Shown here piece after piece: positions 1-64,000 of a DNA stretch of 64,000 bases. Within the stretch, counting starts at the first letter, position 1. Each line of letters starts with the position of its first letter. Source of the DNA: Asticcacaulis machinosus (GTDB lineage Bacteria > Pseudomonadota > Alphaproteobacteria > Caulobacterales > Caulobacteraceae); the NCBI RefSeq assembly GCF_028550435.1, contig NZ_JAQQKV010000001.1:1178001-1242000 (forward strand), read 5' to 3'. The notes under the pieces are model-generated. The model saw only the letters and a program-made list of their open reading frames with translations. It ran no database searches and was not told the origin of the DNA. The position numbers and the translations under genes are program-made.

Positions 1-292
1 GGGTCACGCCAGGTATCCGTTGAATCGATTCAGCCAGGTTGGCATCCGGGAATTTGGCCATGTCTTCGGCAACGATAGCGTCGACGATCCCGTCGTTGCG
101 CTTCTTTATGTTCATGGCGCTTTGAAGCGAGGCCCTGAAGCCTTGCACGACCACGGTTTCAATCTCTTCGGAACTGCCGGCATCACTCTCCTGCGCCTGC
201 ACAGAACCGCAGACCATTGCCAATCCCATCACCGCAGATGTGGCTAACAGACGTGATTTACGGCGAATTACCACCTTTTTGAGTGTCGACAT
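1..292 (-). CDS. TonB-dependent receptor, N-terminal part (cut by left edge)
   Basis: This is the first 97 codons of an outer-membrane TonB-dependent receptor; the rest lies beyond the left edge. The start is an ATG at 292-290 preceded by a GAGGA ribosome binding site. A signal peptide of about 32 residues ends in VQAQ. It is followed by a TonB-box-like ETVVVQGF and the beginning of the plug domain (KFPDANLAESIQRIPGVT), which is typical of the long Xanthomonas/Caulobacter receptors. It is divergent from the IclR gene. From context it probably imports an oligosaccharide for the same fucose/galactose locus (inference). Family assignment is firm; the substrate is unknown. Confidence 0.88.
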   Translation of the reverse strand, partial: MSTLKKVVIRRKSRLLATSAVMGLAMVCGSVQAQESDAGSSEEIETVVVQGFRASLQSAMNIKKRNDGIVDAIVAEDMAKFPDANLAESIQRIPGVT

Positions 293-327
293 GTGTTCCT
301 CATTTCCTGTTTTTGTGACGCATTTTT

Positions 328-363
328 GTTGCGCGCTTTTGGAAACAGCTTAAGACGCGCAAC
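328..363. promoter_or_regulatory. Inverted repeat between divergent receptor and IclR genes
   Basis: A perfect 8-bp inverted repeat, GTTGCGCG at 328-335 and CGCGCAAC at 356-363, is separated by 20 bp. It lies in the 235-bp region between the divergent TonB receptor and IclR starts. It could be an operator, for instance for the adjacent IclR protein, or a hairpin in the receptor leader. No binding data exist here, so the role is inferred only from position and symmetry. Confidence 0.3.
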
Positions 364-527
364 GGCGATTCCATTTCCTATATGAAACCTTATACCATCC
401 CCGCTAGTTTGCAACATCTTGATCCAACATGCGCAGAAAAGATTTTTCGTTGATGCAAAAGTAATACAATTTGGGATGCAGCGAGGACATCTTGCCAACG
501 GTTCGACAACCGAATAGTCATGGATTT

Positions 528-1337
528 ATGCAAAAGCCCGAGCCCACCTCCCGAACCTTGACGTCGGTAAATACCTACGCCGCCCCGGCCCTTGAAAAGG
601 GTTTCAACGTCATTGAATTGTTGGCGACCGAGCCGCAGGGACTTACGATTTCCGAGATCGCGACCCGGCTCAAGCTGAGATCCATTAGCGAAATCTTCCG
701 CGTCATCATCGTCATGCAACGCCGGGGCTGGGTGTTCCGTGATCCTAAGTCAGATAAGGTGACCGTGACCTACAAGGTTCTTGAACTGGCGTTCAGGGCA
801 ACGCCGGCGCAGGAACTAACCACGGTGGCCTCCCCGCTCATGCATGAACTCGCTCAGGACATTGATCAATCCTGCCACCTCGTGATCAATACCGGCATAC
901 GGGGGCTCGTTGTACTCCGACAAGAAACACCGGGCCCTACCGGCCTGGTCGTTCGTCTCGGGTCGGAAATTCCCCTGCTTCAGAGCTGTTCCGGACATGT
1001 GCTTTTGGCATTTGCCGACGATGCAAAACGCCATGAGGCCTTTGCCGGGGTCGACACAGAAACGGAGGCACATGGAGCGCTTCTTGACCGGCTCAATAAG
1101 GTCAGGCGTCAGGGGTACGAGCAAATGCCCAGCGCCCGGACGCGCGGGGTCACGGACATGAGTTACCCTATTTTCGGCTTCGATGGCACCATCGTCGCGG
1201 CCCTGACGGTGCCATTTCTTGACGTCATCGACGGCACGCAAACGGTCAAGCGCGATGACGCTCGCGTACGCCTGGCCGCCTGTGCACGGGCTATTTCCAG
1301 CAAGCTTGGTGACCGTCTTCCGGCCAACAATAATTGA
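528..1337 (+). CDS. IclR-family transcriptional regulator
   Basis: The product is a 269-residue IclR-type regulator. An N-terminal winged helix-turn-helix covers roughly residues 15-80 (EKGFNVIELLA, LTISEIATRLKL, then a wing). It is followed by the C-terminal effector-binding domain (about 95-260), which usually binds a small sugar acid or aromatic ligand. I chose the ATG at 528; a TTG at 471 would add 19 residues with no similarity to the family. The gene diverges from a TonB receptor gene and sits at the head of the fucose locus, so it is a plausible regulator of that locus, responding to a pathway intermediate (inference). Confidence 0.85.
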   Translation: MQKPEPTSRTLTSVNTYAAPALEKGFNVIELLATEPQGLTISEIATRLKLRSISEIFRVIIVMQRRGWVFRDPKSDKVTVTYKVLELAFRATPAQELTTVASPLMHELAQDIDQSCHLVINTGIRGLVVLRQETPGPTGLVVRLGSEIPLLQSCSGHVLLAFADDAKRHEAFAGVDTETEAHGALLDRLNKVRRQGYEQMPSARTRGVTDMSYPIFGFDGTIVAALTVPFLDVIDGTQTVKRDDARVRLAACARAISSKLGDRLPANNN

Positions 1338-1379
1338 TGTGTGGCAGACCTGCGACGAGCAGTCCTAAAGAAATCGGCC

Positions 1380-2615
1380 TTAGTCAAACAATCCGAGATT
1401 AATGATCTGTCCCATGGCGCGCTGCCCCGCGGGATTGGGATGCAGATTGTCACCGGTTTGCAGGCCAGTCGCCAGAACGGCCCGATTGGCGGGATCAGCC
1501 ACCGCCGCCGAAAAATCAATCAGGGCGTCAAAAGCGTTTGAAGTGCGTATCCATTCGTTGACACAAAGTCTGACAGCGTCTTTGTCCGGTGAAAAATAAC
1601 CCGCGCCCGCAAACGGCAGAATTTCAGCGCCATATACTTTTATGCCATGCACGTGCGCGCGCACGATCATCTGCCTATAGCCGGCAACCATGTCCTCGCA
1701 TGAGGCGAGTGGTGTATCGGCAGCCCCGTTTCGGCCGGGTCCGGACGCACCTATATCGTTGATGCCCACAAGAACAATCAGGTGGGTAGCCTGAGGTACA
1801 CTTAGAACATCGCGCTCAAACCGCGCCAGAACAGAGGGCCCGGTGCCGTCTGTCAGAATACGATTTCCGGAGATACCCGCATTGGCAACCGCATACGGCT
1901 TGCCACCTTTAATCAGGCGCTCTGCCAGAACGTCACTCCATCGGCACAGTCGATCATCAAATGTGCAATCCGGATCTGTGATTGAGTCACCGAGCGCGAC
2001 GATGGTGCCTTTGGCGGTCGGCGTGTGCACATCAATGCCCGTCACGAATGGGCTGTAAGCGGACGAGGACACGACGGGCATGTCAGCGATCTGGACGTAA
2101 TTGCCGGACGACGAAAACTGCGCCAGATTTTTGGGATCACGCCGCATCGTCGTAGCGGCGGTCGCCTCGGGCAAGTATAGGCTGACTTCGGCCACACTTA
2201 ATGGCGCAATTTCGACCGCAACCGGGTCACTGACCGCAATCGCGCCTGGTGGCACCGAATATCTGGCCTGCCCCGAAAACCGCACCGGTCGAATCTGGCC
2301 TCCACCAACCCGCACGCTAGCCTCCCCGATGACAAGAGGCTTTGATCCATATTGATTAGACACCCGAACCTGCACGGCATCGCCGCCGAGCGTAAGACGC
2401 AGCGACTGACGCACCGTGATATTTTCCAGTTTGTCAGCGCGGGTATCGGTGACATTGCGGGCTCCGGCACTGCCGGAACGCACCCACACGCCCGCCGGCT
2501 GAACCGTCCTGGCCTCGCCGCTCGCCGTCTCTGCCTTAGCACTCAGGCCCATGAGAAGACTCAATAGCACAGCGCCGACGAGCTGGGTTTCATGACGAAG
2601 CGGATGATTAAACAT
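1380..2615 (-). CDS. Secreted SGNH/GDSL-family hydrolase (probable carbohydrate esterase)
   Basis: The 411-residue protein has a signal peptide (residues 1-28, ending LSAKAE), an N-terminal beta-rich region (about 40-195) and an SGNH hydrolase domain. Visible catalytic blocks are GDSITD with Ser211, SGN with Asn251, GIND with Asn286, and DNLHPN giving Asp389 and His392. Start: the ATG at 2615 fits the signal peptide; an upstream in-frame start at 2702 would run into the preceding gene. It follows the aldo/keto reductase gene by 28 bp, so it is probably the last gene of the fucP operon. In a glycan locus it most likely removes acetyl or other ester groups from the polysaccharide (inference). 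Substrate not determinable. Confidence 0.82.
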   Translation of the reverse strand: MFNHPLRHETQLVGAVLLSLLMGLSAKAETASGEARTVQPAGVWVRSGSAGARNVTDTRADKLENITVRQSLRLTLGGDAVQVRVSNQYGSKPLVIGEASVRVGGGQIRPVRFSGQARYSVPPGAIAVSDPVAVEIAPLSVAEVSLYLPEATAATTMRRDPKNLAQFSSSGNYVQIADMPVVSSSAYSPFVTGIDVHTPTAKGTIVALGDSITDPDCTFDDRLCRWSDVLAERLIKGGKPYAVANAGISGNRILTDGTGPSVLARFERDVLSVPQATHLIVLVGINDIGASGPGRNGAADTPLASCEDMVAGYRQMIVRAHVHGIKVYGAEILPFAGAGYFSPDKDAVRLCVNEWIRTSNAFDALIDFSAAVADPANRAVLATGLQTGDNLHPNPAGQRAMGQIINLGLFD

Positions 2616-2643
2616 GGAGGCTCTCTGAGACCGAACGACGAGA

Positions 2644-3702
2644 TTAAAGTGAATTGGGACGATCTTTAGATGCGCTTGCCATATGGATCGGGGCTGGAAC
2701 ATCGTCCCGCATAAGTCCCTCTGAGATCAGATCGGCCCAAAAACCTGCCGGAATAGAAGTCTCCAACAAGCGCACCGTTGCCAAAACCTGGGAACGCCCC
2801 GACATCCCGCTCACGACCGAGGCCACAACCGGATGTCCTAATGGAAATTGCAAGGCGGCAGCGGCCAGCGGCACATCATGAGCGCGGGCAATAGCCTCTA
2901 TGCGGCGTACCCGCTCAATGATGCCTGGGGGCGGCGCATCATAATTATAATGGCCAATCTTGGGCCCGGAGGCGCCTGTTGCCAGTATCCCCGAATTAAA
3001 CGGAGCCGCGGCAATAACCGAGACACCACGCCGTTTGCATTCCGGCAGGAAGTGATCTAGCGGGGCCTGTTCCAGCAAGGTGTAGCGTCCAGCCAGCATG
3101 ACTACATCCAGGTCGGCATCACGCATCACATCCGCACAAATCTCCCATTCGTTGACGCCCAACCCTATAGCGCCGACTCGACCATCTGACCTCAACTCAC
3201 ACATGGCGCGGTATCCGCCGCTCAGGAACGCGCTGAGGTGACGCTGATGATCGGTGCCATGGGTCATACGACCGAGGTCATGGGCGAACAGAATATCAAT
3301 AGACTCTCGCTGGAGCCTGCGCAGGCTGTCCTCAAATGAGCGCATAACGCCGTCATAACTATAATCGAAGTGCTCCTCAAACGGATCGGCATCGACAAAG
3401 CCATGCCGGCTGGTACCCGGTGGCGGCGGTAAAATCGGCGTCAAACGGCGGCCAACCTTGGTCGACAGCGTGACATCCTGTTTAGGCACCGTGTTGCAGA
3501 CCGTTCCAAGGCGACGCTCCGACAACCCATGGCCATAGCGCGGCGCGGTATCAACATAGCGAATGCCCGCGCCAATTGCCGCATTGATAACCGCCTCGCC
3601 TGCCTCATCGCTCATAGCGCGATATAAATTACCAATGCCTGAGGCACCAAACCCCAGAAGGCTGACGGTGACGGTCGTCCTACCGATTGTGCGCAGTTGC
3701 AC
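2644..3702 (-). CDS. Aldo/keto reductase, L-fucose (D-threo-aldose) dehydrogenase type
   Basis: This 352-residue aldo/keto reductase shows the catalytic tetrad Asp51, Tyr56, Lys82 and His141 (DTAPRYGHG, STKVGRR, LFAHDLG). The FDYSYDGVMRSFEDSLRRL stretch resembles D-threo-aldose/L-fucose 1-dehydrogenases, which oxidise L-fucose to L-fuconolactone with NAD(P). It begins with GTG at 3702 behind a GGAGG site, 14 bp after fucP, so the two are almost certainly co-transcribed. With the mutarotase (7699-8052) it fits the first step of the non-phosphorylating L-fucose pathway. A different aldose substrate such as L-galactose, or pyridoxal, remains possible. Confidence 0.8.
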   Translation of the reverse strand: MQLRTIGRTTVTVSLLGFGASGIGNLYRAMSDEAGEAVINAAIGAGIRYVDTAPRYGHGLSERRLGTVCNTVPKQDVTLSTKVGRRLTPILPPPPGTSRHGFVDADPFEEHFDYSYDGVMRSFEDSLRRLQRESIDILFAHDLGRMTHGTDHQRHLSAFLSGGYRAMCELRSDGRVGAIGLGVNEWEICADVMRDADLDVVMLAGRYTLLEQAPLDHFLPECKRRGVSVIAAAPFNSGILATGASGPKIGHYNYDAPPPGIIERVRRIEAIARAHDVPLAAAALQFPLGHPVVASVVSGMSGRSQVLATVRLLETSIPAGFWADLISEGLMRDDVPAPIHMASASKDRPNSL

Positions 3703-3716
3703 GACACGCCCTCCGA

Positions 3717-5018
3717 TTAATGGCCATGACTACCGGTCAGCGCGATCTCGGCCTTCGGTGCACGCAGGGCATATAAGGCGATGACCGCAAAACAGATCGT
3801 CGTGACGACAAAACCTGCACGCATATGGCTCTGATCCGAGATCAGGCCCATGACAGCCGGTAGGGCGGCCCCGCCCACAATACTCATGACTAGCAGCGAT
3901 GACCCGGTCTTGGTCAGATTGCCCAGGCCCTGCACCGAGGTGGCAAAAATGGTTGGGAACATGATCGACATGAAAAAGCTAGACGCGGTCAGGGCATACA
4001 AACCATTAATGCCCCCGGATAGGACCGCATAAAGTGTCAAGGCCACATTGATCAGGGCAAATACGCCAAGGATCAGTCCAGGCCGCACGCGCGTCATCAG
4101 AGCTGTACCAGCGAAGCGCCCTATGGCAAAGGCGATCAGGGCGTAGTAGAGATAGTTGGCGGCCTCTTTTTCGGCCATGCCCAGTTCGACTTGCGCATAG
4201 CGAATGGTAAAGCTCCAAATTCCGACCTGGGCACCAACGTAGAAAAACTGAGCCACGACACCGAACAGAAAATGCGGTTTTGAAAACAGGCGCGCCACCG
4301 ATTGCCCAAACGTAATCTCGTCGCTGGAATCGTTCTGCGCGTCAACGTTGGCGGCGACCGGAAACTTCGATACCAGCACGAGAACAGCCCACAGCAACAC
4401 CACGCAGCCAATTATTAGGTAAGGTCCCTGCACGGCCTTGACCTCAGAGACGTAAAAAGCCTGTCGCGCGGCCTCTGACATGGCGCTGAGTGCCACCTCG
4501 TCATGCTCGATACCCGACAGAATGAAATGCTGGCCGATGAAGATCCCGCTGAGTGCGCCCAAGGGATTGAAACTTTGCGCGAGATTTAATCGAAAAGCGG
4601 CCTTGTCCGGGTCACCAAGCACAGTGATCAGCGGATTGGCCGAGGTTTCTAGGAACGCCAGACCAGATGCAATCACGAACAAGGCCCCCAGGAACCAGCC
4701 ATACTGATGATTGTCGGCGGCCGGATAGAACAAAAAGGCACCGGTGGCGTATAAGACTAGCCCCAAGACGACGGCGGCCTTGTAACCAAATCGGCGCATT
4801 ACAAACGCGGCTGGCAGGGCCAACAGGAAATAACCCATGTAAAAAGCAGACTGAACCAGACCCGACTGGAGATCGGTAAGGATGAAAGCTTTTTTGAACT
4901 GCGGGATCAGCACATCATTCAGGTTGTTGGCGATTCCCCAAAAAAAGAACAAACTCGTGATAAGGATGAGTGGCCAAAGAGCTGCAGCTCCCCTGCGTGT
5001 AGTCTGAGTGTTGTCCAT
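3717..5018 (-). CDS. fucP: L-fucose:proton symporter, FucP family (MFS)
   Basis: The 433-residue major-facilitator protein has 12 predicted membrane segments and closely follows FucP. NNLNDVLIPQF places Asp35 where E. coli FucP has Asp46, and FLETSANPL places Glu124 where E. coli has Glu135; both acidic residues couple protons to sugar in FucP. It is the first gene of a minus-strand operon with the aldo/keto reductase and SGNH hydrolase. The ATG at 5018 has an AGGCGG site. The 117-bp gap to the divergent zinc alcohol dehydrogenase must contain both promoters. It probably moves fucose released in the periplasm into the cytoplasm; related symporters also take glucose or galactose. Confidence 0.87.
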   Translation of the reverse strand: MDNTQTTRRGAAALWPLILITSLFFFWGIANNLNDVLIPQFKKAFILTDLQSGLVQSAFYMGYFLLALPAAFVMRRFGYKAAVVLGLVLYATGAFLFYPAADNHQYGWFLGALFVIASGLAFLETSANPLITVLGDPDKAAFRLNLAQSFNPLGALSGIFIGQHFILSGIEHDEVALSAMSEAARQAFYVSEVKAVQGPYLIIGCVVLLWAVLVLVSKFPVAANVDAQNDSSDEITFGQSVARLFSKPHFLFGVVAQFFYVGAQVGIWSFTIRYAQVELGMAEKEAANYLYYALIAFAIGRFAGTALMTRVRPGLILGVFALINVALTLYAVLSGGINGLYALTASSFFMSIMFPTIFATSVQGLGNLTKTGSSLLVMSIVGGAALPAVMGLISDQSHMRAGFVVTTICFAVIALYALRAPKAEIALTGSHGH

Positions 5019-5135
5019 TATTTCCGCCTGTATTGAGCGTCGCTTTGCACGACATCTGTGTGACCCGCACCTTAATGCGGCTTGCCAACTTTCACAAGCG
5101 GTAGTAACTGTCCGTTATGATTTTTAGAGGTTGAT

Positions 5136-6146
5136 ATGAAAGCAGTCATTTGCGAGGCCCCTCAGTCCCTGGGTGTCGATATCCGCTCAAAACCCGAACG
5201 CCGACCGGACGACCTGTTGATCCGTATTCGCCGGGTCGGATTATGTGGCACGGACTACCATATCTTTGCCGGAAATCAGCCATTTCTCGCTTACCCGCGA
5301 GTTATGGGTCACGAGTTGGCGGGAACTGTGGCTGAGACAGACGCGCGATCTGCCTTTCGCGAAGGTGATCTTGTGACCGTCAACCCATACCTGTCGTGCG
5401 GACAATGCATCGCCTGCCGAAAGGGCAAACCAAATTGCTGCGTCGATATCCGGGTACTCGGGGTGCACATCGACGGTGGCATGACCGAATATCTTTCGGT
5501 CCCGGAAAGTGCGGTTCTTGCCGTCGATGGCCTAACCTATGACCAGGCGGCTATGGTTGAATTTCTGTCGGTTGGAGCCCACGCGGTGCGTCGCGGCCAA
5601 ACGCAATTTGGTGACCGGGCGCTGATCGTCGGCGCGGGCCCTATCGGCGTCGGTGCCGCATTGTTTGCTGCCATGTCGGGCGCCGAGGTCACCCTAATCG
5701 ATACCAGCCCGCAGCGGCTAAGATACGCGCGCGAACGCGTCGGAATATCGAACACCGCGGTTGTAGATGAGGGCCTTGAGGCCTATTTGGTAGAACGCAC
5801 CGATGCAGAATTTTTCGACATCGTCTTTGATTGCACCGGTAGCGCCAAAGCTATCGAAAAGGGCTTTGGGTATGTCGCTCATGGTGGCCGCTATGTTCTG
5901 GTCAGCGTGGTAAAAGACACAATCAGCTTCGCCGATCCCGAGTTCCATAAACGTGAAATGCAACTCATCGGCAGCCGCAACGCGACGTCTGAAGATTTCG
6001 CGCGCGTCATCAGCGCCATCCGTGATGGCTTGATACCAACAGACGCCTTGAAGACGCACAGCTTCCCCCTGTTTGACCTGCCATCCGTCATTCCAGATCT
6101 CATCGCCAATCAGGGGTCGGTTCTCAAAGCCATCGCCGAATTGTGA
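5136..6146 (+). CDS. Zinc-dependent alcohol/polyol dehydrogenase (RspB/LgoD-like)
   Basis: This 336-residue medium-chain dehydrogenase carries catalytic-zinc ligands Cys37, His59 and Glu60 (LCGTD, GHE). The structural zinc is bound by Cys88, Cys91, Cys94 and Cys102. The Rossmann motif is GAGPIG near residue 166. It resembles the RspB/LgoD group, which includes L-galactonate 5-dehydrogenase. In this fucose locus it may oxidise a sugar acid such as L-fuconate, 2-keto-3-deoxy-L-fuconate or L-galactonate (inference). The ATG is preceded by AGAGG. It is transcribed divergently from fucP and converges on the GH29 gene. Confidence 0.8.
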   Translation: MKAVICEAPQSLGVDIRSKPERRPDDLLIRIRRVGLCGTDYHIFAGNQPFLAYPRVMGHELAGTVAETDARSAFREGDLVTVNPYLSCGQCIACRKGKPNCCVDIRVLGVHIDGGMTEYLSVPESAVLAVDGLTYDQAAMVEFLSVGAHAVRRGQTQFGDRALIVGAGPIGVGAALFAAMSGAEVTLIDTSPQRLRYARERVGISNTAVVDEGLEAYLVERTDAEFFDIVFDCTGSAKAIEKGFGYVAHGGRYVLVSVVKDTISFADPEFHKREMQLIGSRNATSEDFARVISAIRDGLIPTDALKTHSFPLFDLPSVIPDLIANQGSVLKAIAEL

Positions 6147-6161
6147 CACTCGAAAACCGCG

Positions 6162-7667
6162 TCAATGGGCGGCGGGGTCAGACAGTTTCATCCCTTCAAT
6201 CTTAAGGACATAGGCGTGACGGCCAGTCCTGGAACCGGGCAATGTCACGTTCATACCGGCATCATTTTGCGTGAACTTGACCGGCTGATCCGATCCGATC
6301 AGGGTTACTTGTTTGGCGCGACCAATATTCTGAGGCAAGGCCATCAGGTTGAGCGTATCCTCCGGCCAGGCCAGCAATATAGCGTAAAGGGTGTCACCTT
6401 TGCGGGTATAGCGAACAATGGAATCGTTATCCTGTTTCCAGGTCCGCGTGCCATAAATCGCCTCCCCGTTCACCTTCAGCCACCCCCCAACGTCACGCAA
6501 AACCGCTGCCTGATCATCAGGAATGGTCCCATCTGCCTTGGGTGAAATATTGAGCAATAGGTTGCCGCCGCGTGACACGTTTTCAATCAGACGATAAAGC
6601 ACCGCCTGCGCACTGAGATGGCCCATGCCTTCGACATAGCCCCACTTGTCGCCCAATGCGTCGTCAACCTGATACGGGGCCGTCTGCAAAGAAAACGGTG
6701 CCTGCCACTGACGCTCATAGTCCTTGACCGTGCCCTCAAGATAGGCATCCTTTTTGGTCGTCAGTGTGACCGGCCTCCCCCACGTTTCGGCGCTGTTATA
6801 ATAATAGGCGGCCAGACGCAGCTTCACCGGATCAAGAGATCTCGGGTTTATGCCATTATCAAACCATAGGAGATCAGGCTGGAACTTATCGATCTGCTCC
6901 TGCGTGCGCAGAAGCCACTCTTCCTGAAAGGCTTCGGACTGCGGCGCTTCGGCATTGTCAATAATCTCGCCCATGCCCGACGGCATACCCGTCTTCTGGG
7001 GTTGGGGTGGTCCGTAGAAATCGGCATATTTCGGGTCAAACAAATCCGTTTTCAACCCCTCTGTCGGGTACATGAAACCCCAGTGCTCGATACGGTGATT
7101 GGACACGCCAAACTTAAGGCCGCGCTTGCGAACCGACACCATCAGGTCGCCCAGGAGATCGCGTTTTGGGCCCATATCCTTGGCATCCCATTTCGTCAGC
7201 TTTGAGTCGTACATGGCAAAGCCATCATGATGCTCTGCGACCGGAATCACATATCTGGCGCCAGAGGCGACGAACAGATCAGCCCAGAGGTCAGGGTCAA
7301 ACCTTTCGGCCTTGAACTGTGGAATGAAGTCCTTGTAGCCGAATTTATCCTGAGCTCCAAAGCGCGTCTCGTGCAACTTGATCACGCCCGCGGTGCGGTA
7401 CATATGCCGTGGATACCACTCACTTTGTGCGGCGGGCACAGAATATACCCCCCAATGAATGAATAGCCCAAACTTTGCGTCTTTGAACCATTCCGGCACC
7501 TGATAATAGGCTTTCAAAGATGACCAGTTGGGTTGCACAGGCCCATCAGGAATCGGCTTAGCCGGCTGCTTTAGCACTTTTCGCGGCGGGGTCGGCGCCT
7601 GGCCTTGAGCCGGTATAGCCGACATCGCGAACCAACATGCGGTCAGCATAAGGGGAAGTGTTTTCAT
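6162..7667 (-). CDS. GH29 alpha-L-fucosidase 1
   Basis: The 501-residue enzyme has a Sec signal peptide (1-23, ending PAQGQ). The GH29 barrel begins at WFKDAKFGLFIHWG. The conserved EHHDGFAMYDS and GLKFGVSNH segments follow, and the nucleophile is Asp270 in LLWFDNG. The C-terminal 100 residues form the usual beta-sandwich. GH29 enzymes remove terminal alpha-L-fucose with retention; the acid/base residue cannot be fixed by eye. It starts 31 bp after the mutarotase gene on the same strand and has a GGAGG site, so the two form an operon. Its likely role is periplasmic release of fucose from imported oligosaccharides. Confidence 0.92.
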   Translation of the reverse strand: MKTLPLMLTACWFAMSAIPAQGQAPTPPRKVLKQPAKPIPDGPVQPNWSSLKAYYQVPEWFKDAKFGLFIHWGVYSVPAAQSEWYPRHMYRTAGVIKLHETRFGAQDKFGYKDFIPQFKAERFDPDLWADLFVASGARYVIPVAEHHDGFAMYDSKLTKWDAKDMGPKRDLLGDLMVSVRKRGLKFGVSNHRIEHWGFMYPTEGLKTDLFDPKYADFYGPPQPQKTGMPSGMGEIIDNAEAPQSEAFQEEWLLRTQEQIDKFQPDLLWFDNGINPRSLDPVKLRLAAYYYNSAETWGRPVTLTTKKDAYLEGTVKDYERQWQAPFSLQTAPYQVDDALGDKWGYVEGMGHLSAQAVLYRLIENVSRGGNLLLNISPKADGTIPDDQAAVLRDVGGWLKVNGEAIYGTRTWKQDNDSIVRYTRKGDTLYAILLAWPEDTLNLMALPQNIGRAKQVTLIGSDQPVKFTQNDAGMNVTLPGSRTGRHAYVLKIEGMKLSDPAAH

Positions 7668-7698
7668 AGAGCGCCTCCGGCGTTAGATAGTGTATCGT

Positions 7699-8052
7699 TC
7701 AAGGCTGTTCGAAAAGGGCATAAATCGTTTGCATGGCGACCCACTTCTCCCCGGGCTGGGCAAAGGGCAACGGCTTTTGAAACTCCCACATCAGCCGCTC
7801 CCACGCCTGCACGTCCTCTGACGCCATGTCCGCCGCAGCTTTGGCGGCCGGCGAAAAATCCGGCCCGACCTCCATGATCATAAACAAGCGATCACCAGCC
7901 TGCCAGATTTCCAATTCACGAATATCAGCGTCACGAATAGAGCGCGTTACCGCTAAAGGCACCTGCCCCGGCGCATGCCATGCCCGGTAGCGCGCAATCA
8001 AATCGGCCTCAGCCACGAGGTCCAAGGCCAGACAATGGCGTCTTATCGTCAT
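7699..8052 (-). CDS. L-rhamnose/L-fucose mutarotase family protein (RhaM-like)
   Basis: This small cytoplasmic protein of 117 residues matches the RhaM/YiiL mutarotase family (DLVAEADLIARYRAWH near the start; EIWQAGDRLFMIMEV and a WE..M..FQ..LP pattern later). Members interconvert alpha and beta anomers of L-rhamnose or L-fucose. The start was set at ATG 8052 behind AGGGAG; longer in-frame versions up to 8130 lack homology. It is the first gene of an operon with the GH29 fucosidase. With FucP and the aldo/keto reductase nearby, fucose is the more likely substrate (inference). Confidence 0.82.
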   Translation of the reverse strand: MTIRRHCLALDLVAEADLIARYRAWHAPGQVPLAVTRSIRDADIRELEIWQAGDRLFMIMEVGPDFSPAAKAAADMASEDVQAWERLMWEFQKPLPFAQPGEKWVAMQTIYALFEQP

Positions 8053-8221
8053 TTGACACTCCCTGTGTCCCCGAGACTTGGTGACGCGGCTATGCGGGCT
8101 GATCAACACATACCTACAAGCCATTGCCAAAGCTTACGCGACACGCTAGACTTTTATATAAGGCAGTTAATAGCGCAAATAAACGACGCTTATCAAATTT
8201 AAAATGCTTTGGGGCGGTGAT

Positions 8222-9877
8222 ATGAACCTGACGAAAAGAATGCTCTTGCACGGCGTGACGGGTCTTGCGCTAGCGTCAACAACTGCCCGCGCCCGGTCAG
8301 CCGAGGCGGCCGAACCCAAGCTGGGGCCGGCCCAAACCGCCAAAGGCCCCTTCGAACCCACTTGGTCGTCTCTCATCGAAGATTACAAGGCCCCGGACTG
8401 GTTTCGCGATGCCAAATTCGGATTATGGGCACATTGGGGCGCGCAATGTGTGCCCGAAGCGGGGGACTGGTATGCCCGCCACATGTATATTCAAGGTTCG
8501 GATCAGTATGATTTTCACGCCAAAACCTATGGCCACCCTGCCGACAATGGTTTCATGGAGATGTACCCGCGCTGGACCGCCGAGCACTTTAATCCGGACG
8601 AATTGCTGGATCTCTACACAGCGGCCGGTGCGAAGTACTTCGTGGCCATGGCCAACCATCATGACAATTTCGACGCGTACCACTCAAAGTTTCATGACTG
8701 GAACTCTGTCAGGGTTGGCCCCAAGAAAGATCTGATTGGCATGTGGGCCAAAGCGGCGCGTGCGCGCGGCTTAAAGTTCGGCGTCTCGAACCATTCGGCA
8801 CATGCCTGGCATTGGTTTCAAACCGCTTACGGATATGATCCAGAAGGCGCGCGCCACGGCGAGCGATATGACGCCTTCCGCCTGACAAAGCGCGACGGCA
8901 AGGGCAAGTGGTGGGACGGACTTGACCCGCAAGCCCTTTACGGCGGCGCGGTGATGCCGCTGCCCAGTGGAATATCGACTATTGAAGACGCCAATGCCTG
9001 GCATGAAAAACACGACCGGGTATGGGATGAGAATCCACCCAAAGAAAACCCGGCCTTTGTGCGGCAATGGTACCTGCGCTGCAAGGATCTGATAGACACC
9101 TATCAGCCGGACCTCGTGTACTTCGACAATTTTGACCTGCCGCTTGGTCAGGCGGGACTGGATATCGCCGCTCACTATTACAATGCGTCGATGCAGTGGC
9201 ATAATGGAAAACTTGAAGCCGTTATCAATACCAAGCACCTTCCCGCCGAGCGCCGAATGGCCGTGATTGAGGATGTCGAACGCGGCTTGCGCCGGGATAT
9301 TGAACCGCACCCATGGCAGACGGACACCTGTATTGGCGATTGGCACTACAACCGCGACCGCTTCACCCGTAAAGATTACCTTCCTGCCGAGACCGTCATT
9401 CACCGGTTATGCGATATTGTCTCGAAGAATGGTAACTTGCTCCTGTCGATACCGGTTCGCGGTGACGGCACAATCGATAGCGAAGAACGACGCATCGTGC
9501 AGGACATCGGGAGTTGGATGAGCCGGTTTGGTGAGGCCATCTACGGAACACGTCCCTGGAAAATATATGGCGAAGGTCCAACCGCCGTGGAATCAGGCAT
9601 GTTTAGTGAGGGTAAGCAAAAACCTTTCACGCCTGCCGATATACGTTTCACGACCAAGGGATCGATCCTTTATGCGATCATACTGGGTCGCCCACTCACT
9701 GATGTGGTCACCATAAGGGCACTCGCCGGAGCCAATATTCAGCGGGTGGCGATCGTAGGCTCAGACACCCCCCTCCCATTCGCATGTGACGCACAGGGTT
9801 TGCAGGTGACAGTCCCCAGCGAGGACAGTCATGACTTTGGGATAGCCTTCCAAATTCGCGGGCAAAACCTTGTGTGA
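8222..9877 (+). CDS. GH29 alpha-L-fucosidase 2
   Basis: This is a second, divergent GH29 enzyme of 551 residues. Its signal resembles a Tat peptide but has KR instead of RR (LTKRMLLHG). The domain starts at WFRDAKFGLWAHWG; NHHDNFDAYHS and GLKFGVSNH are conserved, and the nucleophile aligns with Asp302 in LVYFDNF. Compared with fucosidase 1 it has a longer insertion around 205-275. Start at 8222 rather than 8204, because GGGGCGG precedes it at good distance. It is divergent from the mutarotase-fucosidase 1 operon. The two copies probably cleave different fucosyl linkages. Confidence 0.9.
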   Translation: MNLTKRMLLHGVTGLALASTTARARSAEAAEPKLGPAQTAKGPFEPTWSSLIEDYKAPDWFRDAKFGLWAHWGAQCVPEAGDWYARHMYIQGSDQYDFHAKTYGHPADNGFMEMYPRWTAEHFNPDELLDLYTAAGAKYFVAMANHHDNFDAYHSKFHDWNSVRVGPKKDLIGMWAKAARARGLKFGVSNHSAHAWHWFQTAYGYDPEGARHGERYDAFRLTKRDGKGKWWDGLDPQALYGGAVMPLPSGISTIEDANAWHEKHDRVWDENPPKENPAFVRQWYLRCKDLIDTYQPDLVYFDNFDLPLGQAGLDIAAHYYNASMQWHNGKLEAVINTKHLPAERRMAVIEDVERGLRRDIEPHPWQTDTCIGDWHYNRDRFTRKDYLPAETVIHRLCDIVSKNGNLLLSIPVRGDGTIDSEERRIVQDIGSWMSRFGEAIYGTRPWKIYGEGPTAVESGMFSEGKQKPFTPADIRFTTKGSILYAIILGRPLTDVVTIRALAGANIQRVAIVGSDTPLPFACDAQGLQVTVPSEDSHDFGIAFQIRGQNLV

Positions 9878-10164
9878 GCCCCTGTTTATTCGCCGCACTC
9901 AATAGGTCCAGACGCGCGCAAATTGAGTAAAAAAGCGTGGCGACCTTTATGAAAAGATCGCCAGCACGACCGACAACACAAATATACCCACAACATCGCA
10001 AAAAAAGACCCGCCAGGAGTGTGCATCCCGGCGGGCAATTTGGGTTACGCATCAAATATTAGAGAGGAAGGAGAGTTACGAATATTTGACGATTATTTAT
10101 ATGACATAAATTTATACTCCATACAAGCAAATTGTATGACATATTGAAATTTACAAACCCACAA
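9878..10164. other. Intergenic region between convergent fucosidase 2 and halogenase genes
   Basis: The 287 bp separate the plus-strand fucosidase from the minus-strand halogenase operon. The only structure I see is the minus-strand terminator at 10000-10036, listed separately. The stretch 10081-10155 is strongly AT-rich, unlike its surroundings. The open frames here are antisense shadows with no recognisable protein character. Confidence 0.5.
10000..10036 (-). terminator. Rho-independent terminator of the halogenase operon
   Basis: Read on the minus strand, CCCGCCGGGA pairs with TCCTGGCGGG through a 7-nt loop (10 pairs, one G-U). The stem is followed by TCTTTTTTT. It lies about 130 bp beyond the stop of the first halogenase (10165) and fits the end of the receptor-halogenase transcript. 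Confidence 0.8.
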
Positions 10165-11682
10165 TCACGGCATGAAGGCACAGTTTTGCTCTATAAAGCG
10201 CCTATGAAGACTCAAGCTACTTGCGGCTGACTGAAAGCCGACCTTTATCTTGGTCATGAAAGATTGGACGTCATTAAAATCCATTATGTTCACCAAGGGG
10301 TCGTATCCCTGCGGCACCGTGCCTTGCCCCAAGAACACCGAGACCCAGCTATCCAACGTAAACAGGTCAGCCTCATTGCGAAAAATCCGGCCATTCGCTT
10401 TGAAAAGTTCGATCTTGTTACGAAGGCTCTCTGGAATCTCCATGGCCCGGCACGCGGCCCAAAACGGCGATGTCGCCTCGGTCATAGTTTTATAGTGCAG
10501 AATGATGAAATCACGCACGAGCTCATATTCCTGCGATGTCAGGCGGTTGTATTCGGCAATATCCTCCGCATGAAACCGTCGATCGGGAAACAGGCTGAGC
10601 AAACGGGATATTCCACTGGCAATCATATGGATGCTGGTCGACTCAAGCGGCTCCAAAAATCCGCCTGCCAGGCCCAGGGCAACACAGTTTTTGGTCCAGG
10701 CTTGCGTGCGTCGCCCTGTAGTAAAGGACAAGATCCTCGGCTCAGCCAAAGGTGCGCCATCAAGATGGCGTAAGAGTGCGCGTTTGGCATCATCGTCGCT
10801 GAGGTAGTCCCGACAATATACATAGCCATTGCCAACGCGGTGCTGCAACGGAATGCGCCAACGCCATCCCGCAAGGTCCTTCGTCGACCGGGTATAAGGC
10901 GTATCCACATCCGGCAAGGCGCTGGGCACAGCCGCCGCTCGGTTGCAGGGTAGCCAGTGGCTCCAGTCCTCATATCCGGTGCCAAGCGCCCCCGAGATGA
11001 GAAGCCCCTGAAATCCGGAACAATCTATGAAAAAATCCCCGTCGAGACACTCACCATTGCTGAGCGTGACGGCCTCTATAAATCCGCTCACACTATCAAG
11101 TTTGACGTCGGCTATCGTCCCTTCGACCCGTGTCACCCCTCTCGCTTCAGCGTATCGCCGCAAGTACTGGGCATATAGGCCCGCATCAAAATGAAACGCA
11201 TATTTCAGCGTCGACAGAGGCAACTTTGCGTCAGGGGCAGGTCTGTGAAACCTGCCCATCTTCGCCGCAATAGCGCTCAGGCAATAGTCTTCGATAGGTC
11301 CGGGATCTACACCTGAAAGCAAAGCCTTCAGCCAGAATTGATGAAACTTTATACCTTCAATATCCAGGCCGTGAAACCCAAACGGATGGATGTAACGGTC
11401 TCCATTTCGGTTCCAATCGACAAATTCGATACCCAGTTTGAATGTACCTTGGGTCGCACGGACAAACTCATCTTCATCAATCCCCAGAGCCCGGTTGAAA
11501 TCAATTATGGACGGGATGGTCGCTTCGCCGACGCCTACCGTGGAGATACTGTCAGATTCAACCAGGATGATTTCAGTCTGGCCCGAGCGCGCCAGTCTCG
11601 ACAGGCCCGCCGCGGCCATCCATCCCGCCGTTCCACCGCCCACAATAAGTATCCGGCGGATATGTTGATCGGTAGTTGTCAC
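10165..11682 (-). CDS. Flavin-dependent tryptophan-halogenase-family protein A
   Basis: The 505-residue protein belongs to the flavin-dependent halogenases. The FAD motif is GGGTAGW (15-21), TFKLGI places Lys82 where PrnA has its catalytic Lys79, and WRWRIP corresponds to the WxWxI signature separating halogenases from monooxygenases. GTG start at 11682. It lies 30 bp after a homologous gene and downstream of a TonB receptor. Such receptor-linked halogenases are common in Caulobacterales, sphingomonads and Xanthomonas. A related enzyme, BrvH, halogenates free indole in vitro, but natural substrates in this setting are unknown. No NAD(P)H:flavin reductase is encoded nearby. Confidence 0.85.
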   Translation of the reverse strand: MTTTDQHIRRILIVGGGTAGWMAAAGLSRLARSGQTEIILVESDSISTVGVGEATIPSIIDFNRALGIDEDEFVRATQGTFKLGIEFVDWNRNGDRYIHPFGFHGLDIEGIKFHQFWLKALLSGVDPGPIEDYCLSAIAAKMGRFHRPAPDAKLPLSTLKYAFHFDAGLYAQYLRRYAEARGVTRVEGTIADVKLDSVSGFIEAVTLSNGECLDGDFFIDCSGFQGLLISGALGTGYEDWSHWLPCNRAAAVPSALPDVDTPYTRSTKDLAGWRWRIPLQHRVGNGYVYCRDYLSDDDAKRALLRHLDGAPLAEPRILSFTTGRRTQAWTKNCVALGLAGGFLEPLESTSIHMIASGISRLLSLFPDRRFHAEDIAEYNRLTSQEYELVRDFIILHYKTMTEATSPFWAACRAMEIPESLRNKIELFKANGRIFRNEADLFTLDSWVSVFLGQGTVPQGYDPLVNIMDFNDVQSFMTKIKVGFQSAASSLSLHRRFIEQNCAFMP

Positions 11683-11712
11683 CGTGATGTGCCCTCGACT
11701 TAAGTTGCGAAA

Positions 11713-13269
11713 TCAATTGGGCCGAATAGGTTGGAAGCCACTTAGACGCACCTGCTCAATCAACGCGCGATGATCGGGCAGCCGCCTCAAGGCATTCTCA
11801 CCCTGCCGGCGAATATCCGTGAAATGCACCTTCGCTTCATCATAGTACTTAAAGCTGTTGGCCTGAGCGCGCAGATCTGATTTAAAACCCATGCCATAAA
11901 GGACATATTGCCAGTTTGCGTCGGTGAATATGTCGTGGTTCAGATCCACATCCATAAAATCAGGGGGGCGATGCCGCCATCGGTCGAGCCGCTCCCGAAG
12001 ACTGTCAGGGACGCTTTCTTCCCGAACATTATCCGCCCAGAACGCTGTGTCGCGCCGCTCCGTTAGGCTATAGTGCAGTTTGATAAAGTCACGGACATGC
12101 TCGTAGCGTTTGACCATAATCTCATTGAATTGGCGCGCGCAGGTCTCGAAGTCTCCGGCAAATGGAAAGCGATTGCTTAGAATAAGCGCCGCGATCTCAA
12201 TAAACCCGATGCCTGTCGCCTCCAAAGGCTCAAAGAAGCCACTTGATAAGCCGATCGCGACACAGTTTTTATGCCAGCTTTCCGCCCGGTACCCGGGCTC
12301 GAAGCTGAATTGACGCGGCGAAAGACTTTCGGCCTTGGCTCCAATATAGGCGCGCAGGACGTTTTCGGCCTCCGCGTCACTGGTGTGCGCTGACGAATAG
12401 ACGTATCCGATCCCCCGCCTGTTATCGAGACCAATATCCCACGTCCACCCCGCCGCCTGAGCGGTCGATATGGTGTAACTCGGCACCGCCATGGCGGGCT
12501 TATCGTAAGGCACCTGAAGCGCAACCGCACGATCGGCAAACAAAATATCGCGACAGGAGGTAAACGGTCGCTTGAGCGCCTCGCCGATCAGCTGAGCCTT
12601 AAAGCCTGTACAATCGATATAAAAATCAGCCTCGAGTTCACCATGTTCATGGGTGTTTAGCGATTTGATATTGCCGTCATCTGAAAGACTAACCGCAGTC
12701 ACTGTACCCTGCAGGTGATGAACCCGCAGTTCGATGGCACGCCGGCGCAGGACGGCGGCGAATTTGACAGCGTCGAAATGATAGGCATAGTTCAGCGGCG
12801 CTGCATAATTTTCGTGCGTATGAAGCTTCGGCGCGCGGGCATTGTCAGCCACGATCTTCTGCACGGTGCTGACCTCATCCCACCCCGCATCGCCTGCGGC
12901 GCCCAATAGCCAGTACGGTAAAAGATCAAGTCCATCCGACGTCTTCGCCGTCTGGAAGGGATGAAAATAATGATCAGGCCCTGAGCCCTTGTTGCCGGGC
13001 GCACGTCGCCAGCCGGCAAACCTTATACCCTGCTTAAAGGTGGCGCTGGCTTCTTTCACCAGGTCGGCCTCGTCAATGCCGATGCGGCGCAAAGTTTTTC
13101 GGATACTGGGAAACGTCCCCTCTCCCACCCCCAAAATCCCTATGTCAGGAGATTCAATCAGGGTAATTTTGAGGCCATCTAAATTTTCGTTATTAAGCAC
13201 GGCCGCCAAATATGCCGCCGTAATCCAGCCCGCGGTTCCCCCGCCGACTATAATGACGCTTTTAATCAC
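11713..13269 (-). CDS. Flavin-dependent tryptophan-halogenase-family protein B
   Basis: This 518-residue paralog of the downstream gene has GGGTAGW at 9-15, Lys79 in ATFKQGI (matching the catalytic lysine of PrnA) and WTWDIGL as the WxWxI signature. Both key motifs are intact, so it may be active. The start is GTG at 13269. It follows the large TonB receptor after an 85-bp gap containing a perfect hairpin. The two halogenase proteins are clearly related but diverged through much of their length, which suggests separate roles or a heteromer rather than a recent duplication (inference). Confidence 0.85.
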   Translation of the reverse strand: MIKSVIIVGGGTAGWITAAYLAAVLNNENLDGLKITLIESPDIGILGVGEGTFPSIRKTLRRIGIDEADLVKEASATFKQGIRFAGWRRAPGNKGSGPDHYFHPFQTAKTSDGLDLLPYWLLGAAGDAGWDEVSTVQKIVADNARAPKLHTHENYAAPLNYAYHFDAVKFAAVLRRRAIELRVHHLQGTVTAVSLSDDGNIKSLNTHEHGELEADFYIDCTGFKAQLIGEALKRPFTSCRDILFADRAVALQVPYDKPAMAVPSYTISTAQAAGWTWDIGLDNRRGIGYVYSSAHTSDAEAENVLRAYIGAKAESLSPRQFSFEPGYRAESWHKNCVAIGLSSGFFEPLEATGIGFIEIAALILSNRFPFAGDFETCARQFNEIMVKRYEHVRDFIKLHYSLTERRDTAFWADNVREESVPDSLRERLDRWRHRPPDFMDVDLNHDIFTDANWQYVLYGMGFKSDLRAQANSFKYYDEAKVHFTDIRRQGENALRRLPDHRALIEQVRLSGFQPIRPN

Positions 13270-13306
13270 AACGGCACTCCAATCCTCGCAAAATGGCTGA
13301 CACAGT

Positions 13307-13342
13307 CATGGTCCTCTCCGGCGACAGCCGGAGAGGACCATG
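13307..13342. repeat. Perfect 16-bp hairpin between receptor and halogenase B
   Basis: CATGGTCCTCTCCGGC (13307-13322) and its exact complement (13327-13342) flank a GACA tetraloop. It lies between the receptor stop (13355) and the halogenase B start (13269). No U-tract follows on either strand, so it is not a classic terminator. It may protect the upstream receptor mRNA or attenuate read-through, making receptor expression exceed halogenase expression (inference). Confidence 0.75.
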
Positions 13343-13354
13343 CAACTGCATTGG

Positions 13355-16300
13355 CTAGAAGGCCAGGTTGAAGCCCAGATTAATCCGCCGATCCGTAACG
13401 AACCAACTGCGCGTGTACACTTGCCCACCCGGATACCCGCCCATCAGGGTTCGGGTTGTCTCATTGGTCAGGTTGTTGGCCTGAACCCAAAAACGGATCT
13501 TCTCACTGATTTTATAATTTACGCCGAGATCAAACTGACCATAGGCGTCGGCATACACCGGAAGAGAGATATCGGTGAAGGTTCCAATCGGTGCCCCTCC
13601 GGCCGCGGGCGTCTGGTAGTAGGTATAGTCGCCGTTGGTGCCATTGGAGTTTGTCGACTGGAGGTACTCTGAGCGCCAGGAATAGGCAAGACGTACGGAC
13701 AGGGCATCCTTTTCATACATCAGTTGAACGTTATAATTATCTTTCGACATACCGACGATGGGCACATCGTCCATGAGCTGGCCGTTGATATCCAGCGCCT
13801 TGGCGCTAGGATTCGAGGAGTCGATATATGTATAGTTTGCTTCAATACCCAGTCCATTCCACGGCGCTGGCAACTCATCAAAGAATTTGCGACCGCCAAT
13901 CTCAAGTCCCTTAATTTTGGCCGTCTCTTTCGCATTGTAAACCTCGGACGTTGTCTGCGTCGTGTTTACAGTCGTGACCGTCCCATCGAGACGTGTAAAC
14001 GTAGCCGAGAACGGTTTCGTTGTATCGCCATAGACGATAAGATCGTCGAGTTTCTTATAGAACAGGGCGAAGTGCACATTCAGGCTGTTCGACGGGTACC
14101 ACTCTGCCGAAAAGTCCACATTCTTCGACATTGTAGGTTTAAGGGTAGGGTTGCCGGTGTTCGCTGTCATATTGTTAAAGATGTCCGGGAAGTCCACCGC
14201 CGGCACAGGGCCCGCCGCTTCCCGGTCATTTGTATTTTTGGTCAAAGACACACCCGCAGACCCCACTGACCGGATGTCTCCATATCCTGGCGGTGACATG
14301 GTCTGGTTTGCGGCGAAGCGCAGATAGAACTGATCGGTTGGTTTAAAATTGATATTGAACGATGGCAAAACCTTGATGTAATCGTTCTCACCGGTGCGGT
14401 TCTCGCCGGTATTCAAGGTCTCATAGTAGTTGTTAGCAAGGCCATCATCGGCCAAGTCGGCGTTGGCTTCAGCCTGGCTCAGATAGAACTGATTGTCGCC
14501 AAAACTAAAGAAACCCGAACTTTCCACTTCGTTTTTGACAACACGAACACCTATATTGCCCGTGTAAGGAATGCCGAACAGACCTGAATCGCTGCGGAAC
14601 TTACCTTGCACATAGAAGGCCGTGGTCGTGACCTGAGTACGAGACGCCCCGTACGGATCGTGATAGACGTTTGCCAACGGCTCACGATCAGGATTGTCAA
14701 TCGTACAGGTACCATCAGGTTTGAATTGCGGCGACCCGTCGGTCGTTGCGAGACATTCTTGGTCATACCCGTAAGTCGATTGCGCATAGATCGCATCATT
14801 CGACTGCATGAGTTGGGCGCTCGGCAGCCAGAAAAGTGCCGGCAGATTGGCCTCTCCGCGGAAAAAATCGCCGAAATCGTAGAGTTCAGTATCTTCCGCG
14901 GCGCCGTTGTTCAGGGTTCTTTGGCTAGAGCCATTCCAACCGCGGCCAAGGGCTGCCCAGTAAGTGCCATCAAAATTATCCCGCTCGACCCGGTCGGCAT
15001 AGCGCACCCCGGCTTCAAGAGTGGTAAAGAAACCCTCATCGAACGCATAGTCGACATCAAGGTTCACAGCGCCCATGGTGCCGTGATTGTTGGTCGTCCG
15101 ATACGCGATGTTATCCCAACCGTAATTGGCCTTGTTCTCCAATCGATCAGAGCTCTCGATGACGAACTGCGGGAGATCTCCCCTCAAGTCAACACTGTAG
15201 GCAAACACCGTCGAGTTGAGACCGAGACCAAAGTTTGTGGATTTCGCTGACGAGTCCACAAATTGAAGGGCACCTTGAACACGCAATTGATCGGTTGGAT
15301 TCCAGGTAAAGCCTTGTGAAAAGTCTCGCGTGACCGTTTCCGAGGTCGCAAAATTACGGCTCGAACCCACGCCTATAGAGTCGGGGGAACAGGTGGTCGG
15401 GGGCCATGAACTCCAGTTGACCCCCTGGGCCTGACCGTTGAACGGCGTGTTGCAATCGAGAAGGAATGGATTGCCGCTGCCATCCGTGCCGCTCGCACTG
15501 CGCCAGCCTTCGTAGCCGTTTGAACCCAGGTACATCCGATCGGCACTGATCAAACCACCATTGGCGTCAAAGGTGACGTTTCCGGACATATCCGGTACCA
15601 GTGTTTTCCCCGTAACGAATACACCTGCGGCGGTATCGTCATTTTTGTACTCAGATACGAACGCGGTCTGGAAGAATGTCCACTGATCGTTCGGCTTCCA
15701 CTGAAAAGCCTCATAAAAACCGGTGCGCTCGCGATTGAATTGATTATCGCCGTACGTAAAGCCACCCGGGAGATACCGGGCCTGGCCGTCGACGTCTCTT
15801 TTGTAATAGGGCTCGGCGCGCAGGAAATTGGCCTCGGAGGAAAATTCCGAAAATGCCAGGTCGACAAGCAATCCAATTTCACCGGCACTGGTGTCCCAAC
15901 GGTCCGTGAAGAGAATAGACGCGCTGCCCGTGGTCTTCTTTATTTTATCACCGTAGCTGGCGCCGATGGCACCCTCAACGGATGGGTTTTTATAGTCAAA
16001 CGGCATCTTGGTGCGCAGATCAACCGTGCCGCCCGTGCCGCCTTCAATCATGTCCGCGCGCGACGCCTTGTAAACGTCAACGGCGGCCATCAATTCGGGG
16101 GTTACATCCCCCCAGGACAGGCCGCCGCCACCGTTGGCGCTAAAAACCTCGCGGCCATTGAGCGTCGCCGTAACACCCGACAAACCCCGCACCTGAATAC
16201 CCGATCCTTCGACCGAGAACGCATCCGGATTGTTGAGCGCGGCGAACCGCACCATCGTCACGCCGGAAACGCGCTGAAGCACCTCGGTAATTGAGTTATC

Positions 16301-16561
16301 CGGCAATTTACCGGCATCGTCAGCCACGACGGAATCTATAAGGGTGTCTGAGTTTTTCTTCCGCTCAGTCGCACTTTGCAAAGCCTTACGGCGTGCAGTT
16401 ACCACCACCGTAACACCGTCGTCGGCAGGTGCCGTCGCCTCGACATCCCCCGTTACGGCCTGAGCCTGTGAGAACGCGGGAGATGTGAGCGCTACCATAG
16501 CGAGCGCAGCCACAGATACCCCGTCACGCATCAATGATGCGCGCGATTTCTTCCTAACCAT
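13355..16561 (-). CDS. TonB-dependent receptor (Xanthomonas/Caulobacter type)
   Basis: This 1068-residue outer-membrane receptor has a signal peptide (about 1-33), a TonB-box region (VTVVVTARRKALQSA), a plug domain (KLPDNSITEVLQRVSGVTM, near 90-220) and a long beta-barrel ending in the aromatic-terminated INLGFNLAF. Length and plug motifs match the subfamily that takes up plant and algal oligosaccharides. It heads an operon with two halogenase genes, and an operator-like palindrome lies about 157 bp upstream. With fucosidases and galactosidases on both sides, a fucosylated galactose-containing oligosaccharide is its likely cargo (inference). Confidence 0.92.
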   Translation of the reverse strand: MVRKKSRASLMRDGVSVAALAMVALTSPAFSQAQAVTGDVEATAPADDGVTVVVTARRKALQSATERKKNSDTLIDSVVADDAGKLPDNSITEVLQRVSGVTMVRFAALNNPDAFSVEGSGIQVRGLSGVTATLNGREVFSANGGGGLSWGDVTPELMAAVDVYKASRADMIEGGTGGTVDLRTKMPFDYKNPSVEGAIGASYGDKIKKTTGSASILFTDRWDTSAGEIGLLVDLAFSEFSSEANFLRAEPYYKRDVDGQARYLPGGFTYGDNQFNRERTGFYEAFQWKPNDQWTFFQTAFVSEYKNDDTAAGVFVTGKTLVPDMSGNVTFDANGGLISADRMYLGSNGYEGWRSASGTDGSGNPFLLDCNTPFNGQAQGVNWSSWPPTTCSPDSIGVGSSRNFATSETVTRDFSQGFTWNPTDQLRVQGALQFVDSSAKSTNFGLGLNSTVFAYSVDLRGDLPQFVIESSDRLENKANYGWDNIAYRTTNNHGTMGAVNLDVDYAFDEGFFTTLEAGVRYADRVERDNFDGTYWAALGRGWNGSSQRTLNNGAAEDTELYDFGDFFRGEANLPALFWLPSAQLMQSNDAIYAQSTYGYDQECLATTDGSPQFKPDGTCTIDNPDREPLANVYHDPYGASRTQVTTTAFYVQGKFRSDSGLFGIPYTGNIGVRVVKNEVESSGFFSFGDNQFYLSQAEANADLADDGLANNYYETLNTGENRTGENDYIKVLPSFNINFKPTDQFYLRFAANQTMSPPGYGDIRSVGSAGVSLTKNTNDREAAGPVPAVDFPDIFNNMTANTGNPTLKPTMSKNVDFSAEWYPSNSLNVHFALFYKKLDDLIVYGDTTKPFSATFTRLDGTVTTVNTTQTTSEVYNAKETAKIKGLEIGGRKFFDELPAPWNGLGIEANYTYIDSSNPSAKALDINGQLMDDVPIVGMSKDNYNVQLMYEKDALSVRLAYSWRSEYLQSTNSNGTNGDYTYYQTPAAGGAPIGTFTDISLPVYADAYGQFDLGVNYKISEKIRFWVQANNLTNETTRTLMGGYPGGQVYTRSWFVTDRRINLGFNLAF

Positions 16562-16717
16562 AATTTCCTCCCGATAGGCCCGCTTTATGACTATTTCACA
16601 GCATGGCCAGTTGTTAATCCCGCGCTCAGGGGACCGGACGTTACCGGTACCATTTCAGCCTAAATGCTCGGGCATTTCCGCTCTATCATGTGAAAGTTAT
16701 GTCCTACAAAACAAACT

Positions 16718-16733
16718 TTGACAGCGCTGGCAA
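16718..16733. promoter_or_regulatory. LacI-type operator candidate upstream of the receptor operon
   Basis: TTGACAGCGCTGGCAA is a 16-bp palindrome with one mismatched pair around the core CAGCGCTG. This is the form typical of LacI-family operators, with a central CG and NCA ends. A similar site with the same AGCGCT core lies between the two divergent GH2 genes at 20044-20061. No LacI regulator is encoded in the window. Confidence 0.55.
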
Positions 16734-16772
16734 TTGTCTGAACATTGTTGCATTAATAATACAATTTTTAAA

Positions 16773-16784
16773 GTCAAATTTGAC
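16773..16784. promoter_or_regulatory. 12-bp perfect palindrome upstream of the receptor operon
   Basis: GTCAAATTTGAC is a perfect palindrome 40 bp further upstream of the LacI-type site. It might bind a second regulator, or be chance in this AT-rich stretch. The function is unknown. Confidence 0.3.
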
Positions 16785-16943
16785 GTTTTTGTCAATTAGC
16801 GACGAGAATCACCTTTTAACAAATTGTATTTATTTATTATTTTTGCTGAGCACTACAGCATACGATAGAATCTTTCATGTACGCAAGTCAAAAAATCGAC
16901 CCAACACGCAAATTCCACCCAGGAGCCATTGTCTTTTGCCAGA

Positions 16944-19868
16944 CTATTGCACCGTAAATTTTAAGGTCGCGGCAGCTTGCCCCTGAGCCTTCGCCACTAC
17001 AGTTGCGGGCCCTGCGCCGCCGGTAGATTGAACGATGATCTGGGCATAGCCATTGAATACACGCCGCGCCCAAATCGGCGCGGGCGTCGTCACCCGCAGA
17101 GACGCCCACCGTCCCCCCTCTTGCGCGGATTGCGCGAGTAGACCAAACCCGCCCGCCGGTGACCTGATGAGGTAGTTCAGGCTGTTGGTGTCCTTGATCT
17201 TGGCGGGATCGAGCTTAATGACGAGAAGCCCATCGAGCTGAACCGGCGCGACGGCTTCACCGTTAACATACACGACCTGATCACGCGTCACGTCGGCCAC
17301 GAACAACTCAACAGTGTCATCATCAGTCAGTTTTGGCCGTGCAAATTCCGCGCGAACCAGATAATAGGGGCTTTCCGGTGGCCTTTGGTCCTCTGGGACC
17401 CATTGAAACGGTCGGCGCCACGTCGACGCATCGTCATCCGCGAGGTGCGCCAGAAGCGCCTCTTTCGCCTCGCCCCCCTTAACGCGCCAGTTCTTTACCG
17501 TTAGAAAGTGGTGGCGCTCGGTGGGTTTATCGGGCTCATGGGAACCTGGATCACCGTTGCCCATGCCAATGATCTGAATTGGGCCGGTCGTCTCGAACTG
17601 CACCAGACTATCGGACGTAGGCACAACCCGCCCCTGCTTGTCGGCGACACTCACAGTTATCACAGAGATATCGGAACCATCCGCCTTGATCCGCGTACGG
17701 TCCGCCGCAAGTTGAACCGACACGCCAGGTCCGGTCGTTTCGACCGTTTGCGTTGCGACGAGCTTGCCGTTCCTAAAGCCTTTTGCCACTAGTTTTCCCG
17801 ATTGATAGGGCACCGACCATTGCAGATGCCCCCCTACCGTCATGGCCTTTCGCCCAAGCGATTTTTTATTCAGGAATAGTTCGACCTCATCCGTGTTCGC
17901 ATAGGCGCGCACATCGATATCTTCACCTTCGCGTCCGCTCCAATTCCAATGCGGCAGAAGGTGAACCATAGGCTCATGGGTCCAGACTGATTTAAGGTAA
18001 TAGCCACTGTCTTTGATGACACCGGTCGTATCCAACATACCAAATTGCGACGATACCGCAGGCCATCCGAACGGCGTTGTTTCCCCTCGATAATCGAATC
18101 CGGTCCAGACAAACATGCCTGACAAAAATGGTCGCGCGGCATTGAAACGCCAGCCTTCCTCTATGGACGCTGTGCGTGCGCCGCCGGACCGCTTATCGTA
18201 CGCGGCAATATGGACGCGCTCAGGATCATCGACATAGACACCGCGCGTCGCAAAGGTTAGGCCCTCCTCCGTCACGAGCATCGGACGATCGGGGTAGCGT
18301 TTATGCATGGCATCAATGTCATGCTGAGCTTTGTAGTTAAAGCCTATGACCTCAGACCCGGCAGCCGTTCCCTGCGTTCCGCCCGACCCGGATGCCGCAA
18401 CCGTGGTGAGCCGAGTCGGATCCATCCTTCTCACTATGGCCTGCATCTCCTGAGTAAGGCGTGTGCCGACCTCGGTGTTTTCAATGGCCCACTCTTCATT
18501 GCCCACTGACCACAGGATGACCGACGGATGATTTCGATCCCGTCGAACCATGCGCTCCAGCTCATTTCGTATTTGCGGGGTGGTCCCCATCATACGGTGC
18601 TCGTCGATTACAAGTATGCCCAGCCGGTCGGCAGCCTCGAGCAGTTCTTTGGTCGGCGGGTGGTGAGAAGCGCGGTATGCGTTGACTCCGATCTCTTTGA
18701 GGCGCTTGAAGCGATATTCGTGCAAGGCATCGGGCAGCGCGACACCCACCCCGGCATGATCCTGGTGGTTATTCGTACCGTGCAACTTGATGGACTTGCC
18801 GTTCAGGAAGAAGCCGTCATTGGCATCAAATCGAAGCGTTCTTATTCCAAACACCGTATCATAACTGTCTACAACCTCGCCCTTGCGCTTAACTTGCGTG
18901 ATTGCCTTGTAAAGATAGGGGTCTTCCAATGACCACAGCCTTACTCTATCCATCTTGAACTGTGCGGCAACCCGCGATGACGACGCCCCGTTCAGGGTTT
19001 GGGGCGACGTTTCAAAACGGGCTACAGACGTTCCATCGGCGTCTACGATTAGGTGTTCGATGGTGAACCCCTCGACACCTTTACCGTCGTTACTTATCTC
19101 AACATCGATCGAGATTTCCGCGGAGCCGTCGGCCACCTCGGTACGGACAAAGGTTCCCCACGGCGCGACATGCAAAGGGTCAGTCTTTGTCAGCCAAACG
19201 TGGCGGTAGATTCCGGCCCCCTCATACCACCACCCCTCCTCCATAGTCGCGTCTACCCGGACGGCAATGACATTTTCACCGCCATAGTTGAGGTAATCCG
19301 TGATGTCGTACTGGAAACTGGAATAGCCGCTGCGCTCATTGCCGATATAGTGGCCGTTTACCCACACCACGCTATCACGGAAGACGCCGTCAAACTCGAC
19401 GGCAATGCGACGCCCCTTATCCTGCGCGCTGATAGGTAGTGCACGCCTGTACCAACCAACACTGTTTTCGGGAAACGTGGCCCCCAGAGCCTTTGAGCCA
19501 TGGTTGGCACTCGCTCGTGAACTAAATGGCAGCTCAACCGCCCAGTCATGAGGCAGGTTTAAGCGGCGCCATGCCGTGTCGTTAAATTTGAGGTCAGCCG
19601 GCCCGTCACCGTACCCCGCCTTGGCAAAGAAGAACCCTCGGGTACCATGACTGAAGTCCTGGGATGCATCATAAGGGTGACCAAAGGCGAAACGCCAATC
19701 TCGATCTATGTTGAAACGTTCTCGCGCCGCTGACTGCGCCTTAACTCGGACGCCCGGTGTCCTGTCACCGTCTACGGGGGCCCCCTGGGCCGCCCCGGAG
19801 GTCACAGCCAGTGCAAGTGATAACGCTGTCATCACGGCGCGTGATTTAATTCCGGATAGAATTTTCAT
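16944..19868 (-). CDS. GH2 beta-galactosidase-like enzyme 1
   Basis: This 974-residue exported GH2 enzyme has a signal peptide (1-29) and a sugar-binding jelly roll (about 50-235). An immunoglobulin-like domain follows (235-345), then the barrel (350-640) with acid/base Glu458 (SVGNEEW) and probable nucleophile Glu534 (VTEEG). C-terminal DUF4982-like and Ig-like domains follow, with an inserted segment around 820-920 before the last strand. I chose ATG 19868 behind AGGGAA; starts further upstream lack a signal peptide. It is divergent from GH2 enzyme 2. GH2 also includes glucuronidases and mannosidases, so galactosidase activity is the likely but not the only option. Confidence 0.86.
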   Translation of the reverse strand: MKILSGIKSRAVMTALSLALAVTSGAAQGAPVDGDRTPGVRVKAQSAARERFNIDRDWRFAFGHPYDASQDFSHGTRGFFFAKAGYGDGPADLKFNDTAWRRLNLPHDWAVELPFSSRASANHGSKALGATFPENSVGWYRRALPISAQDKGRRIAVEFDGVFRDSVVWVNGHYIGNERSGYSSFQYDITDYLNYGGENVIAVRVDATMEEGWWYEGAGIYRHVWLTKTDPLHVAPWGTFVRTEVADGSAEISIDVEISNDGKGVEGFTIEHLIVDADGTSVARFETSPQTLNGASSSRVAAQFKMDRVRLWSLEDPYLYKAITQVKRKGEVVDSYDTVFGIRTLRFDANDGFFLNGKSIKLHGTNNHQDHAGVGVALPDALHEYRFKRLKEIGVNAYRASHHPPTKELLEAADRLGILVIDEHRMMGTTPQIRNELERMVRRDRNHPSVILWSVGNEEWAIENTEVGTRLTQEMQAIVRRMDPTRLTTVAASGSGGTQGTAAGSEVIGFNYKAQHDIDAMHKRYPDRPMLVTEEGLTFATRGVYVDDPERVHIAAYDKRSGGARTASIEEGWRFNAARPFLSGMFVWTGFDYRGETTPFGWPAVSSQFGMLDTTGVIKDSGYYLKSVWTHEPMVHLLPHWNWSGREGEDIDVRAYANTDEVELFLNKKSLGRKAMTVGGHLQWSVPYQSGKLVAKGFRNGKLVATQTVETTGPGVSVQLAADRTRIKADGSDISVITVSVADKQGRVVPTSDSLVQFETTGPIQIIGMGNGDPGSHEPDKPTERHHFLTVKNWRVKGGEAKEALLAHLADDDASTWRRPFQWVPEDQRPPESPYYLVRAEFARPKLTDDDTVELFVADVTRDQVVYVNGEAVAPVQLDGLLVIKLDPAKIKDTNSLNYLIRSPAGGFGLLAQSAQEGGRWASLRVTTPAPIWARRVFNGYAQIIVQSTGGAGPATVVAKAQGQAAATLKFTVQ

Positions 19869-20195
19869 TGTTGGGATTCCCTGATTACCTGCTTGTGTCG
19901 TTCTTTTTTCGTCTAACCTATCGTCCAAACGGGCACAAGATTGTCCTACAATTTAAGGGTTGCCATATTCGAAGGGTTCCATCCGCGAAGCCGCCAATCG
20001 AATATTTTACGCCGAAAATGAACTACAAAAGCATAAATATACCAATGATAGCGCTCTCATTTTGAGTTTGACATCATCCGCGAGGTCATTAATATTACAT
20101 ATAGCAGTAAATTCCACCACCGGCAGTTAGGGTGGGGATTATACTCAGACAATTAAAACCACAGAAGTGGTGTTTCGGGAACAGGGGCTAATTTA
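19869..20195. other. Divergent promoter region between two GH2 genes
   Basis: This 327-bp gap holds the two opposing GH2 promoters. Visible elements are the LacI-type palindrome at 20044-20061 and an 8-bp inverted repeat, ATATTCGA at 19965-19972 with TCGAATAT at 19998-20005. No gene is supported here. Confidence 0.5.
20044..20061. promoter_or_regulatory. LacI-type operator candidate between divergent GH2 genes
   Basis: AATGATAGCGCTCTCATT is an 18-bp palindrome with one mismatched pair and the central AGCGCT seen also at 16718-16733. It lies about 135 bp before the plus-strand GH2 start and about 175 bp before the minus-strand one, so one bound repressor could control both. Confidence 0.55.
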
Positions 20196-23063
20196 GTGAA
20201 CAGACGTGACCTTCTTAAGGGAACTACCGGCGTGGTGATGGGATCGGCTTGGGGCCCTGTCGCGGCCTCATCCGCCGCCGCGACGCAGCCAGCCACACGT
20301 CCCTTGGGTCAGTCGGTTTCTAAGATGCGGCAGGTCTTATCATTAAATAGAGGCTGGCGTTTTCTCGAAGGTGACGTGCCTTTTCCTAAAGTTATGGGGC
20401 ATGGTTGGTCATATGCGAACGCAAAGGCAGGGTCGGCCTGGGGCGCGGCGTCTCCGATCTTTGACGATTCAGAATGGTCAACCGTTACGCTGCCCCACGA
20501 TTTTGCGAGCTTTCAACTTCCAGACAAAAACGAGAACCTTGCGCAAGGCTACAGAAAACGTGGCATCGCCTGGTACCGCAATCTCTTGAGGTTTGAGCCC
20601 TCCGACCGTGGCAAGCACATTGAACTTCACCTGGATGGGATTTCCACACACGCCACCGTTTGGCTGAACGGCACGCTCGTGAACCGAAATTGGTCGGGCT
20701 ACAATTCAATCTACATCGACATCACACCTTACATTACCTACGGCGAGTCGTTGAACTCATTGGTGGTTCGCGTCGATGCCGATCAAATGCAAGGGTGGTG
20801 GTATGAGGGTGCCGGCATTTACCGGAACACCTGGATTGTCAAAAGAGACCCGGTCCATATCGTTACGGACGGCGTCTTTGCTCACCCGGTCAAATACGGC
20901 GACCAGTGGACCATTCCTCTAGAGGTTACTCTCTACAATGCCGGGAAAACGGCCCGCACGGTTCAAGTCACGTCAACCGTGCGAGACCCAAAAGGCAAGG
21001 CGATTGCAACGACCCGAATGTCCGCCACCGTGACGGCGCTTAGTCGCGCGGTCTCCACGGGCAGTATGACCGTAAGCCAACCAAGCCTTTGGAATATCGA
21101 AACGCCGTTTCTCTATAGTATCACCACTCAGGTAATCAGCCATGATCGGGTTCTCGACGAAGTGGTAACGCCTGCCGGGTTCCGCACCCAACACTTTGAT
21201 CCAAACCGTGGCTTCTTTCTCAATGACCAACCCGTTAAGTTAAAAGGGGTGTGCATACATCAGGACCACGCGGGCGTTGGCGTGGCCGTGCCGCACGGAA
21301 TTCTTCACTATCGTTTGCAGCGCTTGAAGGACCTTGGATGCAACGCCATACGCTGCTCTCACAACGCGCAAGACAAGTACTTCTATGAGCTCTGCGATCA
21401 GATGGGCTTCCTCGTCATGGACGAGAACCGGGTCTTCAACCCCTCCCCTATTCACATGAATGAACTGGAGTGGCTGGTACGCCGTGACCGCAACCATCCT
21501 AGCGTTATCCTTTGGTCAGTGTTTAATGAGGAGCCGATGCAAGGTAGTGAGCAAGGGTTCGAAATGGTGCGCCGGATGAGCGCCCTAGTGAAAACGCTGG
21601 ACACCTCACGCCCCGTAACGGCCGCGATGAATGATGGTCTTTTCACGCCCATCAATGTTTCCCAAGCCGTCGACGTTGTCGGCTTTAATTACCAATATCA
21701 ATCATATGACGCTTTTCACAAAGCAAATCCGAATATCCCTCTCACCTCTTCGGAAGACACCTCAGCCTATCAAACGCGCGGCGAGTACACGACCGACGAT
21801 GCCCGTCACATCAAGGCAACCTACGACGATGATGCCGCAGAATGGGGAACCACCCATCGGACGGGATGGAAAGCCATTGCTGAGCGCGACTTTATAGCCG
21901 GGGCTTTTGTATGGACTGGTTTTGACTATCATGGCGAGCCGACCCCTTATGACTGGCCAAGTAACTCGTCCCAGTTCGGCATAATGGACCTGTGCGGCTT
22001 CGAAAAGAATGCGTTTTGGCTTCACAAAGCGCAATGGGATCAAAGCCCGGTCCTTCGAATAGCGCCTCACTGGACCTGGTCCGGCAAGCAAGGACAGCCA
22101 ATTCGCGTCATGGCCTTTCATAATATGGACGAGGTCGAGTTGTTTTTGAACGGAAAATCCCTCGGTAAACAAAAGGGCGACATTTTCGAGATGAACCGAT
22201 GGGAGGTACCCTACGCCCCAGGTACGTTACACGCCGTCGGTTATAGGCAAGGCAAGGCTGCCGCAAAGCACGTCGTTGAGACAACGGGCGCACCGGTTTC
22301 TTTGAAACTCACGCCACACCGCAAGTCTATGTGGGGCGATGGACTGGATGCACAACCCATTAAGGTTGAGGCGGTCGACGCCAGGGGACGCCATGTCCCC
22401 ATCGCACAAAATCAGATCACGTTCGACATCACCGGTGGAGACATCATCGGACTGGGCAATGGCAACCCCAACGATGTCTCCAGTGAAAAGGGCAACACAC
22501 GTGCCCTGTTCAACGGGCTGGCCCAGATAATTGTCCAAACGAAGGAAAATAGCGCGGGGACACTACAGATTACCGCTACCGCTGCGGGATTGACCGCCGC
22601 AAAAATCGAGATTGAGGTCGAAAAAGCCGCAGCGTGGCCTTATCAGGACGTCTCGACCCCCGTTCAAATCACGGAAGGTTGGCGTCGCGCGCCCGCGCAA
22701 AGTGCGCCAATAGACCCCAATCTACGCCCGAAGGACAACGACATGAACTCATGGGGCTGGTTTCGTCCCGGTGTGCCGTTCTCCCCTCTCGCCACGGATA
22801 GCTACGTGCTGTGCGCAACCGTCGTCGAACCATTCAAGCGGATTCGCAAAGCTGGCGGCCAGGTGGAATGCCTGAACCTCATGGGTGCGTGCACGGTCTT
22901 CGTCGATGGTATTGAAGCTGCCAACAAATCGGATCCCGGCGCTGGAGATTTAAAATTCAACCTGCCCGCTGGGGATGGCGCCCGCCGTCTAACCATCATT
23001 TTTAGGGCCAAAGCGGGCCAGCCTTTCGGGTTTGGCGACGTCTTACGAATTCGAACGGTTTAA
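20196..23063 (+). CDS. GH2 beta-galactosidase-like enzyme 2 (Tat signal)
   Basis: The 955-residue GH2 enzyme begins with GTG at 20196 behind AGGGG. It carries a twin-arginine signal (NRRDLLKG, followed by a small hydrophobic stretch and Ala-rich cleavage region). Domains follow the GH2 order: jelly roll (about 50-215), Ig-like (220-330) and barrel (340-620) with acid/base Glu445 (SVFNEEP) and nucleophile Glu520 (LTSSEDT). DUF4982-like and further beta domains close the protein. It is homologous to GH2 enzyme 1 across much of its length. Tat export suggests folding before export, whereas enzyme 1 has a Sec signal. Confidence 0.86.
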   Translation: MNRRDLLKGTTGVVMGSAWGPVAASSAAATQPATRPLGQSVSKMRQVLSLNRGWRFLEGDVPFPKVMGHGWSYANAKAGSAWGAASPIFDDSEWSTVTLPHDFASFQLPDKNENLAQGYRKRGIAWYRNLLRFEPSDRGKHIELHLDGISTHATVWLNGTLVNRNWSGYNSIYIDITPYITYGESLNSLVVRVDADQMQGWWYEGAGIYRNTWIVKRDPVHIVTDGVFAHPVKYGDQWTIPLEVTLYNAGKTARTVQVTSTVRDPKGKAIATTRMSATVTALSRAVSTGSMTVSQPSLWNIETPFLYSITTQVISHDRVLDEVVTPAGFRTQHFDPNRGFFLNDQPVKLKGVCIHQDHAGVGVAVPHGILHYRLQRLKDLGCNAIRCSHNAQDKYFYELCDQMGFLVMDENRVFNPSPIHMNELEWLVRRDRNHPSVILWSVFNEEPMQGSEQGFEMVRRMSALVKTLDTSRPVTAAMNDGLFTPINVSQAVDVVGFNYQYQSYDAFHKANPNIPLTSSEDTSAYQTRGEYTTDDARHIKATYDDDAAEWGTTHRTGWKAIAERDFIAGAFVWTGFDYHGEPTPYDWPSNSSQFGIMDLCGFEKNAFWLHKAQWDQSPVLRIAPHWTWSGKQGQPIRVMAFHNMDEVELFLNGKSLGKQKGDIFEMNRWEVPYAPGTLHAVGYRQGKAAAKHVVETTGAPVSLKLTPHRKSMWGDGLDAQPIKVEAVDARGRHVPIAQNQITFDITGGDIIGLGNGNPNDVSSEKGNTRALFNGLAQIIVQTKENSAGTLQITATAAGLTAAKIEIEVEKAAAWPYQDVSTPVQITEGWRRAPAQSAPIDPNLRPKDNDMNSWGWFRPGVPFSPLATDSYVLCATVVEPFKRIRKAGGQVECLNLMGACTVFVDGIEAANKSDPGAGDLKFNLPAGDGARRLTIIFRAKAGQPFGFGDVLRIRTV

Positions 23064-23193
23064 TGCCCTTCGCGCCGCCGTGCCTCCAACATCCTCGTCA
23101 ATTTGGCGATCAGGGCCTAAGTTGACGATTTGGACAGACCTAAGCGCCTGTCGAAACCGACACGGCCACATTCCAAACCGCTATTTCAGCGAT

Positions 23194-25644
23194 ATGAAAG
23201 TTAGCAAAATGAGATATTTTAACGTGCTGTTTCCCTCGTCGATGGCGCTCCTACTCGCCCTGTCGGCACCCCACGCGCTTGCCGAGCGGATAAATCTGTC
23301 TCAGGACTGGCGATTTACGGCAGTGGAATCCCTGGGGTCCGAGCCGCCGGCATATAGCGAAGCGACATGGAAAAAGGTCAGCGTGCCACATGACTTTTCA
23401 GTCATGGACAAACCTGATGGCTCCCCCCCATTCGACAAAACGGCCATTTCAGGACAGGATTCCGGCTATCTGCCGGGCGGTATAGGCTGGTATCGTCGCG
23501 ACCTGACCTTAAGCGCCAAGGATTCTGAGGGCGTCGTACTTTTGCATTTTGAAGCCATATATATGGATGCCGATATTTGGGTAAACGGCCAGCACGTCTC
23601 AAAACACCATTATGGCTACACCGCGTTCACGCTTGACCTTACCGGCAAGGTCAAGACCGGAAACAACACCGTTGTCGTTCGGGTCAACCACACCGACCCG
23701 TCATCCCGCTGGTATGCCGGATCTGGTATCATTCGCCCTGTCCACCTGGAAACCCTGCACCGCATCCATATTGATTCCGACGGGCCGGCGATCACGACGC
23801 CCATCGCCACCGAGACGCGCGGCGAGGTTGTCATTAAAACCCCAGTCATCAATCGCTCCGAAAACGCGGCGAGCTTGACTCTCGAGTCACAAATTGTCGA
23901 TGTATCGGGCAGGATCGTCAGTCAGACCGAGAGGAGCGTGACCACCAAAGCGGCAAGTTCTATATCGCTGGATCAAACCTTAAGCGTGGAAAACCCGGCC
24001 CTGTGGTCAACAGACGCTCCAAACCTGTATTATCTGAAGCAAACCATCAGACTGGGCGACAGGGTCTTGGATGAGCGTAAAACCCGGTTCGGTATCCGCA
24101 CAATAACGGTTGATGCTCAAAACGGTCTGCGCCTGAACGGCAAATCGATCGAACTCCGTGGCGGCAATATCCACCATGACAACTACATGCTGGGGGCTGC
24201 GGGTCTGCCTGATGCTGACGCCCGTAAGGTCTGGTTGATGAAATCGGCGGGCTACAATGCCATCCGCAGCGCTCATAATCCCGCCAGTCAGGCGACGCTC
24301 GATGCCGCCGATGAACTGGGCCTTCTGGTCATCGATGAGGCCTTTGACATGTGGAATAAGTCAAAGAAGCCAATGGACTACTCCCGGTTTTTTAAGACCG
24401 ATTGGAAGGCCGATGTGACCAGTATGGTCGTCAGCGGACGAAATCATCCCAGTGTGGTTTTCTGGAGCATCGGCAACGAAATTCCAGAGCAGACCTCACC
24501 AGAGGGCATTCAAACGGCTCGGATGCTGGCCGAAACTGTCCGCAAGCTTGATCCGTCCCGACCCGTTACCCAAGGCGTTAATGTCGACAGCCCCCATAAT
24601 GCGGCGCTTTTGGCCGAATTGGACGTCGCTGGCCTGAACTATCGCGCCAATCAATTCGCACAGGATCACATCGATCACCCTGAGAGGGTCATGTACACGT
24701 CTGAATCGACACCGAAAGATGCGTTTAGGTACTGGCGTGTTGCCGAAACCATGCCGTCCGTAATTGGCGACTTTGTCTGGACCGCCGTGGACTACCTCGG
24801 CGAAACGGGGATCGGCTGGATGGGGTATAGTCAGGATTGGCAGAAACTTGGCCCGTACCCCTGGCACCTCGCCTATTGTGGGGAAATTGACGCCACCGGG
24901 CGCAAGCGCCCCGCAGCTTTTTACCGGCAAGTTTTGTGGAAAACCGGCATAGATCCGGTATCGATATTCGTGGCCCAGCCGAAAGGCACCGCGGATCTGC
25001 CCGATCGCGATTACTTCCCCATAACCGGCGAACATCTCGACTGGTCTTTGGACGATGTCCATCCAAGCTGGACCTGGCGCGGACAAGAGGGCAAACCGCT
25101 TGATGTGGTGGTCTATTCCGAATTCCCAGAAGTTGAATTGTTCCTGAATGGCAAAAGCTTGGGCAAAAAGGCAGTGGGCGTCGATAGCGAATACAAGGCA
25201 AACTTTGCGGTGCCGTATAAAGCAGGGACGCTCAAAGCGATTGGGTATCTCGATGGCAAACCCGCGGGTCAATGGGAGCTTAAAACAGCCGGTGATCCGG
25301 CCTCCGTACGCGTCACCGTCGATAAACAGGAACTTAGCGCAGATGGCCAGAGCTTGGCATATGTGACCGCTGAACTGCTCGACGGGAACGGGGTGCCTAT
25401 TTACGCGCGTGATAGCGACCTGAAGCTGAGCTTTAAAGTTAGCGGAGCCGGGCAACTGGCGGGCGCGGGAAGCGGCAACCCGATGGAGGCGCAAAGCCTG
25501 CAGTCAGGACACGTAAAGACATTCCACGGTCGCGCCGTCGGCGTGGTAAAATCACATGTGACGGCGGGAGCCATCCAAATTGAGGCTAGCGCCGAGGGCC
25601 TGCCCTCACAAATCCTTCATCTCAATACCGTATCGACGCAATAA
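23194..25644 (+). CDS. GH2 beta-galactosidase-like enzyme 3
   Basis: This 816-residue GH2 enzyme has a signal peptide ending SAPHALAE and a jelly roll beginning at INLSQDWRF. An Ig-like domain and a barrel follow, with acid/base Glu429 (SIGNEIP) and nucleophile Glu504 (YTSESTP), then DUF4982-like (EFPEVELFLNGKSLG) and Ig-like C-terminal domains. It is more distant from the other two. The start is uncertain: ATG 23194 and ATG 23209 both give a good signal peptide but neither has a strong ribosome site; the frame stays open upstream to 23032, overlapping enzyme 2. It follows enzyme 2 by 130 bp and is probably co-transcribed. Confidence 0.85.
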   Translation: MKVSKMRYFNVLFPSSMALLLALSAPHALAERINLSQDWRFTAVESLGSEPPAYSEATWKKVSVPHDFSVMDKPDGSPPFDKTAISGQDSGYLPGGIGWYRRDLTLSAKDSEGVVLLHFEAIYMDADIWVNGQHVSKHHYGYTAFTLDLTGKVKTGNNTVVVRVNHTDPSSRWYAGSGIIRPVHLETLHRIHIDSDGPAITTPIATETRGEVVIKTPVINRSENAASLTLESQIVDVSGRIVSQTERSVTTKAASSISLDQTLSVENPALWSTDAPNLYYLKQTIRLGDRVLDERKTRFGIRTITVDAQNGLRLNGKSIELRGGNIHHDNYMLGAAGLPDADARKVWLMKSAGYNAIRSAHNPASQATLDAADELGLLVIDEAFDMWNKSKKPMDYSRFFKTDWKADVTSMVVSGRNHPSVVFWSIGNEIPEQTSPEGIQTARMLAETVRKLDPSRPVTQGVNVDSPHNAALLAELDVAGLNYRANQFAQDHIDHPERVMYTSESTPKDAFRYWRVAETMPSVIGDFVWTAVDYLGETGIGWMGYSQDWQKLGPYPWHLAYCGEIDATGRKRPAAFYRQVLWKTGIDPVSIFVAQPKGTADLPDRDYFPITGEHLDWSLDDVHPSWTWRGQEGKPLDVVVYSEFPEVELFLNGKSLGKKAVGVDSEYKANFAVPYKAGTLKAIGYLDGKPAGQWELKTAGDPASVRVTVDKQELSADGQSLAYVTAELLDGNGVPIYARDSDLKLSFKVSGAGQLAGAGSGNPMEAQSLQSGHVKTFHGRAVGVVKSHVTAGAIQIEASAEGLPSQILHLNTVSTQ

Positions 25645-25893
25645 GTGATGAGCAATTGAAAAGGTATGATTGTGACGGCAAGGGCAGCTTCACAATCAAA
25701 CCTTGGTTGGGGAAACGGCAGACGCGTGATAGCCCCGAAAATTGACGCGAGGTTGATTGGCTATCCCTGCCATCGCCTTGATCTCTATTGCTTCGACAAA
25801 TTACGATAATGCCCCCTGCACCTCGAAACGGGGTTTTGCAAAGGCGCGTGAGCGGGCATGCTGATGGTCCATACACCCAAGAGGGGGTTAGAT

Positions 25894-26145
25894 ATGCAAC
25901 CGACCGCAATAGATGTCCATGAACGCAAAATCTCATCAACTTCGGTTTCAGGGTCAGCTTTAGACCATGATCAACTCTGGAGTCTTTCTAAAGTCTGCGA
26001 TGTCCTAGGGGGTGTGAGCGACGACACATTTCATCGCCTGGTGAAGCGCAAAGAGTTTAGGCGGATAAAGCAGGGTAGATGCACATATGTTCTGGCAAGA
26101 GAAGTTCGGGCCTACATCGACCGCCTATCGCAATCAGCGACGTAG
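25894..26145 (+). CDS. Small excisionase-like helix-turn-helix protein
   Basis: This 83-residue protein has a C-terminal half (LWSLSKVCDVLGGVSDDTFHRLVKR, then a YVLAREVRAYID stretch) resembling the winged helix of the MerR/AlpA excisionase group. ATG 25894 has an AGAGGGGG site and is preferred over two upstream starts. It is the first gene after the glycan locus and lies on the same small island as the tyrosine integrase (27636-28985). It may be that integrase's directionality factor or a phage-derived regulator (inference). Confidence 0.6.
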   Translation: MQPTAIDVHERKISSTSVSGSALDHDQLWSLSKVCDVLGGVSDDTFHRLVKRKEFRRIKQGRCTYVLAREVRAYIDRLSQSAT

Positions 26146-26358
26146 CGGATCACGTCCGGACCAAAGCCTGCCTGACCAGTCCTGCCTGACGAACAACTGC
26201 GATCATCTCAACATAAGAATGCTATGCGCCTGTGACGGTCACATCAAATTAGCCAGATTGCCTCATAGCGGTTTGACCACCTGCACAGCATTGTGATTTT
26301 ACAGTCGGCAGGCCCACTACAGATAAGGTCGTGTTTTCGGCCGAACCTGGAGACGAAT

Positions 26359-26619
26359 ATGGTAGATATTGCAGACATCAAAGAGCATGCCGAGATTATT
26401 GGCGCAGACGGCGTACACGTCGGCACGGTTGACCGCGTTGTAGACGGCCGCATCAAACTCACAAAACTGGAAGTGGAAAGCAATGCCCACAAAGGCCACC
26501 ATCACTTTATCGATCTGGGCCTCGTCGCGGGCATAGACGGTGATCGGGTGCGGCTATCTGCAAACGCTGATGTCGCTGTTATGCTGGAAGAAGAGGAAGA
26601 CGGCGAGGATGTTAAATAA
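26359..26619 (+). CDS. DUF2171 domain protein
   Basis: The 86-residue acidic protein has a PRC-barrel-like beta fold: ADIKEHAEIIGADGVHVGTVDRV, then a basic KGHHHFIDLGLV segment, and a very acidic C-terminus (EEEEDGEDVK). This matches DUF2171, a family of unknown function often linked to stress. ATG 26359 has a GGAGA site. It stands alone, followed by a hairpin at 26625-26654. It is soluble, with no signal peptide. Confidence 0.7.
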   Translation: MVDIADIKEHAEIIGADGVHVGTVDRVVDGRIKLTKLEVESNAHKGHHHFIDLGLVAGIDGDRVRLSANADVAVMLEEEEDGEDVK

Positions 26620-26624
26620 GGTGT

Positions 26625-26654
26625 TTTTGGCCTAGCCTCATCGGCTGGCCAAAA
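26625..26654. terminator. Terminator-like hairpin after the DUF2171 gene
   Basis: TTTTGGCCTAGCC (26625-26637) pairs with GGCTGGCCAAAA (26643-26654) across a short loop, with one bulged base. It starts a few bases after the DUF2171 stop codon. There is no U-tract after the stem on the plus strand, so efficiency is doubtful. Confidence 0.4.
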
Positions 26655-26746
26655 CCTTGATAGAATACCCAATTTATCTTAGGTCATTCATCATCAGGTA
26701 CGATGCAGTGAATGGCAATGCGTCAATCTTCATCAGGAGAATGGCT

Positions 26747-27310
26747 GTGATACCTTACAACCGACAGCGGCTCTACCGTAAATCCGTTCTTGTCTTTCTC
26801 CTGATGCCCTGGATGCTCCTAGCCTGCAGCCCTGCGCCCGTTAGCGAAACGCCTACGGAAACGGCCTCCCCCGCTGCGGAAGAGCCTGCCCAGTCTACTG
26901 TAGCATCGTCCGCATCTTCTGAGACAACCGGAGGGGATGGCTCTTCAATCCAACTTACAGCTTTGACCGCCGCGGATATGGAGGCTGCCAGTTTGCCGGG
27001 TGAGCTTAGCTGTCATTTTTCAAACGACACTTACGATCCCCTTCTGATCGCCAAAGGCAATGTCGCCAATGAATCCTCGCAAGGGGTTATAAAGGTTGGC
27101 CAATATGTCGAACGGCTCGGGGCGCCTGGCGGTTTCAATGCGATGGTGAATGGCCCCGTCTTTACCGGACGGGGACACACGGTTCGTATCAACCTGACCG
27201 GTCCCGCCACCGGCGGTGGGGAGTCACCACCACGCCCAGCCACCCTCACCTATCAACGGGCGGACGGCGCAAAAATGGTGCTTGAAGGTGACTGGACCTG
27301 TGGCCCATAG
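26747..27310 (+). CDS. Putative lipoprotein of unknown function
   Basis: This roughly 187-residue protein starts with a basic N-terminus, a hydrophobic segment (SVLVFLLMPWMLLAC) and a lipobox LLAC. A Ser/Thr/Ala/Glu-rich linker and a small beta-rich domain containing LSCHF and ending WTCGP follow; the two cysteines may form a disulfide. I prefer GTG 26747, which has CAGGAG at a suitable distance; ATG 26741 is too close to that site. It is probably anchored in the envelope. I recognise no family. Confidence 0.55.
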   Translation: MIPYNRQRLYRKSVLVFLLMPWMLLACSPAPVSETPTETASPAAEEPAQSTVASSASSETTGGDGSSIQLTALTAADMEAASLPGELSCHFSNDTYDPLLIAKGNVANESSQGVIKVGQYVERLGAPGGFNAMVNGPVFTGRGHTVRINLTGPATGGGESPPRPATLTYQRADGAKMVLEGDWTCGP

Positions 27311-27540
27311 GCGCTAACCCAAGAGGCTTGGCTTAACGCAGGAACGTCAGAAACCACCGAGTGGTTTAGCACGTCGGTCTGCATGTCCTTGCCTTGCCAC
27401 GTATACCAGCTACCCCCCAAATCTATCATTCTATAAGGGCAGGCATCATCCGTGCGGCGGCACGCCCAGACGATGAGTTTTGGGACAGCAAACCGTTCAG
27501 ACGACGACACAAGTAGCGGAATGCCGCCACCGCGCATCAT
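27253..27540 (-). CDS. Doubtful small ORF or gene remnant
   Basis: The 325 bp between the lipoprotein gene and the integrase contain no clear gene. One minus-strand frame, read here from an ATG at 27540 (about 95 residues), has a protein-like middle (IVWACRRTDDACPYRMIDLG, then SWYTWQGKDM). It has no clear ribosome site and its end overlaps the lipoprotein gene antisense. It may be a decayed cargo gene of the integrase island. Confidence 0.25.
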   Translation of the reverse strand: MMRGGGIPLLVSSSERFAVPKLIVWACRRTDDACPYRMIDLGGSWYTWQGKDMQTDVLNHSVVSDVPALSQASWVSAYGPQVQSPSSTIFAPSAR

Positions 27541-27635
27541 GATTGCCCTGACAGGATGATGAATTAGAAAGTCCAGGCGATGTGGTGGTTGCGCCGACGC
27601 TCCACCCAAAGCTGGCATCAAGGTCGGACAGTCAG

Positions 27636-28985
27636 TTATGTGGCCGACGTGTTCGCAGCCTGAGAACTGCCGTCGAGATATCTCGCCCAATCATCCATCA
27701 ACATGCGGCGTCTCTGCAAAGCATCTCCCCTTCGATAGGCTTGTTCGGACTTGTCTCCGACAACGTGAGCTAGCGCCGCTTCAGCAACCTCTCGGGCGTA
27801 GTCGGTTTCATCACCCACCCAATCACGAAACGCGGACCTCATCCCGTGGACAGTTGGTCCTCGTCCCATCAGCCTCCGTAAGCACATCGTCATAGCCATA
27901 TTTGAGAGATGACCGTCGCCGGCCCGACCAATAAACACGTAGCGGTCGGGGTCATTCGCTAGCGGCCACAACTGGCGAAGTATTGCAATTGCCCCGTCCT
28001 GAAGGGGAACGCGATGGACCCGCCCGGATTTCATTCTTTCGCCTGGTACGATCCATAGTTTCTGGTCCAGATCAAATTCGGATCGACGAGCCAGAAGCAC
28101 TTCGCTGGTTCTTGCGGCGGTCAATATGGTGAATTCCAATGCTAGTGCTGACATCGATGGTAGGGCGAGGTCGAACTGTACCAACTTCCCTTTAGTCGAC
28201 CCTGTCAGTGTCACAGCAGCAGTTGCCCTCAATTTCTGCATGAACGCTGGTAACTCTTGATGGGACAGAGCGGCGAAATGTCGGCTAACCCGGTTTTTGG
28301 GTCTCCCCAACAAGACCTCGAGATGGCCATCCCATCTCGCCGGATTATCCCCCGATCTCAGTCCCATCGCTCTAGCGGCATCCAGAACGCGCTCAATGCG
28401 AGCGCGCACCCGCCGCTGCGTTTCTGGGCGATCGGCAAGGATCTGCAGAACCTCTACCACCTCCGGCGTTGAGACCTCCTCTATCGGAATGTCGAGAATT
28501 GCCTGCGTGTATGGGGATTTCGGCGGGCGAACACCATCCTCCGGATCTGATCCAAACGTCGCATACCAGGATCGACTATGCGCCTTGTTCTTAAAGTCTT
28601 TCACCCATGTCCGGGTTAGGCTTCGGGCGTAAACACCAAATGTCATTCGCATTGCTTTAGCTTGTTCAGCCCTGCGCTGTTCCTCCTTCGCAGCAAGCTC
28701 AGCGGCTCTTTTTTCCTCAAGCGGATCGACGCCTGCGGCGATCTTTTGGCGCACGGCACTTGCGGCTATTCTCGCCTCCCGGACACCGATATCACGATAC
28801 GAACCCAACCCCATCTCTCGCGTGGCCCGTCCGCATCGATATCTAAATATCCACGATTTGCCCCCACGTTTCGCGACCTGAAGCCAAAGCCCGTTGCCGT
28901 CCGCGTAGAGGCCAGGTTCTTTTTTCGCGTCAGCCGATTTCGTCGTTAAACGATTTTCAATCCGTTCCGCCATTTCCAGCACCAT
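27636..28985 (-). CDS. Tyrosine-recombinase integrase (DUF4102 N-terminal domain)
   Basis: This 449-residue phage/island-type integrase has an N-terminal DUF4102 arm-binding domain (about 1-90: ENRLTTKSADAKK, LWLQV, GSYRDIGVREAR), a core-binding domain (about 110-210) and a catalytic domain. The visible active residues are Arg in TAARTSEVL, the HxxR box HGMRSAF, His in LAHVVG and the nucleophile Tyr in QAYRRGD, so it looks intact. ATG 28985 is the likeliest start. A tandem TTACCCACGC repeat array lies immediately upstream, and a tRNA gene 250 bp away. It probably integrated, or once integrated, a small element here. Confidence 0.9.
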   Translation of the reverse strand: MVLEMAERIENRLTTKSADAKKEPGLYADGNGLWLQVAKRGGKSWIFRYRCGRATREMGLGSYRDIGVREARIAASAVRQKIAAGVDPLEEKRAAELAAKEEQRRAEQAKAMRMTFGVYARSLTRTWVKDFKNKAHSRSWYATFGSDPEDGVRPPKSPYTQAILDIPIEEVSTPEVVEVLQILADRPETQRRVRARIERVLDAARAMGLRSGDNPARWDGHLEVLLGRPKNRVSRHFAALSHQELPAFMQKLRATAAVTLTGSTKGKLVQFDLALPSMSALALEFTILTAARTSEVLLARRSEFDLDQKLWIVPGERMKSGRVHRVPLQDGAIAILRQLWPLANDPDRYVFIGRAGDGHLSNMAMTMCLRRLMGRGPTVHGMRSAFRDWVGDETDYAREVAEAALAHVVGDKSEQAYRRGDALQRRRMLMDDWARYLDGSSQAANTSAT

Positions 28986-28997
28986 AATACCGCACAA

Positions 28998-29061
28998 TTA
29001 CCCACGCATTTACCCACGCATTTGGTGGTTTACCCACGCGTTTACCCACGCATTTGGCGCC
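28998..29061. repeat. Tandem repeat array upstream of the integrase
   Basis: Four copies of TTACCCACGC lie at 28998-29007, 29010-29019, 29030-29039 and 29042-29051. They are arranged as two consecutive near-identical 32-bp units (spacings 12, 20, 12). A perfect palindrome TTTGGCGCCAAA (29053-29064) overlaps the end. Position and phasing suggest arm-type binding sites for the integrase or its excisionase, or autoregulation of the integrase promoter (inference). Confidence 0.65.
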
Positions 29062-29234
29062 AAAGGGTAGGCTATTCCCAGCGCGAGTTGGCGGCAAGAT
29101 TTCGAACAAACATTTAAAATAACTATTTATTTCTGCGGCAATAGGCGGTATCTAGCGCCAATGGTTAGATAGACTCTCTGTCCGCCATTACTTAGAGACG
29201 CCGGTTCTTATAAAATCGGTTATTACGTCTTTGG

Positions 29235-29310
29235 GGGCGAGTAGCTCAATGGTTAGAGCCGACCGCTCATAACGGTCTGGTTGGGGGTTCGAGTCCCTCC
29301 TCGCCTACCA
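29235..29310 (+). tRNA. tRNA with CAU anticodon, probably tRNA-Ile2
   Basis: The 76-nt gene folds as a cloverleaf with encoded CCA. The acceptor GGGCGAG pairs with CTCGCCT (first pair G-U), the D arm is GCTCAATGGTTAGAGC, and the anticodon arm GACCG-CTCATAA-CGGTC gives CAU. The variable region TGGTT and the overall pattern match alphaproteobacterial tRNA-Ile whose C34 becomes lysidine (reading AUA), rather than initiator or elongator tRNA-Met. The identity as Ile2 is inferred from these features. Confidence 0.88.
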
Positions 29311-29460
29311 CCTTTCATTTAATAAACGGCCTGAAGCTGATCGCATAAATATCACAGATGTGGACGGTCTTTATACCGTCATGCCCCAGACTTAATCGCG
29401 CCGTAATTGTGGTTTGTGATCACGTCGGGATTTAAGGGACTTTTTCAGGATTATACGACA

Positions 29461-30201
29461 ATGACCAAACCCATCATAACCACACTTTCCGCCGTCGCGG
29501 TGCTTATGGCTGGCACGGCCGCCCTGCCCGCTCTGGCTCAGGACACGCAACCCTCACACGCCGCCCACATGATGCAAAAACCGACCACGCTCAATCTCAG
29601 CGCCCAAGGCGAAGTCAAGGCCACGCCGGATACCGCGTCGATCAACTTCGGCGTCATGACCGAGGCCAAGACCGCCGAAGAAGCCATGAAGCTCAACCGC
29701 GACCGCATGAGCGCCGTCTTTGCCGCGCTCAAAAAACTCGGCATTGCGGATAAAAACATCCAGACCTCGAACCTCAACCTCAATGCCCAGTACGACTATC
29801 CGCAAAATGCTCCGGCGATCTTACGCGGCTATCAGGCGTCGAACCGCGTGACGGTCAAGGTTGATGACCTTAACCGCCTGGGCACCAGCATCGATGCAGT
29901 GGTCAAGGCCGGCATCAACCAGATCGACGGCATCAATTTCGGCCTGAAAGATTCAAAAACCGCCGAAGACAATGCCCGTAAAGCCGCCGTCGCCGCCCTC
30001 ACCCAGCGCGCCGATCTCTATGCAACGGCTATGGGTTATAAGGTCAAGCGCATCATCACCCTATCGGAATCCGGCGGCTACGCGCCTCAGCCGGTCTACA
30101 AAAGCTTTGCGCGCGCTGAGATGATGGATGCCACCCCGATCGCAGCGGGCGAGTTAAATGTTACCATCTCCGTCAGTGCTGAGTTCGAACTGGAGAAATA
30201 A
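29461..30201 (+). CDS. SIMPL domain (DUF541) periplasmic protein
   Basis: This 246-residue protein has a signal peptide ending ALPALAQ. A SIMPL/DUF541 domain over most of the rest carries LNLSAQGEVKATPDTASI at its beginning, the IQTSNLNLNAQYDY block and a repeated beta-alpha pattern ending in VTISVSAEFELEK. Members are periplasmic or outer-membrane proteins of poorly known function, some linked to oxidative stress. The start at ATG 29461 fits the signal peptide; the frame opens earlier at 29407. It ends at a strong terminator, so it is probably monocistronic. Confidence 0.85.
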   Translation: MTKPIITTLSAVAVLMAGTAALPALAQDTQPSHAAHMMQKPTTLNLSAQGEVKATPDTASINFGVMTEAKTAEEAMKLNRDRMSAVFAALKKLGIADKNIQTSNLNLNAQYDYPQNAPAILRGYQASNRVTVKVDDLNRLGTSIDAVVKAGINQIDGINFGLKDSKTAEDNARKAAVAALTQRADLYATAMGYKVKRIITLSESGGYAPQPVYKSFARAEMMDATPIAAGELNVTISVSAEFELEK

Positions 30202-30228
30202 TCTCCTGACGCGCGAATAAAATCATCA

Positions 30229-30263
30229 GGGTGCGGCCTTTCGATCACAGGCCGCACCCTTTT
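30229..30263 (+). terminator. Rho-independent terminator after the SIMPL gene
   Basis: GGGTGCGGCCT (30229-30239) and its exact complement AGGCCGCACCC (30249-30259) form an 11-bp stem with a 9-nt loop, followed by TTTT. It lies 28 bp after the SIMPL stop codon. Confidence 0.85.
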
Positions 30264-30355
30264 GGTTTAAGGACTTAGGCGCGGCATGACAGACTTATCC
30301 ACATCTGTTAACAAGTCTTAACGCGGTAAAACACCTGCGTGGGGGTTCTAAACAG

Positions 30356-31099
30356 ATGACAGGGAAACGTACGCGAATCCGTCGCCGGATCATCAGAAAA
30401 ATGGCCCATCCCTATGTGATGGTAACTGTTGGTATGGGGATAGTTATCCTGACTCCGATCGCAGGCCTTGGCCTGTCGCAACTGGCGGTGGCCCAAAGCG
30501 CTACCGTTACGAATGTACCCGTAACCGCCGCCCGCGTGCCTGCCCCCCAGACCGCTCCGACACCACAACGCCCGCGTATCGACTGGCAGGCCGCTGCCGC
30601 CCGCCACCAGCGTGGCATAGTCGCTAAAACCACGGCGGTTATCACGGCACGCCTGCCCCGCCCGGAATTGGACAAAACCCGCCTGCCGATCCTTTTGCCC
30701 CGCAGCGGCGGCGCCCTTAAAACCGCTCAGGCGCGCCTGATCTCGTTCGGGGACGCCTATTCCATGAACCTGCCGCAGGGCGACGGCGTGCAGATTACCT
30801 TGTCCGGCAATGCCGCCGCCGAGGTTGCGCCCAAAGGCGCCATCAGCCGTCTGGAAAAGCGCGCCGCCCGTATTCAGGGCGTGGCCGAGCCCGTGCAAAT
30901 CGACCGTACCGAAGACGGCTGGACCGCGACCTTTACACGCTTCAACGTGACCTATACCGCCGATCTGACCTGCGATGACTCAGAGGCCGCGGCGTGCAAG
31001 ACCGATAGTTATCTGCGCACTGTCGTGGCCGACCTGACCGATGTGGTGCTGGGGGCTGCGGCATTGGCCGAGGCCCGTGCTGCAGGAGCGAACTTATGA
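30356..31099 (+). CDS. Exported protein of unknown function
   Basis: This 247-residue protein has a very basic N-terminus (KRTRIRRRIIRK), one hydrophobic segment (about 18-45) that is a signal anchor or long signal peptide, a Pro/Ala-rich linker, and a beta-rich domain. Its last part has a pair of cysteines (TADLTCDDSEAAACKTD). Its stop overlaps the start of the M23 lipoprotein gene (ATGA at 31096), so the two are translationally coupled. It may help or restrain the peptidase, but I recognise no family. Confidence 0.65.
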   Translation: MTGKRTRIRRRIIRKMAHPYVMVTVGMGIVILTPIAGLGLSQLAVAQSATVTNVPVTAARVPAPQTAPTPQRPRIDWQAAAARHQRGIVAKTTAVITARLPRPELDKTRLPILLPRSGGALKTAQARLISFGDAYSMNLPQGDGVQITLSGNAAAEVAPKGAISRLEKRAARIQGVAEPVQIDRTEDGWTATFTRFNVTYTADLTCDDSEAAACKTDSYLRTVVADLTDVVLGAAALAEARAAGANL

Positions 31100-31959
31100 T
31101 CCGGGTTCTGTTTGCCGTCGCCATTATCGGCTTTGCCGCCATCAGCCTGATGGCCTGCGACCAGACGCCCGCCCCGGAAACGCCGACGCCCGAAGTCGGC
31201 ACGGAAACCGAGGTCGCGTCTGAAGCGGCCTCTGAGACCGCCTCCCAGACGTCATCGGAGGTGGCCTCCTCAGGTGCCGCCACCTTTCCCTACGACCCGC
31301 CCACCCAACTGATCGCCGGATCCGGCCCCAGCTATACCAATACCAAAAACTGGGCGCCAGGCATCTGTTTCCCGCTGGCCGACACCCCGTCCTATGCCAA
31401 TTCTCAGGTGTGGAAACCGGGCGGCTATGAGCGCCCCGATAACCCCAGTCAGTGCGCGCCGGAAAACTATGCCTATCCGTGGCAGGACAATTTCTGCGAG
31501 ACCCGCACCGGCAGCAATGTCATGTGCAAGACCGGCACCAAGGGCCATCAGGGGCAGGATATCCGCCCCAAGACCTGTAAGACCAACACCTATTGGGCCG
31601 TAGCCGCCGAAGACGGCGTCGTTACTCAGGTCGCGTCCATGACGGTGGCGATTACCGGTAAATCTCCGCCGTATCGCATTTACCGTTATCTGCACATGCA
31701 GTCATCCAGCCTCAAAGTGGCTTATGGCGATCATGTGGTGCGCGGGCAGAAACTGGGGCTGGTGTCCAACAACCTCGGCCTCAAGAACGGCGTACAGCAG
31801 TACACCACCATCCACATGCACTTTGAAGTGCGGGTGGCTCAAACTGAGGCCCTGCCGGATGGCACGGTTCTGTCGGCCAACACCTTTGTGCCGCCATATG
31901 TGGCGCTGGTTGATGCCTATGAGCGCAAGCTGGGCGGCGACTGCCAGACGGTAGAGTAA
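31096..31959 (+). CDS. M23-family peptidase lipoprotein
   Basis: The 287-residue protein has a lipoprotein signal (lipobox LMAC, Cys20), a low-complexity Glu/Thr/Ser linker, and an M23-type domain. Metal-binding motifs are visible: HQGQD (HxGxD), YLHMQ, and HMHFEV (HxH). Such zinc enzymes cut peptidoglycan cross-bridges. A Cys-containing segment before the domain (PGICFPLAD, NPSQCAPENY, NFCETRTG) is unusual and may give disulfides. Translation is coupled to the upstream exported protein by an ATGA overlap. It is likely anchored to the outer membrane, facing the periplasm. Confidence 0.82.
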   Translation: MIRVLFAVAIIGFAAISLMACDQTPAPETPTPEVGTETEVASEAASETASQTSSEVASSGAATFPYDPPTQLIAGSGPSYTNTKNWAPGICFPLADTPSYANSQVWKPGGYERPDNPSQCAPENYAYPWQDNFCETRTGSNVMCKTGTKGHQGQDIRPKTCKTNTYWAVAAEDGVVTQVASMTVAITGKSPPYRIYRYLHMQSSSLKVAYGDHVVRGQKLGLVSNNLGLKNGVQQYTTIHMHFEVRVAQTEALPDGTVLSANTFVPPYVALVDAYERKLGGDCQTVE

Positions 31960-32065
31960 AAAGGGGCGGCAGGCTAATTCCGTCAAGGACTGTGGCCGCC
32001 ATACCATTGCGCAGTTGCAAAACAGTGGCATACTCGTCTTATCCGAGGGGATACGGGGATTGATC

Positions 32066-32545
32066 ATGGGGTTTTTGTTTTCATTGAGTGGGCGGGTAGC
32101 GCGACTGCCGTTTCTGCTGTTTGTCATTGGTGCCAAGCTTATGATCGAAGCCATAGGCTACGCTCAGCGCCGCTATATGCCCGCCCTGACATATGATGAT
32201 ATTATGCTGACCGCCATTCCGGGGATCATTACACTGATCCTGATGTGGCCTTTGTTTGCGGTGACGGTAAAGCGGCTGCATGACATTGAATGGCCGGCAG
32301 TGCTGGCGCTGGTTCAGTTTATTCCGCTGATCGGGATTGCGATCTTTTTCACCCGCTCACAGTTTTATACCGCCGATGCCGAACATCTGGCGCGCATGTT
32401 TGAACTGGCCGGGATCGGGTTAAACATCATGGCGTTGATTAGTCTGGGGCTGTTTGTGCTGCTGGCGATCATTCCGGGGGTTAACCGTACCAACCGCTTT
32501 GGCCCGCCGCCCGGCACCGCGCGTATGGCCGAGGAAGCGTATTAG
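32066..32545 (+). CDS. DUF805 membrane protein 1
   Basis: This 159-residue inner-membrane protein with about four hydrophobic helices shows the DUF805 signature: FSLSGRVARLPF near the start, VTVKRLHDIEWPA in the middle, and a C-terminal PGVNRTNRFGPPP. ATG 32066 was chosen (GGGG site upstream) over the longer frame from 32015. The function is unknown. It is one of five DUF805 genes in the window, and its stop codon overlaps the first base of intergenic repeat copy A. Confidence 0.8.
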   Translation: MGFLFSLSGRVARLPFLLFVIGAKLMIEAIGYAQRRYMPALTYDDIMLTAIPGIITLILMWPLFAVTVKRLHDIEWPAVLALVQFIPLIGIAIFFTRSQFYTADAEHLARMFELAGIGLNIMALISLGLFVLLAIIPGVNRTNRFGPPPGTARMAEEAY

Positions 32546-32685
32546 AACTCCCCCTGATGCAGGGGGAGCTTATGTTTAAGCCCGCTTAAACATAAGAGGG
32601 GGTTACTGTAACGGCATCCGTTGCGTTATTTACCCCACCTTCCGGCCTGACGGCCTCCCTCCTCCCCTCCAAGAGGGGAGGTTTT
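32544..32685. repeat. Structured intergenic repeat, copy A
   Basis: This element starts at the stop codon of the upstream gene. Hairpin 1 is CTCCCCCTG/CAGGGGGAG (32548-32568). Hairpin 2 is CTTATGTTTAAGC/GCTTAAACATAAG (32569-32596). A GGGG...CCCC block follows, then a terminal hairpin CTCCCCTC-caa-GAGGGGAG ending GGTTTTGA. The ends are roughly inverted repeats of each other (GAACTCCCC against GGGGAGG). It probably also acts as a transcription terminator. Confidence 0.8.
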
Positions 32686-32755
32686 GATTTCACCAACCGG
32701 TATTTACAGACCCTACTCCCCGCTCTAAGCTTATGACAAGCAGGGGGGTAATCCA

Positions 32756-33253
32756 TTGTCAGCGCTCAAATTTCTGTTCTCGACCCAAGGTCGCGTCACG
32801 CGCCTGCCGTTTATTCTGTTTGTGGTAGGGCTGCGTGTGATTACCGAAGGCCTCGCCTTTCTAATCCGCAACTATTACCCTATGGATGATATCGGGCGAT
32901 ACGGTTTAATGCTTACCATTCCAGGCTTAATTGGAATGATTACATTATGGCCCGTGTTTGCGGTTACCGTAAAACGGCTTCACGATATCAATTGGTCTTT
33001 TGCGCCTGCAATAGGACATTTACTCGTCCCCATCATCGGCTTCACAGCGACCTTTCTTGTTGCTTCTCTTAATGAACCCGGCACAGAGCCTTTCTATAAA
33101 GCACAGCAGGTTGTGGATTGGATCATGATGGCGTTCACTTACTACCTCTACGCCCTCCTACTCATCCTCTCCATCGTCAAAGGCACCAGAGGCCCCAACC
33201 GCTACGGCCCAGCCCCAAAGGGCAAGGATGATACCGCCGAAGCCGTTTTCTAA
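32756..33253 (+). CDS. DUF805 membrane protein 2
   Basis: This 165-residue paralog of the preceding DUF805 gene has FSTQGRVTRLPF at its start, VTVKRLHDINWSF in the middle, and KGTRGPNRYGPAPKG at its end, with about four membrane segments. It uses a TTG start at 32756 preceded by AGGGGGG at a suitable distance; no ATG upstream is better. It is separated from copy 1 by a repeat element. The role is unknown. Confidence 0.78.
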   Translation: MSALKFLFSTQGRVTRLPFILFVVGLRVITEGLAFLIRNYYPMDDIGRYGLMLTIPGLIGMITLWPVFAVTVKRLHDINWSFAPAIGHLLVPIIGFTATFLVASLNEPGTEPFYKAQQVVDWIMMAFTYYLYALLLILSIVKGTRGPNRYGPAPKGKDDTAEAVF

Positions 33254-33295
33254 ACGCCACTTGCCCGGGCGTTCAAATCGGCGCTAAACAGGGCC

Positions 33296-33931
33296 ATGAA
33301 AACACCCTCGCCCGCCACCATTACCCCTCTGTTTGTTACCGAAATCTACCGCGCCGACCTGTCCGGCAGCGCTGGTTTCGAGACCTTTATCGAAGAGATT
33401 GACGACACCTGCCGGGCCTTTGCCGATGACGATGAGGCGGGCCATGACTGGTGCGAAAAAAACGCCTATCCGGGTTATACCTCCTATGGGTCGATGAGCA
33501 ACCTCACCCAATATGCGCCGGTGTTTGCCGATCTGAAAAAGCAACTGGACACCCACGTCCACGCCTTTGCTGAGGTTCTGGAATATGATCTGGGCGGCAA
33601 AAAGCTGAAACTTGACAACATCTGGATCAATATACTGGAACCCGGCGGCTTTCATTCCGGCCACATCCACCCGCACAGCGTCATTTCCGGCACATTCTAT
33701 GTCGCCGTGCCGGATAAGGCGTCGGCGCTAAAGTTCGAAGACCCGCGCCTGATGGGCTTTATGAACGCCCCGCCGCGTAAAACCCCGCACCGCCGCGATC
33801 ACGAAATCTTTGCTTACGAGGCCCCCGCCGCAGGTACTATACTGATGTGGGAAAGCTGGCTGCGTCACGAAGTGACGATGAACCAGAGCGATGATGTCCG
33901 CATAAGTGTGAGTTTTAACTATGGTTTCTAA
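33296..33931 (+). CDS. 2OG-Fe(II) oxygenase family protein (TIGR02466-like)
   Basis: This 211-residue cytoplasmic protein matches the TIGR02466 branch of 2-oxoglutarate/Fe(II) oxygenases. Its central HSGHIHPHSVISGTFYV and the later SWLRHEV with the final RISVSFNYGF supply probable iron ligands and the 2OG-binding arginine. Substrates for this branch are not established. It overlaps the following Gfo/Idh/MocA gene by 11 bp, so the two are translationally coupled. Confidence 0.82.
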   Translation: MKTPSPATITPLFVTEIYRADLSGSAGFETFIEEIDDTCRAFADDDEAGHDWCEKNAYPGYTSYGSMSNLTQYAPVFADLKKQLDTHVHAFAEVLEYDLGGKKLKLDNIWINILEPGGFHSGHIHPHSVISGTFYVAVPDKASALKFEDPRLMGFMNAPPRKTPHRRDHEIFAYEAPAAGTILMWESWLRHEVTMNQSDDVRISVSFNYGF

Positions 33932-34964
33932 TGTGAATGCCGCCATCGTCGGCTTTGGCAATGCCGGGCGCATCTTCCACACCCCCCTGATCCGGGCGAC
34001 CAAGGGGTTGAGGCTGCACACCATCGTCTCTTCCCGCCCCGCCGATGTGACCGCCGCCGTACCCGGCGTGCGCGTGGCGCCCGATCTTGAGATCGTTCTC
34101 AACGATCCTGAGATCGATCTGGTCGTTATCGCCACCCCCAACGCCCTGCACGCCCCGCAGGCGCTGGCGGCGCTGCGGGCAGGCAAGCATGTGGTGGTTG
34201 ATAAACCCTTTGCTATCAATCTTGACGAAGCCGAGGCCCTGATGGTCGAAGCCAAGGCGGCGGGCCGGTTACTGTCGGTGTTTCATAACCGCCGCTGGGA
34301 CGCCGATTTCCTGACCGTGCAACGATTGATCGCCGACGATAAGCTGGGCGACATCACCCGCCTGATTTCGCGCTTTGACCGCTTCCGGCCCAAGCTGCGT
34401 GACCGCTGGCGTGAGCAGGATGTACCGGGGGCAGGCCTGTGGTTCGATCTGGGGCCGCATCTGGTGGATCAGGTATTGTGCCTGTTCGGCAAGCCAGTGT
34501 CGCTGATGGCCGATATGGCTCGTCAGCGTGACGGTAGCGTGGTCGATGACTATTTCAACGTGACCCTTAAATATGAGCGCCTGCGGGTGACGGTCAGCGC
34601 CAGTGTGCTCACGCCTGCCGCCGGTCCGCGCTTTGAGGTTCATGGCACCAGAGGCACCTTTGTCAAATATGGCCTCGACCCGCAGGAGGACGCCCTCAAG
34701 GCCGGAGGCGATCCGACCGATCCGAGCTTTGGGATTGATGCCCATGAAGGCAGCTACTGGCCGGTCATTATCGATGACCATGTCGGTATGTCGGAAAGCG
34801 TGATGTCTGAACGCGGCCGCCACTTAAGCTTTTACGAAGCCATTGCCGCCGCCATCATGGACGATGCGCCCAACCCCGTACCCGCCGAAGAGGCCTATCA
34901 GGTTATGCGCATACTGGAACTGGGCCAGCTCAGCGCCCTTGAGGGGACAGAGGTGCATTTATAA
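33921..34964 (+). CDS. Gfo/Idh/MocA-family oxidoreductase
   Basis: The 347-residue enzyme has an N-terminal Rossmann fold (GFGNAGRIFHTPLI) with the family's nucleotide-linked VVIATPNALH and the catalytic-region lysine in VVVDKPFAI. The C-terminal alpha/beta substrate domain contains DLGPHLVDQVLCLFG. It most resembles YdgJ-like dehydrogenases acting on sugars or inositols. It overlaps the 2OG oxygenase gene by 11 bp. Substrate unknown. Confidence 0.85.
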   Translation: MVSNVNAAIVGFGNAGRIFHTPLIRATKGLRLHTIVSSRPADVTAAVPGVRVAPDLEIVLNDPEIDLVVIATPNALHAPQALAALRAGKHVVVDKPFAINLDEAEALMVEAKAAGRLLSVFHNRRWDADFLTVQRLIADDKLGDITRLISRFDRFRPKLRDRWREQDVPGAGLWFDLGPHLVDQVLCLFGKPVSLMADMARQRDGSVVDDYFNVTLKYERLRVTVSASVLTPAAGPRFEVHGTRGTFVKYGLDPQEDALKAGGDPTDPSFGIDAHEGSYWPVIIDDHVGMSESVMSERGRHLSFYEAIAAAIMDDAPNPVPAEEAYQVMRILELGQLSALEGTEVHL

Positions 34965-34967
34965 AAA

Positions 34968-35104
34968 AGAACTCCCCCTGATGCAGGGGGAGCTTTTATT
35001 TGGTGTGCCAAATGAAAGAGGGGGTGAGTTTACCCCACCACCGCTACGCTGACGCTTGCGGTCCCCCTCCCCTCTCAAGTCCTTGGCAAGAGGGGAGGTT
35101 CTAA
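34968..35104. repeat. Structured intergenic repeat, copy B
   Basis: Hairpin 1 is the same CTCCCCCTG/CAGGGGGAG. Hairpin 2 is a different sequence, CTTTTATTTGG/CCAAATGAAAG with one G-U pair. The terminal part ends GAGGGGAGGTTCTA. It fills the space between the convergent Gfo/Idh/MocA gene and the TonB receptor gene. Confidence 0.8.
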
Positions 35105-35109
35105 AGGTC

Positions 35110-37437
35110 TTAAAACCGCTTCTTGACCGTGATGAAGGCCATGCGCGGGGCGGCCGGCAGGATGGTCATAGCCTCACCCGTCAGGTCAGCATTTTTAAAG
35201 CCACCCGAACCGATGGTCGAGATATAGTCTTCGTCCAGCAGGTTGGTGACGTTGACCTGCACATCCAGATCATTGGCAAAGCGATAGCCCGCCGTGAAGT
35301 CGGCCACCTTGGCGCTGTCAACCTTGCCGCCGCGGTTCTCATAGGTGTAGTAGCGCTCACCCGTAAACTTCATGCCGAGCGTACCGAACAGCTTACCATT
35401 GTCATAAGCCACTTCGGCATTGAACATGTGCTTAGGCGTATCGACAACGGTCTTGCCCTTGGTATTGGCCAAAATCGCGCCCGCGGCATTAACGACATTA
35501 TCCTGATACTGGGAGTCGTTATAGCTGTAGGACGAATAGAGCTTCCATTCCGGCGTGATGCGCCACGTTCCGGCCACTTCAACCCCGTTGGTTTCGACAC
35601 CGCCCACGTTCGACAGAACCGTGGCATTACCCACGATCGACGCGCCCTGAGCCACACCCAGAAGGCGGTTGTCAAATTCAACATGATAGAGCGCCACAAC
35701 GCCCTGGAAGGCCGAACCGGCGTTCAGACGCAGGCCACCCTCTAAGGTTTTGGATGTTTCCGGATCGAGCGACGATTTTACGAAGTCGACATTGGCTTGC
35801 GACTGTGAGCTGAACGGGCCGGACGTGGCCGCCGACACATAGGCCGCCATGTTTTCGGTATAGCCGCCGAACAGTTCGATATTGTTGTCAAGCTTATAGA
35901 CCACGCCGACCTGCGGCAGGAAGCTGTCGTCGGACTCGATCTTGCCGTTCATGACATTGCCAGCAATCCTGCGCACCTTGTTGCTGACCTTGACGGCTTT
36001 GAAGCCGAAATTGACCTTAAAGGCCTCGGTGACGGTCCACACGTCCTGCACATAACCGGTATAGGTCTGGGTGGTGAAGGCATACTGCCATTGCGTAAGC
36101 AACGGGTTTGACTGGAAATCGAGCGGATCGCGCGACGGTGCCGACAAGGTTTCGCCATAGAAGCGGCGGGCCTGATTGAAGTCATTGGTTTCAATCCACA
36201 GACCGGCGCTGACCTGATGGGCGCCCAGATCGAACATCACCGAACCGAAGGCACCGGTACGATCGACATCATATTCAGTCGTACGGATCGTAATATTGGC
36301 GGCATTAGCAATCGTTGCCGGTGTGCGCACATAAGGCGTGTACCACAGGCCCTGACCTTCGTTGGTGTGCTTATAGAGGCTGGCCTTGACGCTGATGGTG
36401 TCGGTCAGCGGATAGCTAATGCTCAATGCACCCAGATTATCGTCGCGGATACCCGCACCGGCGTAATAGGCATCGTCGATGCACTTCACGCCGCCCTGAT
36501 ACGGGTTCGCACCATTGCCGGTCCAGCAACCGTTACCATCGAGAATCGGGTTGACCGGCGCGTAGTTGGCCGGGTTCTGATAGGCAGCAGCCACCTGATT
36601 AGCCAGAGCCCAGTTCGGCTGGAAGTTATCCCAGTCGCGACTCAGACGGCTGATCATGTCAAACGACATGTCCTGATAGTCCTGCTCACGGCGCTCAGAG
36701 CGGTTGAAGAAGCCGGTGATTTCACCTTCGCCGATCGGCATGACGGCCTTGGCGCTGAACTGACGCTGCTTTTGCTCGGAGCCGCCCTTCCACTTGTCGG
36801 TCTTCTGATCGGCGACCGACACATAGGCGCGCAGGTTGTTCAGTTGCGCGATTTCACCGGTTTCAAAGCGGCCATAGAGACGGTGCATGGCTTCGGAACC
36901 GACGGTACCGGCGACTTCGCCGCCCATAACACTGGACGGATCGCGTGAGAAAAACTGCAACGTGCCGCCGAGGTTCGAAGTCGAAGCTGTCGACAGTGAA
37001 CCCGCCCCTTGCGTCAGCTCAACACGGGCGACATCTTCGTTGGTGATGGCGCGTGAAATATGCAGGCCGTTGTGGTTGCCATAGGACATGTCGCCCAGCG
37101 GCACGCCGTCCAGCGTAAAGCCCATCTGGTTCTGGTTAAAGCCGCGCACGCCAATGCGGGTCGACCACTCATAGCTGCCGAACGGGTCCGAAGACTGGAA
37201 GGTCACGCCCGGCAGTTTATCAATGGCTTTCAGCGGGCTGGTGCCCGGCGCTTCCAGCGCCAGTTCGCTCGCCTTAACCGCCTGAACCTGACGGCTCTGG
37301 CCCTGACCGTAGACGATAACTTCGGTAATGGCTTCATCAGCGGCCGGTGCGGCCACGGTATCGGCAAAAGCGGACGGTGCGATGGCGGCACTTAAGATGG
37401 CGGCCACGGCCGCGTTGGTAAATAAGGCTGTTTTCAT
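35110..37437 (-). CDS. TonB-dependent receptor 3
   Basis: This 775-residue receptor has a signal peptide (1-25, ending SAFAD) and a TonB box near EVIVYGQ. The plug domain carries KAIDKLPGVTFQS and VRGFNQNQMGFTLDGVPLGDMSYG, and a 22-strand-type barrel ends MAFITVKKRF. It is shorter than the glycan receptor at 13355 and belongs to another subfamily; no accessory genes reveal its ligand (siderophore, vitamin or sugar). ATG 37437 has a GGGG site directly next to a 7-bp hairpin. Confidence 0.9.
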   Translation of the reverse strand: MKTALFTNAAVAAILSAAIAPSAFADTVAAPAADEAITEVIVYGQGQSRQVQAVKASELALEAPGTSPLKAIDKLPGVTFQSSDPFGSYEWSTRIGVRGFNQNQMGFTLDGVPLGDMSYGNHNGLHISRAITNEDVARVELTQGAGSLSTASTSNLGGTLQFFSRDPSSVMGGEVAGTVGSEAMHRLYGRFETGEIAQLNNLRAYVSVADQKTDKWKGGSEQKQRQFSAKAVMPIGEGEITGFFNRSERREQDYQDMSFDMISRLSRDWDNFQPNWALANQVAAAYQNPANYAPVNPILDGNGCWTGNGANPYQGGVKCIDDAYYAGAGIRDDNLGALSISYPLTDTISVKASLYKHTNEGQGLWYTPYVRTPATIANAANITIRTTEYDVDRTGAFGSVMFDLGAHQVSAGLWIETNDFNQARRFYGETLSAPSRDPLDFQSNPLLTQWQYAFTTQTYTGYVQDVWTVTEAFKVNFGFKAVKVSNKVRRIAGNVMNGKIESDDSFLPQVGVVYKLDNNIELFGGYTENMAAYVSAATSGPFSSQSQANVDFVKSSLDPETSKTLEGGLRLNAGSAFQGVVALYHVEFDNRLLGVAQGASIVGNATVLSNVGGVETNGVEVAGTWRITPEWKLYSSYSYNDSQYQDNVVNAAGAILANTKGKTVVDTPKHMFNAEVAYDNGKLFGTLGMKFTGERYYTYENRGGKVDSAKVADFTAGYRFANDLDVQVNVTNLLDEDYISTIGSGGFKNADLTGEAMTILPAAPRMAFITVKKRF

Positions 37438-37742
37438 TGTCGTATCCCCAAAGCCCACATGGCTTTGACGGCGCTCATAGGCTCAGCCGACGACAGATCC
37501 GCGACGGATAAATTACACGCTCACGTCAGTTGTGCGACGGTAAGATTACATGGATTATCAAATTTCTGATTTTACAGAATAATGTCTGTAAAAAATATAC
37601 AGTTACCGGATTATTGCTCACGCGTGATGCTTCAACCCTGTGCCCGTTATGCCACGGCCAGACACCGTGCGCCCAAAGAAAAACCCGGCACAGAGGTGTA
37701 AAACCTGCGTACCGGGCTGATTCTGCAAGGCGTGATAACAGC
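37438..37742. other. Leader of receptor 3 and terminator of EipA gene
   Basis: This 305-bp gap has no gene. On the minus strand, CAAAGCC-atgtg-GGCTTTG (37449-37467) abuts the GGGG ribosome site of the receptor gene and might control its translation. At about 37676-37716 a CCCGG/CCGGG hairpin is followed on the minus strand by TTTTTCTTT, a probable terminator of the EipA gene. The stretch around 37560-37610 is AT-rich. Confidence 0.5.
37676..37716 (-). terminator. Probable terminator of the EipA-family gene
   Basis: Read on the minus strand, an imperfect stem closed by CCCGG/CCGGG is followed by TTTTTCTTT. It lies about 27 bp after the stop codon at 37743. The inner stem is poorly paired, so strength is uncertain. 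Confidence 0.55.
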
Positions 37743-38399
37743 CTAGAACGGCAGGATATTGCGCTTTTTAGAATAGGACAGCCAGCCGACATTGGCCCCC
37801 AGACGGAAGCCGACACCGGCCCGGATCGGGGCCAGCACGATACCTTCGGCGCGCTGATAGTTCACGCCTAAGCCCCCGATGAAATAGGCAGAGCCTTCGA
37901 CGCCCGGAAAGCGGCGAAACACCTGCTCAGGGTTATCGAGGAAGTAGGCCAGCGTAAACACACGCGACGCATTGGCGCCGGTGTCAAAGCCAATAGACGG
38001 CCCTTGCCAGTACACCGTCGTCGGGCGCTGAGCCGATTTCATGTGGACAAGGCCCTTACCATAACGCAGACCGACCCCGATGGCGCCGGAGCCCTCTTCG
38101 CCCGCAATATAGGCAGTCGGACGGTCACCATAGTCACCAAAGATGCGTTCGATCGCGCCGCCTAAGGCCTCAACGGTTACGCCCAAGAAATTGGAACCGG
38201 CATTCAGCACTTCGTCACGCGAATAGGTACTGTCTTCGGACGCAGGATTGTTCTGATAGGTCGGCGAAGATACAGGTTGGGAGGTCGCGGGCGGGGCGGC
38301 ATTGGCCAAACCCGGAACAAGGCCACCGATCAGAGGTACTGCCCCCAGGGCCAGACCTGAGGTGACAAATTGGCGGCGTTCTAACTGACGACGTTCCAT
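37743..38399 (-). CDS. eipA: EipA-family envelope protein (DUF1134)
   Basis: The 218-residue protein matches DUF1134, the family of Brucella EipA, a periplasmic protein needed for envelope integrity and also present in Caulobacter. The N-terminus has a twin-arginine-like signal (RRQFVTSGLALG) and an Ala-rich cleavage region. The core runs from EVLNAGSNFLGVTVEALGGAIERIFGDYG to the C-terminus, with the family's PTAYIAGEEGSGAIGVGLRYGKG and SIGFDTGAN motifs. It appears monocistronic, with a likely terminator at 37676-37716. Confidence 0.87.
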   Translation of the reverse strand: MERRQLERRQFVTSGLALGAVPLIGGLVPGLANAAPPATSQPVSSPTYQNNPASEDSTYSRDEVLNAGSNFLGVTVEALGGAIERIFGDYGDRPTAYIAGEEGSGAIGVGLRYGKGLVHMKSAQRPTTVYWQGPSIGFDTGANASRVFTLAYFLDNPEQVFRRFPGVEGSAYFIGGLGVNYQRAEGIVLAPIRAGVGFRLGANVGWLSYSKKRNILPF

Positions 38400-38556
38400 G
38401 AGGACTGCGGCTCCTGAAAAAGGCGGAATATTGATAACCTGATATTAACTACACAGCTATGACTAAAGTCTTACCTGATTGTTAATACTCAGTTCATCGC
38501 CAGCCTAAAGAGCGGTTGCGGCGTGATTATGGCAGGTTACAGGCCAGCATATCGAA

Positions 38557-39327
38557 CTAACCCGCGCGGGTGCACCAGCTATCCTTGACATCAAGCTTGG
38601 CGCACAACACCTGCGCCTCCGCATCGGTATAGACCGGCCCGACCTTGAGGCGGACCAGAACCTTGCCGCCATTGGTGCGGACATTCTGCATCTGCGGGTT
38701 AAAGCGCGCCATTTCCGGATGGCTGCTGGTTAGCTTATCCCAGGCCGCCTGCGCGCCATGACGGGTCGAAAATGACCCTATCTGGATGGTGCGGCCTTTA
38801 TTGACGGTCTGAGAGGCTGGCTTGACCTCGGATTCAGTCAGGGCCGACGACAGACCACTATCGGCAAAGGTCATGGGCGGGGCTATGACTTTGGTCTCAG
38901 ACGCTTCATCCTGTGACAAGACCACGCCTTTGGGCGGCTGATTGCGATCCAGCTCCAGCGGATCAACCACCTGAACCTTAAGGTTATTATACTGGGTAAA
39001 CAACCCGCCCTGCCCTACCGCCATGTCGCGGGCCGTGTCGACGATGACATTGATCGCCTTGTCGTCACGCGGGCCTGAGATTTCCGCTTGCGCCAGTACA
39101 GGGGCCGTAGCCGGATCGGTTTTCGCAGGCAGAGCCGGTGAGGTCTCATCAACCTGAATGGATTGGATATGGGCCGCCAGACGCTGGAAATCCTGACCGT
39201 CGCGCTTAGGGCCCTCACAGGCGCTCATACCGAGGCTCAAGGTCGCCACACCTGCGACCCACGCCTTATGCACCAGACCTTTACTCAGAGGGGCCAGATC
39301 TTTACTGAGAGGGAGAAGATACGCCAT
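38557..39327 (-). CDS. SPOR-domain lipoprotein
   Basis: The 256-residue protein has a basic N-terminus, a hydrophobic segment and a lipobox-like GMSAC (Cys near 37). A long disordered linker and a C-terminal SPOR domain (about 178-254: RTIQIGSFSTRHGAQAAWDKL, VLVRLKVGPVYTDAEAQVLC) follow. SPOR domains bind denuded glycan strands at division septa. It is likely an outer- or inner-membrane-anchored division or cell-wall protein. Start at 39327 is the only one giving a good signal; a start a few codons later (around residue 18) is possible. Confidence 0.75.
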   Translation of the reverse strand: MAYLLPLSKDLAPLSKGLVHKAWVAGVATLSLGMSACEGPKRDGQDFQRLAAHIQSIQVDETSPALPAKTDPATAPVLAQAEISGPRDDKAINVIVDTARDMAVGQGGLFTQYNNLKVQVVDPLELDRNQPPKGVVLSQDEASETKVIAPPMTFADSGLSSALTESEVKPASQTVNKGRTIQIGSFSTRHGAQAAWDKLTSSHPEMARFNPQMQNVRTNGGKVLVRLKVGPVYTDAEAQVLCAKLDVKDSWCTRAG

Positions 39328-39426
39328 AACGCCACTCTACTTCATAGCCCTTTAAAACGGGGTTAGAAAATGTACTTAACAGAGATGGTTAATACCCACG
39401 CTGCTTTAAAGGTTTAACGTACGCCT

Positions 39427-40302
39427 ATGTCTGCCACCGTCGTTCAAGATCCTGTGTTTCCGCAAAACCCGAAAACTGCCCGCACCATAGCCGATTTGCG
39501 TGCGTTGGTGACGGCCTGGAAGCGCGACGGTTTGCGGGTCGGGTTCGTGCCGACCATGGGCGCGCTGCACGACGGGCATCTGGCGTTGGTCAGACACGCC
39601 CAAAGCTTAAGCGATAAGGTAGTGGTGTCGATCTTTGTCAATCCTATGCAATTTGCCCCGACCGAAGACCTTGACCGCTATCCGCGCCGCGAGGCTGAAG
39701 ACATCGCAAAGCTGGCCGAGGTCGGCTGCGATCTGGTCTATCTGCCGACGCCGGACATCATGTATCCGGCCAATTTCGTGACCCGCGTCCATGTCGATGG
39801 CCCCGCGCAGGGTCTGGAGACCGATTTCCGGCCGCAGTTCTTTGACGGTGTAGCCACGGTCGTCTGCAAACTGTTCAATCAGGTCATGCCCGATGTCGCT
39901 GTCTTTGGCGAAAAGGACTATCAGCAGCTAAAGGTGGTGCAGGCCTTTGTGCGTGATCTTGATCTGCCGGTTGAGGTCGTGGGGTTGCCGACCGTGCGGG
40001 AAATGGATGGACTGGCCCTGTCGTCGCGCAATGCCTATCTTAAGCCCGAAGACCGCGCTCAGGCCATTGCGCTCTATAACGCCCTGCGCCATGTGCGCGC
40101 CGCCATCGTTGACGGCACAGATGTGGCCGTCGCCGTGACTGAGGCCACCGACAACCTGACCGCCGCCGGTTTCAATAAGGTCGATTACATCGCCGTGCGC
40201 CATGCCGACACGCTTGGCGATCCGGTCGATGGCGAGCCTCAGCGCATACTGGCCGCCGCCTGGCTTGGGACGACGCGCCTGATCGATAATATCGGGGTTT
40301 AG
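39427..40302 (+). CDS. panC: Pantothenate synthetase
   Basis: The 291-residue PanC condenses D-pantoate and beta-alanine with ATP to pantothenate in the CoA pathway. The nucleotide-binding PTMGALHDGHLALVRHA (HIGH-like), SIFVNPMQFAP, GEKDYQQL and SSRNAYL motifs are all present and the length is normal. An N-terminal extension of about 20 residues precedes the fold. The cytoplasmic enzyme is encoded alone; panB is not in the window. A structured repeat copy follows directly. Confidence 0.95.
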   Translation: MSATVVQDPVFPQNPKTARTIADLRALVTAWKRDGLRVGFVPTMGALHDGHLALVRHAQSLSDKVVVSIFVNPMQFAPTEDLDRYPRREAEDIAKLAEVGCDLVYLPTPDIMYPANFVTRVHVDGPAQGLETDFRPQFFDGVATVVCKLFNQVMPDVAVFGEKDYQQLKVVQAFVRDLDLPVEVVGLPTVREMDGLALSSRNAYLKPEDRAQAIALYNALRHVRAAIVDGTDVAVAVTEATDNLTAAGFNKVDYIAVRHADTLGDPVDGEPQRILAAAWLGTTRLIDNIGV

Positions 40303-40306
40303 CCCA

Positions 40307-40445
40307 AGAGCTCCCCCTGTTGCAGGGGGAGCTTCAGTTTAAGCACGCTTAAACTGAAGAGGGGGTAATTCCGTGGGGTTTTACCCCACCTTCCGGCCTG
40401 ATACATCAGGCCTCCCTCCTCCCCTGCAACAGGGGAGGTTCTATA
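40307..40445. repeat. Structured intergenic repeat, copy C
   Basis: Hairpin 1 is CTCCCCCTG-ttg-CAGGGGGAG. Hairpin 2 is CTTCAGTTTAAGC/GCTTAAACTGAAG, differing from copy A at paired positions. The second half (ACCCCACCTTCCGGCCTG, then CTCCCTCCTCCCCTG) is nearly the same as copy A. It fills the gap between convergent panC and the FkbM methyltransferase gene. Confidence 0.82.
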
Positions 40446-40449
40446 GGCA

Positions 40450-41622
40450 CTACCCCGCGTACAACACCGTTTCCCAGATCATCGACGAATAGTGGCGCAG
40501 TTCAAATTTGTAATCGAACCGCAGGTCGAGCAGCTTTTGCGCCAATACCGGAATATCATCGGCCTTGTGATAGGCGCTTAAGGCCATTTTCGGTTTATAG
40601 GCCGCAATCGTTCGGGTCATGCCGTCAAGAGCCGGGCCTTCGGCCCCTTCGATGTCGAACTTGACAAAGGTGATCTCACCCAGATTCATATTATCGAGCG
40701 CGTCAACCGGTAAGCGCACTTCGGACGCCTGATTGATGGCACTGCCCATAGCGCCTGTGGTTTCAAACCCGATACTGTCGGCATGGCTCCATAGACCGGC
40801 GGCGTGGATGCTGAGGTCGCGCACATCCGCCGTTTTCGTCCGCAACGTATCAACATTGATAGGATCGAGTTCAAAGGCATGGATATGGCGATACTGCGCC
40901 TTAGTGCACGCGATGAACTGACGCACCGTATCGCCGTCAAAGGCCCCGCCATCGACAAAGATTTCGCGATTATTGGGGGCACACAGAGTGTTGTCGAAAT
41001 AGACGCCTTCGATCGGCCTGCGCACCGGTTCCAGCGCCGCCTCATCCCATGTCAGGCGGTAAATCATCAGTGCATCCAGCACCTTACGGCTTTCGGGATC
41101 GGTCAGGATTTTTCGCCCAAATGCCTGCACCTGCGCCAGCATCTCAGGGGCCCCAAAGGCCCGTAAATCATTGACGCGCGCCCCGCCGTCGAAGTTTTTT
41201 GGGAATGTCGTCATGACCTCAAAATAGAACAGCAGCGGATTGTCCCGCGCGCCCCAAACCTTCTGAAAATGGCGCATGGGGGCTTCAGACCCGCAACACA
41301 ATATGCCAATGGCATCAGGCGACCGCGCCAGAATATCCGCCAGTCCCGCATCACCGATCACCGGTTGGCCGCACAGTTCTCCGCCGCTCAACCCGTTATC
41401 AATGATCGCCACGACCTTAAACTGATCGACGCAGTATTGCACAAAGGCCCGCGCCATCATCGAACCCGCCCCCAGCAGGATCAGTGGCCTGCGGGCATAA
41501 TCCAGATCCACACGCGACCGGCGCAAGTCATCAACAGCTTTGAGATCACGGGCGTTGGTGACATCGAACCCGTCATGGATCAGGTCACGATAGGATGCGG
41601 ATTTCAGGGCGTTAAGCGACAT
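40450..41622 (-). CDS. FkbM-family methyltransferase with N-terminal nucleotide-binding-like domain
   Basis: This 390-residue protein has two parts. Residues 1-150 include LILLGAGSMMARAFVQYC, resembling a Rossmann-like sugar or polymer modification domain. Residues 185-390 are an FkbM methyltransferase (FVDGGAFDGDTVRQF as motif I, IHAFELDP, VKFDIEGAEGPALDGM). FkbM enzymes O-methylate sugars or polyketides. ATG 41622 has a GGAGG site. It may methylate a surface polysaccharide or flagellin glycan (inference). It converges with panC through repeat copy C. Confidence 0.82.
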   Translation of the reverse strand: MSLNALKSASYRDLIHDGFDVTNARDLKAVDDLRRSRVDLDYARRPLILLGAGSMMARAFVQYCVDQFKVVAIIDNGLSGGELCGQPVIGDAGLADILARSPDAIGILCCGSEAPMRHFQKVWGARDNPLLFYFEVMTTFPKNFDGGARVNDLRAFGAPEMLAQVQAFGRKILTDPESRKVLDALMIYRLTWDEAALEPVRRPIEGVYFDNTLCAPNNREIFVDGGAFDGDTVRQFIACTKAQYRHIHAFELDPINVDTLRTKTADVRDLSIHAAGLWSHADSIGFETTGAMGSAINQASEVRLPVDALDNMNLGEITFVKFDIEGAEGPALDGMTRTIAAYKPKMALSAYHKADDIPVLAQKLLDLRFDYKFELRHYSSMIWETVLYAG

Positions 41623-41684
41623 ATCATCGCCTCCATACTCAAGGTAACTAGCCCCCACTACACCGGATTCGCCTTAAGGCTTTC

Positions 41685-42104
41685 CTACCACGCACCCGCT
41701 TCTTTCAGCGCGGCCACCATGTCCGGCGGCAGATCACCCGCGTCACGGGGATCACGAATATCACGCGGCGCATCCTTAAGGTTCAGATAGCGCCAGCCCT
41801 GAAACGGACGGCGCGGCATGGCCTCAGTAAAGATCGGCTTTGACGACACATGGATATGGCACAGAGGCAGCCCCGTTGGACTGTCGGCGGCCTCAAAGCT
41901 TTCGATATCGACAATCTCACGTCGGCACAGGATCACGCCCTTGATCACCCAATAGAGCGATCCACCGTCCAGTAGCTCCGCCGCTCGTTTTGGCGTCTGG
42001 CGGGTATGAACCGGATAGGTCGGCCCGCGATGGGCTTCATAGTCCATAAGTTCTTCGACACTGTCGACCCCGACACACAGCTTGATCAGATGAACCTGGC
42101 CCAT
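41685..42104 (-). CDS. DUF1489-family protein
   Basis: The 139-residue cytoplasmic protein matches DUF1489, conserved in alphaproteobacteria and of unknown function. The opening HLIKLCVGVDSVEELMDYEA and the central SLYWVIKGVILCRREIVDIE are characteristic, as is the ending with RRPFQGWRYL. ATG 42104 has an AGGAG site; the frame is open further upstream but that part has no family similarity. Confidence 0.83.
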   Translation of the reverse strand: MGQVHLIKLCVGVDSVEELMDYEAHRGPTYPVHTRQTPKRAAELLDGGSLYWVIKGVILCRREIVDIESFEAADSPTGLPLCHIHVSSKPIFTEAMPRRPFQGWRYLNLKDAPRDIRDPRDAGDLPPDMVAALKEAGAW

Positions 42105-42225
42105 AAACGCTCCTTTTCGCCTCATATGAGCCTTGCGCGTGTCAGAGGCAACCCACCTATGCTCTGTTAACCAAAACAACTCATAATCCGTGTTTATATG
42201 ATCCGCGTTCAGGATATGAAGTCTG

Positions 42226-44115
42226 ATGAGTAAAAAAAAGACACCCGATGCGGCGCCCAATGCCTTTCCGTCCTTAGAAGACGCTCTGGCTAAACTGTTC
42301 GCGACGACCGCGTTAGAGGCCGCAAGCTGGATCACGCTGACCGGCGGATCGCGCCTGTTTAGCGCGGGCGATGATTCCGATCATCTCTATCTGGTGCGCA
42401 CGGGCCGTTTGGGGGTGTTCCGCCAAAACGAGGACGACGGTGAACTTAACCTGATCGGGGTAATCAAACCGGGTGAGCCGGCCGGTGAGATGTCGCTGCT
42501 TGCGGGCACCGAGCACACCTCCACCGTCATCGCCCTGCGCGACACTGACCTTCTGGCCCTGCCGCGCGATGCCTTTATGGCGGCGGCGGCCAAATCCCCA
42601 GAAGTCATGCTGGCCCTGGCGCAAAAGATGATCCTGCGCGCCCGTGAAGTTCAGGGGCGCGGCCACCAGCAGCTTCACAACCCCAATGTTTTTGCCTTTT
42701 TTGCTGTCTGCGACCGCCCCGCCCGCCCCTATGTCGAAAACCTTGCCGAAGCGGTTCGGGGCATGGGCTATTCGGTCTGTGTGCTCGATTCCCGCTATCA
42801 TGGCTCAACCTCCGAAGAGTTCTCCGACCTTGAGGCTGCCCACGACTATGTGCTCTATGTCGCCGAAAAGCCTGAGGCCAACTGGCGCCTGCTGGCGGCC
42901 CGTCAGGTCGACCACAGCTTCCTGATCGTGCCGGGTTTAAGCCATGTCGACGCGCCCGATCTGTCCGCCGTCGGCGCCGATCTGGGTTTGAGCCTCAGCG
43001 CCGGGTTGCAGCACCCGCCCGACCTGATTATTCAGCACGATCAGGCCACCCGCGCCAAAGGCATCCGCCATACCAAACTGTGGCTGGACGCACTCAAACC
43101 CGCCCGCTGGTTCCATGTCTGCGACAGCTCTCAGGCTGACACCGCCCGCATAGCCCGCCTTGTGACCGGCCATAGCACAGGCCTTGTGCTGTCTGGCGGC
43201 GGGGCACGCGCCTTTGCCCATCTGGGGGCGATCTGGGCCCTGCGCGATGCCCATGTGCCGATTGATTTTGTCGGCGGCTCATCTATGGGGGCGATCCTGG
43301 CCGCCACCGCCGGTCTTGAATGGCCGCAGGAAGAAATGGACCGACGCATTCGGGCGGCCTTTGTGGACTCGTCGCCGCTGGATGATATTTCCTTTCCGTT
43401 CATCGCCCTGACCGCCGGTAAAAAGGTCGATGCCCGCCTTGAGGAGCATTTTGGCGATGTCCTGATCGAAGACATGCCAATCCCGTTCTTCTGCCTGTCA
43501 TCCAACCTGACGTCAGGCACTATCAAGCTGCATAAGACCGGGTCATTGCGCAAAGCCCTGCGGGCCTCGATCTCACTGCCCGGTATTATGCCGCCGGTGA
43601 TCGAGGATGATCAGGTGCTGGTCGACGGGGCCGTCATGCGCTCATTTCCGGCGCGCCTGATGGCCAATACCCACTTGGGCACAGTCATCGGCGTTGATGT
43701 CACCCGCGCCAAGGGCATTGACCCGCGCAACATCAAGGTGCCCAAAAGCCTGCCGACCTGGTTTGGGCGCGGCGACTGGCGCAAAGGCCCGCCGATCGTC
43801 TCGATCATGATGCGCTCGGCCACCATAACGACCGCCGCCGATCTGGCCCAGAGCCGCGCCGCGACCGATTTGCTGATTATTCCTGAACCCGGCGGGGTCG
43901 AAATCCGCGACTGGAAAGCCTATGATCTGGCGGTCGAAAGCGGCTATCAGACCACGGTCGATACTCTGGCCAAGCTGGACGGGCCGGTCACGACCATGCG
44001 CAAGCGCGGCGCCAGTATCCACCCGGACATCCCCGCCTTTACGCCTGACGACGACCACCTGATCCCGCCGTTTGTCCCGCCCAAGATAAAGCCTGTGCCG
44101 AAGAAGCTGTTTTAA
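42226..44115 (+). CDS. Patatin-like phospholipase with cyclic-nucleotide-binding domain
   Basis: The 629-residue protein fuses an N-terminal cNMP-binding domain (about 25-145; GDDSDHLYLVRTGRLGVF, PAGEMSLLAG) to a patatin domain (about 320-520). The patatin signature is complete: oxyanion GGGARAF, nucleophile Ser in GGSSMGA, and Asp in VDGAVMRSF. A conserved linker (150-310) lies between. This architecture resembles neuropathy target esterase-type lysophospholipases. It probably hydrolyses membrane phospholipids under control of a nucleotide or other ligand. There is no signal peptide. Confidence 0.9.
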   Translation: MSKKKTPDAAPNAFPSLEDALAKLFATTALEAASWITLTGGSRLFSAGDDSDHLYLVRTGRLGVFRQNEDDGELNLIGVIKPGEPAGEMSLLAGTEHTSTVIALRDTDLLALPRDAFMAAAAKSPEVMLALAQKMILRAREVQGRGHQQLHNPNVFAFFAVCDRPARPYVENLAEAVRGMGYSVCVLDSRYHGSTSEEFSDLEAAHDYVLYVAEKPEANWRLLAARQVDHSFLIVPGLSHVDAPDLSAVGADLGLSLSAGLQHPPDLIIQHDQATRAKGIRHTKLWLDALKPARWFHVCDSSQADTARIARLVTGHSTGLVLSGGGARAFAHLGAIWALRDAHVPIDFVGGSSMGAILAATAGLEWPQEEMDRRIRAAFVDSSPLDDISFPFIALTAGKKVDARLEEHFGDVLIEDMPIPFFCLSSNLTSGTIKLHKTGSLRKALRASISLPGIMPPVIEDDQVLVDGAVMRSFPARLMANTHLGTVIGVDVTRAKGIDPRNIKVPKSLPTWFGRGDWRKGPPIVSIMMRSATITTAADLAQSRAATDLLIIPEPGGVEIRDWKAYDLAVESGYQTTVDTLAKLDGPVTTMRKRGASIHPDIPAFTPDDDHLIPPFVPPKIKPVPKKLF

Positions 44116-44200
44116 CCCATACCCTCCCTCCTCCCTATCGAGCTAAAGCGAAGATGGGGAGGTGGATTTTTGGCGAAAAGCCAAAAAGACGGAGGGGTAT
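44116..44200. repeat. Second type of palindromic intergenic repeat
   Basis: Between two convergent genes lies an element with inverted ends ATACCCTCC (44120-44128) and GGAGGGGTAT (44191-44200), and an internal hairpin TTTTTGGC-gaaaa-GCCAAAAA. It is shorter than, and different from, copies A-D but of similar style. It likely works as a two-way terminator. Confidence 0.6.
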
Positions 44201-45022
44201 CTACTTCCGACACGCGACCAGAAAGACATGCTCCAGCGCCGCGCAGCCGTGGCCATCGGCGGTGGCGGACACGTTGTTATCCCCTGACAGGCGCGCATAG
44301 GTATCCTCGATCGTCGGGGCCAGCAGCGCCACATTGACCCGTGCCGCCTGCGCCATCAAAAACTCAGCCAGATCGGTCAGGTCGTCGAAAACCTGAAGAT
44401 AGCGGCTCGACCAGAACTTCAGATCAAACTCAGTTTCCGGAAATATTTCCGTCAGTTCCGAGAAGGTTTTAAGATCATCAGCCTGTGTATCCGCCATGCC
44501 CGACAGGATCGCCATCCAGCCATTGAGCGTTACCGGCACCTGAACGATCAGGCGCCCCCCCTTTTTGATATGCGGCCGAAATCTTTGGGCAATATCCGTC
44601 AGATCATCGCCCGCCGGCGCGCCACCGTGACTGATCAAGAGGTCAAAGCCACCCGGTGCAATCTGGCGCAGTTCATCGGCCCAGCCCGCGGGCGGCATTT
44701 CCACCCACGACACATCACGGCTCAAGGAGCGGGCGCGGTCCATGCCCTGACGGCTCTGACCAAAGCCATAGACCTTGGATTTGGGAAAAGTGGCGGCCAG
44801 AATATCGCTCATCACTCCGTCATGGCACCCCAGATCGGCGATGCGCCCGCCGTCGATTTCTGTGGGCAGATGCGGCCACAGATCGGTCAGGGCGCGCTCA
44901 TAAAGGTCATGATACAGGCGGGACATGGTATACTCAATCACACGAAAGCTCAGCTTTTCATAAGCTGATTTGGCCCACTGGACACAAGTATTTATTGCAT
45001 GCTCACTGAAAACTGCGATCAT
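44201..45022 (-). CDS. Class I SAM-dependent methyltransferase
   Basis: The 273-residue protein has motif I IADLGCHDG near 63-71, a following acidic-strand region, and LLISHGGAPAGDD as the motif IV region. A helical extension lies at the C-terminus. The substrate is unknown; the fold would suit small molecules or a glycan. The start is uncertain: ATG 45022 lacks a ribosome site, and an internal ATG at 44926 also gives a complete methyltransferase core. It diverges from the AT-rich orphan gene at 45072. Confidence 0.72.
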   Translation of the reverse strand: MIAVFSEHAINTCVQWAKSAYEKLSFRVIEYTMSRLYHDLYERALTDLWPHLPTEIDGGRIADLGCHDGVMSDILAATFPKSKVYGFGQSRQGMDRARSLSRDVSWVEMPPAGWADELRQIAPGGFDLLISHGGAPAGDDLTDIAQRFRPHIKKGGRLIVQVPVTLNGWMAILSGMADTQADDLKTFSELTEIFPETEFDLKFWSSRYLQVFDDLTDLAEFLMAQAARVNVALLAPTIEDTYARLSGDNNVSATADGHGCAALEHVFLVACRK

Positions 45023-45071
45023 TTAGAATGTAAATTTTAGCTATTTATACTCTTACCAGAGGATCACAAAA

Positions 45072-45398
45072 GTGAGTAAAAGAGCAAATTTCGCTAACTA
45101 TATATTCTTCTTGGTAGCGACAACATTCATCGCGATAATTCTCGCTTTGACATGGTACCTATCCCCTTTTGGGTTAGGCTTTGCAGAGTGGCCAAAAAAT
45201 TCCATCGTCCGAAATATAACCGAAAAGATATATTATATTTCCTATTTTCTGGGCATTCCATGCCTAATAATAACACAAATAATATCACCAATATTATACA
45301 AAACAGGGAAAATAAAAACAGCTTACACACTACCTATAGTTATAATAGGAGCGTTCTTGACATTAATTTCGATAGTATTCTTACTTATAAACATCTAG
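45072..45398 (+). CDS. Small AT-rich membrane protein, unknown
   Basis: The 108-residue protein has three predicted membrane helices (about 8-30, 52-72, 85-106) and a short polar loop with GFAEWPKNSIVRN. It starts with GTG at 45072 behind AGAGGATC. Base composition is far more AT-rich than its neighbours, and it uses AT-rich codons (ATA, TTA, AAA), which suggests recent transfer. I recognise no family. It sits between the methyltransferase and spmX. Confidence 0.6.
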   Translation: MSKRANFANYIFFLVATTFIAIILALTWYLSPFGLGFAEWPKNSIVRNITEKIYYISYFLGIPCLIITQIISPILYKTGKIKTAYTLPIVIIGAFLTLISIVFLLINI

Positions 45399-45433
45399 TC
45401 AAAGTCACGTTTAAAAAATATTCAATTGAAAAA

Positions 45434-48049
45434 CTAATCCTTCAGCCCGCCCAATCGCTTCAGGATCAGATAGACCGAAATACAGACCAGAACCATGCCC
45501 GCGATCGCCAAAATGATCGACAGGCTGTTGAAATCGGTTGTGCCGTCGCGCAGTTCAACATCGCTGGTCGATTTGTAATAGGCCGCCGTAGCCCCGCCGA
45601 TTGCCGCCAGCCCCAGCACCGACGTGCCGATCCATTGCAGGGTCGAGGCAAACATCTTCCAGATCGATTTTTCACCCTCGCCGTCGGCATCAACGCTCAT
45701 GGCGATCCGGCCACCGTCGCTCAGCCATTCATCGTCGTCGGACGCAGCCTCCTCAGCCACCTCATGGGTGCGATAGACGGGTGCCGGGACTTCCTCAAAG
45801 GTTTCGACAACCGTCACGGGGGCCGCTTCGGCGGACGCCACGACCGGACGGTTCAGTTGCTCACGCCAGTGCAGGCCCGCTGACGCGGCGGCGGCAGGTG
45901 CCACCGGAGACACGACTGGAGATACTGGCGGTTGAGCGATTAAGACCGGTGGGGCGACGCTGGAGGGATTGCGGCGGGCGACCAGTTCAGCTTCATCCTG
46001 AAAGGTCAGGTCAGGTGCTGACCTGACCGCCTCCTCCGGCTGAGTGACTTCGGATGGCGCAGGCTCGGACAGCACAGGTGAAGGCACAACGGGCGCGCTC
46101 AGGTCAATGCGCGGCGAATAGGGCGTTGGCAGCGGTTGCGCCATTTGCGGCCCAACCTGAACTGGCCCAGATTGAACTGGCGACGGCTGAACTGGCGGCT
46201 GCTGAACTGGCGGTTGCGGCGCAGACGGCGTCGGCATAACCACCGATTTGGGCAGGGCTTTGGACGCCAGCGGCTGCCCCAGACCGGACGCATAGGGCGA
46301 ATAAAGCCGCATCAGAGCGGCCGCGGCTTCGGCCTTGCGCTGCTGGTCTTCGGCGGAGGGCACCGCGAGGGGCACAGAAAGCGCCGCCGCCTGAGCGGCT
46401 GCCGCACTGGCTTCCGCGGCGGCCTGTTCGCGGGCTTTGGTCTCGGCTTCGGTTCTCAGACGTGCAGCTTCGGCGTCGCGCTCACGCTGTTCGGTCTCAA
46501 GGCGGGCCCGTTCTAATCGAGCCTGTTCGGCAATGGCAGCCTGTGCCTCACGTTCCAAGCGTTCTTGTTCAAGATGGGCTTGTTCAAGACGGGCTTGTTC
46601 AACGCGCTCCAGTTCTAATCTGGCCTGTTCTAATCTGGCCTGTTCCTGGCGGAAAGCCTCAAGACGTTCGGCTTCCAGGCGGGCGACTTCCTGCGCGCGG
46701 GCTTCAGTTGCCAGACGCTCTTGCTCGATGCGGGCAGCCTCCCGGCGCTCGGCTTCCTGACGGGTGATTTCGGCGCGCAGGGCCTCGGCACGAGCGGCCT
46801 CGACGCGCGCCGTTTCACGGGCGGCTTCCTGACGGATGGCTTCAAGGCGCTCGGCTTCCAGACGCTGGGCCTCAAGGCGGCGCGCCGCTTCAAAGCGCTG
46901 CGCTTCGAGGCGTTCACTCTCCAGACGCTGACGCTCCTGTTCGATCAGGCGGTCACGTTCAATCCGTTCGGCTTCGACTTTGGCCGCTTCCAGACGCGCC
47001 ACTTCCTGACGGGCGGCGTCAAGACGGGCCGCTTCCTGACGGATCAGTTCCTGACGGGCCAGTTCTTTGGCAGCTTCCTTAGCCGCTTCCTGAGCCTGTC
47101 TTTCTTGTTCAAGGCGTTTTTCCTGTTCAAGACGGGCCTGCTCGGCCACACGGGCGGCGGCCAGAGCCTGCGCCTGACGCATCGCTTCTTCCCGCAGACG
47201 GTCTTCGTTAGCGCGGCGGGCATTCTCTGCCTGACGTTGTGCGTCTTCGGCGCGACGCGCCTCATCAGCGGCGCGCACAGCCTCAAGACGCTCAAAATCG
47301 TCACGCATTTTGGCTTCGGCCTGCGCCTTCATCAAGGCGGCCTGAACGGATTCGCTCATCATCGGCACGTCGTCTTCACCGCCGGTCGCCATCGTCGACG
47401 CCGGCGCATAGCGCGCAATATCGACCACACTGGCACCGTAGGGTGTGTCCATAACCGGCACAGGGGTTGAGACCGGCGCAATGGGTGGCACCACCGGATG
47501 CGGTGCGGAGGCTGACGGCGGAACGTGCTGCGTCCTGTCTTCAACCGGACGCACGACCATACCCGGCGTGATTTGCGGCGCCGTCGCCTCATCTTCAGAC
47601 GGGGTCAGAAACAGGCTTTTTTCAGCCGCACGGCGGCGGATTAACGGGGCCAGCACATAGGTCTGCCCGTTGAACTCGGCCGAACTCCAGCTATCCATCG
47701 CCAGAGCCGCTTCGGTCAGGCGGCCTTCGTTGATACGCTTAAGCACCACCGACTGGGCGAAATTCTCGATTCCGATATTGAAGCAAAATGACACCAGCGC
47801 ATCGAACTGGTTCTGATTGAGCGGATGATGGACAAGGCTGTTAATGCCATCGACAATCGGCAAAAGGTCAAAGCGCAGCAGGGCATCGGCGTCTTCGGGG
47901 CCGACACGTGCCCCTTCGCGCGCCGAAAACGTATGGCCATAGCCCAGCGTCCAGCGACCATCCGGCAGCTTCGCAGCCACTTGCCGCAAGCCCTCGAAAC
48001 TCTTGATCAGTTCGACCCCGGCGCGGGAAATTTTCAGGCGCCCACTCAT
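45434..48049 (-). CDS. spmX: Stalk-localisation protein SpmX (muramidase domain, long coiled coil)
   Basis: The 871-residue protein has the SpmX layout. An N-terminal GH24 lysozyme-like domain (1-155) carries Glu19, Asp30 and Thr34 (KSFEG, LPDGRWTLGYGHT). A Pro-rich linker follows (160-225), then a giant Glu/Arg/Ala-rich coiled coil (about 231-560, repeats of the form RLEAERLEA), a Pro/Gln/Val-rich region (about 610-720), and two C-terminal membrane helices (about 803-825 and 842-862). In Caulobacter SpmX recruits and activates DivJ at the stalked pole; in Asticcacaulis it positions subpolar or bilateral stalks. The length is about twice that of Caulobacter SpmX. ATG 48049 with AGGA. Confidence 0.86.
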   Translation of the reverse strand: MSGRLKISRAGVELIKSFEGLRQVAAKLPDGRWTLGYGHTFSAREGARVGPEDADALLRFDLLPIVDGINSLVHHPLNQNQFDALVSFCFNIGIENFAQSVVLKRINEGRLTEAALAMDSWSSAEFNGQTYVLAPLIRRRAAEKSLFLTPSEDEATAPQITPGMVVRPVEDRTQHVPPSASAPHPVVPPIAPVSTPVPVMDTPYGASVVDIARYAPASTMATGGEDDVPMMSESVQAALMKAQAEAKMRDDFERLEAVRAADEARRAEDAQRQAENARRANEDRLREEAMRQAQALAAARVAEQARLEQEKRLEQERQAQEAAKEAAKELARQELIRQEAARLDAARQEVARLEAAKVEAERIERDRLIEQERQRLESERLEAQRFEAARRLEAQRLEAERLEAIRQEAARETARVEAARAEALRAEITRQEAERREAARIEQERLATEARAQEVARLEAERLEAFRQEQARLEQARLELERVEQARLEQAHLEQERLEREAQAAIAEQARLERARLETEQRERDAEAARLRTEAETKAREQAAAEASAAAAQAAALSVPLAVPSAEDQQRKAEAAAALMRLYSPYASGLGQPLASKALPKSVVMPTPSAPQPPVQQPPVQPSPVQSGPVQVGPQMAQPLPTPYSPRIDLSAPVVPSPVLSEPAPSEVTQPEEAVRSAPDLTFQDEAELVARRNPSSVAPPVLIAQPPVSPVVSPVAPAAAASAGLHWREQLNRPVVASAEAAPVTVVETFEEVPAPVYRTHEVAEEAASDDDEWLSDGGRIAMSVDADGEGEKSIWKMFASTLQWIGTSVLGLAAIGGATAAYYKSTSDVELRDGTTDFNSLSIILAIAGMVLVCISVYLILKRLGGLKD

Positions 48050-48203
48050 CTCAAATCCTGACCCAAAACGGTACATAATTCTATCGCTACTCCCCTGTAG
48101 CAAAAGCCAGGCCGACATCAGGACTTCGGGGCATCATAGCTACGGCCCCCACCTTAGCGCAGCTTGGTTAATTCCTCACTACAACAGCCATAACGGCTGA
48201 ATT

Positions 48204-49718
48204 TTACAATAGAATAATGCCCGCGAGGCCCAGGAAACTAAAAAATCCGATGCAATCGGTCACCATGGTCACGAAAATCGGCGATGCCACCGCCGGATCA
48301 CGATCCAGACGCGACAGGGTCAGCGGCACCAGCGTACCCGCCAGCGACGCCGCCGTGATGTTGATCATAATCGCCAGAGCAATCGTCACCCCCAACAATA
48401 GGTTCTGTTGCCAGATACCGGCCACCACCCCCAGCAACAGCGCAATGACCGCCGCATTGATCCACCCCACCCGCACCTCACGCCAGACGGTGCGCATGGC
48501 GTTGGCGGTCGTAAGCTCACGCGACGACAGGGCCCGTACCGACACAGTTAGCGCCTGAGTGCCGGAATTACCGCCGATCGACGCCACAATCGGCATCAGC
48601 ACCGCCAGCGCCACCAGCTTTTGGATCTCATCCTGAAACACCGAAATCAGGCTGGAGGCCAGAAACGCCGTGAACAGGTTGATGCACAGCCACGGCAGGC
48701 GTGATTGAACCACCTCGAACACGGTCGAGCCACGGCCTTCTTCGTCGGACACACCGGCCAGAGCCAGAATATCCTCGCGGCTTTCTTCCTGAATGATGTT
48801 AACAATATCATCGACCGTGATTTGGCCGACCAGCCGTCCGCCATCATCGACCACGGGGGCGGAAATGAGGTGATATTTGCCGAAGATATAGGCGACCTCT
48901 TCCTGATCCAGATCAACCTGAATTTCAGTGACCGGCTCCATCAGGTCTTCAAGCCTGACCTCACGGCGTGACCGCATCAGCAGCGATACCGGCACGGCCC
49001 CCACCGGCTTATGGGTCGGGCCAATCACATAGATATCAAAGAACAGTTCCGGCAGATCGTCGCCGTGATCGCGCATGTGCTCGATGGTATCGCCGACGTT
49101 CCAGAATATGGGTGCGGCCACCACTTCGCGCTGCATCAAGCGGCCGGCGGTTTCCTCTTCGTAGCTTAAGGTCGTGACCATCGCCTCACGATCGGAGGCG
49201 GTCATGGCGGCCAGAACTTCGCGCTGCTGGGCCTCCCCCATGTCTTCAAGCACGGCGGCGGCATCATCAGAGTCCAGTTCCTGAAGCACCTCGGCCAGAT
49301 CACCGGGACGCAAGGTATCCATGACCTCTTCGCGGATGTCCTCATCCAGTTCCGGCAGAACCTCAGCCAGAGCCGATGCCGGAATCCACGGGATGACCTG
49401 CTCGCGGTAGTCTTCGGACAAAAAGCCCATCAGGTCGGCCACGTCCGCCGGATGGAGCGCATCCAGCAGTTCCCGCAGCCGCATACCGTCGCCGCGGTCG
49501 GCGGCATCGACCACCAGCTCGATATATTCCGGGTTCAGGGCATAGTCGTCCTGAAGCGCGAAATCTTCGATCTCTTCGGGGGTGTTCAGTTGCGGGCGGT
49601 TATCATCATCACGCTCAAGGATTTCGGCCTCGGCGGCGATCATGCGGGCACGGATGATTTCGATATCTTCGCCCGTATCAACGGCAGGGACATTCGGGGC
49701 TTCGGGTTTTTGAGACAT
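48204..49718 (-). CDS. mgtE: Magnesium transporter MgtE
   Basis: The 504-residue protein has the full MgtE architecture: an N-terminal helical domain (about 45-185; LHPADVADLMGFL, DLAEVLQELDSDDAAAVLEDM), two CBS domains (about 190-320) and five C-terminal membrane helices (325-504). The family signature around GNSGTQALTVSVRAL is present in the pore region. It forms a homodimeric Mg2+ channel in the inner membrane, gated by cytoplasmic Mg2+ bound to the N and CBS domains. It is monocistronic. Confidence 0.94.
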   Translation of the reverse strand: MSQKPEAPNVPAVDTGEDIEIIRARMIAAEAEILERDDDNRPQLNTPEEIEDFALQDDYALNPEYIELVVDAADRGDGMRLRELLDALHPADVADLMGFLSEDYREQVIPWIPASALAEVLPELDEDIREEVMDTLRPGDLAEVLQELDSDDAAAVLEDMGEAQQREVLAAMTASDREAMVTTLSYEEETAGRLMQREVVAAPIFWNVGDTIEHMRDHGDDLPELFFDIYVIGPTHKPVGAVPVSLLMRSRREVRLEDLMEPVTEIQVDLDQEEVAYIFGKYHLISAPVVDDGGRLVGQITVDDIVNIIQEESREDILALAGVSDEEGRGSTVFEVVQSRLPWLCINLFTAFLASSLISVFQDEIQKLVALAVLMPIVASIGGNSGTQALTVSVRALSSRELTTANAMRTVWREVRVGWINAAVIALLLGVVAGIWQQNLLLGVTIALAIMINITAASLAGTLVPLTLSRLDRDPAVASPIFVTMVTDCIGFFSFLGLAGIILL

Positions 49719-49832
49719 CGAAACACCCCTTCTCTTTCACGTCAAATCAGACCGCACGATTGTTGATAGATGGCGGGCAATGTGCCTGAAAAGCTAATAA
49801 ATGCAACCGCAAAAGGTGACATCTTAAGGCAT

Positions 49833-49863
49833 AAAAAAAGCACCCGTCAGGGGCGCTTTTTTT
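49833..49863 (-). terminator. Terminator following tRNA-Leu
   Basis: On the minus strand AAAAAAAGCGCCCC and GGGTGCTTTTTTT form a stem around a 3-4 nt loop, with poly-A and poly-U flanks. The symmetry means it can work on both strands. It lies 9 bp beyond the tRNA-Leu 3' end. Confidence 0.85.
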
Positions 49864-49871
49864 AATCCGGT

Positions 49872-49956
49872 TGGTGCGGTCAAGAAGACTCGAACTTCCA
49901 CATCTTGCGATACAGCGACCTCAACGCTGCGCGTCTACCAATTCCGCCATGACCGC
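49872..49956 (-). tRNA. tRNA-Leu (GAG anticodon)
   Basis: The 85-nt class II tRNA gene is read on the minus strand with encoded CCA. The acceptor GCGGTCA pairs with TGACCGC, the D arm is GGCGGAATTGGTAGACGC, the anticodon arm CAGCG-TTGAGGT-CGCTG gives GAG, and a long variable arm follows. GAG reads CUU/CUC leucine codons. A strong terminator follows. Confidence 0.95.
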
Positions 49957-50065
49957 GCACAAACTGGAGGCGCGGGGAATAGCAATCCTTGGCACATTTG
50001 TGAAGCGCTGAATTGCAATTAATGTGAATAATTTAAGGTCACGGCCCAAAAGACCTGCGCTCAGC

Positions 50066-50317
50066 TTAGCTCCCGATGGCCATAAAGTCGTAAACATCAG
50101 CCGGGCGGGTGACGACGATCGAGATTTTTTCCTCGAAAATCTGAATTTCGCCGCGTGCCACCGGATGGTTGTTGGCCAAAATCCACACTTCGTCATGCTC
50201 ACGCGCATCGAGCGGAATCACCGCCCCGCGCCCCATGCGCAGGAGTTGCTGCATCGGAAGCACGCTGCGGCCCAAAAGAACCGAGATTTCGACGGGTACC
50301 GATTCAACCTGAGACAC
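50066..50317 (-). CDS. FliN-like flagellar motor switch (SpoA) protein
   Basis: This protein of about 83 residues is a single SpoA/FliN C-terminal domain ([20 protein letters not shown], then [17 protein letters not shown]). FliN forms the base of the flagellar C-ring and switches rotation. I chose GTG 50317 because GGGGAAG precedes it; a TTG at 50329 adds four residues. No other flagellar genes are nearby, so it may be a stand-alone FliN, possibly a second copy. It diverges from lipB. Confidence 0.75.
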
Positions 50318-50385
50318 AAACTTCCCCAAAATACGCTCACGCCAAAGCCCTTGCTTTTAAGGCGCTGATATCACATTTACAGACT

Positions 50386-51192
50386 ATGCCACACTCTCAG
50401 ACTAAAATTGATGACAGGTTAACCCCTTCTTTTTTATTAACGGACGCTAACCATAATTTGCCCGAATGGGTAGTGGCCCCGGCCCCCGTCCCCTACCCTG
50501 AGGCTGTGGCGTTTATGGACGCGCGCGTCGCCGCCATTCAGCGCGGTGAGGCGCCGGAAATGATCTGGCTACTGGAGCATCCGCCGCTCTATACAGCGGG
50601 CGTATCGGCCAAACTTGATGATCTGATCGAACCGGAAAGGTTTGAGGTGTTCAAATCCGAACGCGGCGGTCAGTTCACCTATCACGGCCCTGGCCAGCGC
50701 GTGATCTATGTCATGCTCGATCTCAACCGGCGCACCAAGGATATCCGGGCGTTCGTCAAGGCGCTGGAGACCTGGGTGATCGATGCCCTGTGGCGGTTCA
50801 ATGTCGAAGGTCATATCCGCGATGGTCGCGTCGGCGTGTGGGTTGAACGGCGGGATAAGGGGGTGATGCCCGCCCCTCCGGGTTCACCAGAACCCGGCAA
50901 GGCCGCCAATACTACTGAAATATGGCCGCCCGAAGCCCCGGCGGCGCCTGAGCCGCGCTACAATGAAGATAAAATCGCCGCGATTGGGATTAAACTGCGC
51001 CGGTGGGTCAGCTTTCACGGCATCAGTATCAATGTCGAACCGGATCTGACGCATTTCAGCGGCATAGTCCCGTGCGGGATTACCGAACACGGCGTGACCA
51101 GTCTGGTCGATCTGGGTCTGCCGGTGACGATGGATGAGGTTGATTACGCCCTGCGTCAGAGCTTCGAGGCGATCTTTGGGCCGACCGCTTAA
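50386..51192 (+). CDS. lipB: Octanoyltransferase LipB
   Basis: The 268-residue enzyme moves octanoyl from acyl carrier protein to lipoyl domains. Characteristic sequences are [12 protein letters not shown], the catalytic lysine region [17 protein letters not shown], and the acyl-accepting Cys in [13 protein letters not shown]. Between the GVWVE strand and KIAAIG there is a Pro-rich insertion of about 35 residues ([13 protein letters not shown]). ATG 50386 fits the family; the frame opens earlier at 50155. Repeat copy D begins at the base after its stop codon. Confidence 0.93.
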
Positions 51193-51350
51193 GAACCCCC
51201 CCTATAGCAGGGGGAGCTGATATTTATTGATCTCAATAAATATCAGAGGGGTATCTTGTTTTCAGGCGGGGTAATTTACCCCCTCTTTATTCCCGCTATC
51301 GCGAAAACAAAGCTCCTCCTCCCAAGTTCTTGGCAAGAGGGGGAGTTCTA
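51193..51350. repeat. Structured intergenic repeat, copy D
   Basis: Hairpin 1 is CCCCCCTA/AGGGGG-like. Hairpin 2 is CTGATATTTATTGA/TCAATAAATATCAG, unrelated in sequence to copies A-C but perfectly paired. The 3' part (AGCTCCTCCTCCCAAG...GAGGGGGAGTTCTA) differs more. The element reaches the neighbouring gene, whose stop codon is formed by the last bases of the repeat. It lies between convergent lipB and a DUF805 gene. Confidence 0.78.
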
Positions 51351-51758
51351 AGTGGCCGCTTCTTCAACCACCCTGACCGGCGGGCCATAGCGGTTCATGC
51401 CGCGCTCACCGGGCATAAGTGTCAGATCGACAAACGCCCACACCAGAACCGCCACGCCGATAAAGTCGAAAAAGCCTTCCGGTTGCGGCCAGACCATCAC
51501 AAATGCCACCAGTATTACTGCCGACCACCAGCCCGACCGGCCCCGGTCATGCAGCCGCTTGGACAGCACGCAGGCGCCGCTGAAGAACAGCAACGGATAG
51601 ACCAGCAGGCCCAGTAAAAACCTGAGTCCCTCCGGCACCACCGACTCGTAAAAGGCAAGCCCGATCAGCAGGATCACACCGGCAATGACAAAGGGCATCT
51701 GCCGCCCGCGTCCAGTCGATGAGAAAAACAGCTCGCTCCAGTCGATTTTCGCGTTCAT
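51348..51758 (-). CDS. DUF805 membrane protein 3
   Basis: The 136-residue protein has three to four hydrophobic helices and matches DUF805: FFSSTGRGRQMPF near the start, VLSKRLHDRGRSGWW in the middle, and PGERGMNRYGPPVR at the end. It is a third paralog in the window. It converges with lipB through repeat copy D, and its stop codon overlaps that repeat. Confidence 0.77.
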   Translation of the reverse strand: MNAKIDWSELFFSSTGRGRQMPFVIAGVILLIGLAFYESVVPEGLRFLLGLLVYPLLFFSGACVLSKRLHDRGRSGWWSAVILVAFVMVWPQPEGFFDFIGVAVLVWAFVDLTLMPGERGMNRYGPPVRVVEEAAT

Positions 51759-51819
51759 GCAGGGCCTCAGTTCGTAACAGATTGAAGGCCTTACACGATA
51801 TTGCTTAAAGGCAAAAGTG

Positions 51820-53658
51820 CTACTGCGTCAGCCGCGTCTTTTTGATCGCTTCAAACACGCTGGACAGGGCCGTATTCAACTGCGACGCCGAGGTCAGGTC
51901 GTAATAATATTCGTCCTTGGTGGCACAATCTTTCAAGAGCTGGGAATTGCCTTCCATCACCCGCACTACAAACACGGTAATCCCCTGAGCATTGGCGGCC
52001 TCACAGGCCAGCTTGGTGCGTTTGTCGATGTCTTCGCTCTTGGTGCTCCAGCGGTTTTTGGTGTTTTCGCCATCGGTGATGACGATCATGTATTTCAGTG
52101 TGGTATCGTCCTTGAACGCCACGGTGCTGGCAAAGGGCTCGGCTGGAGACAAGACCTCCATACCCCATTGAATGCCGATCGTGACATTGGTGCTATCGCC
52201 CGTCTTCAGGGCCTGCACATAGGTGTTGGTCGTCGTAATGTCGGTCGTCAGCCCCTTGATAACGCCCAGATTATTGGTCGCGCACGACACGGCCTTATAG
52301 AGCGCCTTGGTGTTGACCGTATAGGCGTCTGCCGACACATCATAGCTTTGTTCGCGGTCAGTAATACAGCCCGTCCAGGTCGATTTGCTATCGGGTACCA
52401 CCGGATAGTGGACGATCTTTTTCGGCTGCTTGTTGTCATCTGAGCTTTTCAGCCCGCTTTCTTCCTTAACCTGAGCCTCACGGCTACCATAGCCACTGCC
52501 GTAGCTGTTGGTATATTTGATCAGGCTCTTGTCACCGGCATAGGTGAAGCCCGACGTAGACGGCGTGCCTGATGTGGTGCCGTTCTGCTTTTTCAGAGTA
52601 TAGGTCGTCGACGTCGTGGTCTTGCCGCCCTGGGTGCAGGTTTCAACCCCGGTTTCCGAATTGGTCGAGCAGCCGCCGGTGCTGGTTGAGGTCTTGCTGC
52701 CTAATTGAATCTGGTCAGTATAGCTGAAATTCTTGCCGCCGCCACTGGCGGTAACCATGACATCAAACCAGTCATTCCCGCCCGACTTATAGGACTTGTA
52801 ATAGAACTTGGCTGTCGCCTTACACGCCGCAGTATCAGACGGCGTATTGCTGCTTTGGTAGCAGACCTTGCCATAGATATCGCGATAATAGCTGCACAGA
52901 TTGCTGTCGCCGGGGCTTGACGAACATCCCTCCGAATTGCTGCCGACACCGTAATCAATATAGCTGTAGCTGGTGCCTTTATCGACGCGCACCTGCGGGT
53001 TGAACGGCACAATGGCGACCTTGGTTTCCGAGGCATTGACCCCATTCGTCAGCAGGCTCAGAAGTACGCTGTTCATCGAGCTTTTAAGGTTGGCGATGCG
53101 GGTCGCATCCGTGCTCATCGATCCCGTGACATCAAGCACAAACGCGATTTCGGACTTGCGCATCTGAGACTGGGCCTTGGCCACCACGGTGACGGTGGTG
53201 GTCTCTATGCCTATGATCTGGAGGAACAGGTTCTCAATGGTCGCGTCAACCGTATAGGTCACATGGGTCGTATTGCCGATGACCTCTTTGCCGATGGTAC
53301 CTTCGGCGTCATACTTCTCAACATTCTCAACGCCAAAATTGTTCTCAAAGGCCTGATCGGCGGCGATTTCGCGCTGCTCATCGGTCATTTTTGATGACAT
53401 CACCGCCCGCAGCACGGCGGCATCCGCAGCATCCTGCATCTTGGCGCGCACATCCATCTGGCGCACCACATCCGTGCCGCCGCCCGCCGCCACCACCAGC
53501 GTCATGGCTGACAGCCCGAAGATCACCGCGACATTGCCGGCCTGATGACCGCAAAAAGGCTTAAGGCTATATATGGTTTTACGCGCATTTGTTTCCAAAA
53601 ACCGCTTCACACTTTTTGGAATGCGCTGCCACAGACCGGAGAAGATACGCTTCTGCAT
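51820..53658 (-). CDS. Tad-type pilus assembly protein with vWA domain 1
   Basis: The 612-residue protein starts with a single membrane helix and a TadE/TadG-like motif (AGNVAVIFGLSAMTLVVAAGGGTDVVRQMDVRAKMQDAADAA split across 41-80). A helical linker and a von Willebrand A domain follow, with the MIDAS motif DVTGSMS (about 175) and later VAIVPFN and VITDGENTK. A Ser/Thr/Gly/Tyr-rich segment (about 250-430) is inserted inside the vWA domain. It is probably an envelope-anchored metal-binding adhesion or Tad minor pilin. Tandem with a paralog. Confidence 0.8.
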   Translation of the reverse strand: MQKRIFSGLWQRIPKSVKRFLETNARKTIYSLKPFCGHQAGNVAVIFGLSAMTLVVAAGGGTDVVRQMDVRAKMQDAADAAVLRAVMSSKMTDEQREIAADQAFENNFGVENVEKYDAEGTIGKEVIGNTTHVTYTVDATIENLFLQIIGIETTTVTVVAKAQSQMRKSEIAFVLDVTGSMSTDATRIANLKSSMNSVLLSLLTNGVNASETKVAIVPFNPQVRVDKGTSYSYIDYGVGSNSEGCSSSPGDSNLCSYYRDIYGKVCYQSSNTPSDTAACKATAKFYYKSYKSGGNDWFDVMVTASGGGKNFSYTDQIQLGSKTSTSTGGCSTNSETGVETCTQGGKTTTSTTYTLKKQNGTTSGTPSTSGFTYAGDKSLIKYTNSYGSGYGSREAQVKEESGLKSSDDNKQPKKIVHYPVVPDSKSTWTGCITDREQSYDVSADAYTVNTKALYKAVSCATNNLGVIKGLTTDITTTNTYVQALKTGDSTNVTIGIQWGMEVLSPAEPFASTVAFKDDTTLKYMIVITDGENTKNRWSTKSEDIDKRTKLACEAANAQGITVFVVRVMEGNSQLLKDCATKDEYYYDLTSASQLNTALSSVFEAIKKTRLTQ

Positions 53659-53749
53659 AGATGTCCCGCTACGAATTTTATCGTTCAGGCCGTTACTTTA
53701 CAGGGGAAAGCTTAATATTTGTCCTAGATGGGAAAACGCTCTGGCGCGG

Positions 53750-55453
53750 TTATTCTGTCAGGCGGATCTTCTTGATCGACCGGACTATGCTGCCCAAGGC
53801 CCCGCTCAACTCACTGGCGTTTGACAGATTGTAGTAGTAGTCCGACCGTGAGGCACATTGCTCCAGCAGGGATGAGTTCCCTTCCATAACCCGCACGGTA
53901 AAGATGGTGATGCCCTTGGCCTTGGCGGCCTTACAGGCCTCCAGCGTGCGCGCATCAATATCCGCCGTCTTGGTGGTCCACCGGTTCTGGGTATTCTGAC
54001 CATCGGTGACAACGATCATGTATTTATTGATATTTTCCGTGCCAAACGCCACACCGGTATTGAACGGCAAGCCCGGCGACAGCACTTCCATGCCCCATTG
54101 CACGCCGATCGTGACATTGGTATTGCCGGCGGGCGCCATCTTTTGCACATGGGCGCGGGCGGCGGTAATGTCAGTCGTCAGACCCATAACCGGCAGCAAG
54201 GTATTGGTGGCGCATTTCGAGGCCGGATAGTTCTTGGCCGCCGTCGTGCCATCCGGCGATTCGGCCGAGATATCATAGGGCTGGGTGCGATCAATGACGC
54301 AGCCATTCCAGTTGGTCGTGCCGACCCCCAACAGGTCCGAGTTGGCCGAAATGGTGTCATTATTTTTGATATCGGTCGTTGAGCCTGACCCGTAACCGCC
54401 GGTGTTGGCATAGGTCGACGTCACCGTGCCGGAGTAGAGGCTATAGTTATTATTGGGTTTGTTGTAATAGGCTGACTGCGGATACTTGGTCGAATTGGTA
54501 TCGACGTTGGACGCAGACCCCGTCGTGCTCGATGTGACCTGATAGGTCGCTTCGCGCGATACGACCATGTAATTACAGCTATTATAATAGTTATAGCCAA
54601 CATAGCAGCCGCCATTACCGGATTTATAATAGTAGGACGTGGCAAACACTTTGATATAGGATTTGCCGTTACTGTTGTAGGCATAGGTGTAGGTTTTCAT
54701 GTTCGACGTACAGGCCGACACATCCGACGTACTGGCGCACAAGGCGGTCTGGGTGGTGACCAGCGCGCCGCAGCGGCCATCGGACAGGCTGGAACACGAG
54801 ACGATCTTTTCGGCCTCACCATATTCGATGCTGGAAGTCGGCACGCCCTTAATGTTGACCTGAGTATCAAACGGCACAATGGCCACCTTGCTGCCGCCCG
54901 AAGTGCCATCAGACCCCACCAGTCCCGCCAGCGTCGTATCGACGCTCGACTTCAGGTTCGTCATCCGGTTGTCTTTGGACATGGAACCCGTGTTATCGAG
55001 CACGAAAACGATTTCCGAATCCGATATGGTCACGCCGGCATTGGCCGAGGCCGTGATGTGTATCGCCCCTGTTTTCTCACCACTCAACATACCCAGGAAG
55101 AAGGTATTGACATCCGCCTGCGCCAGATAGGTTTTGACGGTCATATTGTTCTGGGTCGCGGTCGACAGGTCGCCCGACGCATTCAACAAAATACGGGATT
55201 CGCTGATATTGTTATTAAACGCCTGATCGGCGGCGTCTTCCTGCGCCGTATCGGACACCGACGCCACCAGAGCCCCGGCAATGGCGGCTGTATCCGCCGC
55301 ATCCTGAAGCTTGGCCTTGGCGCGCATGATACCGACCAGATCCGTCCCGGTACCGACAGCCGCCACGATAGGCAGGGCTGAAAACGCCATGATAACCGCC
55401 ACATTGCCACGGTTGTTCGCGCGAAAACGCTGCCACAGATTTGCCAAAGCCAT
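53750..55453 (-). CDS. Tad-type pilus assembly protein with vWA domain 2
   Basis: This 567-residue paralog of the downstream gene has an N-terminal helix (RGNVAVIMAFSALP), the TadE/G-like KAKLQDAADTAAIAGA, and a vWA domain with MIDAS DNTGSMS (about 155) and VVTDGQNTQ. A long Tyr/Asn/Ser-rich low-complexity insert (about 235-400) separates the two halves. The inserts of the two paralogs share little sequence though the frameworks align. ATG 55453. Upstream and downstream lack the other Tad genes (cpaF, tadBC), so these are stand-alone members. Confidence 0.78.
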   Translation of the reverse strand: MALANLWQRFRANNRGNVAVIMAFSALPIVAAVGTGTDLVGIMRAKAKLQDAADTAAIAGALVASVSDTAQEDAADQAFNNNISESRILLNASGDLSTATQNNMTVKTYLAQADVNTFFLGMLSGEKTGAIHITASANAGVTISDSEIVFVLDNTGSMSKDNRMTNLKSSVDTTLAGLVGSDGTSGGSKVAIVPFDTQVNIKGVPTSSIEYGEAEKIVSCSSLSDGRCGALVTTQTALCASTSDVSACTSNMKTYTYAYNSNGKSYIKVFATSYYYKSGNGGCYVGYNYYNSCNYMVVSREATYQVTSSTTGSASNVDTNSTKYPQSAYYNKPNNNYSLYSGTVTSTYANTGGYGSGSTTDIKNNDTISANSDLLGVGTTNWNGCVIDRTQPYDISAESPDGTTAAKNYPASKCATNTLLPVMGLTTDITAARAHVQKMAPAGNTNVTIGVQWGMEVLSPGLPFNTGVAFGTENINKYMIVVTDGQNTQNRWTTKTADIDARTLEACKAAKAKGITIFTVRVMEGNSSLLEQCASRSDYYYNLSNASELSGALGSIVRSIKKIRLTE

Positions 55454-55636
55454 CACACCACACTGATCCCAGCCACAGAGATCAAAATACGGCGTCAGGC
55501 TTTAACAAAGTCAAAATTTATAAGGTAAACAAAATTGACTATACGGTTAAGGATAAGCGCGCTTAACTATTAAATTATGTCAACCATGTAATTTTTACCA
55601 ACAAACCCTTAATTTTCAATAAAATGAATATCTTCG

Positions 55637-56512
55637 TTATGTATAAACACCCATATCAAGTTCCAGATCAGCACAAAGCTTTGTAATTTCCTCGTGAACC
55701 GGCGCTGAAAGCATCTTTTTACCACCTGCGGGGTGCGGAAACTCAAGCTGAAACGCGTGCAGCATAAGGCGCTTCACCGATCGCCCGCCCAGGCTCAAGG
55801 CTCCGCCATAGCGCGGGTCACCGGCAATCGGACACCCCAGATGCGCCATATGAACGCGGATCTGGTGCATACGTCCGGTAAAGGGTTTAGCCACCACCAG
55901 AGCCGCCTCTGAGTTACGCGAAACCACCTCATAATGAGTGCGCGATTCCAGCGCGTCGGGGTGATTAGCTTCGCACACCCGCGAATAGGCTTCGCGGCCA
56001 ATGTCTTCGCGCCGTAGCGGCACATCGATCACCCCGCGATCTTTCAGGTTATGCGGATTGGACACCACCAGCAAATAGGTCTTGTGAAACTGGCGCGCGA
56101 TCATCGCCTTACCCAGAAACGACGCTGCGGGCTTGGTCTTGGCCACCAGAATAATGCCCGATGTGTCGCGATCCAGCCGGTGGATCAGGCGTGGTTTCTT
56201 ACCGTTCGACTTGGCAAAGGCCCACAACAGGTCATCAAGGTTGTGAAAATCCGGCCCACGCCCGCCCTGGGACGACAGGTTATAGATCTTGTTGAAGCCC
56301 ATGATCTCGGCGTCTTCATAGACCAGCATCGATTTGATCAGCGCCACAGCCTCTTCACTGAGCGCGATCGGCCGGTCGATGGCCTTGAGGTTTTTAGGCG
56401 TCTGAGGTTTGCGTCCGCCATTGGCGTCACGCCGCGCAATAGCGGCCTGATGCTGGGGCGAATGGCGCGAAGCCTTTTTACGGCTGATCTTGTCCTGCTT
56501 TTTCGGGGTCAT
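55637..56512 (-). CDS. RluA-family pseudouridine synthase
   Basis: The 291-residue cytoplasmic enzyme carries the RluA catalytic block IHRLDRDTSGIILVAKT with the essential Asp, and later KPFTGRMHQIRVHMAHLGCPI. The region between has normal RluC/RluD spacing. No clear S4 domain is visible at the N-terminus, which is a basic tail (KKASRHSPQHQAAI). It probably converts uridine to pseudouridine in 23S rRNA; target site not determinable. ATG 56512. Confidence 0.88.
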   Translation of the reverse strand: MTPKKQDKISRKKASRHSPQHQAAIARRDANGGRKPQTPKNLKAIDRPIALSEEAVALIKSMLVYEDAEIMGFNKIYNLSSQGGRGPDFHNLDDLLWAFAKSNGKKPRLIHRLDRDTSGIILVAKTKPAASFLGKAMIARQFHKTYLLVVSNPHNLKDRGVIDVPLRREDIGREAYSRVCEANHPDALESRTHYEVVSRNSEAALVVAKPFTGRMHQIRVHMAHLGCPIAGDPRYGGALSLGGRSVKRLMLHAFQLEFPHPAGGKKMLSAPVHEEITKLCADLELDMGVYT

Positions 56513-56569
56513 GCCCGCGAAGTATCAGGGTTGGGCGTTAAGGTCAAAGTCTCACGAATTAGCACTTGC

Positions 56570-56596
56570 ATAATGTATGCAAAAAGTGTACATTAT
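56570..56596. promoter_or_regulatory. Inverted repeat operator upstream of brnT
   Basis: ATAATGTA (56570-56577) and TACATTAT (56589-56596) form a perfect inverted repeat with an 11-bp spacer, within a stretch also containing TTGCATAATGTATGCAA. It lies just before the ribosome site of the operon. BrnA proteins are ribbon-helix-helix DNA-binding antitoxins that repress their own operon, so this is the probable operator. Confidence 0.55.
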
Positions 56597-56615
56597 TTTT
56601 GCACAGGAGAACAGA

Positions 56616-56690
56616 ATGACCCAAATCAAAGTTAAACTAGGAATTCTCCCATGCGCTTCCAATGGAATGAAGACAAGCGACAGGCCGTAA
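56616..56690 (+). CDS. Possible 24-codon leader ORF overlapping brnT
   Basis: ATG 56616 has a better ribosome site (CAGGAGAACAGA) than brnT itself and opens a reading frame MTQIKVKLGILPCA... that ends with TAA about 75 bp later, inside brnT in another frame. It may set brnT expression by translational coupling or re-initiation, or be meaningless. No homology is recognised. Confidence 0.3.
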   Translation: MTQIKVKLGILPCASNGMKTSDRP

Positions 56691-56953
56691 TCAAGGAGCG
56701 GCAAGTCGATATCTTATATGCGGCGCTAATTTTCGAAGGCGACGTTTTAACCCGCGTCGATGACCGCAAAGACTACGGCGAAGAACGCCTCATTTCGATG
56801 GGCATGGTGGGTGACGAAGTTTTTGTTATCGTCTACACCCTGAGAGATGACGAAATACGTTTAATCACAGCATGGAAAGGAGGTCGCCTTGAACAAGAGC
56901 ACTATCAAACAGGCATCCTTAAGCGATCTCAGGAAGATGCAGGAAAAGGGTGA
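56651..56953 (+). CDS. brnT: BrnT-family ribonuclease toxin
   Basis: The 100-residue protein matches BrnT, the RNase toxin of type II BrnT/BrnA modules: FQWNEDKRQAVIKERQVD, then FEGDVLTRVDDRKDYGEERLISMG and VFVIVYTLRDDEIRLITAW. BrnT folds like RelE and degrades RNA to arrest growth. Its start (ATG 56651) has only AGGA. Its 3' end overlaps the antitoxin gene by 65 bp, longer than the few-base overlap usual for these pairs. Confidence 0.88.
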   Translation: MRFQWNEDKRQAVIKERQVDILYAALIFEGDVLTRVDDRKDYGEERLISMGMVGDEVFVIVYTLRDDEIRLITAWKGGRLEQEHYQTGILKRSQEDAGKG

Positions 56954-57167
56954 GCTTTTTCATACCCCTGACGCCTCCGAAGGCGAAGCGTTAGGTGCCG
57001 AATTCTGGGCAAAGGCCGAACTGAAATCGCCCACAAAGAAATCCGTACACCTAAAAATCGATTCAGAGGTTTTCGATTATTTCGTCTCCGAAACCGGTGG
57101 CAAGGGTCACCTCACGCGCATGCAGCAGGTCTTAAAGGCTTACGTGGCCGCACACCACCGGACTTAG
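56889..57167 (+). CDS. brnA: BrnA-family antitoxin
   Basis: The 92-residue protein matches BrnA: an N-terminal disordered toxin-binding part (LSDLRKMQEKGELFHTPDASEGEAL) and a C-terminal ribbon-helix-helix (KKSVHLKIDSEVFDYFVSETGGKG, LTRMQQVLKAYVAAH). It neutralises BrnT and represses the operon. It starts with TTG 56889, but the ribosome site AAGGAGG is consensus and embedded in brnT, so the antitoxin is probably made in excess. Its TAG overlaps the stop of the DUF805 gene on the other strand. Confidence 0.86.
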   Translation: MNKSTIKQASLSDLRKMQEKGELFHTPDASEGEALGAEFWAKAELKSPTKKSVHLKIDSEVFDYFVSETGGKGHLTRMQQVLKAYVAAHHRT

Positions 57168-57667
57168 ACAAAAACTTCGCCTACAGCAACCTCGTCAGTT
57201 TGCGGCGGCTGCAAAAACCAGTAGAGCAGAATGAAGTAACCAAACACCAGCAATAAGAGCAGCCACCAGCCGCTTTGGTTGACATCGTGCAATCTGCGTA
57301 CAGCGACCGAAAGACTTGGGATGGCCAGCAGCGGGATCGTCAACAGCGGCGCCGCCGACCACCATGTCGGGTTTTCCCGCGCCATATAGGCCAGAATTAC
57401 CGCCGCCAACAGGCTAAGACCGCACAATATGCCCACGACAATCGCAAACGTGAAGAAATCCAGCCGGTTCGCTCGGCCTTTAAAATCAAATGCCCGCGTA
57501 AAGCCTGCCGTTCCCGCCTGAACAATCGTGGCCGTTGGAGACTGAGCACCAAAACGATTGGAGGTTTTCTGCAATTTACGCAGAAACGGCAGGGCGCATA
57601 GAAAGATGATGACGGCCGCGCCACCAACGGGAAGCCCCACAAGCACAATCAAAAATACCGCCAGCAT
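57164..57667 (-). CDS. DUF805 membrane protein 4
   Basis: The 167-residue protein has an additional N-terminal helix (MLAVFLIVLVGLPVGGAAVIIFLCALPFL split at 1-29) before the DUF805 fold. That fold has FDFKGRANRLDFF, VAVRRLHDVNQSGWW and a C-terminal YWFLQPP. It is adjacent to DUF805 protein 5 on the same strand, 23 bp apart, so both are likely co-transcribed. Its stop codon overlaps the brnA stop on the opposite strand by two bases. Confidence 0.8.
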   Translation of the reverse strand: MLAVFLIVLVGLPVGGAAVIIFLCALPFLRKLQKTSNRFGAQSPTATIVQAGTAGFTRAFDFKGRANRLDFFTFAIVVGILCGLSLLAAVILAYMARENPTWWSAAPLLTIPLLAIPSLSVAVRRLHDVNQSGWWLLLLLVFGYFILLYWFLQPPQTDEVAVGEVFV

Positions 57668-57690
57668 TCCCCCTTCTCCCCAGCAAAAGC

Positions 57691-58149
57691 CTAATCAAAC
57701 ACGGCGGCCTTGTCCTCAAGGTCGTTTTGCGACGGTTGTGCCCATAGATAAATCAGCACGAAAATCCCGAAACCGAAGCTAAGTAACTGCCACCAGCCGG
57801 AGCGGTTAATATCGTGCAAACGACGCGCCCCCACGGCTAAACTTGGGACAAAAAAAGCGTATGAAGCAGCCCCAAATGCCTCAATTCCTGTTATAGCCGT
57901 CAGCACAACCGCTACAATATTGACCAGCACATTAAAGAGATAGAACCACCAGAACTCTGATCGCGTAGCGCGGCCTTTGAAATCAAGATACTTTTTCAGA
58001 CACACCACGATCGCGTCACCCATGCCCATACTGACAGGCTGTGGGCCGAAGCGATTACCTGGCTGACGTTTTACAACTAGCAACAAAAGAGCCGGCAAAC
58101 CGCCAACTATGATGATAATCAGCAAATGCCAGATCGAGAAACTGCCCAT
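57691..58149 (-). CDS. DUF805 membrane protein 5
   Basis: This 152-residue DUF805 protein has an added N-terminal helix (WHLLIIIIVGGLPALLLLVV), then YLDFKGRATRSEFWWFYLFNVLVN, VGARRLHDINRSGWWQLL and a C-terminal YLWAQPSQND. It closely resembles protein 4. It is transcribed immediately after rarA (17 bp after its stop codon) and may share its transcript. Confidence 0.8.
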   Translation of the reverse strand: MGSFSIWHLLIIIIVGGLPALLLLVVKRQPGNRFGPQPVSMGMGDAIVVCLKKYLDFKGRATRSEFWWFYLFNVLVNIVAVVLTAITGIEAFGAASYAFFVPSLAVGARRLHDINRSGWWQLLSFGFGIFVLIYLWAQPSQNDLEDKAAVFD

Positions 58150-58166
58150 ATAAAACCCCTAAAAAA

Positions 58167-59501
58167 TTACCGCTTCTGCTTATATGCCCGCAACTGGGCC
58201 CAATAGTCGAGGCGCTCTTTGACCTTGCCTTCGTGGCCATCGCCCTTGGGGTCGTAGAATTTCGGGCGGGGCATACCATTCGGGAAATAGTTCTGGCCTG
58301 AAAAGCCATCGGGGTCATCAGGGTCGTAGATATAGCCCTCACCGTAGCCCAGATCTTTCATCAGCTTGGTCGGCGCGTTGCGGATGACTTCGGGCGGGTC
58401 GAGATCGCCGGTGTCGCGCGCGGCCTTCATGGCGGCCTTAAAGGCCACATAGACCGCGTTCGATTTGGGCGCTGAGGCCATGTGCACCAGCGCCTGCGCG
58501 ATCGCCAGTTCACCTTCGGGGGAGCCTAAGACTTCGTAAGTTTCGCGCGCCGCATTGGTCATGATCAGCGACATAGGATCGGCGGCGCCGATGTCTTCGG
58601 ACGCCATGCGCTGCATCCGGCGGGCGATATAGAGCGGGTCTTCGCCACCCTGTAACATGCGCGCAAACCAGTACAGCGCCGCATCGGGGTCTGAGCCGCG
58701 CACCGACTTATGCAGGGCCGAGATCAGGTTATAGTGGCCTTCGCGGTCTTTGTCGTAGTTGGGCCGGCGCTTTTGCAGGTGCTGAAGTAAGGCTTCGGAA
58801 TTGATCGGCGCCTCAAAGCCCATACGGTCGATGGTCTCAATGAGGGTCAGCAGATAGCGCCCGTCTCCGTCCGATAGCCCTTTCAGGGTTTCGCGCGCCT
58901 CCGGTTCCAGCGGCAGGGCGCGCCCCAGATGGGCTTCGGCGCGGGCAATGAGCGTTTCCATCGCCTCATCATCCAGCCGTTTGAGCACAAACACCTGACA
59001 GCGCGACAGCAGAGCGCCGTTCAGCTCAAACGACGGATTTTCGGTCGTGGCCCCAATCAGGGTCACCACGCCAGACTCGACATAGGGTAAGAAACTGTCC
59101 TGCTGGGCGCGGTTAAAACGATGGATTTCGTCGACAAATAGCACGACGCGCTTGCCCATATTGCGTTGCATCTGGGCGGCCTCAAAGGCTTTTTTCAGAT
59201 CGGCCACGCCGGAAAAGACAGCGGAAATCTGCTGAAATTCATAACCGGCGGACGACGCCAGCAACCGTGCCAGGGTCGTCTTACCCACCCCCGGCGGGCC
59301 CCACAGGATGATGGACGGCAAAAAGCCGCGATCGACGCTGCGCCGGATCGGCCCATCAGGCCCGACCAGATGCCCTTGCCCCACCACCTCAGCAATCGAC
59401 TGCGGCCGCAGCCGGTCAGCCAGCGGTTTATAACCGCTGTCGTTCGGCGTCAGGTCAGGTGTTTTCGGGGTGAGACCCGCGGCCTCAAACAAATCGGACA
59501 T
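58167..59501 (-). CDS. rarA: Replication-associated recombination protein A (RarA/MgsA)
   Basis: The 444-residue clamp-loader-like AAA+ ATPase acts at stalled forks and homologous recombination sites. Walker A is GPPGVGKTTLAR, Walker B LFVDEIHRFNRAQQD, sensor I region IGATTENPSFELN, and the C-terminal tetramerisation domain contains GGEDPLYIARRM and SEDIGAADP. Length and motifs are standard. ATG 59501. It precedes DUF805 protein 5 by 17 bp, but the link may be accidental. Confidence 0.93.
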   Translation of the reverse strand: MSDLFEAAGLTPKTPDLTPNDSGYKPLADRLRPQSIAEVVGQGHLVGPDGPIRRSVDRGFLPSIILWGPPGVGKTTLARLLASSAGYEFQQISAVFSGVADLKKAFEAAQMQRNMGKRVVLFVDEIHRFNRAQQDSFLPYVESGVVTLIGATTENPSFELNGALLSRCQVFVLKRLDDEAMETLIARAEAHLGRALPLEPEARETLKGLSDGDGRYLLTLIETIDRMGFEAPINSEALLQHLQKRRPNYDKDREGHYNLISALHKSVRGSDPDAALYWFARMLQGGEDPLYIARRMQRMASEDIGAADPMSLIMTNAARETYEVLGSPEGELAIAQALVHMASAPKSNAVYVAFKAAMKAARDTGDLDPPEVIRNAPTKLMKDLGYGEGYIYDPDDPDGFSGQNYFPNGMPRPKFYDPKGDGHEGKVKERLDYWAQLRAYKQKR

Positions 59502-59554
59502 GCGAACATATATAGAACGATTTTTTTAACCACGAAAGGGCCTTAGTTAAGAAA

Positions 59555-59783
59555 AAGCCCCTCACCCTAGCCCTCTCCCCGCAAGCAGGGAGAGGGGATT
59601 CCCCCTCCGCCTCGCAAGCTCGGCACCTCCCCATGCAAAGCATAGGGAGGAGAAAAACTATACAACCCACCGGCTGTGGAATCGTAAGATTTGAGACGAG
59701 TAGCAGGAGCCTAGCGACGGAGGTACACTTAAGTACCTCCTAGCAACGGCGACGCCCTAATCGGCCAAAGATTGCGATTCCAC
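59555..59783. repeat. Repeat-rich intergenic region with long palindrome
   Basis: Between rarA and the RND gene lie three hairpins. CCTCTCCCCGC/CAGGGAGAGGGG is near 59571-59597. CCTCCCCATGC/GCATAGGGAGG is near 59626-59650. A 108-bp imperfect palindrome (59676-59783) is centred on GGAGGTAC-acttaa-GTACCTCC. Its outer arms GTGGAATCG and CGATTCCAC match perfectly, and the right arm lies inside the last codons of the RND gene. No gene is supported here. Confidence 0.6.
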
Positions 59784-62700
59784 CTCGTCCTTGCCTTCGG
59801 CGGTAAAGTACTTTTTCGTGTGGCGGCCAAAGAACTGGCTGATGTCGTCGATGAAAGTATAGGCCACCGGCACAAACAACAGGCTGAGCAGGGTCGAGGT
59901 AATCAACCCGCCAATGACCGCAATGGCCATCGGCTGGCGGAAGGCCACATCGGCGCCCCAGCCAATCGCAATCGGCAACATGCCTGCGCCCATCGCCACC
60001 GTCGTCATCAGGATGGGCCGAGCACGTTTGTGGGCCGCGTCCATCAGGCCGTCATGACGGGTCATGCCGTGCTTGATGGCCTCAATGGCATATTCGACCA
60101 GCAGGATCGAGTTCTTGGCGGCAATCCCCGTCAGCATGATCAGACCGATCAAAGCCGGCATGGACATGGATTTGCCTGTCACCAGCAGCAGGAAGAACGC
60201 GCCGCCGAACGACAGCGGCAATGCGGTCAAAATCGTCACCGGGTGGGTGAAGCTTTTGAACAGCAGCACCAGCACCACATACATCAACATAATGCCGGTC
60301 GAGATGGCGATCATGAAGCCCATGCCCATTTCGGCCTGATCTTCCTGTTCGCCGGTGACGATTTCCTTAACCTGAGGCGGCAGGTTTTTCATGGCCGGAA
60401 GGGCGCGCACGGCGTCCTGAGCGATACCGGCCGCAATGCCGTTTGCGATATTGCCTTTGATGGTGGCCGAACGGGAGCGTTCCGTGCGGTTGATCTGCAC
60501 AGGGCCAGCGGCAAACTGGATGTCGGCCACGGCGGCCAGCGGAACCGAGGTGCCAAATTTCGTCGGCACCTTAAGGTCATTCAGATTGGCGACATCAGTG
60601 CGCGCATCGGTTTTCAGCAGGACGCGGATCGGGATCTGACGGTCACCGACATTATATTTGGCGAGAATCTGATCGAAATCCCCCACCGTCGCCACGCGTG
60701 CTGCCTGTGAGATCGCCGCCGCCGACACGCCCATCAATGCCGCCTGATCGGGTTTTGGAACCACGATGATTTCCGGCCGCGTCAGGTTATCGGCGGAGGA
60801 TACGTTGGTCAGTTCCGGCAAGCCGCGCATCTGACGCTCAAGCTCACGCGACGCTTCGGCCAGCGCCACCGGATCATCGGACACCAGAGTAAAGCTGGTG
60901 ATTCCGCCCCCGCCGCCTTCCTGCCCAAAGGTCGAGCGGATGCCGGGATATTGCAGTACGAACTGGTTGAAGTCGGCCTCGAAATCCTGCTGCGAGAAGT
61001 TCCGGTCGTGACGCGGCACCAGATTGATGGTGAAGTTGGCTTTATTGACATCGACTGACGCATAGACGGATTTCACACCGTCGCGCTTGCTGATTTCGGC
61101 CATCAGGTCATTCACGACCTTATCGGTTTCATCCAGACGCGAACCGGGCGGCAAATCGACCTTAAGGAAGGACCGGCCATTATCGCCAACGGGGATAAAT
61201 TCACCCGGTAGCAGACCTGCGACCGCCATCGAGCCGATAAAGAAGCCGATGCCGATGGCCAGCACGGCCCAGCGGGTGCGTAGTTTCTCACCACGGGGCA
61301 GTTTTCCGGCTTTTTTGAAACAGGCAAAGGCAATCAGACCACCGACGATCAGCGTAAGGGCAGGCCCGATCAGTGACATGGGGTCGAAACCTGCCGGAGC
61401 CTTGAGCGCGCCGCTGACGCCGCCAAAGACCATCAGCGCGGTCAGAGCCAGCACAATGACGCCAAAGATCGTAAGCGCCACACGGGTGCTCATAAAGCGC
61501 AGATGCCCACTTAAGCCCCAGTTCAGGGTCTTGAGATAGCCCTTCATCCAGAACGGATCGGGGTGCTCCTTACCCGGATCGGAGCGCATCAGATAGGCGC
61601 CCATCAGCGGGGTAATGGTCCGCGCCACGACCAGCGAGAAGAACACCGACACACAGGCCGCCACCGCAAAGGACTTAAAGAACTGACCCACAATGCCCGG
61701 CATGAAGCCCACCGGCGCGAACACGGCGATGATGGTCGCGGTTGTCGCCACAACGGCGAGGCCAATTTCGTCGGCAGCTTCAATCGCGGCCTGATAGGGT
61801 TTTTTGCCGTCACGGATATGGCGGACGATGTTTTCAATTTCTACAATCGCGTCATCGACCAGAATCCCGATGGTCAGGGACAGAGCCAGCAGCGAGACGA
61901 TATTGAAGCTTTCGTTCATCACCCACATGATGAAAAAGGTCGGCAGCAGCGACAGCGGCATGGCCGTGGCCGAAATTAGGGTCGCGCGCCAATCGCGCAG
62001 GAACAGCCACACCACCAGCACCGCCAGAAGCGCGCCGATCGCCAGCGTCTCCATCGACGCCAGATAGCTCTCGTTCACCCAGTCGACCGAGGCCGTGACT
62101 TCTTCGAGGGTGATATTGGGGTTAGCCTTTTTGAGTTCTTCGATAGCCTCACGCACGCCCACGGCGACATCGACTTCGGAGGAGCCAATGGTGCGGTAGA
62201 CAGCAAAACCGACCACTTCCTGACCATTGAAGCGGGCACGGCTGCGCGGCTCAGACCAGGTATCGCTGACCTGCCCCAGATCGCCCAGACGGACCGACTG
62301 ACCATTATTCAGGTTGATGCGGGTGTCGCGTAAGATGTCGACCGAACCGGCGTTTCCGAGGGTGCGGATCGACTGCTCAGAGCCGCCGACCTCAAGCCGC
62401 CCGCCCGGCAGGTTGATATTGATATTGCGTAACTGCTGGCTGACTTCGGAGGCAGTGATCCCCTGCCCTGCCAGAAGCGCCGGATCGAGGTCGATGCGGA
62501 TTTCGCGGTCAACACCACCGTCGCGGGTGACCTTTGAGACACCGTTTTTGGCCAGCACTTTTTTCGAGATGTCGTTGTCGACAAACCACGATAATTGCTC
62601 AGGATTCATGCCCTCGCCGCGGATGATATAGGTAATCAGCGGCTCACCCGACGCCTCTTCGCGCCGGACGATGGGGTCGAGCACATCGGACGGCAGATTG

Positions 62701-63080
62701 GCGCGGACGCCAGCCACAGCATTGCGCACATCATTGGTCGATTTTTCAAGATCGACGCCAAGCTGGAACTGCACGACTGTGGTTGAGACGCCGTCATTGA
62801 CGTAGGAGTTGATATGCTTGACCGAGCCCAGCCCCGCTACCGAATCCTCGACGATGCGGGTAACCTGCGTCTCCAGTTCGGCGGGTGCCGCGCCCGATTG
62901 CAGCACGGTGACCGACACCACCGGCAGGTCGACATCGGGGAAGTTATTGATGCGAAGCGCATTGAATGCGCCCCAGCCGGCAATGATCATCACCAGAAAG
63001 AAGACAATCGTCGGGATCGGGTTGCGGATAGACGCGGAGGATATCCCGCCCCGATCCTTAATCTGACGCGGTTCAGACAT
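59757..63080 (-). CDS. RND multidrug efflux permease (HAE1/AcrB family)
   Basis: The 1107-residue inner-membrane proton-driven transporter has a cytoplasmic basic N-terminus, a first helix (PIPTIVFFLVMIIAGWGAF), two large periplasmic loops, and the proton-relay DD in GILVDDAIVEIENIVRHI. The second half ends normally. An unusual feature is an insertion of about 75 residues with two extra hydrophobic segments before the usual seventh helix (about residues 530-640). Its ATG overlaps the adaptor stop by one base (TAATG), so both are co-translated. Substrate unknown; no outer-membrane channel gene is visible. Confidence 0.9.
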   Translation of the reverse strand: MSEPRQIKDRGGISSASIRNPIPTIVFFLVMIIAGWGAFNALRINNFPDVDLPVVSVTVLQSGAAPAELETQVTRIVEDSVAGLGSVKHINSYVNDGVSTTVVQFQLGVDLEKSTNDVRNAVAGVRANLPSDVLDPIVRREEASGEPLITYIIRGEGMNPEQLSWFVDNDISKKVLAKNGVSKVTRDGGVDREIRIDLDPALLAGQGITASEVSQQLRNININLPGGRLEVGGSEQSIRTLGNAGSVDILRDTRINLNNGQSVRLGDLGQVSDTWSEPRSRARFNGQEVVGFAVYRTIGSSEVDVAVGVREAIEELKKANPNITLEEVTASVDWVNESYLASMETLAIGALLAVLVVWLFLRDWRATLISATAMPLSLLPTFFIMWVMNESFNIVSLLALSLTIGILVDDAIVEIENIVRHIRDGKKPYQAAIEAADEIGLAVVATTATIIAVFAPVGFMPGIVGQFFKSFAVAACVSVFFSLVVARTITPLMGAYLMRSDPGKEHPDPFWMKGYLKTLNWGLSGHLRFMSTRVALTIFGVIVLALTALMVFGGVSGALKAPAGFDPMSLIGPALTLIVGGLIAFACFKKAGKLPRGEKLRTRWAVLAIGIGFFIGSMAVAGLLPGEFIPVGDNGRSFLKVDLPPGSRLDETDKVVNDLMAEISKRDGVKSVYASVDVNKANFTINLVPRHDRNFSQQDFEADFNQFVLQYPGIRSTFGQEGGGGGITSFTLVSDDPVALAEASRELERQMRGLPELTNVSSADNLTRPEIIVVPKPDQAALMGVSAAAISQAARVATVGDFDQILAKYNVGDRQIPIRVLLKTDARTDVANLNDLKVPTKFGTSVPLAAVADIQFAAGPVQINRTERSRSATIKGNIANGIAAGIAQDAVRALPAMKNLPPQVKEIVTGEQEDQAEMGMGFMIAISTGIMLMYVVLVLLFKSFTHPVTILTALPLSFGGAFFLLLVTGKSMSMPALIGLIMLTGIAAKNSILLVEYAIEAIKHGMTRHDGLMDAAHKRARPILMTTVAMGAGMLPIAIGWGADVAFRQPMAIAVIGGLITSTLLSLLFVPVAYTFIDDISQFFGRHTKKYFTAEGKDEVESQSLAD

Positions 63081-64000
63081 TACTTTGCCCCCGATTTAGC
63101 GGCAGCGGCCTTTTGCTCGCTCGCCACTTGCGGCCCTTTGATGCGGACGGTGTCGCCATCAACGAGGAAGCCTGCCCCTGAGGTGACCACACGATCGCCC
63201 TCAGTCACACCTTCGGTTACGACCACGCGGTCGCCCAGACGCTCACCGGTTTTCAACTTACGCAGGGTGACTTTATTCTTATCGCCCACCACAAAGGTTG
63301 CGGGCACATTGGCCTGATAGATCACAGCTTTCTGCGGGATGGTCACCACCGGCTGATTGCCGACATTGACTTCACCGCGTGCGAACATGCCGGGCTTCAA
63401 ACCCGCATCGGCGGGGATCGATACGCGCGCATAGCCAAGGCGCGTATCCTGAGACACCATCGGCGTCACAATGCGCACAGACCCGGCGATCGGGCCGGTG
63501 GTTTCGCCGGTGACGGTGGCGGCCTGACCAGCTTTGAGCATGGCAAGCTCGGATTCAACCACTTCCATATTCAGCTCAATCCGGTTATCGCGGGCGATAC
63601 GGAACAGTTCCTCACCTGCGCCTACGATCTGGCCCTGCACGGCGGTGCGCGAAGTGATCAGCCCCGATACCGGCGCCCGTACCGTCGCCTGATTGAGACG
63701 GGTGGTGACTTCCTGCACACTGGCCTGAGCGGTCGCAACCGCCGCCGCCGCCGTCTGCTGCTGGGCCAGTTTGGCATCAAGGCCGGACGCGGAAATAAAG
63801 CCCTTATCGGCCAGTTCCTTATAGCGGCGATAGTCGTTTTCGGCCTGGGCCTGCTGAGCCTTGGCGCTCATCAATTGAGCCTGCGCCTGCTTCAGTTGGG
63901 CCTGAAGAACCGCGTCGTTCATCCTCAGCAACGGCTGCCCCTGTTTGACGTACTGGCCTTCGTCGGCCAGCAGGGCCACCGCCGTCAGCCCGCCGGTTTC
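63080..64000 (-). CDS. RND efflux periplasmic adaptor (cut by right edge)
   Basis: This is the last 306 codons of an adaptor (membrane fusion) protein: lipoyl domain half (ALLADEGQYVKQGQPLLRMND), an Ala/Gln-rich helical hairpin (LKQAQAQLMSAKAQQAQAEN, QASVQEVTTRLNQ), second lipoyl half (ATVRAPVSGLITSR), beta-barrel and C-terminal domain ending KSGAK. The start codon and signal are beyond position 64000. It links the inner-membrane pump to an outer-membrane channel. It is the first gene of the RND operon in the direction of transcription. Confidence 0.88.
   Translation of the reverse strand, partial: ETGGLTAVALLADEGQYVKQGQPLLRMNDAVLQAQLKQAQAQLMSAKAQQAQAENDYRRYKELADKGFISASGLDAKLAQQQTAAAAVATAQASVQEVTTRLNQATVRAPVSGLITSRTAVQGQIVGAGEELFRIARDNRIELNMEVVESELAMLKAGQAATVTGETTGPIAGSVRIVTPMVSQDTRLGYARVSIPADAGLKPGMFARGEVNVGNQPVVTIPQKAVIYQANVPATFVVGDKNKVTLRKLKTGERLGDRVVVTEGVTEGDRVVTSGAGFLVDGDTVRIKGPQVASEQKAAAAKSGAK

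Follow-up and report, generated by a model that had tools for sequence, protein, structure and literature searches.

The flavin-dependent halogenases PrnA and RebH, which serve antibiotic pathways, and the Trp 5-/6-halogenases share with the two proteins considered here, HalA and HalB, both the Pfam family (PF04820) and the catalytic motifs. HalA scores at most 279 bits against this group and 513 bits against its closest solved relative, BrvH of Brevundimonas BAL3 (PDB 6frl), and is thus BrvH-type by similarity; it also matches 6y1w, which we take to be Xcc4156 of Xanthomonas campestris B100, at 503 bits. HalB scores 281 bits against PrnA, 311 to 314 bits against the Trp 6- and 5-halogenases 5hy5 and 8fov, and 320 bits against 6nsd, its closest solved relatives being 2pyx (429 bits), 9lu2 (390 bits), and 9ltb (363 bits). 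Neither protein, then, has its closest similarity within the free-tryptophan group. The entry 2pyx is a structural-genomics "tryptophan halogenase," and we know of no function for it, 9lu2, or 9ltb. According to the BrvH paper (PMC5945002), the enzyme acts on indole in vitro, as the initial annotation of the present locus had stated, its natural substrate is unknown, it lacks the residues that bind the amino acid moiety of tryptophan, and a second halogenase gene, 42.7% identical, adjoins brvH; the word TonB does not occur in the main text. The native substrates of the X. campestris B100 halogenases, Xcc4156 included, are also given as unknown, and the accessible text has no occurrence of TonB (PMC7336383). 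Since it is not known what BrvH and its Xanthomonas relatives act on naturally, a linkage of such enzymes to TonB receptors bears on the search for their substrates.

The window, i.e., the whole 64,000-nucleotide stretch of Asticcacaulis machinosus DNA analyzed, carries such a linkage. On the minus strand, a TonB-dependent receptor of 1068 aa (13355..16561; profile match to TIGR01782 at 558.9 bits, cut-off 310) is followed after 85 bp by the gene for HalB, a 2PYX-like flavin-dependent halogenase of 518 aa (11713..13269), and after a further 30 bp by that for HalA, a BrvH-like flavin-dependent halogenase of 505 aa (10165..11682), all three reading frames being complete and uninterrupted. Convergent with HalA is a GH29 alpha-L-fucosidase gene (8204..9877, plus strand), beyond which lie a second GH29 alpha-L-fucosidase (6162..7667, minus), a zinc-type alcohol dehydrogenase with a putative role in sugar catabolism (5136..6146, plus), the L-fucose:H+ symporter FucP (3717..5018, minus; TIGR00885 above cut-off), an aldo/keto reductase (2644..3702, minus), a GDSL esterase (1380..2702, minus), an IclR-type regulator (471..1337, plus), and the 5′ part of the fucoside locus's second TonB receptor (1..292, minus), which continues beyond the window, is followed there by GH95, and has no halogenase adjoining. 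Upstream of the first receptor are a GalA-type GH2 beta-galactosidase (16944..19928, minus; NF041462 above cut-off) and two further GH2 family proteins (20196..23063 and 23032..25644, both plus). An integrated element carrying the locus was considered on account of an integrase (27636-28997) lying 5′ of a tRNA-Met (29235-29310) and was rejected as unsupported, since the terminal 20 bases of the tRNA are not repeated anywhere in the window, even when up to 3 mismatches are allowed.

Both halogenases match PF04820 over the whole protein (HalA 629.5 bits, HalB 449.7 bits; cut-off 21). In the alignment, both have the GGGTAGW form of the GxGxxG FAD motif, the TFKxGI lysine (K82 in HalA, K79 in HalB), and the glutamate motif, EPLEST in HalA (E344/E347) and EPLEAT in HalB (E347/E350). 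The WxWxIP motif reads WRWRIP in HalA (W273/W275) and WTWDIG in HalB (W275/W277), the latter keeping W-x-W-x-I and replacing P by G as in 2pyx; the printed alignments show the W-x-W-D-I form in both 2pyx and 9lu2. With complete frames, kept motifs, and different best relatives (6frl versus 2pyx), the sequences confirm the earlier prediction of two intact, diverged halogenases behind a sugar-type TonB receptor. HalA and HalB would accordingly be catalytically competent, cytosolic, FADH2-dependent enzymes of two old subfamilies, with halogenation as their probable reaction. An alternative is that both have lost halogenation and act as flavin-dependent oxygenases that hydroxylate or oxidize a protein or peptide, as is thought of the protein-maturing flavoenzymes LodB, GoxB, and QhpG. 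HalA and/or HalB do match the LodB, GoxB, and QhpG models, albeit weakly and far below cut-off, but lysine and glutamates are retained in 147/147 canonical halogenase sequences and halogenation in vitro is documented for the related BrvH (PMC5945002), and we consider loss of halogenation improbable. The two absences noted earlier also held within the scope of our searches: the genome's one PF01613 flavin reductase match lies at C1:264943, about 0.92 Mb away, and no PKS/NRPS families were reported in a Pfam scan of 34 of the larger window ORFs.

Linkage to receptors is the rule in the A. machinosus genome as a whole. Its 23 PF04820 genes fall into 14 loci, seven of them with at least two, and 11 of the 14 (20 genes) have a TonB receptor no more than 2.5 kb away. 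For TIGR01782 receptors the figure is 10 loci (19 genes), compared with a mean of 1.3 and a maximum of 7 in 20,000 random draws; the eleventh receptor-linked locus, L033, has a receptor outside TIGR01782. No receptor lies within 2.5 kb at L024 (where one is found at 4.7 kb), L027, or L031. Seen from the receptors, 11/38 are halogenase linked, and on the receptor tree, in which L024 was scored as unlinked, the label requires 6 changes versus 9.6 when shuffled (1/500 shuffles equally low), with 6/11 linked receptors in one clade (100/99). Passive adjacency, in which halogenase genes merely hitchhike on the transfer and duplication of receptor genes, could draw on the genome's second HalB-HalA block, L026, where receptor and HalB are 63% and 65% identical to those of the window, as if copied or moved together. 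HalA, however, did not simply travel with that block, because it is only 50% identical, which indicates that partners were exchanged yet kept. Given also that motifs and reading frames are conserved, that linkage is far above random placement, and that it spans alpha-, beta-, and gammaproteobacteria despite changing order and partners, hitchhiking has only a very slight chance of being the explanation.

The neighbors of the receptors concerned do not point to a single sugar. Hydrolases adjoining the halogenase-linked receptors of this genome belong to GH13, GH20, GH10/43, GH127, and GH43/GH5 as well as GH29/GH2, and the scanned neighbors at L022, L025, and L028 were esterase, hydrolase, or oxygenase families, with no glycoside hydrolase by Pfam. 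A special link to GH29/GH2, raised in the initial annotation, is not supported, nor is the idea that the enzymes act on aromatic groups decorating the imported fucosylated glycan, since halogenases equally accompany receptors beside other glycoside hydrolase genes. There are points in favor of the latter: plant polymers can bear aromatic esters, the fucoside locus includes the GDSL esterase, and related HalB-HalA or HalB loci have GH39/GH43/GH5 or BNR/GH35-like/GH31/GH29 sets suiting xylan or xyloglucan. But the same enzymes stand beside GH13 and GH20 genes, where aromatic decoration is unexpected, and the hydrolase range together with the halogenase-free second receptor led us to reject it as the main reading, leaving it highly improbable. 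Halogenases following receptors rather than one glycan suggests that whatever HalA and HalB act on goes with the receptor and not with any one sugar.

Searching 299 genomes with the window receptor gave at least 6 matches in at least 5 genomes, lower bounds in that two candidates were scored per genome. A halogenase lies directly downstream of 5/6 of these receptors; three relatives have one HalA each and one (L152) has no halogenase, the HalB+HalA pair being found only at the two A. machinosus receptors. The initial annotation had made its reading depend on the pair being related to this receptor across genomes, and of this the link between receptor and halogenase stood, the pair itself being restricted. 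Nor does a fucoside locus need a second halogenase, as had been supposed, because one of the three relatives with one HalA, a locus of the same genus with two GH29 genes and a GH2 gene (L155), has just that single halogenase, which speaks further against a glycan decoration.

Receptor linkage extends well beyond the genus. Among the best 80 of 573 matches of one HalB scan, 78 loci were resolved; the other two (L046 and L094) were excluded because the final pass yielded no HalB ORF there, a receptor ORF overlapping or adjoining the HalB position in both. A receptor belongs to the same gene block in 64/78, 18 further receptor labels coming from a second model; at least 39/78 have SapC, 22/78 have Cupin_8, and 22/78 have at least two halogenases. 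The SapC, Cupin_8, and GH labels in other genomes derive from small models built from A. machinosus proteins, and Pfam agreed with all ten labels checked; SapC counts may nonetheless be low because the model missed one of the two A. machinosus SapC genes (L145, where SapC occurs without a halogenase), and labels for GH3, LacI, and MFS are approximate. The receptor-HalB-HalA order of the window was found again in Sphingomonas/Sphingobium, and the HalA genes of the five HalB-HalA loci rank as the closest five to window HalA among 65 rows. Five loci have the order receptor-HalB-SapC-Cupin_8-HalA, and L032 of A. machinosus has receptor-SapC-Cupin_8-HalA. The window, with HalB-HalA alone and neither SapC nor Cupin_8, may represent a reduced form of this putative tailoring cassette, whose members would be variable. 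All 35 Cupin_8-labeled proteins align an HxD at one column, presumably as in Fe/2-oxoglutarate hydroxylases. The SapC structure model is confident (mean pLDDT 96.6); because searching the PDB with it gave nothing at E ≤ 0.001 (351 matches up to E 10, the top 50 with probabilities of at most 0.12), we draw no function from it. At least 10 of 59 other genomes drawn from the family have three or more PF04820 matches (lower bounds, up to 22 candidates being scored per genome), which extends the question beyond A. machinosus. Caulobacter vibrioides, too, gave a match in the PF04820 control search.

HalB was also found without a receptor at 13 named loci, at L027 of A. machinosus, and at L123 and L124; L038, a HalB-HalA locus truncated by the end of its contig, is scored as receptor-less. 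A Na+/H+ exchanger gene lies near at least 7 of 14 such loci (the 13 named plus L027). Receptor-less HalB loci would fit a substrate of a different kind, a small indolic or phenolic molecule (a signal, a competition agent, or a plant-derived aromatic) halogenated by enzymes that are co-induced because feeding and competition coincide. This is possible though rather unlikely: no aromatic biosynthetic cluster was reported among the 34 scanned window ORFs, and 23 copies tied to many receptors would seem costly for one metabolite.

The reading that we put forward, tentatively and as somewhat short of probable, is that of competent cytosolic halogenases expressed with the receptor and acting on a shared receptor-linked substrate, perhaps the receptor precursor. 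Gene order and gaps suggest co-transcription, and HalA and HalB would be made with the adjacent receptor upon induction of the fucoside locus; they may act together, as the initial annotation proposed. Unrelated glycan-degrading genes adjoin the receptors that such enzymes accompany, and the substrate would therefore most likely be something that receptors have in common, not the glycan. PF04820 includes halogenases that act on peptides (MibH), and the most economical candidate, admittedly speculative, would be an aromatic side chain in the receptor polypeptide before its export, or in a co-made peptide, in which case a pair of halogenases could reflect two sites or two kinds of aromatic residue.

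Three indirect tests lend no support to the receptor as substrate. W542 was present in 7/11 linked versus 0/27 unlinked receptors in a first alignment and was rejected as a marker once 125 receptors were aligned, when it also appeared in 6/27 halogenase-free relatives. Tryptophan content did not differ significantly between linked and unlinked receptors (medians 1.59 versus 1.34%, p=0.09), and receptor and HalA distances in A. machinosus were not significantly correlated (Mantel r=0.15, p=0.30; r=0.45, p=0.064 without L033).

Nine multi-halogenase loci beyond the window, picked for a low-scoring gene flanked by full-scoring PF04820 genes, have a related middle gene, HalC, that has lost catalytic residues while its reading frame is still open and constrained; its structure model has a mean pLDDT of 71.5 and is weak in the substrate half. 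One could imagine a widespread, unnamed system for the covalent tailoring of TonB receptors, in which aromatic or other side chains of a receptor precursor or peptide partner are altered before export by cytosolic halogenases together with SapC and a Cupin_8 hydroxylase, the dead HalC being a subunit between active ones in some loci, but we regard this wider proposal as unlikely. If true, halogenation of outer-membrane receptors would add a new class to the known protein modifications of bacteria. Given the linkage, the receptor or a product made alongside it becomes a better place to look for the substrate than glycan chemistry.

No paper on halogenases linked to TonB receptors was found in the literature, judged by titles and abstract openings; a study by Iyer et al. 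from 2010 on the comparative genomics of peptide-modifying dioxygenases reportedly may mention such neighborhoods. The words halogenase and TonB both occur in PMC3377617, PMC3684763, PMC4727817, and PMC7333567. In its overall composition, the window locus is a TonB-linked carbohydrate-utilization locus, having a TonB receptor, glycoside hydrolases, and a sugar permease, and it shares with CUT/PUL-type loci the receptor, the hydrolases, the inner-membrane permease, and the regulator. What sets it apart, to our knowledge, is its cytosolic set of halogenating or oxidizing enzymes, which the textbook CUT/PUL-type locus does not have.

The three genes marked in the initial annotation are real and complete: on the reverse strand, a TonB receptor gene (13355-16561), above the TIGR01782 cut-off, is followed by the halogenase genes HalB (11713-13269) and HalA (10165-11682), whose PF04820 scores both greatly exceed the Pfam cut-off. 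Because only 85 bp separate the receptor from HalB and 30 bp HalB from HalA, the three are likely, judging by spacing, to share a single transcript. Their neighbors include a GalA-type GH2, two further GH2 enzymes, two GH29 fucosidases, and FucP, together with an alcohol dehydrogenase, an aldo/keto reductase, a GDSL esterase, and an IclR regulator; on the left, the locus runs on past the edge of the window with a second TonB receptor, a GH95 protein, and a rhamnosidase-type protein. We read this, the precise glycan aside, as a fucoside-uptake locus. At its edge, a phage-type integrase gene (27636-28997) lies beside a tRNA-Met (29235-29310), of whose 3' end no second copy was found in the window. 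A putative 2OG-Fe(II) oxygenase (PF13759; 33296-33931) is encoded 1.2 kb from another TonB receptor (35110-37458), with an oxidoreductase gene in between.

The nearest solved relatives are BrvH (6frl, 513 bits) and 6y1w (503 bits) for HalA and 2pyx (429 bits) for HalB, PrnA and RebH being far more distant from both (251 to 281 bits). The two enzymes are hence not recent copies of each other, in agreement with their earlier description as intact but diverged. In the alignment, both keep GGGTAGW, the lysine (K82 in HalA, K79 in HalB), W-x-W-x-I, and the glutamates, while the proline of WxWxIP is a glycine in HalB, as in 2pyx. Both would be cytosolic, because the nucleotide-binding fold begins right at their N termini. 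The whole genome yielded one PF01613 flavin reductase. HalB matched 91 of 72,556 plasmid records, the best relative being from Croceibacterium (NZ_CP156083.1:52925-54463; 59.6% identity).

Genome-wide, the 24 PF04820 matches correspond to 23 genes in 14 loci, seven of which carry two or three halogenase genes (16 of the 23). In ten loci (19 genes), a TIGR01782 receptor is no more than 2.5 kb away, compared to a mean of 1.3 and a maximum of 7 upon random placement (20,000 draws); an eleventh, L033, directly adjoins a receptor outside TIGR01782. The remaining three, L024 (receptor at 4.7 kb), L027, and L031, have none at this distance. The accompanying hydrolases differ: GH29/GH2 in the window, GH13 in L030, GH20 in L021, GH10/GH43/GH3 in L023, GH127 in L029, and GH43/GH5 in L026, with no glycoside hydrolase among the scanned neighbors of L022, L025, and L028. 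In L022, two tandem halogenases behind a receptor are followed by a TauD-type dioxygenase (7007-8137), another oxygenase in such a block. L026 is a second receptor-HalB-HalA block, its HalA only 50% identical to that of the window. Across the family, 22 of 60 genomes drawn had a PF04820 match at E ≤ 1e-20, the five of the same genus giving 22 or more, 19, 3, 9, and 14 matches.

When the window receptor served as the query in 299 genomes of the order (E ≤ 1e-150, two candidates scored per genome), a view less biased than a HalB-based one, there were at least six matches in five genomes. A halogenase lay directly behind five of the six matched receptors, as HalB plus HalA in two (both in the own genome) and as a single HalA in three; the sixth, L152, had none. 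One of the three with a single HalA, L155 of the same genus, has two GH29 and one GH2 genes, all Pfam confirmed. Therefore, of the proposed tie between the pair and this receptor, the link to the receptor holds, and the premise that a carbohydrate locus needs two halogenases falls.

An alignment search with HalB resolved, using local models, 78 of the best 80 of 573 loci. Within the same gene block (gaps of <700 bp), HalB was accompanied by a TonB receptor in 64, SapC in 39, Cupin_8 in 22, and HalA in 14; 22 blocks held at least two halogenases. Among these best 80, the exact receptor-HalB-HalA order recurs in L036, L037, L041, and L044 (Sphingobium, Sphingomonas), and L038 shows HalB-HalA at a contig end. 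BNR-repeat proteins follow in L037, L044, and L038, L037 additionally having GH35-like, GH31, and GH29 genes, a set that looks like a xyloglucan locus. The order receptor-HalB-SapC-Cupin_8-HalA, on one strand, is found in L079, L085, L097, L100, and L110, also among the best 80, and in L121, which came from the family search; in L112 the order is the same except that HalA is reversed, and L032 of the own genome reads receptor-SapC-Cupin_8-HalA. The window arrangement, in which SapC and Cupin_8 are absent, thus resembles a partial version of a single ordered cassette. In a tree of 65, the five rows nearest to the window HalA were the HalA of the five HalB-HalA loci, with no starred branch grouping them. 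The predicted model of SapC (L032:11088-11816 plus 42 further proteins) was very confident (mean pLDDT, 96.6) and had no convincing match among solved structures. A second SapC of the own genome (L145:4263-4934) adjoins a weakly receptor-like ORF (44 bits, local model) and no halogenase.

Nine loci outside the window (L021, L023, and L114 to L120), from six genomes in three genera, were selected because they hold a low-scoring gene flanked by full-scoring halogenases. In this gene, HalC (L021:8923-10428, L023:8718-10112, and the middle genes of L114 to L120), all nine have lost the lysine (replaced by S, T, Y, or A) and, in the WxW and ExxE motifs, the second Trp and the second glutamate, and six also the first glutamate; the remaining 147 of 156 halogenases keep these residues. 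HalC forms a single clade (SH-aLRT, 99; L023 flagged for a long branch) and overlaps a neighbor by 4 bp in L021, L116, and L118. Its dN/dS is about 0.14 between L114 and L115 (flanking genes, 0.11 and 0.12) and about 0.20 between L119 and L120, where synonymous changes are near saturation. Conservation of a dead paralogue between active halogenases suggests that HalC may be part of hetero-oligomers or a substrate-handling subunit.

Overall, halogenase linkage tracks the receptor, not the sugar. No halogenase accompanies the second receptor of the fucoside locus; in a tree of the 38 own-genome receptors, halogenase linkage (11 receptors) requires 6 changes against 9.6 with shuffled labels (1 of 500 shuffles as low), and a supported clade of six such receptors spans differing neighboring hydrolases. 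This argues for a halogenase substrate that would be common to the receptors. By analogy, the simplest candidate may be the receptor precursor, since PF04820 enzymes acting on peptides exist and the Cupin_8 partner keeps HxD (35 of 35). The BrvH report adds that the site of this enzyme might accept larger substrates (PMC5945002). Alternatively, the enzymes would halogenate a small molecule. HalB occurs without a receptor in L027 and 13 other loci (L056 to L065, L068, L073, and L090); in seven of these 14, a gene for an AlgE-like outer-membrane barrel lies within 2.5 kb, and in seven of the nine scanned (at least 7 of 14) a neighbor encodes a Na+/H+ exchanger. In L123 and L124, HalB sits beside SSF and LacI genes, with GH16 also in L123. 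A Trp at receptor position 542, at first seemingly halogenase specific, is also present in halogenase-free relatives; receptor Trp content differed little between halogenase-linked and other receptors (P = 0.09), and receptor and HalA distances were not significantly correlated. Given that these tests lent no support and that HalB occurs receptor-less, we hold a receptor-linked target to be a tentative reading, and a small-molecule one to be only slightly less probable.

Our literature search, with most subscription journals outside its reach, found no description of the halogenase-receptor link. In the portions available, the main text of a halogenase survey has no occurrence of TonB, and a metatranscriptome paper that ties transcripts of tryptophan halogenases to Colwellia and phages gives no receptor gene context. 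According to the BrvH report, BrvH has weak activity on indole, its natural substrate is unknown, and a second halogenase gene adjoins brvH (PMC5945002); the Xcc4156 paper likewise states that it is still unknown what BrvH and three Xcc halogenases act on natively (PMC7336383). The literature searched yielded no description of this variant, a receptor-linked arrangement of several enzymes with SapC, Cupin_8, and the HalC pseudo-enzymes; HalA and HalB themselves each join a known family as new members.
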